Of a stretch of DNA of 64,000 bases, positions 1-64,000 are shown piece by piece. A program made the translations under genes and the position numbers. Numbering within the stretch: position 1 is the first letter of the stretch; the number at the start of each line of letters is the position of its first letter. The stretch is from positions 124,001 to 188,000 of the forward strand of contig JAACJP010000054.1 of the NCBI GenBank assembly GCA_013368375.1, given 5' to 3'. The DNA is from Tricholomella constricta (taxonomy: Eukaryota; Basidiomycota; Agaricomycetes; Agaricales; Lyophyllaceae). The notes below the pieces were generated by a model that was given only the letters and a program-made list of their open reading frames with translations, was not told the DNA's origin and searched no databases.

Positions 1-1030
1 GCCATCGCACCTGGGATCGGTCCTATCGTTGCAGTTCCGTAATCCTGGGATCTCCAGTTGTTGTCGTAAGGCTGGTGAAGCCCTGTGTAGGCGTAATCGT
101 TCCCTCCATTTAGACCACCACCGTCTGGGGCCATGGACATCGGCGGCGCAGTATGGGAGCCTGTATAGGGAATCCCTGCAACCGTCCATGCCTCCGACGT
201 CGGCCTCCTCCTCCGGCGCTTGCAAAACCAGATTCCGGCAGCGATAATCAACACAGCAAGCGCACCGAAGATGGTGCCAAGAACGATAGGAAGGACGTGA
301 GATGACGAGTCTTCTGGCGTGGTTGACGACGTCGTCGTGGCAGCATCGGACGTCGTGGTAGAGGAGGTGGACGTCGCACTAGACTGCGAACTGCTTGTCG
401 ATGACGGGCCCGGCGTGGGAGAACTCGGTGAACTGGATGTCGTTAGATCTTCCGGGTCAAGGGCAGTGTAGCTATTTCAAGAGATCAGCCTTGCTCCATA
501 AGTGAGATGATGAGATGACCAGTTACATCAGAGAATCGACGATGGCGAATGGCTGGCCTGCGCCTACGGAGATAACGAGCCTGTGCTGCGTGTTGGGCAG
601 TCCAGCTGCGCCCCATATCACATGGGATTGTACGGTCTCCGGGCCTTCTCCTACATTCGGTATACTGTGATCTACAAGATCGAGAAGGATGGGCGGCCCA
701 GAATCCAGCGAAACCGCAGTATTAACGGTGTAAGGCCATAATGGAGACATGAAGTATATGGCAACGCCTAATTAAAAGCAAGGGTCAGCTAAAAGGAGGA
801 GAGAAAGAGGAGATCATCGCACCAGTAAACGTAAACGTAGCCGTAGCCGACATATCCTGAGTGAGCATGTGAGCGCCTCCTACATTGAGGCTGCTCTGGC
901 TTGACAAAACCCAACTCGCGCGTGGGTTGTACACAATCGATGGATCCAGATCGTCAATAGTAACATTATGGCGGCAATGTACGAGCTTGAGCCAGAGAAT
1001 GCTCAGGAAGAGGACAAGGTGGAGGAACAT
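1..1030 (-). CDS. Secreted single-pass membrane protein, family member 1 (3' end cut by window edge)
   Basis: I do not know a function for this family. Read on the minus strand, exon 1 (1030-823) starts with a hydrophobic signal peptide (MFLHLVLFLSILWL) followed by HNVTIDDLDPSIVY. After a 55-nt intron (822-768), exon 2 (767-527) carries the conserved core PLWPYTVNTAVSLDSGPP and ends FAIVDSL. A second intron (526-472) leads to exon 3 (471 to beyond 1), with a Ser/Thr-rich stalk, a transmembrane helix (about VLPIVLGTIFGALAVLIIAA) and a KRRRRR stop-transfer patch. At least 50 residues of cytoplasmic tail follow before the window edge. The start is the first ATG before the signal peptide. The splice sites match those of the paralogues at 4.5 and 24.1 kb. 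Inferred: plasma-membrane or secretory glycoprotein with an extracellular beta-rich domain. Confidence 0.8.
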
Positions 1031-1039
1031 GTCCAAGCC

Positions 1040-1304
1040 TGGAGGCTGCTGTCGGGGCCTGGCTCATCGTGTCGCCGCCTGTTGGCTCGGCCATCACAAC
1101 AAAGCGAATAAGGCCTTTCCTTTACGTAACCGCCAAAACTCCCCATATCTGGAACTTTTCAGCATGCAAGACGGACCAGCGTGCAAATCAACGCATTGAA
1201 CAGACTTCTTGCATGCAGTGACGACTCGGAATGACAATGGATGTCTAAAGAAGCGGAACGCTAATAGTAAGCATTTAGATACCCGAGACAAAGCTTCGCA
1301 ACGT
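1040..1304. other. Upstream flank of membrane-protein gene 1, no gene seen
   Basis: Probable promoter and 5' flank of the gene that starts at 1030. No convincing ORF or RNA gene was seen. Confidence 0.4.
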
Positions 1305-1642
1305 CGTCTCTAACGAACCACCGGGTGCGAAGCCTTCCCTGTGAATCGAGGTAGTTCGACTTACGGGGAAGGCAAGCGGACAAGTTCGATATCCCGGTGA
1401 GACATCAGTAGCTTGGTTTGGCTCTCGACAGCTCGGTCACCTATCCTTCGAGAAATCGGGGTTTGTCAATCCTCACATCGCCTCTATCGAACCACCGGGT
1501 ACGACTGCCTGCCCCATGATTCGAGGTAGCTCGACTTGAAAGGCAAGCGGACAAGTTCGATATCCCGGTGAGACATCAGTAGCTTGGTTTGGCTCTCGAC
1601 AGCTTGGTCACCTATCCTTCGAGAACTCGGGGTTTGTCAATC
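1305..1642. repeat. Direct tandem repeat, two copies with 174-bp offset
   Basis: The stretch beginning GAACCACCGGGT at 1315 recurs at 1489. Both copies contain GGCAAGCGGACAAGTTCGAT and end GGGGTTTGTCAATC (near 1472 and 1642). The copies differ by scattered substitutions and small indels. No ORF spans them. Confidence 0.85.
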
Positions 1643-2862
1643 TTCTGACATAAGAGACGAAGGTCAAAGTCGACAAGCAATTGTCAGCATGCCGAAGGAA
1701 AGTCATCTTGATAACCGCCATTGACAGGATCCTTCAATCGTCGACTTCGGAGCCAGCCAGTTGCCGCTGAGCCCGTTCTGTGAGAAGCAAAAGGATATCT
1801 GAGCAATCACTCATCGTGGACCCTGGGCATTTGGTAAAAGTGATAGATGAGTCATGTAGGAGAACGTTGATTTTGACGCCTTGTTATGGGGAGCGCCGAA
1901 ATGGACCTGCTGTCCGAATGCTAGACACTAGATGGACGAAGAACGATATCAGCGGAGAATAATGGGGCTGGAAGAAGATATTCATACGATGAGAAAAGAA
2001 TAAATTTTCTAATGCAACTAACCTATAGATATATTCTCAATAGTATCCCTCTCAGATGTTACATCGGAACGACACTTTGCCCGTCAGAGCGCCCACTCAA
2101 GGGAGCTCGAAACTCGCACCGAACCAGTTAGTTTGTGTTGCGCACAGGCCCAGATTACAAAACCCTATGTATATAACCGGTCGCAGTTGGAGCTTTGAGG
2201 CGCGTAAGGGCACGACGGATCGTGTCAGCTCTAGCACAGTATAATAATCGATAGTGGCTCGTAAGGTGCAGCGCCTGATGGAGGAACGTCAGAGGGTAAC
2301 GTCATTTATAACCTCATAAATAGATAAGATTAAAGGGCAGTCGCGAGTAGAATAGTGCTCACATACCAGATTTCCGCGTGGACGGTTAAACGCCTTCATA
2401 GGATAAGGCCGACAAAGCCCATGGGGCTTTGTATGTGTGCACACAAACGACATCATGATACTAAAGAGACGAACCTTTCCGGGGCAGTAGCACGACTCCC
2501 TTCCACTCCAAGCTCTTCCCAAAGGCTAGGCATCATGAAGAATAAGTGGAACACACCTATGCGGCTACAAGTTACGCTGGTCCGATTTCGCCGCCAATGC
2601 ATATGCCATTCATCAGATGCCATGACGCCGGCGATTTCAGAAGTTTCAAAAAAATTGTATCCGGTGCGTAGGATATAACTGGCCAGTTTACCAGCGCCAC
2701 GAACTCCACCAGGTAGACGTGTTGTTTCAACTCAGGAGATGCAAGGCGCTCTTCAATCGCCGTGCGCAGTAAGTACGGTCGATGGTGGGAGTTTCAAGTT
2801 GATGCCATGAGAGTTAGCCGACGTGACGCCACGAGTGACTACGCGAAGTCGAACGCTTGGCA
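1643..2862. other. Unassigned stretch, no gene recognised
   Basis: Only short, overlapping, uncharacteristic ORFs occur, the longest about 107 codons on the plus strand near 2355-2678. There is no family signature, tRNA or clear repeat. Confidence 0.4.
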
Positions 2863-3540
2863 TGACCCACAAATACCGAACACCCTTCAACTGGTGACCC
2901 ATCCTTTCCTTAGGTGCAAATCGTTCGTCTCTCATCTACAAGTCACTTAGATTCGCGCGCAAAGGCTCATTAACTGAACCATGAGCGCTCATGGTTCAGT
3001 TCGCAACGTGTTTTTCTTTCCTTTCCACTGGCCCTGCACGGACTCTATCATATGTATTTCCGTGGTACACGACCAATACACGACCTCATCTCAAACTTGA
3101 GAGTCTGGAAAGCCTACTCTGCCTCGCGAATTGGGGTGGATCATTGTGAGCCGGCCAGCGTGGTGGTAAAGCAGACGATCCCGACCAACCTTGGCGGTTT
3201 TGCCACTCATGTAGTACACTCACAGATGGCAGGGTGAGCCTCAACATCTGGGTCCATGAACTCAGTCTCCCAAAATATCTACTGTTGTCATAACTCAAAC
3301 GCTCTCTCCAAAGCCCTTGAGAATTATCTCCCAGATGTTAGAACCGCCTTGCTACGAAAAATCTGGATTTGATGTAATCGTACGTTCTCCTCCCTACGAC
3401 AACCCTGTTTGTCGTTGTATGAATTCCTAAGACCCGCCCTTGGAACGTCCCCGGCCCTTGGATTATAGGCCGGGGCCAAGATAACTGGAGACGGAGACCT
3501 GACCGCCTCCCAGCTCTCAATCGAAAGCCTCCCTGGCCCC
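2863..3540. repeat. Dispersed repeat, copy A (about 0.6 kb)
   Basis: This segment aligns in the same orientation with 8426-8960. Shared blocks include AATACCGAACACCCTTCAAC, CCCTGCACGGACTC, AATTGGGGTGGATCA and GACCCGCCCTTGGAAC, in the same order with diverged sequence between. Neither copy has a clean ORF across the homology, so it may be a dead mobile element or a duplicated gene fragment. Confidence 0.7.
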
Positions 3541-4536
3541 AGCTCTTCTATGTGACCACGACATACCTCTCTGTACCCGCCAAGTGCTCACTGCGCTGAC
3601 TCAGTGACCGCCGAACGATCACCAATTCCAATTACTGCTACGGGGCAAAGCCTAGAAGGTAGCTGCGTGATCTACACTTCATTCTTTTTTTTCTGCCGGA
3701 TGGATCGTCTCGAGGCGATCAACGCCGAAAACCTTCAAGTAACGTTCCCTACATCCTCTCCATATCCGACAGCAGATGTAGCCCCCTTGCGTCGTCCTGT
3801 TGACGTAAATTTAGCCGGGTACGGGTACGATACGAGCGAATGGAAGAACGAACTTTGGAATCCTGTTACCATACTACCAAGTGTTCACAAGCTGTCGTCG
3901 CCTCAGAGTCACGGGCCGAAACTGCGTTTTACATTCCATCTTATCTTATTCGCTGGCAATTCGGAGAATGTTCACAAGTCGTCAGTATCTCGGGGGCCTC
4001 TGGGATGCCGGCAAGCATGCAACGGCTGGGGTTTTCGGTTGTTCTTTGGCGGCCCCTCCGAGCGTCTTCAGGAGCTCTGGGGGTTTTAGGCACGATGCGA
4101 TCTCATTCGACGGCAATCGACGAATTGTCCTCGTGAGGGGAGCGTCGGATGTCAGTTTCACGCGCAAAGTCCTTGGGCGCAAGTTCGCGACTGTCATTGG
4201 ACGTTCGTTCTGCAGCCGGAAAGGGACATGGACATCATTGGAGAGAGCACTGTGGAAAGGTACACCGTGGCAGCTCAATCATCTCAGAGGCTTGCATCGG
4301 GACTGGCTCGCGTTCACCCCCCACCTGCCTGACTATGCACTCGGTTCTGCACCATTGGATTGATCCCAGCGCAACCCTCACTGTGACAGCTGCCACGTAA
4401 TCGTAAATGGAGACTAAGTATGTGAACAAGCATACGTAGACTGTGCCCATCGATAATCGACATGAGGCAAGGGCGGGAAACGTCGACGGCTCATCAGACT
4501 TACTCGCCATCAGGCGGGACCCGGACCCCCCCATGT
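3541..4536. other. Unassigned stretch with open but unrecognised frames
   Basis: A plus-strand open frame at 3881-4363 (about 160 codons) and overlapping frames in other phases show no motif, signal peptide or family resemblance that I can name. The stretch lies immediately beyond the 3' end of the membrane-protein gene ending at 4537. I do not call a gene here. Confidence 0.35.
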
Positions 4537-5468
4537 TCAAGAGGCGTACGTTGTGGGGCGGGTGTATGGTGGGGGAGCGGGAGGCCCGGGATCGTAGTGG
4601 TCGTGACCTAGTCTTCCCCGGCGGCCCGTGAACCAGATGCCAAAGGCTGTGAGGAACAATACGAGGGCACTGAGTAGCGTGGAAAGCGATATCGCCAATT
4701 TTGATGTCGCTGAGAGCCCGGAGCTGGCGGGGGTATGGGAGGACGCCGGCGCGGGGCTCGGACTCTCGCGGGTCGTGGTTGAGCGTGAGTGTGGTGGCTG
4801 GGATGCTTTGGATGGCGATGTTGAGGCTGAGGACTGGCTCGTGATGGAGATGGATCGGGAGAAGGTTGGGACGTTTTTGGTAGAAGCAGCCGTAGATGGA
4901 ATTGTGGGATCATGGAGAGACGTGTAGCTGGTTGTTGGGATCAGTCACGAAATTGGATATGGAGGATGGAAACTCACGTCAAGGTGTCGACGACGGCGTA
5001 GGGCTGGCCATCACCCACGGATATTACGAGTTGGTGTTGTGTATTGGAGAGCCCAGATACACCCCAGATGACGTGCAAGTCAATCATCGCTTGACCGTCC
5101 TCGTCTTCTCTGGTCATTGTATCACGATTGACGAGGTCAAGAAGGACAGGTGGTCCGGAGTCCAAGGATACGAGAGCATTGACCATGTACGGAAGTGGGG
5201 AGGCAAAATACACCGCAACACCTGGTGCACTGATTTCAATCCCTTCTGAAGCACGATGTAAAGTCGACAACTCACCTCGGAACGTAAAGACTGCTGTTGC
5301 CGTTGCATCGTTGGTGAGCATATAACCACTGTAATAATTTCCTCGTAGAGACCAGCTACCCGCTGGACTGTACACGATCGCGGGGTCTAGGTGGTCTATG
5401 GTAACATTATGAAGAGCTTGTACGACGCTGAAGCAGCAGATGCTCAGCCAGAAGTGGCAAGCCAACAT
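4537..5468 (-). CDS. Secreted single-pass membrane protein, family member 2
   Basis: Three exons (5468-5276, 5221-4978, 4927-4537) give a 275-residue product. Order of parts: signal peptide MLACHFWLSICCFSVVQA, then HNVTIDHLDPAIVYSP, then GVAVYFASPLPYMVNALVSL and DSGPPVLLDLV in exon 2 ending VVDTL. Exon 3 holds a Ser/Thr/Pro-rich stalk, a transmembrane helix (about LAISLSTLLSALVLFLTAF), GRRGR and a short Pro/Tyr tail ending TTYAS. Intron 1 is 54 nt and has no in-frame stop, so the frame stays open if it is retained. An upstream in-frame ATG at 5612 would add 48 residues; I prefer 5468 because the signal peptide starts there. Function unknown. Its cytoplasmic tail is shorter than that of member 1. 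Confidence 0.82.
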
Positions 5469-6167
5469 ATCGACAGTGGGCTGTCCCAAGCCATGAGCGC
5501 TTAAAGTTGTAGGGCCCGAAGCGCCTCTTGATTCATTATCGCTGTCAGTGTCAGTGTCATCGCCAACGAGGCCAAGGGTCAGCGATGTGAACAACTTGAT
5601 GTGAAGGTACAAAGGTAGCCGCGTGCCGACGGCAACATCCAGCGCCCTTTAAATTTGGCGGACTGCCGCTATGCATCGAAATTGCCCCCACTCTGCCGAG
5701 TCATCCATCCGTCCACAGACTCACAGAGTCGACATGTTGTCAAGTTATGGAAGCTTAAGATGCGAATCTTTTCCATTTTTTACCTGCAGCTCACTCCATG
5801 ATGGCCCGTTACCGATGGTTTTCATTTTCAGAGTCTTGACTGCCTGATTCCAATCTTTTTTACAATCCATAACGCTTAGAACACTGGCCTTCAGCTTCAT
5901 GCTCCAAATGCGTTAAACCTTTTCAAAACGGTGCAATCACGGACCTTGAGGACGACTCTGGTTGGTCTGGCACCAAACGTGCCATGCTCTTTTCGCGCAC
6001 GACGTTGGCAATCTGTTGTGTGAATGGATCAGCTGCAGCTTGTTTGGTACTGTCATTGCAGCGCTATACATAGTTTGTTTACCTGCATGACCGCAGTCGT
6101 CCCTTCCAAACCGCTTTCACCGCTCCCGCTCCACCTTCTTGCACGGCCTCCGACATAACAATAATCG
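5469..6167. other. Intergenic region between divergent genes
   Basis: Separates the minus-strand membrane-protein gene from the plus-strand kinase gene, so it probably holds both promoters. Sequence from about 6083, including CATGACCGCAGTCGTC, is repeated near 23107, marking the left edge of a duplicated block. Confidence 0.45.
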
Positions 6168-7170
6168 ATGAACCGGATACGATGGGCTTTAGGTTTTCCT
6201 GACCCCAACCTCGATGCCAAACTGACGCCGATAGAGGCATACAACGCCCGCCTCAACAGGCAAATGAAAACGCGCTTTGGACCTACTATCCGCAGGTATG
6301 AAGACGAATTATGGGACCAATGTACCAGGTTATCGCCTGTCATTGAATGGGTTTGGAAAGGTGCGAAGGTCCATATACGTATTTATTGCTGCCGCTCGGC
6401 TGAGCTATCTTCTCCTTCACGCAGTTAGCTTAGGACGCTGGCTGTTCATCAAGACAACCACCCTGCTAGCCAAGGAGGAGATAATGGCAACCCGTTTCGT
6501 CGCATCTCACACTTCCATCCCAGTTCCGCGTGTGTGGATGTCTTTTCGGTGGCAGTGGACACACTATATCGTTATGAACAGAGTCGATGGGATACAGCTT
6601 TCCGACGTTTGGTTGACTCTTTCCGACGACAGCAAAGCCATCATCGCAGAACAAATCCGTGGATACTTCTCACAGCTCCACAACATACCTCCTCCTCCCG
6701 AGGTCGGGACTAGAATATGCTCTGTGGCAGGTGGTCCGATCGCTGACTTTCGCCTGCGATTCATTGACGGAGAGACTGGCCCTTTCCGCGATGAAGAGCA
6801 CATGAACATGCGATTGCGTCAATGTCTTTCCCTCAGTCAGTTTCCCGACGTCGTGAAGGCGGCCCATTCGCGGAAGCATCCACGAGTCTTCACGCACAAC
6901 GACCTGACGCCGCGAAATATCATGGTCGACCCGGTGACTGGCAAAATCACGGCACTTGTGGACTGGGGCTGCGCAGGGTGGTTCCCGACGCACTGGGAAT
7001 ACTGCAAAGCGATGAATTTCTGTAACGATATGACGGATGATGGAAAGGATTTTAGGAAATGGATTTCGAAGATGTTGCCAGTTTATGAACTGGAATCCGA
7101 GGCGGACAGAACGCTGATGGAGATGGGCCTCATGATGACTTTCGAATCGCTACTCGAGGATGCTACTTAA
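6168..7170 (+). CDS. Aminoglycoside-phosphotransferase/choline-kinase-fold protein
   Basis: Two exons, 6168-6360 and 6425-7170, joined across a 64-nt intron (GTGCGAAG...CACGCAG), give 312 residues, normal for a fungal APH-fold protein. Visible kinase-like parts: a candidate beta-3 lysine in RWLFIKTTTLL followed by KEEIMATRF (alpha-C glutamate), a hinge region HYIVMNRVDG, the catalytic Brenner box HNDLTPRNIM near residues 221-230 (catalytic Asp about 223, Asn about 228) and the metal-binding DWG near residue 244, followed by the typical CAGWFPTHWEY. The family phosphorylates small molecules or proteins. In fungi such genes are very numerous with mostly unknown substrates, so the substrate is not inferred. 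A 5' fragment of this gene is duplicated at 23099-23314. Confidence 0.85.
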
Positions 7171-8425
7171 CGGCGACAAGTGGTGCCGGTGAGCCGTGAC
7201 CCGCCAAACTCCCAACCTGGGCACCTCGACATCTGCCCTTTGCCTACATTTGATTCGTACCTGTAATCGTATTGCCCGCGATACTTACTGCTTAAAGGTG
7301 CTCCGAATATGAACGAATGTAATATGTGGGAAATGCTTTCCAACGCATCTAGTCCTAGCATTCATTCGCCCCGTACTCCGCGACCTGGCCCTGGAACTCG
7401 GCGGCGGATGCGTGCAGGGCAGCAAGGGTGTCGGAAGGCGCGTCAATAAATGTGAAATCTAGGACTCGTTCTCGAATTTGGGATGCTTGAGGCGTGAGAG
7501 GCGGCCCAGAGGTGACCTCTGGATTCTAAAGCTAACAATGTTCTTAGGATACTGTACCAGTCGTCTAGTTCTTCCTTCTACCCAGTCAACGGTTAGCATA
7601 TTCTTCTGCCTCTTGCTCGCTTACTCATTTGCATCGCTCCATAGATGACAGCGACAAGGAGGCACCGCTATCTCAAAAGAGGCACATCAAGAAGCAGAAA
7701 CGACGACTCAGGAAAGGAAGAGATCGACTCAAGGAACCATAGACCCTGAGGAGGGAAGTAAGCGATCGAGGAAAAGGCAGAAAGGACGCGCAGTGCGGGG
7801 CTCCCCTCATCCCAATGCAAGACAGCTGAACTGACCCATCCACCACCAGATCGCACTCGGACACACCACGTAGTACACGTACCCTCCCGTCTACGCCCTC
7901 GTTGTCTCGGGATGAATCTGCCAATGCGCCTTTGCGCCTCTGCCGTAGGCTATTAACCTTCAGAACTAACTGGTTGCGTTCGAATCGGGGCTCGAGGACC
8001 TTCTGAATCGGACTATCTACCAAGGAACGGGATGTCGGCAACGTTGATCCTGGAGAATTGACAAGGGGGACGGAAAGGGAAGGACGGAAGGGCTATGCTG
8101 GCTGGTGCTTTTCTTGGCAAAAGCAAGGAGGCAGGTTCAAAAGACGACGATGCGAACGAGAAGACGAAAGGCGTGAACGAAGGACAACACAAGGGCGCGC
8201 TGCAGTTGCAGAAAAGCCTGAAATGAGAAGCATTGCTAAAGAGGACCGACGCGTTGTAGAGCTCGAGAAACTGGGTTTCTCTTGACGAGGTACGTGATTG
8301 CTCCTCTTCTTCATTCGTGGATTCGTTCCTCAAATGTGATTCCCAGACGTCTTTTGTTCTCCTGACGCCCTCGTTGCTTCCTCTCATTGCCCCGTTCAAT
8401 GCGACCGAGTCTGCTCACGCGTCAA
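7171..8425. other. Unassigned stretch, no gene recognised
   Basis: Basic, low-complexity open frames occur on both strands (for example 8058-8285 plus, 8013-8399 minus), but none has a recognisable domain. The plus strand near 7645-7730 encodes a short Lys/Arg-rich run that could be a decayed exon. Confidence 0.35.
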
Positions 8426-8960
8426 ATACCGAACACCCTTCAACCTGTGACCCATCCTTTCCTTATGTGCAGATCATCAGCCTTTCATCTGTGCAAGCCA
8501 CCTAGACTCTCCCGGAGAGGCCCCTGGCTCAGTTGCACCCTGTCTTTTTTTGTTTTTGCTTTCCAACATGGCACTCGCGGAGCTGAAACCCTGCACGGAC
8601 TCCATCATATCTGGTCGACGACCCATCTCAACCTCGAGAATACAAAAAGCCTCCTTTGCCTGGCGGATTGGGGTGGATCAGGATCATTGTGGCGATTTTG
8701 CTACGCATATCATGTACACTCACAGGTGACGGCCGGGTGAGCCTCAAGGTCCCTGTCTGGGTCCCCGACTGTTGTCATATGTAACTCAAAGTGCTGTCTC
8801 CGAAGGCTTTTAGAATCTCGCTGAGGAGCGCCTTGCCACGAACTCCTAGAGGCTAGGACCCGCCCTTGGAACATCCCCAGCCCTTGGGTCTTCGGTCGGG
8901 CCCAAGGTGCACTGACCTTGTCGACCGCCTCCCATTGGCTATCAATCACAAGCTCATTCG
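8426..8960. repeat. Dispersed repeat, copy B
   Basis: Partner of the segment at 2863-3540, with the same order of conserved blocks (AATACCGAACACCCTTCAAC near 8427, CCCTGCACGGACTC near 8590, CCCGCCCTTGGAAC near 8860). The copies are clearly diverged and differ by indels, so the duplication is old. Confidence 0.7.
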
Positions 8961-9029
8961 TTGCCAACCGAACATCGTGGTGAGTGTTTCGACGTCTGAC
9001 TGATAGACAGTTTCTTTTGTTCTGCGCCT

Positions 9030-9385
9030 GTCCTAGTTTGAGCCCGAGTCGAGTATGTCCGCACGCGTCAACGATTCTAGTCCCTCCCTTTCCATTGACA
9101 GAGTCGTGATGCGAACTTGAAACCCTCACTCTCCGTTTTGCGACGACTCGGACTTGCGGTTGTTTTTCCTGATCTGCGCATCGTCTCTTGTGTCCCGTCT
9201 CCGGTCTCTGGTCCCTGGTCTTTCGTCTGTCCGAGTTTGAGCCCGAGTCGAGTCTGTCCGCACGCCTTAACAATGATTCCTTCCTTGCCAGAGTCGGCGC
9301 CTGGGCTGAGGCAGTGTTGCGGAAGGGAACCCTCACTCTCCGTTACGGGGCATGACTCGTACTTGTATTTGATTGCTCTCTGAGG
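9030..9385. repeat. Tandem repeat, two copies of about 200 bp
   Basis: GTTTGAGCCCGAGTCGAGT followed by GTCCGCACGC occurs near 9035 and again near 9234. The following AACCCTCACTCTCCGTT block recurs at 9121 and 9328. The two copies differ by substitutions and small indels. No gene is supported across the pair. Confidence 0.75.
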
Positions 9386-9454
9386 AACAAGGGACATGTC
9401 GTGGGGCAGGTTCTACGACCGTAATAACAACACTCTGCAGCATGTAGTTTCGCC

Positions 9455-10140
9455 GACCAGGGGGGCGATGTTGGACCTTTTGTATTCGAAGAAGAGAGAC
9501 TCGAAATGGCGCTCCTAGAACCGGACGAGGACATGGACGTGGATGTTGTGATGTCGTCATCTGGATCGAGAACCGTATAGCTGGCCATGGTTGTACCTCA
9601 ATTGTGTGTATAAACTTTATGCTGACTTGGAGAGGCTTACGTCAAGGCGTCGACAATGAAAGACAGGCCTCGCCCACCAAAATTACTAGGGTATGTTGCA
9701 TGTTTGTGAGCCCAGGAAAGCCCTTTATTACGCGGAGTTCCACGGTCGCTGCACCATCCCCGCCGCCTTGAGTCGGCGCATCGTGGTCGGTAAGATCAAG
9801 CAAGATATGTGGTCCTCAGTTCAAAGACGCGAGGGCAGTGACTGCGTAAGGCCAAAGCGGGGATGCATAGTAAACTGCGACACCTTGAATAGTAGTGTCA
9901 AGTAAATACCTTGAATGGTACTGAATGAATAAAGCTTCTCGACAACTTTCGAAGCTGAAGGTTTCCGTCGCAGTTGGATTTTCGGTCAGCATATGGCCAC
10001 CAGTTTCATCGTCCCCGGTGCGAGTCCAGCTGTCAAATGGGCTGTACGCTATCGATGGGTCACCATCGTCGACGGTGACGTTGTGAAGAGCTCGGACAAC
10101 CGTGAACCAGAAAATGGCGAGCCAGAGCGCTAGCTGGAAG
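9455..10140 (-). pseudogene. Dead copy of the secreted membrane-protein family (member 3)
   Basis: Closest relative is the intact gene at 24137-24992: the signal peptide core LWLAIFWFTVVRALHNVTVDD, the block SPFDSWTRTG, the exon-2 block ASPLWPYAVTALASL and the exon-3 start YTVLDPDDDIT all align. Several breaks are visible. The position of the start ATG in the intact copy (ACCATCATG) reads ACCATCATC here. A TGA replaces the Ser codon of the conserved LDSGPP motif near 9816. A small deletion shifts the frame in the VGEGQPF motif near 9660. Homology stops near 9455, before the transmembrane helix. The gene lies divergently from the intact gene at 10383. Confidence 0.85.
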
Positions 10141-10382
10141 GACGACGATGATGGTGTGGGCTTTCGCAAGCCTTGAGCCAAGACGGCAGAGCGCAATGGG
10201 CATAAACATAGTGGAAGGCCCGACTGAGGGCGGCCGGCGTTCGGCCCGGTCAGCAGACACAAGATTATGACATCATCACGTGTACCTAGGATGCACCCCA
10301 AAGCGCAACGACGAGAACACGTCTCCCTTTCCATTTAAATACCACCCAATCTGCTCCGAAATCATCCAAATCCCCTCCCACC
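10141..10382. promoter_or_regulatory. Divergent promoter region, duplicated at 23.9-24.1 kb
   Basis: This short interval separates the dead membrane-protein copy (minus) from the plus-strand gene at 10383. It has a TATA-like ATTTAAATACC near 10335 and a downstream block CACCCAATCTGCTCCGAAAT that reappears inverted near 23935-23965, together with CCGGCGTTCGG. The conserved spacing to the ATG at 10383 supports a promoter or 5'-UTR role. Confidence 0.55.
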
Positions 10383-10799
10383 ATGCTCTCCCAATTCACC
10401 CGCACAGCGCTCGCCCTCCAGTCCCGCCGCTCCGCCGCCGCCGCCGCCTTCCACACCACCCGCGCACTGGGCAACGCAGAGATAAAACACACGGCAGATT
10501 CGTACCAGAAGAACGTCGATCCCACGCCCCCGAGCGACTCGTCCATCTACAGAGTCGACCCTTCGTCGGAATGTGTGCAGAAACCGCATGAGGCGCCCTC
10601 GGGCGAGTGGAGCCGTGCAGGGACGCGTACGAGCGAGTACCAGAGCGTGAGCAAGACGGAGCCGTATACGCTTCCTGGAAAGGACAAGAGGTATGGTGGC
10701 AAAGAGACGTGGGCGAAGGAGAAGGGGCCAGAAACGAGCAACCGTGGAGATGGACCAGAAGGGAAAGAGAGCGGTGGAAGGAAGCCGGAGAGGCGATGA
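10383..10799 (+). CDS. Small probable mitochondrial protein, 138 aa, function unknown
   Basis: Single uninterrupted ORF. The N-terminus (MLSQFTRTALALQSRRSAAA) is rich in Arg, Ser and Ala with no acidic residue until about residue 33, and is followed by AFHTTRALGN: a typical mitochondrial targeting peptide. The rest is polar and charged with no predicted membrane segment, ending in a Lys/Glu/Gly-rich tail (GPEGKESGGRKPERR). I do not recognise a named family. The ATG follows a TATA-like element at a plausible distance. A degraded copy of the first 30 or so codons lies at 23818-23917 on the other strand, which indicates that the segment was duplicated. Confidence 0.7.
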   Translation: MLSQFTRTALALQSRRSAAAAAFHTTRALGNAEIKHTADSYQKNVDPTPPSDSSIYRVDPSSECVQKPHEAPSGEWSRAGTRTSEYQSVSKTEPYTLPGKDKRYGGKETWAKEKGPETSNRGDGPEGKESGGRKPERR

Positions 10800-11044
10800 T
10801 CGTGATCGTTCTGTTGTGTGGCAAGCTATCCATTCTTTTGTTTTTGTTGGGGTTGGGGTTTCTAACAGATGTTCAGATCGTTTGTATTATTGGCTGGTGT
10901 TTTTTTCTCGAACTGGTACGTGTGTAAAATCAATTAAAAATCAAAGTGCAATGTATATGTTCACCTTCTTTAAATGCCGCCTAGACCGTTGAGCGCTGTC
11001 ACTTAACATGTCCTCTGTACGGGGACGTCGCCTGCTTTAATTTC

Positions 11045-11300
11045 GCTGTTCGATAGCAGTGTCCTGGACGTGCCATCCAGGAGGCTGTTATGGAATGCAT
11101 GGTCGAACCTGACACACGGAATACGACTTCTTCAAATCTGATTTGGATACGGCATTTTTGTGTCCAGCATCTGCCCCGGCGCAATGCGCAGTCAGGACAT
11201 GATAAAATCGCCTCAGTACCCAGCCCTTCAGCCACTGAACACCTATTGGAAGTCAACCGCGTGTTCGATGGCATTTATAAGTCCCTCTGCCGTGATACCA
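11045..11300 (-). pseudogene. Fragment of the coiled-coil gene's C-terminal exon
   Basis: On the minus strand this stretch aligns with the last exon of the gene at 15443-18241: the residues around CVGFNHALYN there correspond to CVRFDHAFHN here, and TGCATGGTCGAACCTGACAC matches the equivalent DNA. An in-frame TGA falls in the region matching RNGTLRLDCL. It lies beyond the 3' end of the minus-strand paralogue, as if that paralogue's C-terminal domain had been separated from it. Confidence 0.6.
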
Positions 11301-11560
11301 GACTGCTGCGTGGGGCAAAACTCAAGTGCCCGGGTATGAAAGTCCTGTGATTTTTTCTGAAGATATTTAAAGGCCCTGTTCCTCCAACGATTAGGTGAGT
11401 GGATCTTTGTTGAGCTAGATCGAACGAAAGTAACTACTCAGATGATCGATGTAGCTGGAAAATGAGTTGGTGAGGTGGGTTACTCAGCGCTCGGCGGCCG
11501 TCGAGGCCTTACCGCCTAAACGTGAGTGTCCAGTTATGGCCTTGTGCATTGATGAATAGG

Positions 11561-11824
11561 CTAGTACTGGTACTGAATCCCGGCTGGTTCGAAGGTGCTT
11601 TGAGGCTCGAGGATTGACTTTTGAAATTCGGTATTGTCGATGGTCCGCTTTTTACAACCAGAGTCTGTAGTCGCCACACCCAGGAGGCAAGCCAACGTAC
11701 AGTCCCAGCCCTCACCGACAGATTCTCCTGTATCGCAGTTTATATCAGCTCGAATCGACTCTATGCGATTTGATCGTTGACCGGTAACCATTGCTAGCAA
11801 CGTCACCGCAGCCACAGCCTTCAT
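11561..11824 (-). CDS. Possible small secreted cysteine-containing protein, 87 aa
   Basis: The ORF begins MKAVAAVTLLAMVTGQ, which resembles a signal peptide, and continues with four closely spaced cysteines (INCDTG, WDCTLACLL, SGCKKR). There is no transmembrane segment. An overlapping frame (11509-11715) ends in a similar polar tail, so a missed intron or a frameshift near 11620 is possible. No family assigned. Small secreted proteins are common in Agaricomycetes, but this call rests only on the signal-like start and the cysteines. Confidence 0.35.
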   Translation of the reverse strand: MKAVAAVTLLAMVTGQRSNRIESIRADINCDTGESVGEGWDCTLACLLGVATTDSGCKKRTIDNTEFQKSILEPQSTFEPAGIQYQY

Positions 11825-11929
11825 TCAGAAGTTTGAGGGAGCCCCGTTCTACCGCGCTTCAAGTTCCTTTCTGCCTTTCTCAATCGCTTGCTTGCTTGGC
11901 TCCTTGGGGTCTATCAGGTAACAAAACCG

Positions 11930-12243
11930 TTGTACGTAGACGGAACAAGCTGAGGCAGGGGTCTGTTTCAGACGAAAGTCTACGTTCGTGAGTGGCAGGC
12001 TTGACTCGAAGATGATGATGGATACGAGCTTCAGCAGTATTGTAAATCACTAAAACTTTGACATTCGAACATAGTAAAGTGTCCAAGTCCAAGTCCATGT
12101 CCAACAGACAGATAAACCTTTTCTGCGCCTCTTCTTCTCTCGCTTTGCCCGAATTCGAAATGCCCACCGTTCAAGTACACTGTGATATTTCAACCGATGT
12201 ACAACAATACGATGGACGCAATGCCCACTCACCTCTTTCTCAA
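11930..12243 (-). repeat. 3' flank shared with the inverted paralogue (arm of inverted duplication)
   Basis: Downstream of the minus-strand coiled-coil gene, this sequence aligns (inverted) with 18242-18530, for example TCTGTCTGTTGGACATGGAC and the block around GTACTTGAACGGTGGGCAT. The duplication therefore included 3'-noncoding DNA, not only coding exons. Confidence 0.7.
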
Positions 12244-14540
12244 TCAGACATTCGTGGCGGCAGTGGCTTTGGCTTTCTTTTGCTTTTTTGGAGTTTCCGC
12301 GATGTCCCGCTTGCGCTTGGAAGACGGAGACTGCGTCGTGATCTGCAACATCTTGAATAATTTGCCAGGGAACAAAGTGAAGGGAGAGCGCGTACATCTC
12401 GCAAGCCCATGTCCTTCTTCTGATTCCTGGGCCCGTTTGCAACCTGCTTCTGAAATTTGTCATCTGACGCTCGAATCATAGCATCGACCTAATAGCAATG
12501 CATCGATGTTCAAATCAGCAGAACGGCAGCATGGATACGTGTCAAACAAACTCTTAAATGTTCTTCCAAGATCAACAAGTTCTTCACGAGTTGTAGGTGT
12601 TGCAGACGTTCCTTAATTTTCGAGAAAATGACTTTTGGAAAAATATTTCGCGAGATTGGAAAATGTACGAGAGACATACGCGGTGCGAGGCCTCCTGTAC
12701 TCTCAATTCCTTCTCTTTGGCAAGTTCACCCTCAATAGCGGTCTGCAATCTAGTCTTCAGCTCTTCATTAGCCTATATAATTCTCGAGTAAAATCGCTGC
12801 ACGGAAAAGAAGGAAGAATCGTCGACCCACTTGACGCAACTTCAGCTTTGCTTCGCGTTCACCGTTAAGCTCTTCCTTCATTTTTCCCAGCCGAACTTCG
12901 AGTGTTTGGATTTTGTCGAGCTGATGATCAAGGAGTTAAGAGAGGGCTGAACGGCTAGGGCTGGAAGAAAAACCGTACATGTGAAGAGCCCATTCGCAAC
13001 GCGGCCTCATGTTCAGCGGCCACATTTTTTAGACGATTCTCCAATTCGCCGCATGCCTGAAAAGATTTGAGGAACAAAAAATGTCAGCCTAAGCGATGGA
13101 TTCGACATACACCTTGCATCTCCGCCCTTTCCTGCATAGAACACGGAAGCTGAGCTGCCTTGATGTGCAGACCTAGTTAGATACGAACCTGACAAAACAT
13201 GGTTTGCGCATCTTGAAGTTGGGTAATTTTCTCCTCCATTCCAGATAGATGACCTTGAAGGGATGCGATTTGTGAAAGCTGCCCAATGGCAAGGTGAGTG
13301 CCTCATAAACATTGTCACTGAGCGCGAAACCGTACATGGTCCGCCTCCTTATGGGCCATGCGTTTCTTGTAGGCTTCTGCTTGGGCAAGGCGCAGCTCCA
13401 ATGAATAGCCCATTCGCAACGCGGCCTCATGGTCAGCGGCCACATTCTTTAGACGATCCTCCAGTTCGCCGTATGCCTGAAAAGATTTTAGAAACAAAAA
13501 ATGTCAGTCTAAGCGATGGATTCAACGTACACCTTGCATCTCCGCCCTTTCCTGCATAGAACACGGAAGCTGAGCTGCCTTGATGTGAAGACGTCGTTAG
13601 ATACGAACCTGACAAAACTTTACTTGCGCATCTTGAAGTTGAGTAATTTTCTCTTCCATTCCAGCGAGATGACCTTGAAGGCATGCGATTTGTAAAAGCT
13701 GCTCAATGGCAAGGTGAGTGCCTGGTAAGCATCGTCCTTGAGCGCGAAACCGTACATGTTCCGCCTCCTTATGGTCCATGCGTTTCTTGTAGGCTTCTGC
13801 TTGGGCAAGCCGCCTCTCCAAGGATACGGAACACTGAAAATGTGGATCAGATCAGTAAAGCGCCCACGTTCCCACCTACGCGCTCGAAATCTCGCAGCTT
13901 GCAGCGCAACTTGTCGTTATCCTCTGACATTACCGTCATATTTGTTCGTAGCTTGTCGTAAGCCTCCGTCAATGCGGGTGTCTGTTTATCCAGAGTGACT
14001 TTGATGGGTTCATCTGCCTCTTCCTGATAGCAGACCGTTGGAAGGCTCTTTGATTGAAGGGCCAGCATAGATATACCTTTTTCGCAATGTTGCAAGCGCC
14101 TACTTTGGTTAGAATGGACTCAAGTATTGCCAGAGTTGACTCGGCCATCTCGGCGCGTTTCTTCTCATCCTTTAAAGCCTTATCGACGTTAGCGAGTTGC
14201 CGATGCTGACAAAAAGGTAATTAAGAAAAGCGCGTATTGGGGAGCAGTTAGAAGCTCACAAGGAAGGCATTTTCTTCCTCGAGTTCTACAATCCTCTACG
14301 TGAAATGAGCACCGCCCGAACTCACAGAGTTGCATACTACTCACTGCTTCTGCCTCTCTGTTGCGTGGACGTTGCTTTGACTTCCGTTAAGGCCACACGC
14401 CACAAGAGAGGCAGACTGCGAACCTTGGAAACTTCATGTTCAACTTGCTCTGAGATTCTTCCCCTAGCACACCTGAGCTCGTATCCAAGGATCCGCAGGA
14501 TATTGGCAACCAACTCTGAATCGCCGTTGGGAGACGACAT
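12244..14540 (-). CDS. Coiled-coil protein with basic C-terminus, paralogue 1 (possibly degenerate)
   Basis: Multi-exon gene starting at the ATG at 14540 (MSSPNGDSELVANILRILGY). Its exons closely match the plus-strand gene at 15443: RIVELEEENAFL, LAQAEAYKKRMDHKEAEH, LEDRLKNVAADHEA and EGEL-type heptads. Introns are about 45-60 nt and mostly phase 0. A block of exons is tandemly duplicated at 12980-13822, adding coiled-coil length in frame. Near the 3' end, the exon ending GLRD is joined through a chimeric intron directly to the last basic segment (MLQITTQSPSSKRKRD..., TGA at 12244-12246). The non-coil C-terminal domain of the paralogue is therefore missing. One donor near 12530 would break the frame, so the gene may be dying. 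Inferred: fibrous, possibly nuclear protein. Confidence 0.6.
12980..13822 (-). repeat. Internal exon duplication, 420-bp period
   Basis: Bases 12980-13402 and 13400-13822 are near-identical direct repeats within the minus-strand coiled-coil gene. Each holds the exons for LAQAEAYKKRM, the LEGHL-type helix and the ELEnRLKnVAAeHEA helix with their introns. At the join, two exons that are separate in the paralogue are fused in frame. Confidence 0.85.
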
Positions 14541-15442
14541 GAACGACGTGGGAGAGAAAAAAAAAGATAACCGGCAAAAGGTTTGGCTAGATCGCCTTTC
14601 CAACACAGAGCAATTTATCCTCTTATAACTGTCTTCGCCAAACCGCGTGATCTACACGTGTGATATAATAACCTTCTCCGTTTTACTTACAGCCGTTTTC
14701 ATAACGATAAACCCCTTGGATAGTTGTTTAATTTATCTGTAAAATTAGTAATGCTCCAAAAAAAAAGGATCGTGCCTTCGCCTCTCGCTTTCGAAGTTTG
14801 AATCAGTTTCAGCAGAGGTTACGTTTCTGGCAAGGCCGGCATTGCACCGGTGATCTGGGATGATCATATCTGGGCCAAAGAGTATGACGGGCCAACTGCC
14901 AGTTCCTCAGGCTGAGAGAGCTTTGCATACATTTAACCATTGAATGCATGAAGAATGGATGATGGAAGTAGTTGGACATACGAAGTGGACTCGGTCTGCC
15001 CGACATGAACCAATCCAGAGAAGCCACGCGTTCTTGCTCCCATACATTTTCTGAGTGTCGCCCATTGTCTGATTTAACTGAACGTTGTTCGTTCATAGGT
15101 CGGGACATATAGTAAAGTGTTTTCCATCTGCAAGTACTCTCTGCTCTGACGACAATTGATGGGATGTAATGGTGAGAGAACACTGTGATATAGGAATAAG
15201 CATGAACGGTGGGGAGACGTACTTGTTTAGTACTCACCTAATAGAGACCACAGTCGTCACCGGCCTCGCCTTCTCGAGGAAAGTCGTGAATTCAAGTGCA
15301 TCTAGACTGTGCCTCCTGTGGCTAAACCATTCTGCAAGGCTGACCGTTGAGTTAGGCAATTCACTACGTATACATAATGTGGCAAGTGCCGATCTAACCG
15401 AAATTTACGTTGTGATCTTTTGTATATTCTCCCACATGGTTC
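14541..15442. promoter_or_regulatory. Divergent intergenic region between the two coiled-coil paralogues
   Basis: About 0.9 kb between the start codons of the head-to-head genes. It presumably carries both promoters. No ORF here resembles a protein family. The two sides near the start codons share little beyond TTCATG, so the duplication boundary lies close to the ATGs. Confidence 0.5.
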
Positions 15443-18241
15443 ATGCCGTCTACGAACAGCGATTCAGAGCTGGCTTCCGATGTGCTGCGGATCTCTGGAC
15501 GCGAGCTCAGGACTGCACAGAGAAGGATCGCAGAGCTTCAACATGAAGCCGAGGTTCGCATTTTTGCCTCTTTCGTCCGAGTCGCTGTGTGTGGTCTCAT
15601 CAGAAGTCAAAGAAACGTCCGCAAAGCGGAGAAGCAGTGAGTGGTTTGCAAACTCTGTGAGGTTCGGGCCGTGCTCACTTCAGCGTAGAGGATTGTAGAA
15701 CTCGAGGAAGAAAATGCCTTTCTGGTGAACTTCTAAATGCTGCCCAATACGCGCCCTTCTTGATGATCTTTTTGGAAGCATCGGCAACTCGCTAACGTCG
15801 ATAAGGCCTTGAACATTGAGAAGAAACGCGCTGAGATGGCCGAGTCAACTCTGGAAATGCTTGAGACTAGTCCGATTAAATTAGGCGCTTGCAACGTCGC
15901 GAAAAAGGTATATCTGTACTAGCCCTTCATTTCCAGAGGAAGTTGTAACGATTTGCTATCAGGAAGAGGCCGATAAAGCCATCACAATCACTCCAGATGG
16001 ACAGACACCCGAATTGACGGAGGTTTACGACAATCCAAGAACGAATATGACAGTGATGTCAGAGGACAACGACAAGTTGCACCGCCAGCTGCGAGAACTC
16101 GAGAGCGTAGGTGGAAACACGGGCGTTTTACTGTACTGATCTCCATTTCCAGACCTCCGCATCCTTGGAGATGCGCCTTGCTCAAGCAGAAGCCTACAAG
16201 AAACGCATGGACCACAAGGAGGCAGAACATGTACGGCTTCGCGCTCATTGGCGATGCGTGCAGGCGCTCACCTTATCACACAGCTTTCACGAATCGCATT
16301 CCTTGAAGGTCATCTCACTGAAACGGCCGAAAAAATCAATCAACTTCGAGATGCGCAAACCAGACTTCAGCAGGTTCGTATCTCACGCGACGTCTTGATA
16401 TTACTGCAGTTTAGCTTCCGTGCCTTCCGCAGGAAAGAGAGAAAATTCAGGGCGTACGCGCAATTCGTCGTTTAGGCTCATATTTGTTTTCCTAAATACC
16501 TTTCAGGCATACGATGAGCTGGAGAATCGTCTCAAGGATGTGGTCGCCGAACATGAGGCCACGTTGCGAACGGACTCTTCACACAGTGTACGCTTTATCT
16601 TAGCTCACCCTACCCGTTCTGTCCTTTTCACACCCTGATTATCAGCGCGAGGAAGTCAAGGCACTCGAAGTTCGGCTGGTAACAATGAAGGAAAAGCGCA
16701 ACGGTCAACGCGAAGCAAGACTGAAGTTGCGTGAAGTGAGTTGTTCCTCCTACTTTTCATTGCGGCGATTTACCCTCATTATAGACTTATCAAGAGCTGG
16801 AGGCTCGTCTGCAGACTGCGAACGAAGACAAACTTGCTAAAGAGAAGGAATTAAAATCACAAGAGGCCTCGCACCGCGTAGGTCTCTCCTTCACTACGTA
16901 CTTTCATTTTTATGAGTATTTCAGGAAACGGAGGCACGTCTGCGAGACTTAGAAGCCGAGAGGGATTCTTTACTCCTGGCACAATCCACGCAGGTCTGTA
17001 TTCATGATCCCTGCGCCCTTCTGCTGATTCGATATCGATGGATAGGTTGATAATATTCAGGCGTTGGAGAACAAACTTGAGAAGCAGGTTGCGAAGAGGA
17101 GGAATCAGAAGGAAAAGAACATCGGCTTGCGAGATGTACGCGCTCTCTTCACTCTGTTCCCTGGCAAATCTTTTCATTTTTAACGTGCAGGAGCTAAAGC
17201 GAATGGAAGAGGAAGTCGAGGCGCTCAAAGTCAAGGAACCTGGAATACCACGTCAGGTGGGAGTGTATCGAGTATAACGCTCTACCATTTCTGATTGACA
17301 AGCCACTCAGGAATCGAAATGGGCCCGCCTTTTACATCACACGGTCGGCGTACCTTGAAGGATCGTTTACCATGAAAATTCTGATTGGTCTTTATAGTTC
17401 CACACTTCTCTTGCCTTCAAAGATTTCATGCGTGCGCTTTCGATTCCCAAGATTCGTCCTGATCGAAGTTTCCTCATGCCGATAGGCAACACTGATATAG
17501 ACCTGTCTTCGCTCCTGTGTTCGGTAAGGGCCACGACTCATATCTGTATACGAACAACACAAGCTCATCGGGCCTGAGTAGGATGCAACATTGAAGAAGT
17601 TCGTTCCGCATCTTGACTATCTGACGCTCACTTATAGCCGTTCCCATCAGATATTCAGAAAATTTCGTCAGATTTGATGGCAAGCGCATAACCTGGTATA
17701 ATTCATGCCATGGCCTCGTGTTTGGGCCATCTTTACCCCACGAAATGAGCGAGGGGAAGGTCTGGACACCGTCGCTGCAGTTCACGTCGCTCAGCGGCCA
17801 GGCGAAAGAGATCTTTTTCAATGATGGAAGTAAGGTTTTCTACGCTGGAACATACAGGTGCCTTCCTGCTTCCGAATGGTCTGAAGAAGGTTGCTTGTGT
17901 CCCTCCAACTCGCCAGTGAGTCCTCGCAATCTCTTTTCAACTTAGTCCTGAACGCACATAAGGTTCTGTCGGCGATCATGGGCATCCCACGACCACCACA
18001 GAATGCCATCGAGAACTTCGGAGAAAAAAGGGTTGCTCAAATGTATCGAAACGGGACTCTGAGGCTCGACTGCCTGATTCTTCAGTGTGTCGGCTTCAAC
18101 CATGCACTTTATAACAGGATGTTGCAGATCACGAAGCAACCTCCGCCTTTAAAGCGCAAGCGGGACGTCGCGGAAGCTCCTAACTCCAAAAAGCGAAAGA
18201 GAGTCAAAACCGCCACGAAAGTTTCGTCAAGCAAGAGGTGA
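15443..18241 (+). CDS. Coiled-coil protein of phase-0 micro-exons with fungal-specific C-terminal domain, paralogue 2
   Basis: Starts MPSTNSDSELASDVLRISGR. I trace about 18 exons separated by introns of about 45-60 nt. The first 15 introns are all phase 0, and the rod exons are symmetric units of about 22-31 codons, three of them exactly 30. They encode heptad-rich coiled coil (RIVELEEENAFL, LAQAEAYKKRMDHKEAEH, ELENRLKDVVAEHEA). Then comes a globular region with FDGKRITWYNSCHGLVFGP, KVFYAGTYRCL and, after a phase-1 intron, LRLDCLILQCVGFNHALYN. A basic tail (PLKRKRDVAE...SKKRKRVKTA) looks like a nuclear localisation signal. TGA is at 18239-18241. The join near 17520-17640 is uncertain and could hide a small exon or a frameshift. 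The C-terminal domain resembles a family common in mushroom genomes without known function. Confidence 0.68.
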
Positions 18242-18530
18242 GCACCGCCTTCATGGTGTTGACATACATCAGTTGAAATACCACCACAGAGCGGGTCGGC
18301 GTACTTGAACGGTGGGCATATCGGTGAAGCGAGAAATAGAGGCGCAGAAAACATTTGTTATCTGTCTGTTGGACATGGACTTGGACACTGTTTTAATGTC
18401 GAAGTTGTAGAGACCACAACGCGCTTTTTTGTTTCGCCCACCACCTACAAGTCAAAGCCTGCCCACGAACGTGGACTCCCACCTGAAACGGACCCCTTGC
18501 CTCAATTTGTTCCGTTCACGTACGGTAATT
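18242..18530. repeat. 3' flank of paralogue 2, inverted match to 11930-12243
   Basis: Noncoding sequence after the stop codon aligns with the flank of the minus-strand paralogue (TCTGTCTGTTGGACATGGAC at about 18360), which extends the inverted duplication past the genes. Confidence 0.7.
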
Positions 18531-19400
18531 CCGTGATCCAATATTTGACTTTTCGCGAACAACGGTCGCAGTGTCAAAGGACAAGAAATAATCTACCCCC
18601 ACCAAGTGACCTGCGCACACCACTGTCCGCCGTCATGGACTCGAATCGACAAGGCTCTGGACTTGCTCAATAGATGGTAACGCTCCTGGGATGCGAGCTC
18701 AAACAACGATCCAGGACTCGGAGCTCGAAGATTGATTCAGCTGAAAAGGTGTGTCTGCACCGCTGTCGCCGCTCCACACCGCACCCTAGCTGACGCGCCC
18801 ACAGGGCATGAACCAGGATGCTGATCACGCGGGATCGACAAGTAGAGCATCGCCAAAAGTTAAACAGTTGACAGCCATCGTCTTGAAGATTCGCCAAAAG
18901 AACTGCGGGCCCCTTGAGCAATTGAATTCGAGGCACGTTGGCGGGGAAACGAGGCAGGCTGTATCTCTGTTTGAGTCTATCATTCCGTGACTCTGAATCT
19001 CTACTCCAGCTCTCCGATCATCATTGACGCTTCCGAGGATAGACGAAAACACAAAATGGTAGACTTAGCGGGCCTCCTGGTGTCCCTGTTCGCGCGCTTA
19101 TTCCGAGTCATCGGCTACATAGCGAGGTCCAACTTTTGAACGAGAAATGGACATAAAGAATGCGAGATGGAACGAGATGCTAAGCGTCAGGCTTGCGCGG
19201 TCTGACACTAAAGATTGAACGTCATTGAAATGATGCTGGTCAGACTGCTCACGTCGATTGGCTTCAACCTTCGAAACGTTACGCTCGCCTGGTTTGCCGC
19301 AAGAGCAGGCACGGTCCCTATCCACCACTGACAGGTGCTGCGGCCGTCAGGTCTAAATGGAGTAGGGACACCGGAATGAAGCAACATCAAGGAGAGTCCT
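18531..19400. other. Unassigned stretch
   Basis: Contains a 60-codon frame at 18808-18990 and others with no recognisable features. No RNA gene or repeat seen. Confidence 0.35.
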
Positions 19401-20060
19401 TTGCTGGCAAATACCGTTAACCCACTTCAACAACTTCCCGTTCGTAATTTACTGTCGACGATTAGATTGTTTCTGATCGGACAACCCTTCGTCATACAGA
19501 TGTTGAACGCCGCTAAAGAAAATCCGGACCCTGCTAGGCTCTATATCGCCCTCTATAAGCTTTCCGATGCTGCGGATATTGGGGAATCGTTGCCCCATCG
19601 ACGGATCGCCTGAGCGCGCCCACCCAAACCTACCACATCATCAACTCCATCAGCATTATAAGTTTCTCCTCTTTGGAAACACGGTCACCAAGTCGTCGCG
19701 CCACTCGAGTTCGAGAGATTTAACAGCTTCATACGACTTCCTCCCCTCATCGACCCCGCGCGCATCTCTGACGTCCGTCGTCTCATTTCTGAGTACGAAC
19801 CCGTTCAATCCGGTATCCCTCTATTCATGGGCAGGTCGGAATGGGACTGCGTGCACTGGGTCGTACATGTTATCGGTGAAGTTGTGCGGCAAAACCACCT
19901 CTCACGCGCTGAGTTCTATCATCCCCATCCAAAATGGGCAGATAAGCTGTATAACAACATATCGAAGGCCGGGGCCAAGGCTAGGCATCGTAAGAATGAA
20001 TGCGAAATTACATCTGACGGTGTCGTTGTTGTAGACTATCGGCGGGATGACGCGTACTAG
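19401..20060 (+). pseudogene. Probable degenerate gene of an unnamed basidiomycete family
   Basis: A first block (QPFVIQMLNAAKENPDPARLYIALYKLSDA) and a second block in another frame (EYEPVQSGIPLFMGRSEWD, then CVHWVVHVIGEVVRQNHLSR and ending GVVVVDYR) look like the two halves of one protein. I recall such a layout (ARLYIALY near the start, W-C-HWV near the end) from unnamed mushroom proteins. The frame changes near 19570-19720 without an obvious intron pair, and there is no clear start codon, so I call it broken. If an intron were confirmed there, it could be a live gene of about 200 residues. Confidence 0.45.
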
Positions 20061-20379
20061 CTTTCGTTGCTCGTAGGCTTTCAATATCGTTCGATCAAGG
20101 CTCTCAGCTACTTCCATTCCTGTAGGGTTGACGTTATGTATCATGCAATCTATCTTCGCTCTGCTCGATTGCTCAACAGAGAAACATACGAGCGCCGCTG
20201 GCGGTACATGGCAACACTGGCCATGGCCACGACATTCGCCCCCGTCTGAACGTCGAATGAAGATGACCTTGAACAAGTCAGGTGGCTGAAGTACGTGCGA
20301 CCCGAGCCTGGTCCGCCACCAGCCTTCCTACATCAGAGTCGAAACCTGGAAGAGTGTCCTTCGCAGAGCTGCCGCTCAC

Positions 20380-20550
20380 CTCTTTTTGCATGCTCACGAC
20401 AACACGCTCGTTCAACGCAAAGACCGCTGTAGTAGTGGCATCCACGAATAGTCCAGTAGCCAGATACGAGGGCGCTCCCCCCCCCTAGACTTGGATTAAG
20501 ATCAAGACTGGACTGACGATCACCATCGTCGAAAAAGCACAGCGATAGGT
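20380..20550 (-). pseudogene. Faint remnant of the secreted membrane-protein family
   Basis: Minus-strand reading gives FDDGD followed by broken frames matching ATATAVFTF (ACTACAGCGGTCTTTGCGTT against ACAGCAGTCTTTACGTT in member 2). Multiple frame changes are present. A second remnant at 23330-23600 is more similar to this one than to the intact genes. Confidence 0.4.
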
Positions 20551-20847
20551 GGAGCTGAACCCCAGGCGCAAGGCAGGTGCGCGGCGTCCTGAGCAGAAGC
20601 GGCGCGCACAGGCGACAGGCGGTCAAGAAGCAGGTGAGGAGGAAGCAGACGAGGAAGAAGCAGCAAAAAGAAAAAAAGAAGAATCCTGGTGGGACTGCAG
20701 ATGTTGAAAAAGAGGTAAGGGAGGTTCCCTTGTACGCGCGACAAGTTATGGTGTTGATCGAGCCACCCTGCCCTGTGCAGCCCCAGTCGGCCAGTAATGA
20801 GGACGGGATGAAGACTCGCTTGAGAATGCAGAAGCGATAATGAAGGT

Positions 20848-21279
20848 TTATTGGAGTCGTCGCGTAGCCTTCAGAGTTGAGCTCAAGTAGTACGTGAATT
20901 TGTTCTCCGGAAAAACAATAAACTCCTTGTCATCCGCATCCCCGCCATAGCCAACCGACACATCACAGCCGACAACCCATGCACTCGCGGGGGAAACAAA
21001 GGACGCGTTCTCCAGCACCGCGCGCGTCGAGGCAAGCCCGGGATAGAGAGGAGATCGTTGTGGCCAGTAGTATATACAGTGGAGGAGGTAGACGCTGCAG
21101 CAGGTTTGTGTAGCATATGGATCACACAGTGTCGAGATAGACGAATTCTCTTCAACCCCATGCCCGTGTGGTGAGTCGATAGTGAGAAAGGGACCAAGAT
21201 AGTCCTCGACGATCGTGTATTTTTTTTCCAACTCACTTGTAATCGTATAAAGGCCACGGTATGACCTTCGGGGCTTCAT
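20848..21279 (-). CDS. Unrecognised ORF, 143 codons
   Basis: Opens with a real ATG (MKPRRSYRGLYTITSELEKK) and contains a Cys-rich central part (LCDPYATQTCC). No signal peptide, no membrane helix and no family that I recognise. Two other frames over the same bases are also partly open, so coding status is doubtful. Confidence 0.25.
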   Translation of the reverse strand: MKPRRSYRGLYTITSELEKKYTIVEDYLGPFLTIDSPHGHGVEENSSISTLCDPYATQTCCSVYLLHCIYYWPQRSPLYPGLASTRAVLENASFVSPASAWVVGCDVSVGYGGDADDKEFIVFPENKFTYYLSSTLKATRRLQ

Positions 21280-23098
21280 ACCATTTTGCTGTGATCTTGC
21301 TAGTGAGGCCGCAGTGATGAATGGAGAAGATGAAATGCAATAGCATGAGTCTGAGTTTCGTCCGTGGCAGTTTCGTCGGGAAACGCCGTCGTCTATATTA
21401 CGGCGACCACCACAGTATCTTCAGCTTCAGCGGTGTTCCAGATGGCGAGACCATTGCTACGGTCTTAGCACTCAAAATATTGGACGTATAGGGCAACAAG
21501 GTATCAATGGGGTCAATCTTCGAGAACTAGAAGACGATCACTGTGTTCATTCGTGAGTACTGACAAACTTTCCTCCAAACGCTCAATTAATTATCTTTGC
21601 CTCAAAATACTTTTTTTTTTGCGGACTATGCCTCCCCTTTCCATCGCCTCATGATCTTTGCAAGCCGGATATGCAGAGTTTCCAGGTATACCGTATCCCG
21701 CTCGTCCATTTCCTTACCCATACCACGCCGAACAGCCTGCCGCTATTCCTGAAGAAGCATTCGAAGCAGCGGACGCGCAGATTGTCATCGTTGGGTGTTG
21801 GGCATGGACTCCGATCCGCGCTGCTGTACCCCGAGAGCCTGAAGGCAGACTAGCGTTGAAGGCATATTATGAGACATTGTGCAGTTCAGCGCTTCATCAG
21901 TAAATTGGGAAAGTTCGGGTAAAGCGTTGTTGCAACTGTACATGTTTGGTCATGTTATTGAGTGATTTGAATGATTGGAATAATTGTAAAGGATGATAAG
22001 GAGTTGAAAAACGTGGTAATTATTAGTGAAGGGTATACTTTGGTAGAACATTTTAATGTAATGCTAAAAGGTTCTCCTTCATATGCAATAATTTTAGTTC
22101 CTCCGAAAATTTCCAGTATGGTGCCCGCATATCTTTGGTCTTTTATCGAAACATGGCCTTCCTCTTCGAACCTAAACTAGAGCACCCCTTGCAAAGTTCC
22201 AGTGAGTGCACGTGGGCACTCGGCGGAAATTTTTGAAACTTGGTCGAAACTCAGCTCCGGAAAATCCCGCCATGACGACCGCAATCGCCATTTTTTCATT
22301 TGCTGGCATCTCCCTACTGCTACCACCCATGTCCCTCTCGTCTGCTCCTGTTCCATGTTGCAGTTGGCCTTTGTGATCACACATGTAACTGTGATTGCCC
22401 GGTTGTGGGCACCAAGCTTATTGGCACGAAGGACCTTTTTCGGGCACTTAAAAATGTTAACGAGAATTCGATGTATTTTTGTTTGCAATTTCCTCTTGGG
22501 TGGAACAAGTACGTCGCCAAACACTTGTAATTGGCACCTGTACTGACGCACCTCACACAGACAGGTTTTTCCTGAGCGCGCGACAGCTGTGGCAGCCTCT
22601 CGTGCCTTCAACAAGCTCTGTTAACAACCTGCCTGCCGTGAAACTTGAGGCTTGGGAGTAAGCTGTCGAGGGTGCAACTGCCCGCCGTTTATTCTACCGT
22701 AGCTAAAATGTCTGCCAATATATTGTTTGCTGCTGCCCTACATTCAAATATCTTAAAATGTGATTGATACTCTATGGAATCATTTCTCAAGAGGACAAAG
22801 CATTAGACTTACACTCATAGTTGTACAAATTCTCAACCCAATATAATATTACGTTGAAACGGCCTCCAGTTGTGAAAAAAGAGGTAGGCCTTTATGGCCA
22901 TGTCCGGACTTACAATAATTGGTAAAATATTGTCGAAGATTTTAACTCTTGCATCAAATTTCAACTCGGGTATTCCGTATGCTATCGATTACCGCAATCA
23001 TGCAAATTCACTGATGTTTAATCTGACATTGCATCAACGGCATAGGAGACGCCTGGTCGAATGAAGGCAGGGCATGGGAAGGAAGGCTGTATGTCTGC
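21280..23098. other. Unassigned, partly AT-rich stretch
   Basis: Short frames at 21658-21903 (no ATG start) and around 22177-22614 lack motifs. Bases 22680-23030 are AT-rich and empty. Confidence 0.4.
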
Positions 23099-23314
23099 CT
23101 ACATGACCGCAGTCGTCTCTTGCAAACTGCTTTCGCCGCTCCCGCTTACCATCTAGCTCTAACATCTGAGATTCTAATGTGCGATGGACCCGATCCGATG
23201 GGTTCAGGTCTACCTGACCCCAGCCTCGATGCCAATTTGATGCCGATAGAGGCATACAACACCTGTCTCAACAAGCAATCGAAAACACGGATTGGACCGC
23301 TCTATCCGCAGATC
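23099..23314 (+). pseudogene. 5' fragment of the APH-fold kinase gene
   Basis: Aligns with 6083-6297. Shared residues include LPDPSLDAN, MPIEAYNTCLNKQSKTR and GP.YPQ against FPDPNLDAKLTPIEAYNARLNRQMKTR in the intact gene. Homology ends abruptly inside exon 1, and the catalytic region is absent. Adjacent sequence switches to a membrane-protein-family remnant. Confidence 0.8.
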
Positions 23315-23329
23315 GGGTGGTTGGAGTGC

Positions 23330-23600
23330 AGGCGAGCTTAGCCTGGCCCGCCTCTGGGCTTCCTATATTAGAGTCGACGGACCCTGGAGGAGCGTGGTTG
23401 TGTCTGCCCACACCGCGCCGTGGAGCTGGACTCCCCCTCACCTTTCGTGCCATTTCTCCGATAACACGTTCGTTCCGCGCAGAGACTGCTGTGCTAGCGA
23501 CGTCTACGAAGAGTCCGGTAGCCAGGTACGAGGGGCGCCCACCCTTAGCTTTCTGTTAGGCTGAGTGACTGTCGACCATCGCAGGAGTATTGAAGCTGAA
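23330..23600 (-). pseudogene. Second faint remnant of the secreted membrane-protein family
   Basis: Minus-strand DNA resembles 20380-20550 (CTGGCTACCGGACTCTTCGT against CTGGCTACTGGACTATTCGT) and, more weakly, exon 1 of member 2. No intact frame. Confidence 0.4.
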
Positions 23601-23817
23601 CCCCAGACACAAGATAGGCACCGCTCCCTCGAAGAGGCGCAGTGAGAGCCAGAGACGACGTCCAGGGAAGGAAAAAATGGATACCTGTGCGGTTCCGTTC
23701 GCCGAATGGCGCCTAATGGGGTTCTTGCGCGCTCTCCGATGAAGAGTTGACTTTGTAAATGGACGAAACACAAGTCGGGTGGGATCGATGTCCTTGTTGT
23801 ATGAACCTGCAGTGTGA

Positions 23818-23917
23818 TTAGTGCATTGCAGAGTGCGTGGGAGGTATGGAACAGGAAGGCAGCGCGGTGGAGCTCAAGAGCGAGCGCTGTGCGGGTGAAT
23901 CAGGAGTCCGAGAGCAT
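23818..23917 (-). pseudogene. Dead 5' fragment of the mitochondrial-protein gene
   Basis: Read on the minus strand from 23917: MLSDS, a stop, then FTRTALALELHRAAF and FHTSHALCNA. These align with MLSQFTRTALALQSRRSAAA and FHTTRALGNA of the intact gene at 10383. It is broken by an in-frame TGA at codon 6 and indels, and is truncated after about 33 codons. It lies divergently from the intact membrane-protein gene at 24137, the mirror of the arrangement at 10 kb. Confidence 0.8.
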
Positions 23918-24136
23918 GGTAGGAAGGGATTTAAATGATTTCGGAGCAGATTGGGTGGTATTGATAACGGAAACGGAGATGTATTCTCTGCAAGTGCTTC
24001 CCGAGTAGACAGCCGAACGCCGGCTGCCCCAGGGCCAATTGGACCCTGTTCTTTACGATGACATGGGACTTCAAGGGACCAACAGGCGCCGCTGCCCACT
24101 TCTTGCGCTCCGGCGCCTTGGAAGCCCTCTACCATC

Positions 24137-24992
24137 ATGTCTATCCAGCTAGTGCTCTGGATCACCCTTTGCTGGTTCACGGTTGTCCGAGCCCTTCACA
24201 ACGTTACCGTCGACGATAGCGACCCATCGATAGTGTACAGCCCGTTTGACAGCTGGACTCGCACGGGGGGCAGTGAAACTGGTGGTCATATGCTGACCGA
24301 AGATCCAATTGCGACGGCCACTTTCACTTTTGAAGGTTTGTCAAGCTTCTCGTTCAGTATCATTAAATCAAGGAATTAACTTGCTGAACACTATCAAGGT
24401 GTCGCGTTTTACTATTCATCCCCGCTTTGGCCTTACCCAGTCACTACCCTTGTGTCTTTGGACTCGGGACCACCTATCCTGCTTGATCTTACCGACCACG
24501 ATGCGCCGACTCAAGTCGGCGGGGATGGTGCAGCGACCGTGGACTCTCGCGTTATCAGCGGTTTTACTGGGCTCACAAACACTCAACATACCTTAGTTAT
24601 CTCGGTGGGCGAGGGCCAACCTTTCGCAATTGTCGATGCTTTGACGTAAGCCTCTGCAACTGTCATCGGTTTATCCACACACTAAAGACATATCTAGCTA
24701 TACGGTCGTCGATCCAGATGACGATATCACAATGTCCGTGTCCGCGTCCTCGTCCGTTTCCGGGAGCACCACCCTCAGGAGCCTCTCTACTTTGACTACA
24801 AAAGGTTCAACATCTGAACCGCCCACCTCAACCTTGTCCAGCTCAACCCCCTCACCGCCATCCCGAGACTCTGCGCTTTCGAAGGGCGCAAAAGCTGTGA
24901 TAGCCGTGTTCTCCACACTCGGCGCTCTCTTTGTCATCTTCGCCGCCTACAAGCTCTGGTATATCCACCGTAAAAGTATACGTTTGGCATAA
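24137..24992 (+). CDS. Secreted single-pass membrane protein, family member 4
   Basis: Three exons (24137-24335, 24399-24645, 24698-24992) give 246 residues. Signal peptide MSIQLVLWITLCWFTVVRA, then HNVTVDDSDPSIVYSPFDSW. Exon 2 has GVAFYYSSPLWPYPVTTLVS and LDSGPPILLDLTDHDAP and ends FAIVDAL. Exon 3 begins YTVVDPDDDITMS, then has a Ser/Thr stalk and a transmembrane helix (about AVIAVFSTLGALFVIFAAYKLW), ending after only nine residues (IHRKSIRLA). The cytoplasmic tail is thus almost absent, unlike member 1. Its closest relative is the pseudogene at 9455-10140. Function unknown; inferred cell-surface protein. Confidence 0.82.
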
Positions 24993-27489
24993 TTTAACAC
25001 CACAATTCTGACGTGCGTGCCCTTCCTAACTTGACTGTATGGGTTCCCACATATCTCGAATCTCGAATGCCGAATGCTGTAGGATGTCGCTCGCCCACTC
25101 CGCATCCCAAGAACATTCCTTTACCTAGTCATTGGCGGGGTGGATAACGACCCGTTATCCATTCAGATTTTGGACCCGATTTTTCTCAACATTGAAACAA
25201 GCAATTGGGGTCGGTCCAACAGAAAAATATATACTTTTACATGTCCTCTATCGCACGCACCAATCCGTTTGACGAGATATGTATTCTCGGTGGTGCTATG
25301 GACCACCGAAAAGAGGGGCAAAAGCGTGGGAAAGTACACTATTGAGTGTCTTCAACCCTTCCACATCCGAGACCTTGATATCGGAGGACGTTTCGATATA
25401 CATTTGATGGAGGTCGCACTTTTTTTTATGAGAATCGGTGAAGAATTGAGTGAGCTATGGACAATTTTGTGTGGGGGATTCGGGTGGGTGGCTGATGTGG
25501 CTGTGCTGAAACTCGGTTCCGGGCAGTTTTAAATTTCTAAAATATTGACTACAGCTGCGTGCGCCACAAACTCTTTTGCGTGCGCTGCGCACTTGGTATC
25601 TGCCCTCGTCCTGAATTTTCTGAAGGTGACGCGGCTGAACTGTTAAAACACATCAGGGATCTTTGTGGCCTGGCGCGCGGGCGCGTGAAGCGCGCGTCGG
25701 CAATAGCCGGCAACTGCCTCTCCTGCCATTCTGGCGCGTTCACCGCACTGTAGACCATCAAGAGTTTCTCTTTCCTCCACCACTACGACCAGAAGCCAAT
25801 TATTTGTGAGTAAAAGCTTTCTCTAACGCTTTTTATTGCTGAAACTTACATTTAGATGATATATCTTTGCCCTCATCCACCTGCCTGATTATTTCGTCTT
25901 GGGCGCTCATGGGGCTTAAGGGGCAGGGCTGTGGGGTCGTGTGCATGCACTGTGAAGCGGATAACGATGGACATTGGCCTCTATGACTCTCAAGTAAGCA
26001 TACATTGACATCTATCTGCCTCTTTTTAATTTTAGCATCTTTCAGCCGCAGTCTCAACATGCGCACGCGTCTACCGCCGTCCCCAGAGTACCAAGACCCA
26101 GAAGCCTCCATCGACTCGCTCCGGTACTCTCCTCGCCGCCGGCACAACATCATCCTCTCCCTCAAGCCTTTCAAGATCGCGATGATCGTCGAACTCTTTG
26201 GGTACACGGGTGACCGTGCCTTTGGCCTGGACCTGGACCTGTTCTGCGTACAAATGGCTGGGACAGCGAGACGGCGCCAGAGCCTCTGATTGGGATGCTG
26301 AGTTGTGTTGTGTGTGTGCTAGCGGAGGAGGGTGTGAAGGGGTGGGCATTGCGAGTGCGGGAGAGTTTTGGAGTGGAATTTTGAAAAGTACGTACCCATA
26401 CGCCATAAGGCTCGCTTTTTGTCTTTCTGCGCCACGTCATCCTCCCTTCACCCATATTTTCTCACTTCCTCTCTCTCTCGCATTGTCAATCAAGACACTC
26501 ACACCACACTCATCCATCTCATAGTCTTCATCCTTGCTGGCACCGGCCGTCTCTCTCCCACCGCTCCCAACTGCGTCAAATCATCGCATACGACACAACC
26601 ATCATGGCCATGCTGTATCGGGACCTCGATAACAGCAGCTTCTGACAAGATTCCGCTGGATAAGGTGGTGGCTGCTGTGCAATCGAAGGAAGAGGGAGAA
26701 GGGTCCAAGGTGCGTACATTATCTGTTTTCATATTCTCAATCATGTTAACGGCTTCGCAGTATCTAGAAACCTGGGTGCTCTGTTGAATACACAACGACC
26801 GCAGCAGCAACAGCCCCGACGGCGCCCGTTGTGCCTGCGCAAACTACGAGCTGGCGCAACTTTTAGCGTCGAGTCGGCGTCGACGGCGGCTCTGTCAGCT
26901 GTGTCTGCGGGGGGCGCTACTGGGAGGTCAGGGTCTGGGGTGGAGGAGGGGGACAGAGATGAAGAAGAAGAGGGAGGTGCAGCTTAGGCAGCCGGAGAGG
27001 TGGGGAGGAGGTGGCACTGACGCGGGAGGGGCCCGAGGCGCAGCCAAAGTTGGAGGAATGGAGGGAGGAGGAGGAGTAGAAGGGGCAGGGTGGGAGCCGT
27101 GCGTGAATCCGGGGGAGGCGACGAAAGCGACGGACTGGTCAGGATGGATGTCGTTTCTTGTCGAGGTCGGCTGTTATGAAGACCACGACGGCAGGTCCTG
27201 CCGTGGACGAGAATGGGATGGACGAAGGTCAGGCGGGGGGTGCTCCTCCTCCTCCTCCTGCTGTAAGGGATGAGGTGACGCGCGGCAGGGCGCGGAGTGG
27301 GGACAAGGGTAAGGGAGAGCGGGGTGGTGGAGGGGTTGATGCAAACTTCGAGGGGCCGATGAAGCCCGCTTGGGAGAAGCAGGTGGTGGTGGTGCTTGCA
27401 GCATCGGTGACAAGAACACTACCATAGAACACTACCATAGTTTCGTACAGTGCAATACAGAAGAAATGTATCATGTGGTGGTATGACGT

Positions 27490-27518
27490 ATGCGGCGCCC
27501 TCACTGAGGGCGCCGCAT
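27490..27518. repeat. Perfect palindrome, 14-bp arms, 1-nt centre
   Basis: Arms ATGCGGCGCCCTCA and TGAGGGCGCCGCAT flank a single C. It is repeated at 54538-54566 in unit 2 and belongs to the CCCTCA-N-TGAGGG family. Confidence 0.95.
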
Positions 27519-27534
27519 TGTTTGCATGTCCTCA

Positions 27535-27575
27535 GTTTGCATGCGGCGCCCTCAGTGAGGGCGCCGCATGCAAAC
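27535..27575. repeat. Perfect palindrome, 20-bp arms, 1-nt centre
   Basis: The left arm 27535-27554 (GTTTGCATGCGGCGCCCTCA) is exactly complementary to 27556-27575, with one G between them. The unit 2 copy is at 54583-54623. It lies 16 bp after the palindrome ending at 27518. Confidence 0.95.
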
Positions 27576-28689
27576 AAATGTCGCAGTCTCGATATTCTCC
27601 ATGTCCCTTTTCAACTCAAGTCCAATGATCATTCCATTTAGCATCCCCGATTTTTTTTTAAAAAAATTTGAACTGCAATTAACCTCGCGCCCGAGTCCAC
27701 AGTGTCCCGAAACTCTGAATACAGATCCCACCAATCACCATCGTGGCCGTAGTTGATGCATTCCGTCCTGTATTGTGCACAGGCCTGAAGAGTCATAATT
27801 CAAAAATCGTATGAAGCTTGTGAATGGTAAACCTCACCTCGAAAGTTTCACCTTGGATTCCGTCGTCCGTCGATTGCAAACACGCCAGTATAGCGCGTGT
27901 GTTGATCTATAGTGTGCATAGCGACGTCAAGGAAGCACCGAATGTACTGTAATGGCCGTGTCCTTCTCAAGAAAAGAAAACTGCAGCGAAACTAATGAAG
28001 GAACCGATGAAACAATATTAAGATCGACTCGAGAGCACTCACCACAGGCGCCGTGTATGCCCATACGCTCTGAAAAGAATTCTGAACGAAGATTGTGTCG
28101 TCAAGAGGCGAGTATCGTGCGAGTGCTTCAAGCGTCCTTGTCAGTATGTTTAATCACTCTTCAAGATAGGAAGGCTCACCTTAGATTACAGATTTCCTCG
28201 TCCGCAGATTGACTTCTAGCGTGCATGCTTGAGGCGTCGTGTACCTATAAAGGTGTTGGTTCTGGAGCAGTAAGAACATAATAAAGTAAAGATAGAAAGA
28301 ACGCGGAGACGCATGCAGTGGCTTCGTGCGCATAAAGTGTCAGATCTAGACACAGGCGAGTTCTGGCTCCAAGCTTACAAGTTCAGGTGGCGTATGACCT
28401 GAATGCGCAAGTCGTGTCACATGCAAATCGATGTTTCGAGAAGATCGAGCACCGATTGTTCAGCCTTTCTCTGACGAAACTCTGAGTACAGCTACGCTGG
28501 TCCTGTTTTCGTAGTTGATGTACTCCGTCCGTGTAGAGGCTGTGTGAGGCGATGCCTCGGAAGTAGAAACAATAAATCTATATGCTTTAGAAACATTGAG
28601 AGACCGAGTTGGATAGGTTGAAAGAAATTGAAGTGAACACACCAGGGATCCCATAAGATGCACATTCCGGAGTCTGGCATTTCATCGTT

Positions 28690-29520
28690 GCGTGTGTTGT
28701 GTTGAAGGCGGCGAGTATGCGACTGTGTGATAAGAAAAAGGCGGTGGTGTCAATGTGAAAGTAGAAGCATCGAGCGCACCCTGCATGCTCAAGGAAGCGG
28801 CGGCCCCGATGCCGACAGCTTAATGGAAGTTCGACTATGCAGATGTACCGTGTCGAACATGGATTGGGATGAGCTGTGTTCGTGAGATGAAGGAAAATTG
28901 AATGAAAGCAACATAAAGGAAACGCACATACGATGTTGATCTCAGCATCTCGCAGGTATCGCGTGAGGTATTGAAGGCGGTGGAATGAATTTACTTTGAA
29001 ATCAATGATAGAAAACCAATAGCTCGAGATGGAACACGTAACGCACCGAGGACAGTCGATTCTGCACTATAAAACTCCAACAGGCCCGGGCTTGACATTT
29101 TGAAAGGTAATGCCTGATATGCATTGCTCAGTCAGAGACATGAAAGCGCAAAACGTATCGCGTGAGGTATTGAAGGCGGTGGGATGAACTTACTATAAAG
29201 TCGATGATAGAACACCAATAGCTCGAGATGGAACAGGTAACGCACTAAGGGGTTTGAACGGAGGTGATGCAGAGAAACGGCTTAAGTGGAGACGGACGGA
29301 TGTTCGTCAAACGTGTTCGACAATGATGAGCTGTGTGTCGCAATGTAAAGAGACAGTCAGAAAGAATGAAGAAAGAAGTAAAAGGCACGCACTGAAGAGA
29401 GCATACGCAGGGCTTGAGGTGTTGAAAGCGACGAGATGAAGGATATGAAGTGATTTAGCAGTGAAGTATGGCTGGCCAGAAGGTGACACGCACCAATGAT
29501 AGCCGTGAGGAGGAAATAAA
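28690..29520. repeat. Degenerate tandem repeats, about 200-260 bp period
   Basis: A motif like GAGGTATTGAAGGCGGTG recurs near 28700, 28964, 29163 and 29416. The longest match is GTATCGCGTGAGGTATTGAA at 28956 and 29155, and it continues through AATAGCTCGAGATGGAACA. Copy in unit 2 at about 55738-56568. No coding frame spans the units. Confidence 0.75.
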
Positions 29521-31324
29521 TCAGATTCCCAATGTCATCGAGTCGCTAAAAAACGGACCATTGAACGCATCGAGTTGACCGTGTTCTCCTCTGTGATGAG
29601 ATTGGCGAGCTCGTATACTGCACAGCCGTGCGTGAACGAAGGGTGGGGGGGTTGTGGGAACCCCTTGCGCCCACATGGCAAATTAATGAACGGGAAGACT
29701 CCTTTGAAGAATCTCGTTACAGATATTGCGTGTTCTCACCCCAAAATCCTGATTTATTCGTTAGCTGCGCGCATGAGTTGAGAGGTTGTAGGGTCGCTGT
29801 CTGTGATATGCGCGCAGGTAAGCAGCATAAAGTTAAGCGTACCTTGTAGATATACGTACTTGGTCCTAATGCAGCCCATCCGCTGCATGCCATCATCATA
29901 CACCAGCCTTCAACACTCACACCCCAGAACTGCGGGCAGCTAGGACGTGCATCTCTCGATGCATTGCCGCCTCTGTGTTAGGCATAAAAGACCATACATG
30001 ATTAAGATTCCTCAGACGTTTCTATAAATTCGGTTCACCACGCTCGCCGACTGCAGGTTCTCAGAATCGGCACCCTATGCGCAGCCACGCCGAGCAAGCA
30101 TGAACTCCGCCTACATCCAGTGTGCAAGGAAAGCTTCCATCGCATGCACACGCGTACACTGCTCTCTCTCTCCAGAGTATATGCCCAGTCAATGGCCCTT
30201 TGCATGCCGTGTCTCATGCCTAGCCGTACACTCCTTTCCAATTACACGCGACGGCCTCTAAGCACAACCGACGGGCCTCGAGACCCCAGCCCGGTCCTCC
30301 TTTCCACATGCACCGAGGCTCGATGCCCGACGATGGTACATGGTACGTGGTGCACGTCATAGTCGCACCCCACCCTAGGCCTGCTTTCTCTCTCTCTCCG
30401 TCCGATCGGGCGCTCTGCTGTGTGGAAGCATGTCCTTTCTTCCGTGTACCGTGGTCCGTGTTTCTGGGCGTGGTGAGGGTACAGGATGGTGTGATGCGCC
30501 TGGAGACGAGGGGTTCGCGGCGACGGCAGTGTAGTGCCGGCGAGGTGAGCTCGAGAAACGGAAAGGAGGCTGGTGTGCAGCGGTTTGGAGGAGACCCAGA
30601 CGGCAATGCCTGGTACACAGGCCTGTTGGAGGGGGAGGGAGGGAGGAGGATGGGCGCCGGGGTGGGGGGAGGAGGTTGAGCAGGACGGGAATGGGCGGGC
30701 ATGACGTAGCAAAGCGTAGCATACAACGAAAATGAAATAAAGAATGAACGGAAAAAGCGGCTGCTTCATGCCGTGCTCCCTCGTCCAACCTCCACCACCC
30801 AACGGCACACCCACGCAGCTAAGATATGCTCCGTCTGGCGCATGGCTACCCAGTCGAAAGCGCGAGCTCATGCACTATGACTGGCGCCTCCATCGCAGGG
30901 GCGGGGTCGAGTACATGGTCGAGGGCGCGAGTGAGGGGAACTGGCGCAAGGGGCGGGGGAAAGGACTCGTTTATTACGGTGGCGGGTGCGATCGTGATGA
31001 CGGTGGAGGTGGTGGGAAGCAGTGGGGGCAGGAATTGTGTTGATGCCGGGGAGAGTGCGCTAAGGACGTCCCAGTAGCAGAAGGGCTGGCCGTGGCCGTG
31101 GGCTGAACAGCATTGAGAGGCGTTTAGGACGGTGCACTGGAGCTCTGGGGGGGGGGAGGGGGGGGAGTGAATGAGTAGAGAAGCAGAGGACAACATGTGC
31201 ATACCTTTAGTGGCCCTCACTACATAGTCTGCGCCCCAGCCAAGACGGTGAGCTGTGCGCATCATTTTGAGAGGGAGAAGAGCGATAGGTACCGGCGATC
31301 CTCTGCAGCTTCACGCCGTCCAAC

Positions 31325-31773
31325 GCCGTCTCGCACGGCACGAGGTACAGCACACCCACACATCCTCGGATGGGCCCGCGAGGGGGCGCATGATGTCCAG
31401 CGGGTCGCAGACAACCTCAAGTGTTGCGTGGCTTGAGGGATCGCTGGACGGCCAGCGATGGTGTGCGTGGCAGATGTCACTGGAGGGGCGGGCGCCTCGG
31501 CAAGGGCCATGACGGCGAATGTGAGGAAGTGGATGGGGTGGATGGGGTCGATTGTGATTGAAATATTGACGATTCGAGGCGGCGAACTGGCGGCAAGGAG
31601 GGAGGATTGCGGGTGCTCGTTGTACAGCCACCGATCATACACTCTTTCATAATTTCGGCGCCACCCTCCAGGAAAATCAGCCCTGCCTCGCTGAAACAGG
31701 CACAAAGTCCATTGACGCTACCACACATTCACCTTACCGTCCACTGTGCCCTCCGGCGTGTGCGCTGATGGCT
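31325..31773. repeat. Local duplication, copy 1
   Basis: Aligns with 34005-34490 in the same orientation, for example CATGATGTCCAGCGGGTCG against CATGGTGTCCAACGAGTCG and GTGTGCTCTGACAGCTACTC against GTGTGCGCTGATGGCTACTC. On the minus strand both copies give related fragments (EVVCDPLDIMRPL against KVVFDSLDTMPRR), so a decayed minus-strand gene was probably duplicated. Confidence 0.65.
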
Positions 31774-32651
31774 ACTCTCGAGCTTCTCCATGACTCGCCT
31801 CATTCGACTTGCATCCAACTTGCATCGGACATTTCCTTCCTGGCGCACTGCGACTGCAAATTACCTAGCATCACAACGGCTTGAACTCAGAAGCTCGATG
31901 TCAATGGCGCGTGGTACCGTGCTCGGAGGGAAGCCCGGCCGTTCCATTGTTTGGGTGTCTTTCCTGAGCACTGTCGGGAGAGAGCTACAGATCGGACGCT
32001 CAAGAGTCGTCAACAAGGTGTGCTGGATCTGTAGACCGAGGTGGCCCCCCATGTCTTTCACAAGGTCCTGCAGGATCATGAAAGCATCGACGTGTGTCCT
32101 CTACTCAATTTTTCTTTGTAAATACTGTGTAATTCATAGACATTAATAGGTCCAACATGCCGCGCTGCCCGACGCTGATGCCTATCGCAAAGCCGCCGAT
32201 GCAGCTGACCCAAGCTCTGCCGCTCATGTACCGCATGCTCAAGGCCCTCCCCACTCTTGCCCACTCCCTCGCCCTCGCCCAGCCCTTCTTCCAGGCCTTC
32301 TCCCACCCCCATCCATGCCCGTGCCCGCCGACACAACAATGAGCAATTCCACCACCTCTCCGCCTTCGTTGCCGTCCTCACTTCGCTACGCACCTCCCGC
32401 CCCACCCTCTTCCCGCCCTGCACCTCCCCGCGCTTCCCCAGTTCCTCCCCGCTCTCCTTCACTGCGGCCCCATCCCTATCATAGGCCGCTCCTTCCCATA
32501 TCGCAGCATCAGCGAAAGCGGTGGCAGGGGCGCGGGCTCAGGCAGGCAGGGCGCGTTCGTGTTCCCGCCTGACAGGACGATGTTGTCATTGTTGGTCCTC
32601 TCCCTCCTCCTCCTCCTCCGAATGAGCATGGGCACAGGCCCAGAAGCAGAA

Positions 32652-33350
32652 GTGGAGGGGCAAGGACGAATTTCTGAAGCCCATCATCGTGAATGGAGAC
32701 GCTCGTCGTATCAAGGGTGCGTTTCGCATTCTTTGACATTTTAAAAAGGCTAAGACCCTGTGCATTAGATGACAATACACTGTTCCTTTTCAACTATAGG
32801 TTGGAACACATGCAAGAGATCGCCTCTGACATTGGGCTTCCAGATAAGCCAATGAAGGTCGACGTTCTCAAGAATCCCGCGAGCATCAACGTGCACTTGG
32901 TCGAGTAGTAGACGGCTCACACTTCCAGCAGCACATCACTGCAATATTTCGTTACAATGCCGAATTCCTGTTCATGTCGACGTCACGTTCTTCTTTGATG
33001 GCGGCATCAAGGACAAGAGGCGACTCGTGAATCCTTCTCCAAAAGTCGCCACCTCCGACCAGCCAAGATGAGCATGGACGGCGTTGCCGTAAAGGTCGCA
33101 GAGGTGCTCGAGAAGGAGCAAAATTCCGTCATGTGCAACGATGCCGCGCCCTATATGGTACTCTAGCTCGTTTCCGCTTTCGATGGCTTGTTTTCTTTCC
33201 ATTTGTTCAGAATCCGTGCGGGATGGGTCGGGCAAATGGGTGTGTACGAAGCCGCTGTCAAGGCCATCACAGACGCTGTCATGGGCACTATACAAGGCTG
33301 CGGAGGAGATGGGAACCGGACGGGGATGTAATCGACGTCAAGGAAGAAGG
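32652..33350 (+). pseudogene. Cofactor-independent phosphoglycerate mutase, broken fragment
   Basis: Pieces in order across shifting frames match the central part of 2,3-bisphosphoglycerate-independent phosphoglycerate mutase (glycolysis, 3-PG to 2-PG): DEFLKPIIVNGDARRIK, then DNTLFLFNYRLEHMQEIAS and GLPDKPMKVDVLKN, then ITAIFRYNAEFLF, then VTFFFDGGIKDKRRLVNPSP and KVATSDQP, then VAEVLEKEQNSVMCND, and finally GVYEAAVKAITDAVMGTI. The family has very similar blocks (EFLKPI.V, FNYR.DR.REI, HVTFF.NGG, IPSPKVATYD, GV..A..A...D..IG.I). Stops and frame changes interrupt it near 32745, 32908, 33067 and 33165. The metal-binding N-terminal DGWG region was not found, so this is a truncated relic. The unit 2 copy is at 59700-60398. 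Confidence 0.82.
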
Positions 33351-33359
33351 GGAGTAGGG

Positions 33360-35045
33360 TATCTGTGGGCGAGGGAAAGGGAGGGAGGGACGAAGACCTG
33401 GGACATATATACTCACTGGCGCCTCCTTCTCCCCTTCCCTCCTTCTTCAGAACATCGCACGGAGGTGTCCCACCTGCTCTTCGCCGCCTCGTACTGCTCG
33501 AGTGCAGCGGCGTAGTTGATGTGCTCGCCCCCAACACCAACCCCGATGCCCACGCTAGCTGTCGTTATCGCTCCATCCCGTCTTCATGAAGGACTCACTA
33601 GTGGTGCGCCCATCCCCCTGTGCTCCAGCGATGCCTCCCCGACCCCGCTAGAACGCCGTCTCTGCCATCAAGCAGCGTCCCGATCCACCGGCCTGGGGTC
33701 GCAGTTGCACTCCACAGCTCATCGGCCACCCAGCCCCAAACTCCACATCCACATCCACCTCCCGCCCCTCCCTCCTTTCCTTTTCCGCCCCCTCTGTCTC
33801 CATCGACGATCACACCACGGATGCGGAAAAACCAGAACTAGGAGAGGGGACCGGGGGTTGAGTTCGGCTCCAGGACATGGTCAGGCCACTTGCTTCAGAT
33901 GGGGATATGTGTTTGGCGGGGGGCCGGAGATGGACGCCGAGCAGGTATTCCCGGCCTTGGTAGTGGAGAATGTAACCGAGATGCGCTTGAGGCATGGGGA
34001 GACTGGTGTTGTCTCGCACAGCACGAGCTACAGCACATCCGCACACATCCTTGCATGCGCCCACGACGGGGCATGGTGTCCAACGAGTCGAAGACAACCT
34101 TGATTACCGCGTGATCGATATTATCGTCTCGTTCAGTGCTGAGGATGGCGTCCAAGCATGGCTTGAGGGATTGCAGGACGGTTAGGGCGGTGGAGGCGTT
34201 GTGCGTGGTGGGTGTGTGTGGCAGGTGTCACGAGAGAGGGGCGGGTTCCTCAGCAAGAGCCATAATGGCGAGATGGAAGCGGATGGGGTCCATCTGATTG
34301 ACTGGTCGAGGCGGCGGACGGGCAGACTGGGGGCAAGGAGGTTTGGCAGCGGCGATATGGGTGCTGGTAATACAGTCACCGATCAGGCTTTTCCACCGAA
34401 ACTGACAAAAGTCCACGCTGCCGCACTTCACCTCACCACATCCGCGCGCTGTGCCTTCTGGTGTGTGCTCTGACAGCTACTCTGGTGTAACCTGCTCAGC
34501 GCCCACCTCGATACAGTTCCCTTAACCACGCTCCACCCGCCGGGCTCGGTCACCACTCCGCTCAACCTCGCTTCAACATCGTCAATCTGTTGCCTGAGCA
34601 GAGCAGCATCGACGATACCCTCCGGGATGCCGAGGACCGCATGCTGAGTGACGTTGCTTACGCCCACAATGCCATCTAAGCCATCTAATCTATGGCAAGT
34701 CTCTCTTTACCTCACCCGCCCCGCAGATACCCACACCTTCCTTAACGCCTCCTACCGCTCCCTCCTGCGCTTCTACGACCTCTCCTCACCTCTGCCCTCC
34801 TTGCCTCCTAACCGGTTCTTTTCGTGTTCCTTTTTAATCTTTTCCCTTTCTTTCTGTGCTAGCCATCAAACAGTTCAAGCTCGGCAGAGATAGATTTGTC
34901 ACCGGCGCTGTACGAGCAGTCGTTGGATTGTTTGGCATGTGCGATAGGTGGGCGTGCGGCCGCCTGTGTTCCAGGTGCGTCTGCGCTTCCTTGATATCTG
35001 GGTCCAGCTTTGAGACGATCCAGATCTGTGTTAATACATCCTATC
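33360..35045. other. Stretch between the two housekeeping relics, unassigned
   Basis: Contains the second copy of the local duplication (34005-34490) and a short open piece near 34570-34680 (INLLPEQSSIDDTLRDAEDR in one frame) that looks protein-like but that I cannot place. No intact gene. Confidence 0.4.
34005..34490. repeat. Local duplication, copy 2
   Basis: Partner of 31325-31773. It is diverged and differs by several indels, including extra sequence near 34110-34145. Unit 2 copies are at about 58373-58821 and 61053-61538. Confidence 0.65.
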
Positions 35046-35049
35046 AATG

Positions 35050-36068
35050 CTGGCAAGCTATAAGTGGCGCCTACGATATGCGCTCATGATGATTGCGGCC
35101 GTTAGAGAGGGTAAAGGCAAGGTCAGTTTGATTTGTCTCCCTTCTTTTTGTCCGGAGTTTGGCCGATGACGTCCTTTGCTAGGTAATGCAAAACGAGCTT
35201 GGAGGATCGTCAAGTAAGTGGAAGTGGCCCTCAAGACGGCGTTTGACGATGCTTCAGCTGATGTTGTGTCTAGTGGCGACCAGCAACTCCCATCTGCGTG
35301 TGAGGTATGTGGCGTGCCAAAGTCTTTCTGCCGTTCATCCAGATGGGAGTCAACATGCTATGCAGTATTGCCAGGGGACAGTTGTGCATGAACCTCGAGG
35401 TACGTGTTCCTTCGCGGTGCAGACACGGGTTTGGAAGTAATTGATGCCGACTCGCAATTTCTAAGAAGTCATTGAGAAGAAGTACAGACCTTGGAGGATT
35501 CGAAGCCCAGGTATGTCCTCCCGCCAGCTCTCCATCTGTGCTGCTGGCCACCAACTATGCACACAGACCATTGGCATGCCGCTGCTGCCATCGTCAAGCT
35601 TGCGCAGGTGTCAAGCGTGATACACTCCTCCCGTACCTCGATCCAATTGTAGAGCATTGTCTAAAGCTTGTAGACCCCGCTACCCTGTGACTATCAAGCA
35701 ATATGTGCAAGGACAGGTGATGACAATGTTGGCGATGGTAGCAGATGCTGGCGAGCTTTCGTTTGTAAAGGTGGGTGCTGTTTTGTCTCCTTCTTTTCAA
35801 GCTATTCGTAAGACAGAAGCCATTCGATTTATCTTTCCCTCATCTGCGGACTCCATCTCTGGTTCTGGGCGTTCGACCTGGGTTCACGACTTTTAGAATG
35901 AAGGACATGAAGTGTGTGGGTTTCATTGGTGCGTCCTCACCCCTCCTTCAGCGATTTTTTCTAATGACAAAACAACCGTCATTTATCTTCTAGCAATCGC
36001 CGTTGGCAGAGATGTATTCAGGTCGGACTTGAACACGCTCTTGGAGCTGCTCATACACATACAGAGTG
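35050..36068 (+). pseudogene. Importin-beta (Kap121/Pse1/IPO5-type karyopherin), broken fragment
   Basis: Recognisable HEAT-repeat pieces in order: YKWRLRYALMMIAAVREGKG joined across a normal-looking intron to KVMQNELGG; HLRVRYVACQSL; GQLCMNLE (in unit 2 frame); EVIEKKYRPW; HAAAAIVKLAQ; GVKRDTLLPYLDPIVEHCLK; KQYVQGQVMTMLAMVADAGE; RMKDMKCVGFI joined across an intron to AIAVGRDVFRSDLNTLLELL. These correspond to the central part of nuclear import receptors of the Kap121/IPO5 group, which has VMQNEL, HPRVRYAACQ, LIPYLDPIVERLLKLL and AIAVGRDVFRPD. Frameshifts and stops separate several blocks. Introns are retained, so it is a DNA-level duplicate, not a retrocopy. Unit 2 copy at 62098-63115. Confidence 0.9.
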
Positions 36069-36891
36069 AGTGCTAAACCTCTGTCCCCTTCGGTATCTGC
36101 TGATGCCATGGACGCCCCATCGATCGTGCATCCTTACTCGATATGATGGCGACGGGATATCTACTTCAAGCCTCGCGGTCTGCAGGGGACCCTGCCGAGT
36201 ATGCAAGCACATCTTTGTTCACGGTCAACACTGTGCAGCCATGGTTGATGCTGTATACCTCGCCTTCTGACCGAACAGCGCACACATAGAAACTCCAGAG
36301 GCGAGTCTATCCTTTACAATGTTTTGATTTCATTCAACTGTCTACTATTTGCTTGTTCTGTTCCCGATTCAATTTATTGGCTGTGATTCGATCTAACTGA
36401 CTGCGAACACGCTCTATTGGGGCACATAGAGATAGACAGGCAGTGGGCTCGGAAACCTCAAGGTGCGTAGTATGACCCTATCTACACGCCAAACCAAATT
36501 AATTTAGATCATACCTAGTTGCTGCCACTTTAACACTCAGAATGTCAATGCAGAGACTCATGAAGCAACTTGCAGTGCGCGTGGTGCAGAGAAAATGAGA
36601 ATGGGACAGCATGTGAGGCTGTGCGCGGGTGAAGGGTTCTGAGCAAGCGGGCAGGCCAACATTGTTATTATCAATTTGCGTAGTCTCGCTCGTGAACTTA
36701 CTACATAGCGAGCTTCATAGCTGTACCCCCCAGTGTTCGGTGTTTGTGAATAATGCACAATTCTTCTGTAAAATTTTTGGGAGTAAGTATTACGGAGACC
36801 TTCGAGGGTACATATACAGTCTCAAGAGAGTTGGTTCGCCTTCATTCGACGAAGATCTCGCAGAGATCTGGTGCTGCTATTGCAGTGGGGC
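36069..36891. other. Flank of the karyopherin relic, no further gene recognised
   Basis: Further karyopherin exons could be expected here, but I could not match any block with confidence. ORFs are short. Confidence 0.35.
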
Positions 36892-37200
36892 AGCCAAGCC
36901 CCGAGCCTGAGCCCATGCCTGTGCCTAAAGCCCGAAGCCCCAGAGTCCCGAGCTCTTGCCCTGCGCTCCAAGCCCCAAGCTCCAAAGCCCGAAGCCCCAG
37001 CAGCCAAGCCCCAAGCCCGAGCTCATGCTCATGCCAAAAGCCCGAAGCCCCAGAGTCCCGAGCTTTTGTCCTGCGCTCCAAGCCCCAAGCCCCAAAGCCC
37101 GAAGCCCCAAAGTCCGCCCATGCCACGTGCTCCAAGCCTCAAGCCCGTACCCGAAGCCCCGAGCCTATGCCCAAAGGCCGCGCCCTGTGGCTGCAATCCC
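36892..37200. repeat. Minisatellite of AAGCCC-type blocks
   Basis: Degenerate direct repeats built from CCCGAAGCCCCAGAGTCCCG and CTCCAAGCCCCAAGC-like blocks. Several frames on both strands stay open through it, giving Pro/Ser/Ala/Lys- and Gly/Leu-rich artefact peptides. The unit 2 copy starts near 63939 and runs off the window. Confidence 0.85.
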
Positions 37201-37263
37201 GACGGATGGTTAGTTTGCTTGCGGGCATTGGTGAACATGATTGTGTGCACATGAATTGATCGC

Positions 37264-37282
37264 GCACCCTCACTGAGGGTGC
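37264..37282. repeat. Palindrome GCACCCTCA-C-TGAGGGTGC
   Basis: 9-bp perfect arms around a single C, same family as the palindromes at 27.5 and 48.3-51 kb. It lies 38 bp upstream of the retrotransposon target duplication and is the interrupted first unit of the satellite that resumes at 48288. Confidence 0.9.
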
Positions 37283-37319
37283 TGTGCATGTCGTTCCATC
37301 TACTGTTCTCTGTACCTTT

Positions 37320-37324
37320 GGGAG
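37320..37324. repeat. Target-site duplication, left copy (GGGAG)
   Basis: Five bases GGGAG immediately before the TG of the 5' LTR. The same five follow the CA of the 3' LTR at 48283-48287. This is the expected footprint of a Ty3/gypsy integrase. Confidence 0.95.
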
Positions 37325-37545
37325 TGTAAGGACGCCCACTATCTTATCTAATCTTGGTTATCTAATCGTATCTTATCGAGACGATTACGCTATTGTTTGG
37401 CAACACCTTCTGGTGTTGCCTATTTAATTCATTACATTAATTAAGTATAAACAACCTTGTACACCTATACGTAGCAATCGACAGACTTGTCAAGCTTACG
37501 TCTAGTGTGAACAACAAGGTCCCCAAATTCTGTAACCCCGTTACA
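37325..37545 (+). repeat. 5' LTR, 221 bp
   Basis: Starts TGTAAGGACG and ends CCCCGTTACA (TG...CA). Base by base I see no difference from 48062-48282. It contains a 9-bp-arm hairpin (GGCAACACC/GGTGTTGCC at 37399-37420) and a weaker one at 37363-37387. The U3/R/U5 borders cannot be set by eye. Confidence 0.97.
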
Positions 37546-37652
37546 TTTTTTTAAGCTACCTTGCTTTCTATTGCTGCGTACCCACGACATACGCAGAACC
37601 ACATTCCATTTAGAACAACCATCATCAAAAGAACCCACGAGACCCAGACCCG
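37546..37652 (+). other. Retrotransposon leader without an obvious tRNA primer site
   Basis: The base after the LTR begins a T-run (TTTTTTTAAGCTACC). The TGG expected of a site complementary to a tRNA CCA end is not found within the first bases. Priming may use an internal tRNA segment or self-priming, as in the Tf1 group; neither is shown here. Confidence 0.5.
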
Positions 37653-40600
37653 ATGACACCAACTCCCACATCCGGAAAGAGCCGAACTCCGGTCTTCGAG
37701 GATGCGCTCGCAGCGCATCCTCCATCACAACTTCCACTGCAACCAGTGGAAGTCGGATCAGTCGCTGGTGGACAAAGTCCACCAGCGCAGAATACACTAG
37801 GAGTAGAATCGGAGGAACTTTGGCCAATAGCAAGCACCAATGTGCCTGGGAGCCTGGCCGACGAATTGGCCAGGTCACATCGACCTGGCTCCACGGCGGG
37901 AAGCAGATGGCCAGACAGCCGTCTGTCAAATAGAGCGTTCGGGGCGTCCACCCTGAGCATAATCAAGATGGAGTCGGACGAAGACGACTTGTCCGACCCC
38001 GAGGCTAATGAAGAAGAGGCCAGCGAAAGGGAATTGCTTGCGCTTCAAGTGAAGCAATTCTGGGACACCACCGATGTGGTTAGCGAGCATCGGCGAAGGC
38101 GACTGGAGGAACGAGCGGATAGGCTCGTTCTGCGATCTACCGGAGCACAATCCGTTGGAGAAATGGTCGCACAAGCATATGCCGACCGATACTTGGAAGC
38201 GCTGTCCGTAGTAGTTACGGAATACAGGAAGAAGTACCCTAAGGGAACTTCGAATTCAGCAGTCAGCTCGATCGCTGGGACGCCTGTACCTAAGAAAGCC
38301 TCGTTCAACAAAGGAAAAGGTCGTTGGGATGACCTCTTCACTCCTCAAGCAGTGGCTGCCGGATCGAACCAGCCTCTTGATGAGGCTGCCATGGCAGTAT
38401 CGGCGCTGCATCAAGCGCGACAGTTAGGAGAATCTGACGACGATTATCGTCGTCGGTCTGCGGCAGCGAAGCGCGAAAGAATGACTCGTGAAGAGCATCT
38501 TGCGCAACCACAGGGATCCAAATGGGCCCCTGTTAGTGAGTCTACGTTAGACCCACCCACGGAACGTAAGTATACAACCCCGCAAGCAGCTGGCGACGAA
38601 AGCGCGCCAGCTATTCAAGTACCTATGGATGCGAAGGATGGCCGTGTTCCATTAGCGAAAGATTGGAACAACCGAGTCGCATATCAGCATTTGAGAAACG
38701 CTGATTTATCACGGAGCAAGTTCACGAATTATGATGATCAAGAAGTCGTCTTCGAAGGACATATGCCCGTAGATGAGATGGCGAGGCAATGGGCCTCGCA
38801 AACTCAAGGTTCGGATGGTGGACTGGGAAATGGGGCCGTCGGAAAACATAATACGACGGCGACGGCTAACGGCCGTCAAGACATGCGGGTTCGTATAAGT
38901 GAACCCACTTCACATGCTCAGCCTCGATTTCAAAGTCGAGGCTACTCAATGCCTGACCCGATTCGCAGGAGTCAATCAATTGCGGACGGAATATATGCTG
39001 CTGGAGAGCAGCATAAAACTAAGATGCACGAACGGTTGCATCAACTGATACACGAGCGACTGGCTGTACGCCTATCGCTCCCTGATGGTATGAAATCTCG
39101 CCGTGCGGACTCAAAGTCCGTAGGCACTTATAGTGGAAGCGCCAAGTTTGGCGAATTGGAAGAATGGCTAGCCAGCCTTGTCGTGATGCTAGCCGTGAGC
39201 CAGTTTGGAGGAGCAGAACGCGACCAAGAGCGCGTTCTGATAACATCTGAGTTCCTTGATGGTGAAGCTCGGAAATGGTACAATCGCCATGTTATCCATG
39301 TGAACCGCGAAAAGCAGTCCTGGACGTTTGAAGACGTCATACTAGGGCTGTACGATCGGTTCGTGCTGCCTTCAACCATGCAGGATGCTCGTAACGACTT
39401 TAACGCCGTTACCTATTCGGCGAGCAAAGGCATACAAGGTCTGTATGACGACCTTGTGGATCATGCCATGAACATGGCAGCAAGAACGGATGATTGGACG
39501 TTCCTGGAGAAATTTCTCAAAACACTTCCGCGCGATATGCGGAAGGCATTATTCGATGACGGGCTATCACCCGAAATCAATACAGCCCAAGAGTTCCTAG
39601 CGGTGGGCCTAGCACTTCAAGCCACCCAGAAAACGGCTGATTACTTTGAGCGGACCATAACCGCTCAGCGAAGTCAACCGAGCCAAATGCGGAAACCAGA
39701 TGGGGGGCGAGTAAACGCTCCACACAACAATTTCAACAGGCCTCGACGGGTGTATAGCGCAGTAAATGAAAAGCCATATGTCAAGCCAGCGTATCAGGAT
39801 CAATCTGGACGTGGAGAGCAGAAGCCCCACGTCGAAAAACCAGCAATAAAGACAGGAGATCGTCCGCGTTTCGATCAACCTAAAAACCATGATCATCACA
39901 ACCACCCTCCGGGGGAAGTGTGCTTTAATTGTGGAAAACTAGGGCATTTTGCAAAAGATTGCAAACAGCCCAAGAAACAGCGAGCGTTCCTAAGGGCCGC
40001 ACGTACAGCGGCACCTGACGCGGCAAGTGAGGCGGACGATGAAGACACGTCTCCCGAGGACCCGGACGGACGAGACAATGGACGCCCTGATACAGAGGCG
40101 GACAATGAAGACGAAGGCGATGAGTTCGTAGACATGGAGGTCTACGAAAATGAATACTATGCTCGGGACGATGAGACCGAGCGTATGTTTGCAATGACAG
40201 AAGTAATTGCGTCAGAAGAACGCAATGATAAACCACCAGTTCGCAAAGTTAAAGTGCGGACGGGGAGGGACAAAATTGCTCGTCCCGTAGTTCCGATAAA
40301 GGACAAGGAGTGCCTTGTCACCTACATTAACGTAGGTGGACATGAGGCTTGGACCCTTTGGGATTCCGGGAGTACAACTACCGGACTTACGCCGTCATTC
40401 GCTCAAGTGGCCGATATTCGAGTATTTCCGCTGGAGGATCCATTAATCCTCCAGCTCGGGACTAAAGGAAGTCGGGCCACAGTAAACTTTGGTACGACGG
40501 TGGAAGCCGCTCTGCCAGGGTTTAAAGGCAAGGTCTACATGGACCTTGCTAACTTTGATCGATACGACGTGATTATAGGCACGCCGTTTATGCGCGCAAA

Positions 40601-40733
40601 TAACGTCGTGCTGGACTTTAACCGTGACGAAGTTGTCGTCAATGGAGTCGCTATACCAGCGACTAAGGTAAAAATGGAGGATACCGATGGCCGAGCTAGA
40701 CGCCATCGGTCATTGGAGAAACGAAGAGAATGA
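37653..40733 (+). CDS. gag: Gag polyprotein with zinc knuckle and aspartic protease, ends at UGA
   Basis: 1026 codons from ATG to TGA. The N-terminal 450 residues are polar and acidic. Residues about 480-670 are a retrotransposon-gag capsid-like region (FLDGEARKWYNRHV, WTFEDVILGLYDRFVLPS). A CCHC nucleic-acid-binding knuckle, CFNCGKLGHFAKDC, starts near residue 757. After an acidic linker, a retropepsin-like protease follows with its catalytic motif in LWDSGSTT (Asp about 904) and a second half containing DVIIGTPFM. In the same frame, sequence continues open after the TGA to pol, so Gag-Pol is probably made by readthrough (see 40731-40809). Capsid formation and RNA packaging are the known roles of the family. 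Confidence 0.93.
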   Translation: MTPTPTSGKSRTPVFEDALAAHPPSQLPLQPVEVGSVAGGQSPPAQNTLGVESEELWPIASTNVPGSLADELARSHRPGSTAGSRWPDSRLSNRAFGASTLSIIKMESDEDDLSDPEANEEEASERELLALQVKQFWDTTDVVSEHRRRRLEERADRLVLRSTGAQSVGEMVAQAYADRYLEALSVVVTEYRKKYPKGTSNSAVSSIAGTPVPKKASFNKGKGRWDDLFTPQAVAAGSNQPLDEAAMAVSALHQARQLGESDDDYRRRSAAAKRERMTREEHLAQPQGSKWAPVSESTLDPPTERKYTTPQAAGDESAPAIQVPMDAKDGRVPLAKDWNNRVAYQHLRNADLSRSKFTNYDDQEVVFEGHMPVDEMARQWASQTQGSDGGLGNGAVGKHNTTATANGRQDMRVRISEPTSHAQPRFQSRGYSMPDPIRRSQSIADGIYAAGEQHKTKMHERLHQLIHERLAVRLSLPDGMKSRRADSKSVGTYSGSAKFGELEEWLASLVVMLAVSQFGGAERDQERVLITSEFLDGEARKWYNRHVIHVNREKQSWTFEDVILGLYDRFVLPSTMQDARNDFNAVTYSASKGIQGLYDDLVDHAMNMAARTDDWTFLEKFLKTLPRDMRKALFDDGLSPEINTAQEFLAVGLALQATQKTADYFERTITAQRSQPSQMRKPDGGRVNAPHNNFNRPRRVYSAVNEKPYVKPAYQDQSGRGEQKPHVEKPAIKTGDRPRFDQPKNHDHHNHPPGEVCFNCGKLGHFAKDCKQPKKQRAFLRAARTAAPDAASEADDEDTSPEDPDGRDNGRPDTEADNEDEGDEFVDMEVYENEYYARDDETERMFAMTEVIASEERNDKPPVRKVKVRTGRDKIARPVVPIKDKECLVTYINVGGHEAWTLWDSGSTTTGLTPSFAQVADIRVFPLEDPLILQLGTKGSRATVNFGTTVEAALPGFKGKVYMDLANFDRYDVIIGTPFMRANNVVLDFNRDEVVVNGVAIPATKVKMEDTDGRARRHRSLEKRRE

Positions 40734-40809
40734 CTAAAAGTAACAGTAGAAGATGACGATGATCCTGATAATGAGGGTAGGCCGATAAACAGCCTACCGA
40801 AGGATCATC
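40731..40809 (+). promoter_or_regulatory. Candidate UGA readthrough signal: UGA-CUA plus nested stem-loop
   Basis: The gag stop reads TGA followed by CTA, an established leaky context (UGA CUA). The same frame stays open for 354 nt up to the first pol ATG and then throughout pol. Starting 24 nt after the stop, an outer stem GATGATCCT (40758-40766) pairs perfectly with AGGATCATC (40801-40809). An inner stem GGTAGGC (40776-40782) pairs with GCCTACC (40792-40798) around a 9-nt loop. Gag:Gag-Pol ratio control by stop readthrough is known in gammaretroviruses; use here is inferred. Confidence 0.7.
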
Positions 40810-41087
40810 CAGCACTTTTATTATCCGAGGAAGAGTTTCAAGAAACCCTTAAGGAGGGGGATAAGCCACCTCCGAAGAAGAGAAAACCCCAACGACGACA
40901 GCAGAAGGCAAAAAACGAGCCTTCGAACGAACGAGCACAGGTTGACGAGCCATGCGAAGAACATCAGCGCGATAATGAAGCGCGTAAGACGAGCGGGGCC
41001 GACAAGGATACGGAATCAGAGCCGTATACGAATACGAGTAATCGATCATTTTGGGATAGACCAAATCCACATCCACAATATGAGTGG

Positions 41088-44000
41088 ATGTTCGACCCAC
41101 GGATGCCGCAAGAATGGAACGCAGTAATAGCGTCAATGCGGGCTCACGAAGGAAGAAATGTAGGCACGCGAGGACAAGCGTACCGAAATCCACGGCCTGA
41201 GGAAGTATCGGAGCCAACGGAAATGAATTTTCCGGTGAATATACAACGGGCTAAACGGCCGTTGTATCGGTTACCAGTGAAGGATGAGAGTGACTTTGCT
41301 CTCGTAAAACTACGAGCTAGGTTTGATGTTAAACCTAGCAATAAAGACACAGCGCACATTCGCGCTGCAAGAACGGTGAACGGAAAAGGTAAGGCACCCA
41401 ATGGAGGCCTTACCGCGGAAGATTATCCACGACTTCGCCAGCAATGGCATGACGAATTCGAAGATATGGTGGGTGGTACGAAACAACAGCTACCACCCTG
41501 GCGGGAAGTCAATCACGAGATTACTCTCGTCGATGATGAGAAACAGTACCAGTACCACGCGCCGAGGTGCCCAATGTCCCTTCGCGAGGAATTCTACGCG
41601 AAGGTCAATCGGTATACGGATTCTAAATGGTGGGAGCCTCGTTCGGTGAAGCAAGCAGCGCCGCTGCTATGTATCCCGAAAAAAGACGGCTCCCTGAGAA
41701 CACCCTTGGACGCACGCCAGCGTAACGATAACACGATCAAGGACGTTACGCCCTTGCCAGACCAGGAAGTTATTCGCGAAGATGTCGCTAGGGGAAAAAT
41801 ACGGTCCAAAATTGACTTAACGGATGCGTATGAACAAGTACGCATCCTTGAAAAAGATGTACATAAAACCGCCTTCGCAACGATAGCGGGAACATACATC
41901 AGTAACATCATGCAAATCGGGGACTGTAATGCTCCCGCGACATTTCAACGATTAATGACGTCCATCTTTCGGGACGTCATTGGGAAGTTCATGCATGTAT
42001 ACTTGGACGATATATTCATATTCTCGAACTCTATTGAGGAACATGAAGTTGTGTTCGAACGATTACGCGAACAATCACTCTACCTTAAATGGAAGAAATG
42101 CGAATTGTATTCGGATCGCGTTGATTGCCTTGGTCATATTATCGACGACCAAGGAATTCACCCTGACGCCGACAAACTGGCACGGATCCGTGACTGGAGG
42201 ATACCACGGAATTACAACGATATCCAACGATTCGTTGGACTTGTTAACTATCTGGGACAGTTTCTCCCAGATATATCTGCATACACTGGTCCACTAATGG
42301 CGATGACCGAGAATGGGTCGCCATTTTATTGGAGACCAATTCATCAGCGATGCTTTGAAATGATAAAGCATATATGCTGCACAACGCCAATTATTCGGCC
42401 GATTCAACCGAAGACAGGCGAACCAATTTGGATTATCTGTGACGCCTCCAAGTCAGGCGTCGGTGCGATGTATGGACAAGGACCTACATGGATCCAAGCC
42501 CAGCCGGCTGGATTCATGTCCAAAAAATTCACTAATGCACAGCAGAATTATGCTGTGCATGAACTCGAGACCTTAGCTATTCTCGAAGTGTTACTTAAGT
42601 GGGAGGATAAACTTGTGGGCTATAAAATCCACATCATTACCGACCATAAAGCCCTCAAATTCTTTAAGACCCAGGTGAATTTATCACCTAGGCAGCGTCG
42701 ATGGATGGAATACATGTCGCGATTTAACTTCGACATAACCTATGTGAAAGGCGAACTGAACAAAGTCGCCGACTGTCTATCGCGATACTTCGAGAGCGAT
42801 AACCATCAAGATCGTTACGACGTCCACGACTTCGTAGCTGCTGATGCTAGAATCGATCCTACTGGTGAAGATCTACCAGTACCACGATACCATGAAATCG
42901 TGGAAAAAGTAGTTGAGATTCGAGCGATGAAAGACGTAGAAATACGTCGAAGCAAGCGTCTTCAAGAACGCCAGGAGGATCGAGATGTCGAGGCTCAGAT
43001 AATGGAGGCTGCGGCACCAAGTACCGCATCCGGAACATCGTCAAACCCTCAGAAAAGCATGAGTCCAACCGAACGGGAACGTACGGTCGGAGATATTGTC
43101 CTCGGGAGGGACACAGTTTCTCCTCCCCCAGACAAAACGGATGAAAAGATCCGTCACGACGTTATCCTTGGATACCCAAAGGATAAACTATTTTCAGTTA
43201 TTCTCGCTAACCCCATGGACTTTCGTACGTTCACCACGAAAGACAATCTCATTTGGACCACGAACGCTATAAATGATAGCGTTCTATGTATACCGCGAGA
43301 ACCCGAGCTCATCACCACAATTATTGAGCAAGCCCATAAAACTATGGGCCATTTCGGTGCCGAACGGACTACTGAATATATTCGACGATGGTATTGGTGG
43401 CCATCACTAGCCACGACCGTGCGTACGTTTTGTAAAACGTGCGAGTACTGCCAGCAGATCAAGACGTCGAATCAAAAACCGTCAGGGAAACTACACTCCC
43501 TGCCAGTACCAACTAAGCCTTGGGATTCTATCGGAATGGACTTTATCGGTCCATTTCCAGAATCAAAGGGATATAATTACCTATGGGTAGTAATTTGTCA
43601 TATGACGAGTATGGTGCATATGATACCCATACATACGACGATGACAGCAGCCCAATTATCATGGGTATACTTACGGGAGATCGTCAGGCTCCATGGCCTG
43701 CCAAGCTCGATCGTAAGTGATCGAGACTCTAAGTTTACGTCACGCTGGTGGCGCGAACTACATAAGTTATTAGGAGCTAAGCTCCTAATGTCGACATCTT
43801 TCCATCCTCAGACGGATGGACAAACGGAGCGAGCCAATCGTAGTATTGGCCAGATATTTCGTGCCGTTGTGAGGCATGACCAAAAGGATTGGGTAGATTG
43901 TATACCCATGGCTGAGTTCGCGATAAATGCGAGCGTATCGGCTACTACCAAGTTCGCTCCATTTGAGCTGAATAGTGGATACATGCCGTCCATGTTGAAA

Positions 44001-44621
44001 GAGATACGCTCAGACAGCGTAATACCGAAGGGAATTCGAGAGTATGCGGAACGCGCATTGCAGAATATAGCGGAGGCGCATGACGCTATAATCGAAGCGC
44101 GCGTATTTCAAACGCGCGAGGCAAACAGGCGCCGATCCGCTGGTCCAGAAATAAAGGGGGGAGACTTGGTGTATTTATCCACCAAGAACTTGAACCTCCC
44201 CAAGGGACGCGCCCGTAAATTGTGCCCGAAATTCGTCGGGCCCTACAAAGTGCTGAAGGCCATGCCAGACACGTCGAACTATACGTTGGAATTACCTACG
44301 GCACTAATGGAGCGCCGGATACATCCAACATTTCATATATCGATGTTGCGCCCATACTACGCAACGAATGATACAATGTTCCCTAATAGAACTCATCCGG
44401 AGCCCTACGATTTTGGGGCGCCGGATAATCACGAATGGTTTGTAGAAGACATTTTGGGCCATAGATGGACCCAAAATAATACTGTGGAATATCAGGTTAG
44501 GTGGAGCCTGGGAGACACCACCTGGGAACCGCACACCAATTGTAACAAGTTAGCGGCACTGGATCGCTACTTGGAACTACAAGGGGTGAAGAGCGCGTCG
44601 AGATTACCGCGACGAACCTAG
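41088..44621 (+). CDS. pol: Pol polyprotein: reverse transcriptase, RNase H, integrase, chromodomain
   Basis: 1177 codons from the first ATG. The frame is open upstream to 40734 and continuous with gag except for the UGA, so the true N-terminus is probably the readthrough product. Visible parts: RT with LPDQEVIREDVARGK, SKIDLTDAYEQVRI and the active site YLDDIFIF (about 305-312); RNase H starting IWIICDASKSGVGAMYG (Asp about 452); integrase zinc motif HKTMGHFGAERT...CKTCEYC; catalytic core Asp near 818 (GMDFIGPF), Asp near 877 (SDRDSKF) and Glu near 914 (DGQTERANRS) with about 35 residues between the last two; a GPYKV module near 1045; and a chromodomain at the C-terminus (VEDILGHRW...EYQVRWSLGDTTWEPH). 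All catalytic residues expected of the family appear present. Confidence 0.96.
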   Translation: MFDPRMPQEWNAVIASMRAHEGRNVGTRGQAYRNPRPEEVSEPTEMNFPVNIQRAKRPLYRLPVKDESDFALVKLRARFDVKPSNKDTAHIRAARTVNGKGKAPNGGLTAEDYPRLRQQWHDEFEDMVGGTKQQLPPWREVNHEITLVDDEKQYQYHAPRCPMSLREEFYAKVNRYTDSKWWEPRSVKQAAPLLCIPKKDGSLRTPLDARQRNDNTIKDVTPLPDQEVIREDVARGKIRSKIDLTDAYEQVRILEKDVHKTAFATIAGTYISNIMQIGDCNAPATFQRLMTSIFRDVIGKFMHVYLDDIFIFSNSIEEHEVVFERLREQSLYLKWKKCELYSDRVDCLGHIIDDQGIHPDADKLARIRDWRIPRNYNDIQRFVGLVNYLGQFLPDISAYTGPLMAMTENGSPFYWRPIHQRCFEMIKHICCTTPIIRPIQPKTGEPIWIICDASKSGVGAMYGQGPTWIQAQPAGFMSKKFTNAQQNYAVHELETLAILEVLLKWEDKLVGYKIHIITDHKALKFFKTQVNLSPRQRRWMEYMSRFNFDITYVKGELNKVADCLSRYFESDNHQDRYDVHDFVAADARIDPTGEDLPVPRYHEIVEKVVEIRAMKDVEIRRSKRLQERQEDRDVEAQIMEAAAPSTASGTSSNPQKSMSPTERERTVGDIVLGRDTVSPPPDKTDEKIRHDVILGYPKDKLFSVILANPMDFRTFTTKDNLIWTTNAINDSVLCIPREPELITTIIEQAHKTMGHFGAERTTEYIRRWYWWPSLATTVRTFCKTCEYCQQIKTSNQKPSGKLHSLPVPTKPWDSIGMDFIGPFPESKGYNYLWVVICHMTSMVHMIPIHTTMTAAQLSWVYLREIVRLHGLPSSIVSDRDSKFTSRWWRELHKLLGAKLLMSTSFHPQTDGQTERANRSIGQIFRAVVRHDQKDWVDCIPMAEFAINASVSATTKFAPFELNSGYMPSMLKEIRSDSVIPKGIREYAERALQNIAEAHDAIIEARVFQTREANRRRSAGPEIKGGDLVYLSTKNLNLPKGRARKLCPKFVGPYKVLKAMPDTSNYTLELPTALMERRIHPTFHISMLRPYYATNDTMFPNRTHPEPYDFGAPDNHEWFVEDILGHRWTQNNTVEYQVRWSLGDTTWEPHTNCNKLAALDRYLELQGVKSASRLPRRT

Positions 44622-44749
44622 AATGTGGCGCGGTCATGTGACCACGGCGATCAGGAAAATTACATAACCATCAAAAGTTATGACAGAAGGTTAAATATGT
44701 TTGGCGCTAGACGCGCAACCGATTTTCAACCCTCTCAACACAAACCAAC

Positions 44750-47704
44750 ATGTACCCCAGCCAAGTACCAACCTCCAGCAACGACGCGATTCGGGGCGGC
44801 GACAGCCGCACCGACCAGCAAAATTTGAACTCGGGGCCGAGTTCAAGTGGGGAGGGAGTGCAGGGGCGCGCGGAAAATGCGCCCCTGCCCCCAACTTACA
44901 TGGGCTCGCAGCCCCAATTATACCAATATCCTCCGGTTGGCCATATGAGCCAACCGCCCCATCAGGGGCAACAAACATTTCCGACGGTTGGCCATATGAG
45001 CCAACCGCACCACCAAGGGCAACAACCACCTATGGGTGGTTTTTACCCGCCAGGGCTGGCATTCCAACAGATGCCATCAATGGCGGGTTTCATGGGGTAC
45101 CCGCAACCGACGTGGTACCCCCAAATGCCCATGCAGCCTGTACCGCACAATACGCGGTACAACGAATCGGAGAAGATGGAGGTAGACGACCAAAGTCGTC
45201 TGCAAGCAAATGTTCCGCCGGCGCAAGTGGTGCGCGGCGAACAGGTGCGGCAACATGTCGCACCGAATGCAGACGACAAAGCGTCGTCGGCGTCGAGTTC
45301 GCGGAGGATGGCAGACGATCGCAGAGTATCGCCTGCGTCAAGTTCGAGGAGACCATTCGCAGACGATGGTCTCCTTTCTTCTCTCTTGGATCGATTGGAA
45401 GACGCGGGTATTCACCGCGAATTTTGTGATTTCTTGGACGATGGAATGGCGCAGCTGGTTATAACCCAGCTGCTTGATGCATACGATGGAGTTCGCGCGG
45501 ATTTGAGACGCGTGAAAGCGAGAGAAGCGGCCATGGCTGAGCAACTCAGCCTGGCAAGAAAACGGCCGGCAGTAGCATCGCCGGATCGCGGGGAGGGACC
45601 ATCGTCCCGACCCATAAAAAGGCAGCAAATGGAGGTGCGTCGAGAAGAACGCACCTCATACGAGCCGCGACGACAAGAGAGGAGCGAGCCCAGGCGTCCG
45701 GAACGACGCCTGGAACAGGAGAATCGGCGGTACAACCGCCACCCCGACCAGGAAGTGTGGCGTGACGAACGCCCACTTGATTATGGTTCTCAACGGGAAG
45801 AGCGCCGAGAGGATCAAGGAACGCGCGAAGTGCGCCCCTTACCTGCTCGAGAAATCGAGCGCACGGCGTCGACATCGTCGACGTCAGCGGAAGCAAAGCC
45901 GCAAAACCTATCCGGAGCGTTACCGCCCCCGGGAGAAAGCCGGGTGCGGAACCCAGAACGAGGTTCTCAGAAGAAGGAACCTGTTGGCAAATATACTTTG
46001 CCAGCGCCAGCCCCTGCACCACCTAGTACGATGGTGCAGCCCCCAACGCCGCCATCCAAAGGCAAACAGAAGGCATCGGATCCATATGCCGAGGCTATGG
46101 ATGAATCGGACTGGGGCGAGTCGTCTGACGACGACAAGCCTGTCAGCAAGAAGAAGGCTGCCGGGCAAAAGCAGCATCGCGAGAATATGGCTCGCAAAGC
46201 TGAGAAGGAGATGCCGGGGCGGATCCCTGACGAGCTCGGGGTGGTCTTCATCAACGACCGCCACGAAAGGGACAACCGCTTTTGGGATATGCTAGTACGG
46301 ACGATATATGTATCGTCCGCCCAGAATCGTGCCTACGCACTAGGCACTGCAGCGCGAGTGTCCGAAAGCGAGTTGGGGACGGGACACAATTCTCGTCCCC
46401 CATCGGGACGGCTATATGCCGTCGCACCACGCGGGTTCCCAATGAACCCTCGTGAAGTTGATCAGTTGTATGCACTGATCAACGATCGGCGCCCCGGCGT
46501 GACGGATGAAGAGCGGGCAGAGGCCTTTATGCTCTTTAGGGAGTTCCGGCGAGTCTCCCTCTCGGTAGCGCCCCATTTGCGCGACCGATCCATGGCTCGA
46601 GCAGCCATGGATGAATTTAGAAGCGTCAACCGACCGTTCGATACACGGTCACCCATTTGGCAGGCCGCGCCAATTAGGCGGCCTGGGAGGGCATTCGAAT
46701 ATAGGCCGGACAAGCCTACACGAGGCGCTGGCCTGCCTCAGCCAGGCCCCGACCATGCCCTCGATGTCGAGCACTGGTGCCGACATATGATTCACCATGG
46801 GCGTATTGGTTCAAAAAACCAATACGGAGGAATCGTCATGGACTACCGGTTCCGCGTACATAGGCGCGGAACTTGGGGATACTTGTTGGCGAATGTACTA
46901 GCGCCAACTACCCACAGCATGCGGTCATGGTTCATGCGACTTTTCGCGACCATTACTGCGCGGCCATACCTCTACGCAGAGGCTGTGGCTGCCTATAACG
47001 AGGCCAATCCAGATCGGCCTTTCACACCGATCGAAGGCCCTGAGGTTACCATACCTCGCATCCAAGTGATCCCTCCGGAGGTGCGGATCACTGAACAAGG
47101 TGTCTTGCAACACCTTATCAACATTGGTATTCCAGTAAGCTGGATACACCATAGCTACACTTATGGTCTACATTATTTGGACCATAACTACTCTAACTCA
47201 GGTCCCTATAAGGACCTGTTCTGCAATGTTGACGACGATCGAGTTCGTCGTCTAGATGAAATGGGTGTTCCGCCCGCCATCCCTGAGTGGGATGGGTGGT
47301 ACCATCCCACCACCGACGACATCACGCGCATCCAAACACTGATGCACGTGGAATTCCAGACCGAATCACTAGACTGTCTAGTGAGTTCGGAATGGATGTT
47401 TGTGGGTGAAGACCCACACTTCCGAGGACTCCGTGTTCGGGTGGGGGAATATCTCCCCCCAGGCCTGCATCACCCAGCTTCATTGGGATCGACGTCCATC
47501 AACGTCGAAATGGCGGACCCGGCGGCAGCTATACCTGCCCCCGCGACACCCTCCACAGTCGTGGCAGCTCCAACTGGAGCTACCGAAACCCAAGTGGACC
47601 CCGTGTCGGCCCTTACAGGGCCTTTATCACTGGCGGTGATTACCACCAGCCAGGGTCCGGTGGACAACAACACCACCGACCCCGACACAGTGATGGAGTC
47701 ATAG
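44750..47704 (+). CDS. Third ORF of the retrotransposon, 984 aa, function unknown
   Basis: Lies 128 nt after the pol stop, in a different frame, in the position where env sits in errantiviruses. It has no signal peptide or membrane helix, so I do not call it env. N-terminus: Gln/Pro-rich with two near-copies of GHMSQP.HQGQQ. Residues about 205-280 are a predicted helical segment (SLLDRLEDAGIHREFCDFLD...VKAREAAMAEQL). Then comes a long Arg/Glu-rich low-complexity region, an acidic patch (DESDWGESSDDD) with basic KKKAAGQK, and a folded-looking C-terminal half rich in Trp, Tyr and His (VEHWCRHMIHHGRIG, GIVMDYRFRVHRRGTWGYLL, PVSWIHHSYTYGLHYLDHNY). Similar unnamed proteins occur with basidiomycete gypsy elements as far as I recall. 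Possible roles: accessory structural or nucleic-acid-binding protein (inference). Confidence 0.75.
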   Translation: MYPSQVPTSSNDAIRGGDSRTDQQNLNSGPSSSGEGVQGRAENAPLPPTYMGSQPQLYQYPPVGHMSQPPHQGQQTFPTVGHMSQPHHQGQQPPMGGFYPPGLAFQQMPSMAGFMGYPQPTWYPQMPMQPVPHNTRYNESEKMEVDDQSRLQANVPPAQVVRGEQVRQHVAPNADDKASSASSSRRMADDRRVSPASSSRRPFADDGLLSSLLDRLEDAGIHREFCDFLDDGMAQLVITQLLDAYDGVRADLRRVKAREAAMAEQLSLARKRPAVASPDRGEGPSSRPIKRQQMEVRREERTSYEPRRQERSEPRRPERRLEQENRRYNRHPDQEVWRDERPLDYGSQREERREDQGTREVRPLPAREIERTASTSSTSAEAKPQNLSGALPPPGESRVRNPERGSQKKEPVGKYTLPAPAPAPPSTMVQPPTPPSKGKQKASDPYAEAMDESDWGESSDDDKPVSKKKAAGQKQHRENMARKAEKEMPGRIPDELGVVFINDRHERDNRFWDMLVRTIYVSSAQNRAYALGTAARVSESELGTGHNSRPPSGRLYAVAPRGFPMNPREVDQLYALINDRRPGVTDEERAEAFMLFREFRRVSLSVAPHLRDRSMARAAMDEFRSVNRPFDTRSPIWQAAPIRRPGRAFEYRPDKPTRGAGLPQPGPDHALDVEHWCRHMIHHGRIGSKNQYGGIVMDYRFRVHRRGTWGYLLANVLAPTTHSMRSWFMRLFATITARPYLYAEAVAAYNEANPDRPFTPIEGPEVTIPRIQVIPPEVRITEQGVLQHLINIGIPVSWIHHSYTYGLHYLDHNYSNSGPYKDLFCNVDDDRVRRLDEMGVPPAIPEWDGWYHPTTDDITRIQTLMHVEFQTESLDCLVSSEWMFVGEDPHFRGLRVRVGEYLPPGLHHPASLGSTSINVEMADPAAAIPAPATPSTVVAAPTGATETQVDPVSALTGPLSLAVITTSQGPVDNNTTDPDTVMES

Positions 47705-48050
47705 GTCGGGGAGACAACTTAATCCCCCCGTCAACGAACCGACCTCGACACGTAGGGCGTACCGCCGGGCCGACCGCCATTGTCAGGTGCAGATCACCTG
47801 ACTCCCGAGGAGCAATCCGCAGGTTGCGTATTAACGCAACATTGGATGTCCTCACCACCATTCATTGCCGCACGGCACTTTGAGGCCGTGCAGTGGCGCT
47901 AATGCATCCACTACTCGTTAAGTCAAGAATACGTATTATACCTACGTATTCTTGCATTATTTGATAGGTCTAAGTCGCCGGGACCTAGACCCTCCTTTTA
48001 CTCTCCTTTTTCTGCCCAACTCCCTGGTGAAGATCGCTACACGCGATCTT
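47705..48050 (+). other. Retrotransposon 3' noncoding region, hairpin-rich
   Basis: No ORF of note. It contains several perfect inverted repeats, the longest with 12-bp arms (CAAGAATACGTA at 47924-47935 and TACGTATTCTTG at 47943-47954), and AAGATCGC/GCGATCTT just before the polypurine tract. Confidence 0.8.
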
Positions 48051-48059
48051 AAAGGGGGG
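48051..48059 (+). promoter_or_regulatory. Polypurine tract
   Basis: AAAGGGGGG two bases before the 3' LTR, the position and composition expected of the plus-strand primer in reverse transcription. Confidence 0.9.
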
Positions 48060-48061
48060 TA

Positions 48062-48282
48062 TGTAAGGACGCCCACTATCTTATCTAATCTTGGTTATCT
48101 AATCGTATCTTATCGAGACGATTACGCTATTGTTTGGCAACACCTTCTGGTGTTGCCTATTTAATTCATTACATTAATTAAGTATAAACAACCTTGTACA
48201 CCTATACGTAGCAATCGACAGACTTGTCAAGCTTACGTCTAGTGTGAACAACAAGGTCCCCAAATTCTGTAACCCCGTTACA
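48062..48282 (+). repeat. 3' LTR, 221 bp
   Basis: Reads the same as the 5' LTR from TGTAAGGACG to CCCCGTTACA. Followed by the GGGAG target duplication. Confidence 0.97.
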
Positions 48283-48287
48283 GGGAG
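48283..48287. repeat. Target-site duplication, right copy (GGGAG)
   Basis: Matches 37320-37324. Confidence 0.95.
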
Positions 48288-48640
48288 CATGACCAAATTG
48301 CAGGCATGGCCGCACCCTCACTGAGGGCGCCATGCACGTCATTCCATCTACCGTTCTCCACATGTTTTAGAAAATGTCTAAATTGCAGGCACGGGCGCAC
48401 CCTTGAGGGTCCCATGTACACATGTCCAAATAAAATGCAAATTGCAGGCATGGGCGCGCCCTCACTGAGGGTGCCATGCACGTTGTTCTATCTACATTCT
48501 CCACACGTTTGTGAACATGTCCAAATTGCGGGCATGGGCACACCCTCCCTGAGGGTGCTGTGCACACATGTCCAAATGAAATGCAAATTGCAGGGATAGG
48601 TGCACCCTCACTGAGGGTGCCATACACACATGCTAGACCC
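48288..48640. repeat. Satellite array with alternating long and short units, palindromic core
   Basis: Five cores of the form CACCCTCACTGAGGGTG are centred near 48321, 48404 (shortened), 48465, 48549 and 48611. Spacing alternates about 83, 61, 84, 62 bp. Between cores lie AAATTGCAGGCATGGGCGC-like and CCATCTACCGTTCTCCACA-like blocks. The array continues to the left across the retrotransposon: the core at 37273 is about 85 bp from the core at 48321 when the element and one target copy are removed. Confidence 0.85.
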
Positions 48641-49042
48641 TGTCTGGCTGATGCTTTCAGGAACATGACCTGCGACTGAACATGGTGCGTGGGAGGTAAC
48701 TGGCATACGTGACACATGGCGTACCTGGCGAGTGGTGTACCCAGCGAGTGGCGTACCCGGCGACCGGTTAGAGGTTTGAGTTAGAGCTTCAGGTGCCTCG
48801 GTTAGAGTTTTGGGTTGGGAATGTTTCTGCTCGTATCTCGGTTAAGGTTCGGAAACATGTTCTGCTCTGAAAAGATGGAGCGAGATGCAAGTCAAATCAA
48901 ACGCGCCGCACACAATTAATCCCGACAATGCAAACCAACGCCAGCGAGGCAACATAAAATCTGACGGGCAATTTGCGTGAAAGTATTCTGAATAAATCAT
49001 GTACAACTTATTATGCCAGCGAGGCAACGTGAAATACAACTT
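48641..49042. other. Degenerate satellite-like DNA
   Basis: Includes three short direct units at about 48719-48768 (GGCGTACC.GGCGAGTGG-like) and GGTTAGAG-type motifs, then blocks CGCCAGCGAGGCAAC and TACAATAAATTATGTACGAC-like that recur through 52172. No gene. Confidence 0.6.
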
Positions 49043-50696
49043 ATAAATCATGTACAACTTATTATGCCAGCGAGGCAACGTGAAATCTGTTGTGCAACAC
49101 GGGCAGTTTGCGTAAGCGCTAGTATTCTCAGCAGTACAATAAATTATGTACGACTAGTGGCACATTTTTATGAGACGTTGTTTGAGTCTAGCGACACATT
49201 TGAATGAGCCTTGGCTATACGCAACAACACCTTTCACTGCAATCGACGTAGCCAATGAGCGACAGGTCAAGGAGGTGTGTACTTCTTTTGTTGTGATCCC
49301 GACGGACGGTTGGTTTTCTTGCGGGCATGGGCGCACCCTCACTGAGGGTGCCATGCATACATGTCCAAACAAATGCAAATCAAGACAAATGCCAGCGAGG
49401 CAATGTAAAATCTGACGTGTGGTCTGTCTGCTCAATACACTAGCCAGTATTCTGAGCACGTATAATAGATCGAACTAGCTACGTACGACTAGCGGCAGTA
49501 TAATAGATTGGACTAGCTACGTACAGAAGTTTGCTTGCAGCGAGATGCAAGTCAAATCAAACACACTGCACACGATTGTTCCTGACAACGCAAATCTAAC
49601 GCCAGCGAGGCAACGTAGAAGCTGATGCGCAACACGGGCAATTTGCGTGAATGCTAGTATTCTCAGCAAGTACAATAAATTAAATTACGTACCACTAGCG
49701 GGACAATTTTATGATGTTCCTGACGACACAAATCCAACACTAGCGAGGCAATGTAGAATCTGACGGGCAGTCTGCTTTGCGTAAAAGCTAGTATTCTCAG
49801 CAAGGACAATAAATTATGTACGACTAGTGGCACATTTTGATGAGATGTCGTTTGAGTGACACGTTCTAATGAGAGCGAGGGAGGGTGTAGGGATATCTTT
49901 GGTCGTATGCAACGACGACTTTCACTGCAATTGACGTAGCCGATGAGCGACAGGTCAATATGTTCTAGCAACACAATAACCGATGAGTGACAGGTGAAAG
50001 CCATTGAAGTCGAGCTCTGTGGTGCGTACTTGTTTTGTTGTGATCCTGACGGTAAGTTTGCTTGCGTGAACGTTGTTGTGCATGCGTGTGCTGATCGCAA
50101 CGGTTGGCTTTCTTTTGAAGCTCAAGAGAAAAAAAGTACGGCTACGTATGCTGTCGGGGATTGTTGATGCTTGGTTGTCACTGACAGGCCTTTTGATCCG
50201 TCTGGCTGATGCTTTCAGGAACATGACCTGCGACTAAACGTGGTGCGTGGGAGGCGACTAGCATACGTGATGGATGGCGTACCTGGTGAGTGGTGTACCC
50301 AGCGAGTGGCGTACCCGGCGACCGGTTAGAGGTTTGAGTTAGGGCTTCGGGTGCCTCGGTTAGAGTTTTGGGTTGGGAACGTTTCTGCTCGTATCTCGGT
50401 TAAGGTTGTGGGTTCGAAAACATGTTCTGCTCGGAAAAGATGGAGTGAGATGCAAGTCAAATGAAACGCACCACGCACGTTTGTTCCCGACAACACAAAT
50501 CCAACGCCAGCAAGGCAACATAAAATCTGATGGCTAGTATTCTGAGCAAGTGCAATAAATTACATACGACTTAAGCTGCAAGTCAAATCAAACACGCCAC
50601 ACACGTTTGTTCCTGACAACACAAATCCAACGCCAGCAAGGCAACGTAAAGTCTAATGGGTTATTTGCGTAAACGCTAGTATTTTGAGCAAGTACA
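49043..50696. repeat. Tandem duplication of 1,654 bp, copy 1
   Basis: ATAAATCATGTACAACTTAT at 49043 recurs at 50697 and the sequence then follows with a constant 1,654-bp offset and no difference that I noticed. Inside, smaller degenerate repeats with the motif CCAGCGAGGCAACGT and one palindromic core (49333-49351) occur. Open frames on the minus strand (49663-50100, 49154-49459) are satellite artefacts. Confidence 0.93.
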
Positions 50697-52172
50697 ATAA
50701 ATCATGTACAACTTATTATGCCAGCGAGGCAACGTGAAATCTGTTGTGCAACACGGGCAGTTTGCGTAAGCGCTAGTATTCTCAGCAGTACAATAAATTA
50801 TGTACGACTAGTGGCACATTTTTATGAGACGTTGTTTGAGTCTAGCGACACATTTGAATGAGCCTTGGCTATACGCAACAACACCTTTCACTGCAATCGA
50901 CGTAGCCAATGAGCGACAGGTCAAGGAGGTGTGTACTTCTTTTGTTGTGATCCCGACGGACGGTTGGTTTTCTTGCGGGCATGGGCGCACCCTCACTGAG
51001 GGTGCCATGCATACATGTCCAAACAAATGCAAATCAAGACAAATGCCAGCGAGGCAATGTAAAATCTGACGTGTGGTCTGTCTGCTCAATACACTAGCCA
51101 GTATTCTGAGCACGTATAATAGATCGAACTAGCTACGTACGACTAGCGGCAGTATAATAGATTGGACTAGCTACGTACAGAAGTTTGCTTGCAGCGAGAT
51201 GCAAGTCAAATCAAACACACTGCACACGATTGTTCCTGACAACGCAAATCTAACGCCAGCGAGGCAACGTAGAAGCTGATGCGCAACACGGGCAATTTGC
51301 GTGAATGCTAGTATTCTCAGCAAGTACAATAAATTAAATTACGTACCACTAGCGGGACAATTTTATGATGTTCCTGACGACACAAATCCAACACTAGCGA
51401 GGCAATGTAGAATCTGACGGGCAGTCTGCTTTGCGTAAAAGCTAGTATTCTCAGCAAGGACAATAAATTATGTACGACTAGTGGCACATTTTGATGAGAT
51501 GTCGTTTGAGTGACACGTTCTAATGAGAGCGAGGGAGGGTGTAGGGATATCTTTGGTCGTATGCAACGACGACTTTCACTGCAATTGACGTAGCCGATGA
51601 GCGACAGGTCAATATGTTCTAGCAACACAATAACCGATGAGTGACAGGTGAAAGCCATTGAAGTCGAGCTCTGTGGTGCGTACTTGTTTTGTTGTGATCC
51701 TGACGGTAAGTTTGCTTGCGTGAACGTTGTTGTGCATGCGTGTGCTGATCGCAACGGTTGGCTTTCTTTTGAAGCTCAAGAGAAAAAAAGTACGGCTACG
51801 TATGCTGTCGGGGATTGTTGATGCTTGGTTGTCACTGACAGGCCTTTTGATCCGTCTGGCTGATGCTTTCAGGAACATGACCTGCGACTAAACGTGGTGC
51901 GTGGGAGGCGACTAGCATACGTGATGGATGGCGTACCTGGTGAGTGGTGTACCCAGCGAGTGGCGTACCCGGCGACCGGTTAGAGGTTTGAGTTAGGGCT
52001 TCGGGTGCCTCGGTTAGAGTTTTGGGTTGGGAACGTTTCTGCTCGTATCTCGGTTAAGGTTGTGGGTTCGAAAACATGTTCTGCTCGGAAAAGATGGAGT
52101 GAGATGCAAGTCAAATGAAACGCACCACGCACGTTTGTTCCCGACAACACAAATCCAACGCCAGCAAGGCAA
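50697..52172. repeat. Tandem duplication of 1,654 bp, copy 2 (truncated at 1,476 bp)
   Basis: Follows copy 1 head-to-tail and stops at CCAGCAAGGCAA (52172), where the 27-kb unit 2 begins. The palindromic core is at 50987-51005. Confidence 0.93.
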
Positions 52173-54537
52173 CTAGTCATTGGCGGGGTGGATAACGACC
52201 CGTTATCCATTCAGATTTTGGACCCGATTTTTCTCAACATTGAAACAAGCAATTGGGGTCGGTCCAACAGAAAAATATATACTTTTACATGTCCTCTATC
52301 GCACGCACCAATCCGTTTGACGAGATATGTATTCTCGGTGGTGCTATGGACCACCAAAAAGAGGGGCAAAAGCGTGGGAAAGTACACTATTGAGTGTCTT
52401 CAACCCTTCCACATCCGAGACCTTGATATCGGAGGACGTTTCGATATACATTTGATGGAGGTCGCACTTTTTTTTATGAGAATCGGTGAAGAATTGAGTG
52501 AGCTATGGACAATTTTGTGTGGGGGATTCGGGTGGGTGGCTGATGTGGCTGTGCTGAAACTCGGTTCCGGGCAGTTTTAAATTTCTAAAATATTGACTAC
52601 AGCTGCGTGCGCCACAAACTCTTTTGCGTGCGCTGCGCACTTGGTATCTGCCCTCGTCCTGAATTTTCTGAAGGTGACGCGGCTGAACTGTTAAAACGCA
52701 TCAGGGATCTTTGTGGCCTGGCGCGCGGGCGCGTGAAGCGCGCGTCGGCAATAGCCGGCAACTGCCTCTCCTGCCATTCTGGCGCGTTCACCGCACTGTA
52801 GACCATCAAGAGTTTCTCTTTCCTCCACCACTACGACCAGAAGCCAATTATTTGTGAGTAAAAGCTTTCTCTAACGCTTTTTATTGCTGAAACTTACATT
52901 TAGATGATATATCTTTGCCCTCATCCACCTGCCTGATTATTTCGTCTTGGGCGCTCATGGGGCTTAAGGGGCAGGGCTGTGGGGTCGTGTGCATGCACTG
53001 TGAAGCGGATAACGATGGACATTGGCCTCTATGACTCTCAAGTAAGCATACATTGACATCTATCTGCCTCTTTTTAATTTTAGCATCTTTCAGCCGCAGT
53101 CTCAACATGCGCACGCGTCTACCGCCGTCCCCAGAGTACCAAGACCCAGAAGCCTCCATCGACTCGCTCCGGTACTCTCCTCGCCGCCGGCACAACATCA
53201 TCCTCTCCCTCAAGCCTTTCAAGATCGCGATGATCGTCGAACTCTTTGGGTACACGGGTGACCGTGCCTTTGGCCTGGACCTGGACCTGTTCTGCGTACA
53301 AATGGCTGGGACAGCGAGACGGCGCCAGAGCCTCTGATTGGGATGCTGAGTTGTGTTGTGTGTGTGCTAGCGGAGGAGGGTGTGAAGGGGTGGGCATTGC
53401 GAGTGCGGGAGAGTTTTGGAGTGGAATTTTGAAAAGTACGTACCCATACGCCATAAGGCTCGCTTTTTGTCTTTCTGCGCCACGTCATCCTCCCTTCACC
53501 CATATTTTCTCACTTCCTCTCTCTCTCGCATTGTCAATCAAGACACTCACACCACACTCATCCATCTCATAGTCTTCATCCTTGCTGGCACCGGCCGTCT
53601 CTCTCCCACCGCTCCCAACTGCGTCAAATCATCGCATACGACACAACCATCATGGCCATGCTGTATCGGGACCTCGATAACAGCAGCTTCTGACAAGATT
53701 CCGCTGGATAAGGTGGTGGCTGCTGTGCAATCGAAGGAAGAGGGAGAAGGGTCCAAGGTGCGTACATTATCTGTTTTCATATTCTCAATCATGTTAACGG
53801 CTTCGCAGTATCTAGAAACCTGGGTGCTCTGTCGAATACACAACGACCGCAGCAGCAACAGCCCCGACGGCGCCCGTTGTGCCTGCGCAAACTACGAGCT
53901 GGCGCAACTTTTAGCGTCGAGTCGGCGTCGACGGCGGCTCTGTCAGCTGTGTCTGCGGGGGGCGCTACTGGGAGGTCAGGGTCTGGGGTGGAGGAGGGGG
54001 ACAGAGATGAAGAAGAAGAGGGAGGTGCAGCTTAGGCAGCCGGAGAGGTGGGGAGGAGGTGGCACTGACGCGGGAGGGGCCCGAGGCGCAGCCAAAGTTG
54101 GAGGAATGGAGGGAGGAGGAGGAGTAGAAGGGGCAGGGTGGGAGCCGTGCGTGAATCCGGGGGAGGCGACGAAAGCGACGGACTGGTCAGGATGGATGTC
54201 GTTTCTTGTCGAGGTCGGCTGTTATGAAGACCACGACGGCAGGTCCTGCCGTGGACGAGAATGGGATGGACGAAGGTCAGGCGGGGGGTGCTCCTCCTCC
54301 TCCTCCTGCTGTAAGGGATGAGGTGACGCGCGGCAGGGCGCGGAGTGGGGACAAGGGTAAGGGAGAGCGGGGTGGTGGAGGGGTTGATGCAAACTTCGAG
54401 GGGCCGATGAAGCCCGCTTGGGAGAAGCAGGTGGTGGTGGTGCTTGCAGCATCGGTGACAAGAACACTACCATAGAACACTACCATAGTTTCGTACAGTG
54501 CAATACAGAAGAAATGTATCATGTGGTGGTATGACGT

Positions 54538-54623
54538 ATGCGGCGCCCTCACTGAGGGCGCCGCATTGTTTGCATGTCCTCAGTTTGCATGCGGCGCCCT
54601 CAGTGAGGGCGCCGCATGCAAAC
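54538..54623. repeat. Palindrome pair, unit 2 copy
   Basis: Both palindromes (arms of 14 and 20 bp) are preserved base for base relative to 27490-27575, although they would be expected to be fragile in replication. Confidence 0.93.
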
Positions 54624-57600
54624 AAATGTCGCAGTCTCGATATTCTCCATGTCCCTTTTCAACTCAAGTCCAATGATCATTCCATTTAGCATCCCCGATT
54701 TTTTTTTAAAAAAATTTGAACTGCAATTAACCTCGCGCCCGAGTCCACAGTGTCCCGAAACTCTGAATACAGATCCCACCAATCACCATCGTGGCCGTAG
54801 TTGATGCATTCCGTCCTGTATTGTGCACAGGCCTGAAGAGTCATAATTCAAAAATCGTATGAAGCTTGTGAATGGTAAACCTCACCTCGAAAGTTTCACC
54901 TTGGATTCCGTCGTCCGTCGATTGCAAACACGCCAGTATAGCGCGTGTGTTGATCTATAGTGTGCATAGCGACGTCAAGGAAGCACCGAATGTACTGTAA
55001 TGGCCGTGTCCTTCTCAAGAAAAGAAAACTGCAGCGAAACTAATGAAGGAACCGATGAAACAATATTAAGATCGACTCGAGAGCACTCACCACAGGCGCC
55101 GTGTATGCCCATACGCTCTGAAAAGAATTCTGAACGAAGATTGTGTCGTCAAGAGGCGAGTATCGTGCGAGTGCTTCAAGCGTCCTTGTCAGTATGTTTA
55201 ATCACTCTTCAAGATAGGAAGGCTCACCTTAGATTACAGATTTCCTCGTCCGCAGATTGACTTCTAGCGTGCATGCTTGAGGCGTCGTGTACCTATAAAG
55301 GTGTTGGTTCTGGAGCAGTAAGAACATAATAAAGTAAAGATAGAAAGAACGCGGAGACGCATGCAGTGGCTTCGTGCGCATAAAGTGTCAGATCTAGACA
55401 CAGGCGAGTTCTGGCTCCAAGCTTACAAGTTCAGGTGGCGTATGACCTGAATGCGCAAGTCGTGTCACATGCAAATCGATGTTTCGAGAAGATCGAGCAC
55501 CGATTGTTCAGCCTTTCTCTGACGAAACTCTGAGTACAGCTACGCTGGTCCTGTTTTCGTAGTTGATGTACTCCGTCCGTGTAGAGGCTGTGTGAGGCGA
55601 TGCCTCGGAAGTAGAAACAATAAATCTATATGCTTTAGAAACATTGAGAGACCGAGTTGGATAGGTTGAAAGAAATTGAAGTGAACACACCAGGGATCCC
55701 ATAAGATGCACATTCCGGAGTCTGGCATTTCATCGTTGCGTGTGTTGTGTTGAAGGCGGCGAGTATGCGACTGTGTGATAAGAAAAAGGCGGTGGTGTCA
55801 ATGTGAAAGTAGAAGCATCGAGCGCACCCTGCATGCTCAAGGAAGCGGCGGCCCCGATGCCGACAGCTTAATGGAAGTTCGACTATGCAGATGTACCGTG
55901 TCGAACATGGATTGGGATGAGCTGTGTTCGTGAGATGAAGGAAAATTGAATGAAAGCAACATAAAGGAAACGCACATACGATGTTGATCTCAGCATCTCG
56001 CAGGTATCGCGTGAGGTATTGAAGGCGGTGGAATGAATTTACTTTGAAATCAATGATAGAAAACCAATAGCTCGAGATGGAACACGTAACGCACCGAGGA
56101 CAGTCGATTCTGCACTATAAAACTCCAACAGGCCCGGGCTTGACATTTTGAAAGGTAATGCCTGATATGCATTGCTCAGTCAGAGACATGAAAGCGCAAA
56201 ACGTATCGCGTGAGGTATTGAAGGCGGTGGGATGAACTTACTATAAAGTCGATGATAGAACACCAATAGCTCGAGATGGAACAGGTAACGCACTAAGGGG
56301 TTTGAACGGAGGTGATGCAGAGAAACGGCTTAAGTGGAGACGGACGGATGTTCGTCAAACGTGTTCGACAATGATGAGCTGTGTGTCGCAATGTAAAGAG
56401 ACAGTCAGAAAGAATGAAGAAAGAAGTAAAAGGCACGCACTGAAGAGAGCATACGCAGGGCTTGAGGTGTTGAAAGCGACGAGATGAAGGATATGAAGTG
56501 ATTTAGCAGTGAAGTATGGCTGGCCAGAAGGTGACACGCACCAATGATAGCCGTGAGGAGGAAATAAATCAGATTCCCAATGTCATCGAGTCGCTAAAAA
56601 ACGGACCATTGAACGCATCGAGTTGACCGTGTTCTCCTCTGTGATGAGATTGGCGAGCTCGTATACTGCACAGCCGTGCGTGAACGAAGGGTGGGGGGGT
56701 TGTGGGAACCCCTTGCGCCCACATGGCAAATTAATGAACGGGAAGACTCCTTTGAAGAATCTCGTTACAGATATTGCGTGTTCTCACCCCAAAATCCTGA
56801 TTTATTCGTTAGCTGCGCGCATGAGTTGAGAGGTTGTAGGGTCGCTGTCTGTGATATGCGCGCAGGTAAGCAGCATAAAGTTAAGCGTACCTTGTAGATA
56901 TACGTACTTGGTCCTAATGCAGCCCATCCGCTGCATGCCATCATCATACACCAGCCTTCAACACTCACACCCCAGAACTGCGGGCAGCTAGGACGTGCAT
57001 CTCTCGATGCATTGCCGCCTCTGTGTTAGGCATAAAAGACCATACATGATTAAGATTCCTCAGACGTTTCTATAAATTCGGTTCACCACGCTCGCCGACT
57101 GCAGGTTCTCAGAATCGGCACCCTATGCGCAGCCACGCCGAGCAAGCATGAACTCCGCCTACATCCAGTGTGCAAGGAAAGCTTCCATCGCATGCACACG
57201 CGTACACTGCTCTCTCTCTCCAGAGTATATGCCCAGTCAATGGCCCTTTGCATGCCGTGTCTCATGCCTAGCCGTACACTCCTTTCCAATTACACGCGAC
57301 GGCCTCTAAGCACAACCGACGGGCCTCGAGACCCCAGCCCGGTCCTCCTTTCCACATGCACCGAGGCTCGATGCCCGACGATGGTACATGGTACGTGGTG
57401 CACGTCATAGTCGCACCCCACCCTAGGCCTGCTTTCTCTCTCTCTCCGTCCGATCGGGCGCTCTGCTGTGTGGAAGCATGTCCTTTCTTCCGTGTACCGT
57501 GGTCCGTGTTTCTGGGCGTGGTGAGGGTACAGGATGGTGTGATGCGCCTGGAGACGAGGGGTTCGCGGCGACGGCAGTGTAGTGCCGGCGAGGTGAGCTC

Positions 57601-59699
57601 GAGAAACGGAAAGGAGGCTGGTGTGCAGCGGTTTGGAGGAGACCCAGACGGCAATGCCTGGTACACAGGCCTGTTGGAGGGGGAGGGAGGGAGGAGGATG
57701 GGCGCCGGGGTGGGGGGAGGAGGTTGAGCAGGACGGGAATGGGCGGGCATGACGTAGCAAAGCGTAGCATACAACGAAAATGAAATAAAGAATGAACGGA
57801 AAAAGCGGCTGCTTCATGCCGTGCTCCCTCGTCCAACCTCCACCACCCAACGGCACACCCACGCAGCTAAGATATGCTCCGTCTGGCGCATGGCTACCCA
57901 GTCGAAAGCGCGAGCTCATGCACTATGACTGGCGCCTCCATCGCAGGGGCGGGGTCGAGTACATGGTCGAGGGCGCGAGTGAGGGGAACTGGCGCAAGGG
58001 GCGGGGGAAAGGACTCGTTTATTACGGTGGCGGGTGCGATCGTGATGACGGTGGAGGTGGTGGGAAGCAGTGGGGGCAGGAATTGTGTTGATGCCGGGGA
58101 GAGTGCGCTAAGGACGTCCCAGTAGCAGAAGGGCTGGCCGTGGCCGTGGGCTGAACAGCATTGAGAGGCGTTTAGGACGGTGCACTGGAGCTCTGGGGGG
58201 GGGGAGGGGGGGGAGTGAATGAGTAGAGAAGCAGAGGACAACATGTGCATACCTTTAGTGGCCCTCACTACATAGTCTGCGCCCCAGCCAAGACGGTGAG
58301 CTGTGCGCATCATTTTGAGAGGGAGAAGAGCGATAGGTACCGGCGATCCTCTGCAGCTTCACGCCGTCCAACGCCGTCTCGCACGGCACGAGGTACAGCA
58401 CACCCACACATCCTCGGATGGGCCCGCGAGGGGGCGCATGATGTCCAGCGGGTCGCAGACAACCTCAAGTGTTGCGTGGCTTGAGGGATCGCTGGACGGC
58501 CAGCGATGGTGTGCGTGGCAGATGTCACTGGAGGGGCGGGCGCCTCGGCAAGGGCCATGACGGCGAATGTGAGGAAGTGGATGGGGTGGATGGGGTCGAT
58601 CGTGATTGAAATATTGACGATTCGAGGCGGCGAACTGGCGGCAAGGAGGGAGGATTGCGGGTGCTCGTTGTACAGCCACCGATCATACACTCTTTCATAA
58701 TTTCGGCGCCACCCTCCAGGAAAATCAGCCCTGCCTCGCTGAAACAGGCACAAAGTCCATTGACGCTACCACACATTCACCTTACCGTCCACTGTGCCCT
58801 CCGGCGTGTGCGCTGATGGCTACTCTCGAGCTTCTCCATGACTCGCCTCATTCGACTTGCATCCAACTTGCATCGGACATTTCCTTCCTGGCGCACTGCG
58901 ACTGCAAATTACCTAGCATCACAACGGCTTGAACTCAGAAGCTCGATGTCAATGGCGCGTGGTACCGTGCTCGGAGGGAAGCCCGGCCGTTCCATTGTTT
59001 GGGTGTCTTTCCTGAGCACTGTCGGGAGAGAGCTACAGATCGGACGCTCAAGAGTCGTCAACAAGGTGTGCTGGATCTGTAGACCGAGGTGGCCCCCCAT
59101 GTCTTTCACAAGGTCCTGCAGGATCATGAAAGCATCGACGTGTGTCCTCTACTCAATTTTTCTTTGTAAATACTGTGTAATTCATAGACATTAATAGGTC
59201 CAACATGCCGCGCTGCCCGACGCTGATGCCTATCGCAAAGCCGCCGATGCAGCTGACCCAAGCTCTGCCGCTCATGTACCGCATGCTCAAGGCCCTCCCC
59301 ACTCTTGCCCACTCCCTCGCCCTCGCCCAGCCCTTCTTCCAGGCCTTCTCCCACCCCCATCCATGCCCGTGCCCGCCGACACAACAATGAGCAATTCCAC
59401 CACCTCTCCGCCTTCGTTGCCGTCCTCACTTCGCTACGCACCTCCCGCCCCACCCTCTTCCCGCCCTGCACCTCCCCGCGCTTCCCCAGTTCCTCCCCGC
59501 TCTCCTTCACTGCGGCCCCATCCCTATCATAGGCCGCTCCTTCCCATATCGCAGCATCAGCGAAAGCGGTGGCAGGGGCGCGGGCTCAGGCAGGCAGGGC
59601 GCGTTCGTGTTCCCGCCTGACAGGACGATGTTGTCATTGTCGGTCCTCTCCCTCCTCCTCCTCCTCCGAATGAGCATGGGCACAGGCCCAGAAGCAGAA

Positions 59700-60398
59700 G
59701 TGGAGGGGCAAGGACGAATTTCTGAAGCCCATCATCGTGAATGGAGACGCTCGTCGTATCAAGGGTGCGTTTCGCATTCTTTGACATTTTAAAAAGGCTA
59801 AGACCCTGTGCATTAGATGACAATACACTGTTCCTTTTCAACTATAGGTTGGAACACATGCAAGAGATCGCCTCTGACATTGGGCTTCCAGATAAGCCAA
59901 TGAAGGTCGACGTTCTCAAGAATCCCGCGAGCATCAACGTGCACTTGGTCGAGTAGTAGACGGCTCACACTTCCAGCAGCACATCACTGCAATATTTCGT
60001 TACAATGCCGAATTCCTGTTCATGTCGACGTCACGTTCTTCTTTGATGGCGGCATCAAGGACAAGAGGCGACTCGTGAATCCTTCTCCAAAAGTCGCCAC
60101 CTCCGACCAGCCAAGATGAGCATGGACGGCGTTGCCGTAAAGGTCGCAGAGGTGCTCGAGAAGGAGCAAAATTCCGTCATGTGCAACGATGCCGCGCCCT
60201 ATATGGTACTCTAGCTCGTTTCCGCTTTCGATGGCTTGTTTTCTTTCCATTTGTTCAGAATCCGTGCGGGATGGGTCGGGCAAATGGGTGTGTACGAAGC
60301 CGCTGTCAAGGCCATCACAGACGCTGTCATGGGCACTATACAAGGCTGCGGAGGAGATGGGAACCGGACGGGGATGTAATCGACGTCAAGGAAGAAGG
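59700..60398 (+). pseudogene. Phosphoglycerate mutase (cofactor-independent) relic, unit 2 copy
   Basis: Same sequence and lesions as 32652-33350 (no difference noticed), so the gene was already dead before the 27-kb duplication. Confidence 0.82.
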
Positions 60399-62097
60399 GG
60401 AGTAGGGTATCTGTGGGCGAGGGAAAGGGAGGGAGGGACGAAGACCTGGGACATATATACTCACTGGCGCCTCCTTCTCCCCTTCCCTCCTTCTTCAGAA
60501 CATCGCACGGAGGTGTCCCACCTGCTCTTCGCCGCCTCGTACTGCTCGAGTGCAGCGGCGTAGTTGATGTGCTCGCCCCCAACACCAACCCCGATGCCCA
60601 CGCTAGCTGTCGTTATCGCTCCATCCCGTCTTCATGAAGGACTCACTAGTGGTGCGCCCATCCCCCTGTGCTCCAGCGATGCCTCCCCGACCCCGCTAGA
60701 ACGCCGTCTCTGCCATCAAGCAGCGTCCCGATCCACCGGCCTGGGGTCGCAGTTGCACTCCACAGCTCATCGGCCACCCAGCCCCAAACTCCACATCCAC
60801 ATCCACCTCCCGCCCCTCCCTCCTTTCCTTTTCCGCCCCCTCTGTCTCCATCGACGATCACACCACGGATGCGGAAAAACCAGAACTAGGAGAGGGGACC
60901 GGGGGTTGAGTTCGGCTCCAGGACATGGTCAGGCCACTTGCTTCAGATGGGGATATGTGTTTGGCGGGGGGCCGGAGATGGACGCCGAGCAGGTATTCCC
61001 GGCCTTGGTAGTGGAGAATGTAACCGAGATGCGCTTGAGGCATGGGGAGACTGGTGTTGTCTCGCACAGCACGAGCTACAGCACATCCGCACACATCCTT
61101 GCATGCGCCCACGACGGGGCATGGTGTCCAACGAGTCGAAGACAACCTTGATTACCGCGTGATCGATATTATCGTCTCGTTCAGTGCTGAGGATGGCGTC
61201 CAAGCATGGCTTGAGGGATTGCAGGACGGTTAGGGCGGTGGAGGCGTTGTGCGTGGTGGGTGTGTGTGGCAGGTGTCACGAGAGAGGGGCGGGTTCCTCA
61301 GCAAGAGCCATAATGGCGAGATGGAAGCGGATGGGGTCCATCTGATTGACGGGTCGAGGCGGCGGACGGGCAGACTGGGGGCAAGGAGGTTTGGCAGCGG
61401 CGATATGGGTGCTGGTAATACAGTCACCGATCAGGCTTTTCCACCGAAACTGACAAAAGTCCACGCTGCCGCACTTCACCTCACCACATCCGCGCGCTGT
61501 GCCTTCTGGTGTGTGCTCTGACAGCTACTCTGGTGTAACCTGCTCAGCGCCCACCTCGATACAGTTCCCTTAACCACGCTCCACCCGCCGGGCTCGGTCA
61601 CCACTCCGCTCAACCTCGCTTCAACATCGTCAATCTGTTGCCTGAGCAGAGCAGCATCGACGATACCCTCCGGGATGCCGAGGACCGCATGCTGAGTGAC
61701 GTTGCTTACGCCCACAATGCCATCTAAGCCATCTAATCTATGGCAAGTCTCTCTTTACCTCACCCGCCCCGCAGATACCCACACCTTCCTTAACGCCTCC
61801 TACCGCTCCCTCCTGCGCTTCTACGACCTCTCCTCACCTCTGCCCTCCTTGCCTCCTAACCGGTTCTTTTCGTGTTCCTTTTTAATCTTTTCCCTTTCTT
61901 TCTGTGCTAGCCATCAAACAGTTCAAGCTCGGCAGAGATAGATTTGTCACCGGCGCTGTACGAGCAGTCGTTGGATTGTTTGGCATGTGCGATAGGTGGG
62001 CGTGCGGCCGCCTGTGTTCCAGGTGCGTCTGCGCTTCCTTGATATCTGGGTCCAGCTTTGAGACGATCCAGATCTGTGTTAATACATCCTATCAATG

Positions 62098-63115
62098 CTG
62101 GCAAGCTATAAGTGGCGCCTACGATATGCGCTCATGATGATTGCGGCCGTTAGAGAGGGTAAAGGCAAGGTCAGTTTGATTTGTCTCCCTTCTTTTTGTC
62201 CGGAGTTTGGCCGATGACGTCCTTTGCTAGGTAATGCAAAACGAGCTTGGAGGATCGTCAAGTAAGTGGAAGTGGCCCTCAAGACGGCGTTTGACGATGC
62301 TTCAGCTGATGTTGTGTCTAGTGGCGACCAGCAACTCCCATCTGCGTGTGAGGTATGTGGCGTGCCAAAGTCTTTCTGCCGTTCATCCAGATGGGAGTCA
62401 ACATGCTATGCAGTATTGCCAGGGACAGTTGTGCATGAACCTCGAGGTACGTGTTCCTTCGCGGTGCAGACACGGGTTTGGAAGTAATTGATGCCGACTC
62501 GCAATTTCTAAGAAGTCATTGAGAAGAAGTACAGACCTTGGAGGATTCGAAGCCCAGGTATGTCCTCCCGCCAGCTCTCCATCTGTGCTGCTGGCCACCA
62601 ACTATGCACACAGACCATTGGCATGCCGCTGCTGCCATCGTCAAGCTTGCGCAGGTGTCAAGCGTGATACACTCCTCCCGTACCTCGATCCAATTGTAGA
62701 GCATTGTCTAAAGCTTGTAGACCCCGCTACCCTGTGACTATCAAGCAATATGTGCAAGGACAGGTGATGACAATGTTGGCGATGGTAGCAGATGCTGGCG
62801 AGCTTTCGTTTGTAAAGGTGGGTGCTGTTTTGTCTCCTTCTTTTCAAGCTATTCGTAAGACAGAAGCCATTCGATTTATCTTTCCCTCATCTGCGGACTC
62901 CATCTCTGGTTCTGGGCGTTCGACCTGGGTTCACGACTTTTAGAATGAAGGACATGAAGTGTGTGGGTTTCATTGGTGCGTCCTCACCCCTCCTTCAGCG
63001 ATTTTTTCTAATGACAAAACAACCGTCATTTATCTTCTAGCAATCGCCGTTGGCAGAGATGTATTCAGGTCGGACTTGAACACGCTCTTGGAGCTGCTCA
63101 TACACATACAGAGTG
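62098..63115 (+). pseudogene. Importin-beta/Kap121-type karyopherin relic, unit 2 copy
   Basis: As 35050-36068 but one base shorter in a G run at about 62420. Here the run has three Gs and HLRVRYVACQSL continues in frame to CQGQLCMNLE, as in live family members. In unit 1 the run has four Gs and the frame is broken. Unit 2 is therefore probably ancestral at this site. Other lesions are shared. Confidence 0.9.
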
Positions 63116-63938
63116 AGTGCTAAACCTCTGTCCCCTTCGGTATCTGCTGATGCCATGGACGCCCCATCGATCGTGCATCCTTACTCGATATGATGGCGAC
63201 GGGATATCTACTTCAAGCCTCGCGGTCTGCAGGGGACCCTGCCGAGTATGCAAGCACATCTTTGTTCACGGTCAACACTGTGCAGCCATGGTTGATGCTG
63301 TATACCTCGCCTTCTGACCGAACAGCGCACACATAGAAACTCCAGAGGCGAGTCTATCCTTTACAATGTTTTGATTTCATTCAACTGTCTACTATTTGCT
63401 TGTTCTGTTCCCGATTCAATTTATTGGCTGTGATTCGATCTAACTGACTGCGAACACGCTCTATTGGGGCACATAGAGATAGACAGGCAGTGGGCTCGGA
63501 AACCTCAAGGTGCGTAGTATGACCCTATCTACACGCCAAACCAAATTAATTTAGATCATACCTAGTTGCTGCCACTTTAACACTCAGAATGTCAATGCAG
63601 AGACTCATGAAGCAACTTGCAGTGCGCGTGGTGCAGAGAAAATGAGAATGGGACAGCATGTGAGGCTGTGCGCGGGTGAAGGGTTCTGAGCAAGCGGGCA
63701 GGCCAACATTGTTATTATCAATTTGCGTAGTCTCGCTCGTGAACTTACTACATAGCGAGCTTCATAGCTGTACCCCCCAGTGTTCGGTGTTTGTGAATAA
63801 TGCACAATTCTTCTGTAAAATTTTTGGGAGTAAGTATTACGGAGACCTTCGAGGGTACATATACAGTCTCAAGAGAGTTGGTTCGCCTTCATTCGACGAA
63901 GATCTCGCAGAGATCTGGTGCTGCTATTGCAGTGGGGC

Positions 63939-64000
63939 AGCCAAGCCCCGAGCCTGAGCCCATGCCTGTGCCTAAAGCCCGAAGCCCCAGAGTCCCGAGC
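63939..64000. repeat. Minisatellite, unit 2 copy (cut by window end)
   Basis: Start of the AAGCCC-type array equivalent to 36892 onward. Confidence 0.9.

Follow-up and report, generated by a model that had tools for sequence, protein, structure and literature searches.

An LTR retrotransposon family of Tricholomella constricta appears to carry ordered RNA structure of RNA-phage strength

Results

The window, a 64,000-nt stretch of Tricholomella constricta contig JAACJP010000054.1, contains on its forward strand a young Ty3/gypsy-type LTR retrotransposon with hairpins from end to end (37325–48282), as delimited by an LTR repeat at an offset of 10737, open reading frames, domains, and hairpin counts. 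Its 5′ LTR (221 bp, TGTAAG...GTTACA; 37325–37545) and 3′ LTR (48062–48282) were identical at 221/221 positions, and the element is flanked by a 5-bp target-site duplication, GGGAG (37320–37324 and 48283–48287). ORF1 (37653–40733) encodes a gag-like protein with a CCHC zinc knuckle, ORF2 (41088–44621) is pol, with reverse transcriptase (RT), RNase H, integrase, and a weak chromodomain, and ORF3 (44750–47704) encodes 984 amino acids that matched no Pfam family. The RT-RNase H-integrase order, together with the LTRs and the short target duplication, is that of Ty3/gypsy elements; as for chromovirus features, Pfam Chromo scored 20.2 bits, below the curated threshold of 25.1. For self-priming of the Tf1/sushi type, in which the primer-binding site would pair with the start of the element's transcript, the sequence downstream of the LTR was compared with the LTR's reverse complement and revealed no match of at least 8 nt. 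UGA-CUA is a leaky stop context, and gag and pol are separated by an in-frame TGA CTA (40731–40736), probably a stop-codon readthrough site; TGA CTA or TGA CTC precedes pol in the window element and in the loci L039, L040, and L041. The sequence AAAGGGGGG (48051–48059), located 5′ of the 3′ LTR, is presumably the polypurine tract.

The initial annotation, which had listed at least 21 hairpins, was confirmed as real but understated. All 21 were present as perfect repeats, with those listed at 37699 and 40431 starting one base earlier and having longer arms (37698, arm 11; 40430, arm 10) and that at 43769 having an arm of 10. A full count of the 10,958-nt element, in which LTR hairpins enter twice, gave 32 perfect inverted repeats with an arm of at least 9 and a loop of 1–12 nt, and 112 with an arm of at least 7 and a loop of 1–15 nt. 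As claimed, they occurred in the LTRs, all three ORFs, and the noncoding parts, at densities of similar order in coding and noncoding sequence (9–18 per kb). Examples include an arm-9, loop-4 hairpin in the 5′ LTR (37399–37420) and the 3′ LTR (48136–48157), three adjoining hairpins with arms of 11, 10, and 11 (37698–37787), an arm-9 hairpin within the conserved RT stretch DAYEQVRI (41822–41847), arm-10 hairpins elsewhere in RT (41954–41981) and in ORF3 (44860–44888), and the longest, with an arm of 12, in the 3′ noncoding region (47924–47954). Non-overlapping hairpins with an arm of at least 6 and a loop of 3–14 nt (n = 161) covered 33% of the element, leaving a longest hairpin-free gap of at most 162 nt. 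The excess set in at arms of 5 and 6 (1.4 and 3.8 times chance) and, for arms of at least 6, lay chiefly in loops of 3–12 nt (149 observed vs 21.2 expected), with loops of 13–20 nt at 16 vs 17.1 and loops of 0–2 nt at about 2 times chance. The upper loop edge in the window family was sharp, with 15 hairpins at 12 nt and 1 at 13 nt. Loops were A-rich (0.352 vs 0.279), and no dominant motif was found among the 161 loops of the element.

The counts with an arm of at least 7 and a loop of at most 15 nt were 32, 31, and 37 in ORF1, ORF2, and ORF3, whereas codon-preserving shuffles (n = 100) gave means of 3.25–3.45 per ORF and a maximum of 7–8. Strict shuffles (n = 200), which keep the protein, the codons, and every dinucleotide count, gave 3.6, 3.9, and 4.3, with maxima of 13, 10, and 11; for an arm of at least 9 and a loop of at most 12 nt, 10, 8, and 11 hairpins were observed vs 0.33, 0.25, and 0.24 in strict shuffles. 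The proposal that synonymous choice builds the repeats is thus supported by counts far above those of codon-preserving shuffles. The host flank, said to be unlike the element, indeed held only 27 hairpins in 40,399 nt (0.67 per kb, 7/27 with an arm of at least 9; a duplicated stretch was counted once). Eleven other Ty3 loci of the same genome (L001–L008 and L046–L048) all fell inside their own shuffle range, the highest being L046 with 7 hairpins (shuffle mean, 3.9; maximum, 8). The refutation tests named in the initial annotation failed to refute it because the repeats are far more numerous than in codon shuffles, in host DNA, or in the other Ty3 elements, and its interpretation was partly supported.

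All 30 family loci fetched, the window copy included, were hairpin-rich (8.4–9.5 per kb), and L040, L041, L044, and L045 carried 5.1–6.1 per kb. Two families related to it, with 72% and 57% identity in pol, were likewise highly structured, one of them with mostly imperfect stems, and L039 had few perfect stems and a high folding excess. Proteins of relatives were also encountered in Lyophyllum atratum, L. shimeji, Agrocybe, and Phanerochaete. Perfect stems with arms of 8–10 vs one-mismatch stems numbered 50 vs 44 in the window family, 41 vs 183 in the L040 group, and 15 vs 95 in RNA phages; seven of the 11 other Ty3 loci were sampled for this comparison, for arm-length excess, and for G.T/A.C. 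Hairpin positions turned over between families: of the 31 pol hairpins, L039 fully kept 0, L040 2, and L041 1. Of the elements examined from this genome, those with the hairpin excess all belong to one clade.

Folding-energy excess, the difference between 350-nt pieces and their dinucleotide shuffles, was 27.4% for the sense and 22.1% for the antisense strand of the window element, and 30/30 sense pieces were positive (minimum, 7.8%). Sense/antisense values were 22/22% for L040, 20.5/21% for L041, and 18/12% for L039, compared with 30/23% for MS2 and 31/28% for Qbeta (the phage PP7 entered this analysis with 1,850 nt only). Two host stretches gave −1.5 to 0.7%, and three of the 11 other Ty3 loci 2.4–5.9%, or 4% overall; a further structure comparison of L039 took in two such loci. 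Sense folding exceeded antisense in the window element (p = 0.03), L039 (p = 1e-4), and L038, whose sequence lies antisense (26.5 vs 19.9, p = 3e-4), while L040 and L041 had no sense-strand preference in folding excess. In the predicted structures, 92/110 hairpins formed at a probability of at least 0.8; predicted pairs per kb barely exceeded those of host DNA (293 vs 287), the helices of the element being longer and more local. Imperfect stems revealed no preference for G.T over A.C, and the two were likewise equal in six pooled RNA phages.

At four-fold sites compared between the window copy and L038, divergence in stems vs elsewhere was 0.056 vs 0.172 in the gag part, 0.083 vs 0.158 in pol, and 0.149 vs 0.266 in the ORF3 part; in each of the three ORFs of the window family, silent sites in stems diverge at about half the rate of those outside them. 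Loops in the window family pol were as low as stems in silent change (3/39). Sister-group evidence was mixed: for L040/L041, stems in pol stood at 0.27 vs 0.52 elsewhere (20-nt flanks, 0.518), with no stem constraint in gag (0.525 vs 0.587) or ORF3 (0.211 vs 0.219); constraint in pol was weak for L040/L044 (0.407 vs about 0.505) and not significant for L041/L044 (p = 0.13). Counts and p values in the window copy/L038 comparison and in the pol comparisons of the window family, L040/L041, and L040/L044 take in both directions of each pair, which makes these p values optimistic. Third-position substitutions on four branches produced 28 hairpin gains vs 14.2 expected and 28 losses vs 59.3 expected, a loss expectation biased upward because it was drawn from unchanged sites, constrained ones among them; most window-branch changes in this test fall in a mosaic block. 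The L044 and L038 branches lost hairpins at the expected rate (16 vs 17.7 and 9 vs 8.0; arm-7 hairpins, 10 vs 6.5 and 10 vs 9.1). Between the window copy and L037, stem changes broke 32 pairs and 2 were compensatory, and the check for covarying arms among relatives, suggested earlier, found arms without clear covariation. The substitution cluster on the window copy's branch is the mosaic block between subfamilies, and subfamily hairpin differences are mainly single substitutions. Among 24 of the 30 family copies (L022, L025, L032, L036, L037, and L038 were dropped as diverged or partly misaligned), all young, 8/136 variants created a new hairpin vs about 3.3 expected. Judged from these sequences, silent mutations look restrained so as to keep hairpins.

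Discussion

We consider it likely that the sense RNA of this element is a genome-scale ordered RNA structure, built mainly by synonymous codons, in which selection maintains overall hairpin content and not particular hairpins. The RNA would be closely set with small local hairpins, with stems of 6–12 bp and loops of 3–12 nt, spanning the LTRs, the three ORFs, and the noncoding parts; synonymous codon choice would encode most of it, and selection would act on the total rather than on single hairpins. The target would be the genomic RNA, and the benefit would be compact packing into virus-like particles as well as resistance to silencing RNAs and nucleases, which would be offered only short duplexes. 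The earlier suggestion of compact genomic RNA for packaging therefore survives in part: a compact or shielded RNA is still the best role, although it is one that we infer. A bolder reading has nearly even prospects in our judgment: a clade of fungal LTR retrotransposons would have evolved genomic RNA with the order seen in single-stranded RNA phages, as a bulk silent-site trait acquired independently of RNA viruses, with the window family pushed to near-perfect uninterrupted short stems, either for shielding from small-RNA silencing without long duplexes or for particle packing.

Chance, base composition, or codon bias is next to inconceivable as the source of the hairpins; nothing was found in its favor, the codon, strict, and dinucleotide controls fail to reproduce the excess, and host DNA and the other Ty3 loci are without it. 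A mutational origin deserves more weight but is still improbable: the nascent strand may fold back during reverse transcription, copy itself, and return, perfecting imperfect inverted repeats with no benefit needed. The dominance of perfect arms in the window family, the sharp loop edge between 12 and 13 nt, and the new hairpins in young copies are consistent with such snap-back copying. Named in the initial annotation as an alternative to synonymous choice, it is unsupported as the main cause, since silent sites in stems change more slowly, L039 folds well in excess of its shuffles while having few perfect stems, subfamily hairpins differ mainly by single substitutions, and the clustered substitutions are the mosaic block. 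Unbiased self-copying should presumably yield reversion and paired change equally, whereas most changed stem pairs between the window copy and L037 were broken by one change (2 compensatory vs 32 broken pairs), unlike the paired or clustered templated changes expected as its signature. Snap-back copying may make a modest contribution to the hairpins.

Two further possibilities concern what reads the repeats. That they work as hairpins of single-stranded cDNA or as cruciforms, and not in RNA, fits the strand-symmetric pairing, without preference for G.T over A.C, and the equal sense and antisense folding excess of L040 and L041. We regard this DNA-level role as the less probable of the two, and a slim prospect, because the folding excess is larger for the sense strand in the element, in L038, and in L039, and because RNA phages are near-symmetric too, with G.T equal to A.C when pooled. 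Hairpins for sequence-specific packaging or translation pacing, dispersed and read one by one by Gag or ORF3, would accord with the CCHC knuckle in Gag, the A-rich loops, and the presence of hairpins everywhere in the element, but are doubtful to about the same degree as snap-back copying: the 161 loops share no dominant motif, positions are unconserved between families, and coding and noncoding densities are of like order.

Genome-wide RNA structure is already known in some RNA viruses, where its purpose is disputed; the matches listed, a scope outside of which most subscription journals lie, included no report of such structure in a retrotransposon. A clade of apparently phage-strength structure, a related family whose stems are mostly imperfect, and unstructured Ty3 loci within one nucleus form a natural comparison in which packaging, nuclease resistance, and escape from RNA silencing can be asked about. 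The fungal host is not known to have interferon. For elements structured in this way, dating by synonymous divergence may be biased.

Quasipalindrome template switching turns imperfect inverted repeats perfect. According to PMC7202029, this mutation acts at imperfect inverted repeats. It would leave changes in pairs or clusters, and the element has few of these outside the mosaic block. The yeast Ty3/Ty1 genomic RNA, as described in PMC11381356, likewise belongs to LTR retrotransposons and has structured regions distributed over its length; by that description it differs in being a mosaic, with stable regions that account for as much as 30% of the RNA, and in having an A-rich genome. RNA viruses with structured genomes, as presented in PMC7642675 and PMC3950689, share with the element a folding-energy excess that extends over the genome and its ORFs, numerous small stem-loops in succession, base pairings that are seldom kept between relatives, and paired sites that vary less. 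The excess given there is 7.5–10.7% for HCV, about 15% for SARS-CoV-2, and 23.4% for the highest vertebrate RNA virus, compared with 27% for the element, although the shuffle programs differ in detail. The property is common, but the replicon class is different, the element being an integrated fungal LTR retrotransposon, and unusually rich in long uninterrupted perfect stems. The RNA phages MS2, Qbeta, PP7, GA, and SP, whose replication is unrelated, have a folding-energy excess of the same size as that of the element, and the equality of G.T and A.C is shared by the pool of these five and AP205. Sense folding bias was significant in the element and MS2 but not in Qbeta, GA, or SP, the other phages of the four tested. 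The phages use imperfect stems, with perfect arms of 7 at 2 times chance, whereas the element has them at 7 times chance.

Results

Dense perfect hairpins in a Ty3/gypsy-type element

All 21 hairpins named in the initial annotation were present in the LTR retrotransposon at window positions 37325–48282 (forward strand), which in total holds 32 perfect inverted repeats with arms of 9 bp or more and loops of 12 nt or less, and 112 with arms of 7 or more and loops of 15 or less. Shuffles keeping the protein and codon usage, and a stricter set also keeping all dinucleotide counts, reached about one tenth of the observed number at arms of 7 or more and about 1/30 to 1/40 at arms of 9 or more; the reported density of hairpins is real. 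The excess over chance rose with arm length, from 3.8-fold at arm 6 to 45-fold at arm 10, and its bulk lay in loops of 3–12 nt, loops of 0–2 nt being enriched about twofold. The largest hairpin-free gap was at most 162 nt (arms of 6 or more, loops of 3–14).

Folding energies of 350-nt pieces, compared with dinucleotide shuffles, gave a mean excess of 27.4% for the sense and 22.1% for the antisense strand of the element; the excess in its host flanks was near zero. Predicted pairs per kb were alike in the element (293) and host DNA (287), the element having more helices of 7 bp or more (150 versus 88) and more pairs within 40 nt (72% versus 49%). In a 240-nt context, hairpin formation was predicted at 0.8 or more for 92 of 110 hairpins and under 0.2 for 11.

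The LTRs are identical on sequence comparison (221 bp each), and the target duplication GGGAG flanks the element on both sides. Pfam matches comprised a CCHC knuckle in the gag-like ORF1 and reverse transcriptase (RT), RNase H, integrase and a weak chromodomain match in ORF2 (pol). Just 5' of pol stands one TGA with CTA or CTC directly after it (window 40731–40736; also L039, L040 and L041, hence 4/4 family representatives compared), a probable programmed readthrough site; gag and pol share one frame across it in the window copy, L040 and L041, and the longest gag ORF of L039 lies in a different frame from pol. ORF3 (44750–47704, 984 aa), located after pol, matched no Pfam family; its predicted structure has a long, low-confidence N-terminus, a coiled coil near residues 232–270 and a helical domain near 499–837. 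Six relatives were found; those with a name, three in all, come from Lyophyllum, which makes a mushroom of that group the probable host.

A direct duplication with an offset of 27048 relates window ~25125–37324 to 52173–64000, the pieces compared being identical up to ~35.2 kb with a one-base shift beyond. It appears to extend to the 5' LTR, and another LTR occupies the matching place past the window (188372 on the same contig, C54); no second pol match on that contig occurred among the matches listed. The duplication is either a recent event or an assembly artefact. Ten copies of a host palindrome, CCCTCA(C/G)TGAGGG, were located in the window (27498, 27549, 37267, 48315, 48459, 48605, 49336, 50990, 54546 and 54597), and the duplicated stretch accounts for four of these.

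Hairpins as a trait of the element clade

Close copies are numerous in the sampled genome (44 Mb, 118 contigs), with at least 39 pol matches at 97–100% identity among the matches listed. All 30 fetched loci of the window family, the window copy included, carried 8.4–9.5 hairpins per kb across pol and flanks, relatives at 57% pol identity (L040, L041, L044 and L045) carried 5.1–6.1, and a sister family at 72% (L039 and L043) just 1.1–2.2 perfect ones. The folding score of this sister family was nonetheless strongly negative (z −11), so its stems must be mostly imperfect. Eleven sampled loci of other Ty3 elements, at 32–36% identity, all lay inside their own shuffle range. Within the sampling of this single genome, the trait is therefore one of the element clade and neither a feature of the host nor one of Ty3 elements at large. 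L039 and L043 display it in an imperfect style: the folding excess is strong in this sister family, as is the sense bias in L039. Loop lengths in L040 and L041 peaked at 2–7 nt, with an edge less sharp than in the element.

Perfection of stems is what distinguishes the window family: among 8–10 bp stems, 50 were perfect versus 44 with one mismatch, compared with 41 versus 183 in the L040 group, 3 versus 32 in L039 and 15 versus 95 in phages. Templated correction may contribute modestly to these perfect stems. The pol subfamilies are mosaic, in a pattern spanning the window copy, L032 and L038; divergence between the window copy and L032 is 6–11% over ~600 nt of RT, nearly all of it silent, and ~1% or less on both sides of that block.

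Probable selection at silent sites

Four-fold sites of the window family diverged less in stems than elsewhere in each of the three ORFs; the 20-nt hairpin flanks lacked such restraint, and the few loop sites shared it. Stem sites were likewise restrained in L040/L041 pol. Slower stem change was not found in gag and ORF3 of that pair, and restraint was not significant in L041/L044 pol. Along four branches, third-position substitutions made 28 hairpins versus 14.2 expected and damaged 28 versus 59.3 expected. The L041 branch and that of the window copy supplied most of this signal. Hairpin loss ran at the expected rate on L044 and, in other triples, on L038. Variants in very young copies were close to random, 8 of 136 making a hairpin (~3.3 expected) and 13 losing one (~16 expected). 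In pol of 24 young copies (loci within L009–L035), 70 of 106 single-copy variants were C>T or G>A, the pattern that cytosine deamination or RIP-like decay would leave.

Discussion

Our data indicate that ordered RNA structure at genome scale, shared by a clade of these LTR retrotransposons, is real and strong; no earlier report of such structure in LTR retrotransposons was found in the literature searched. Stem pairing in the elements is nearly strand-symmetric, which at first pointed to a role of the repeats in DNA. The RNA of RNA phages is certainly folded, however, and the same equality is seen in their imperfect stems. A significant sense bias was detected in the element, L038 (whose sequence file is antisense) and L039, and none in L040 or L041; among four phages, it was significant in MS2 and a tendency only in Qbeta, GA and SP. 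The symmetry shared with RNA phages, together with the sense bias in the three elements, therefore favours a structure acting in RNA, a role in DNA being the less likely alternative.

Selection would most likely act on a bulk property, the number of hairpins in the genomic RNA, without regard to individual ones. Hairpin positions accordingly turn over between families, their density being kept. The loops have no dominant motif, which makes a loop-specific binding code less probable. The benefit of such a bulk property could be compaction for packaging, or shielding from silencing or nucleases, and both fit. Short duplexes would be poor substrates for Dicer-like enzymes.

The folding excess of phage genomes by the same method was 30.2% (sense) and 22.7% (antisense) for MS2 and 31.0% and 28.3% for Qbeta. 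A published survey, whose shuffling program differs in detail from that used here, gives 7.5–10.7% for HCV, ~15% for SARS-CoV-2 and 23.4% for its top vertebrate RNA virus (PMC7642675).
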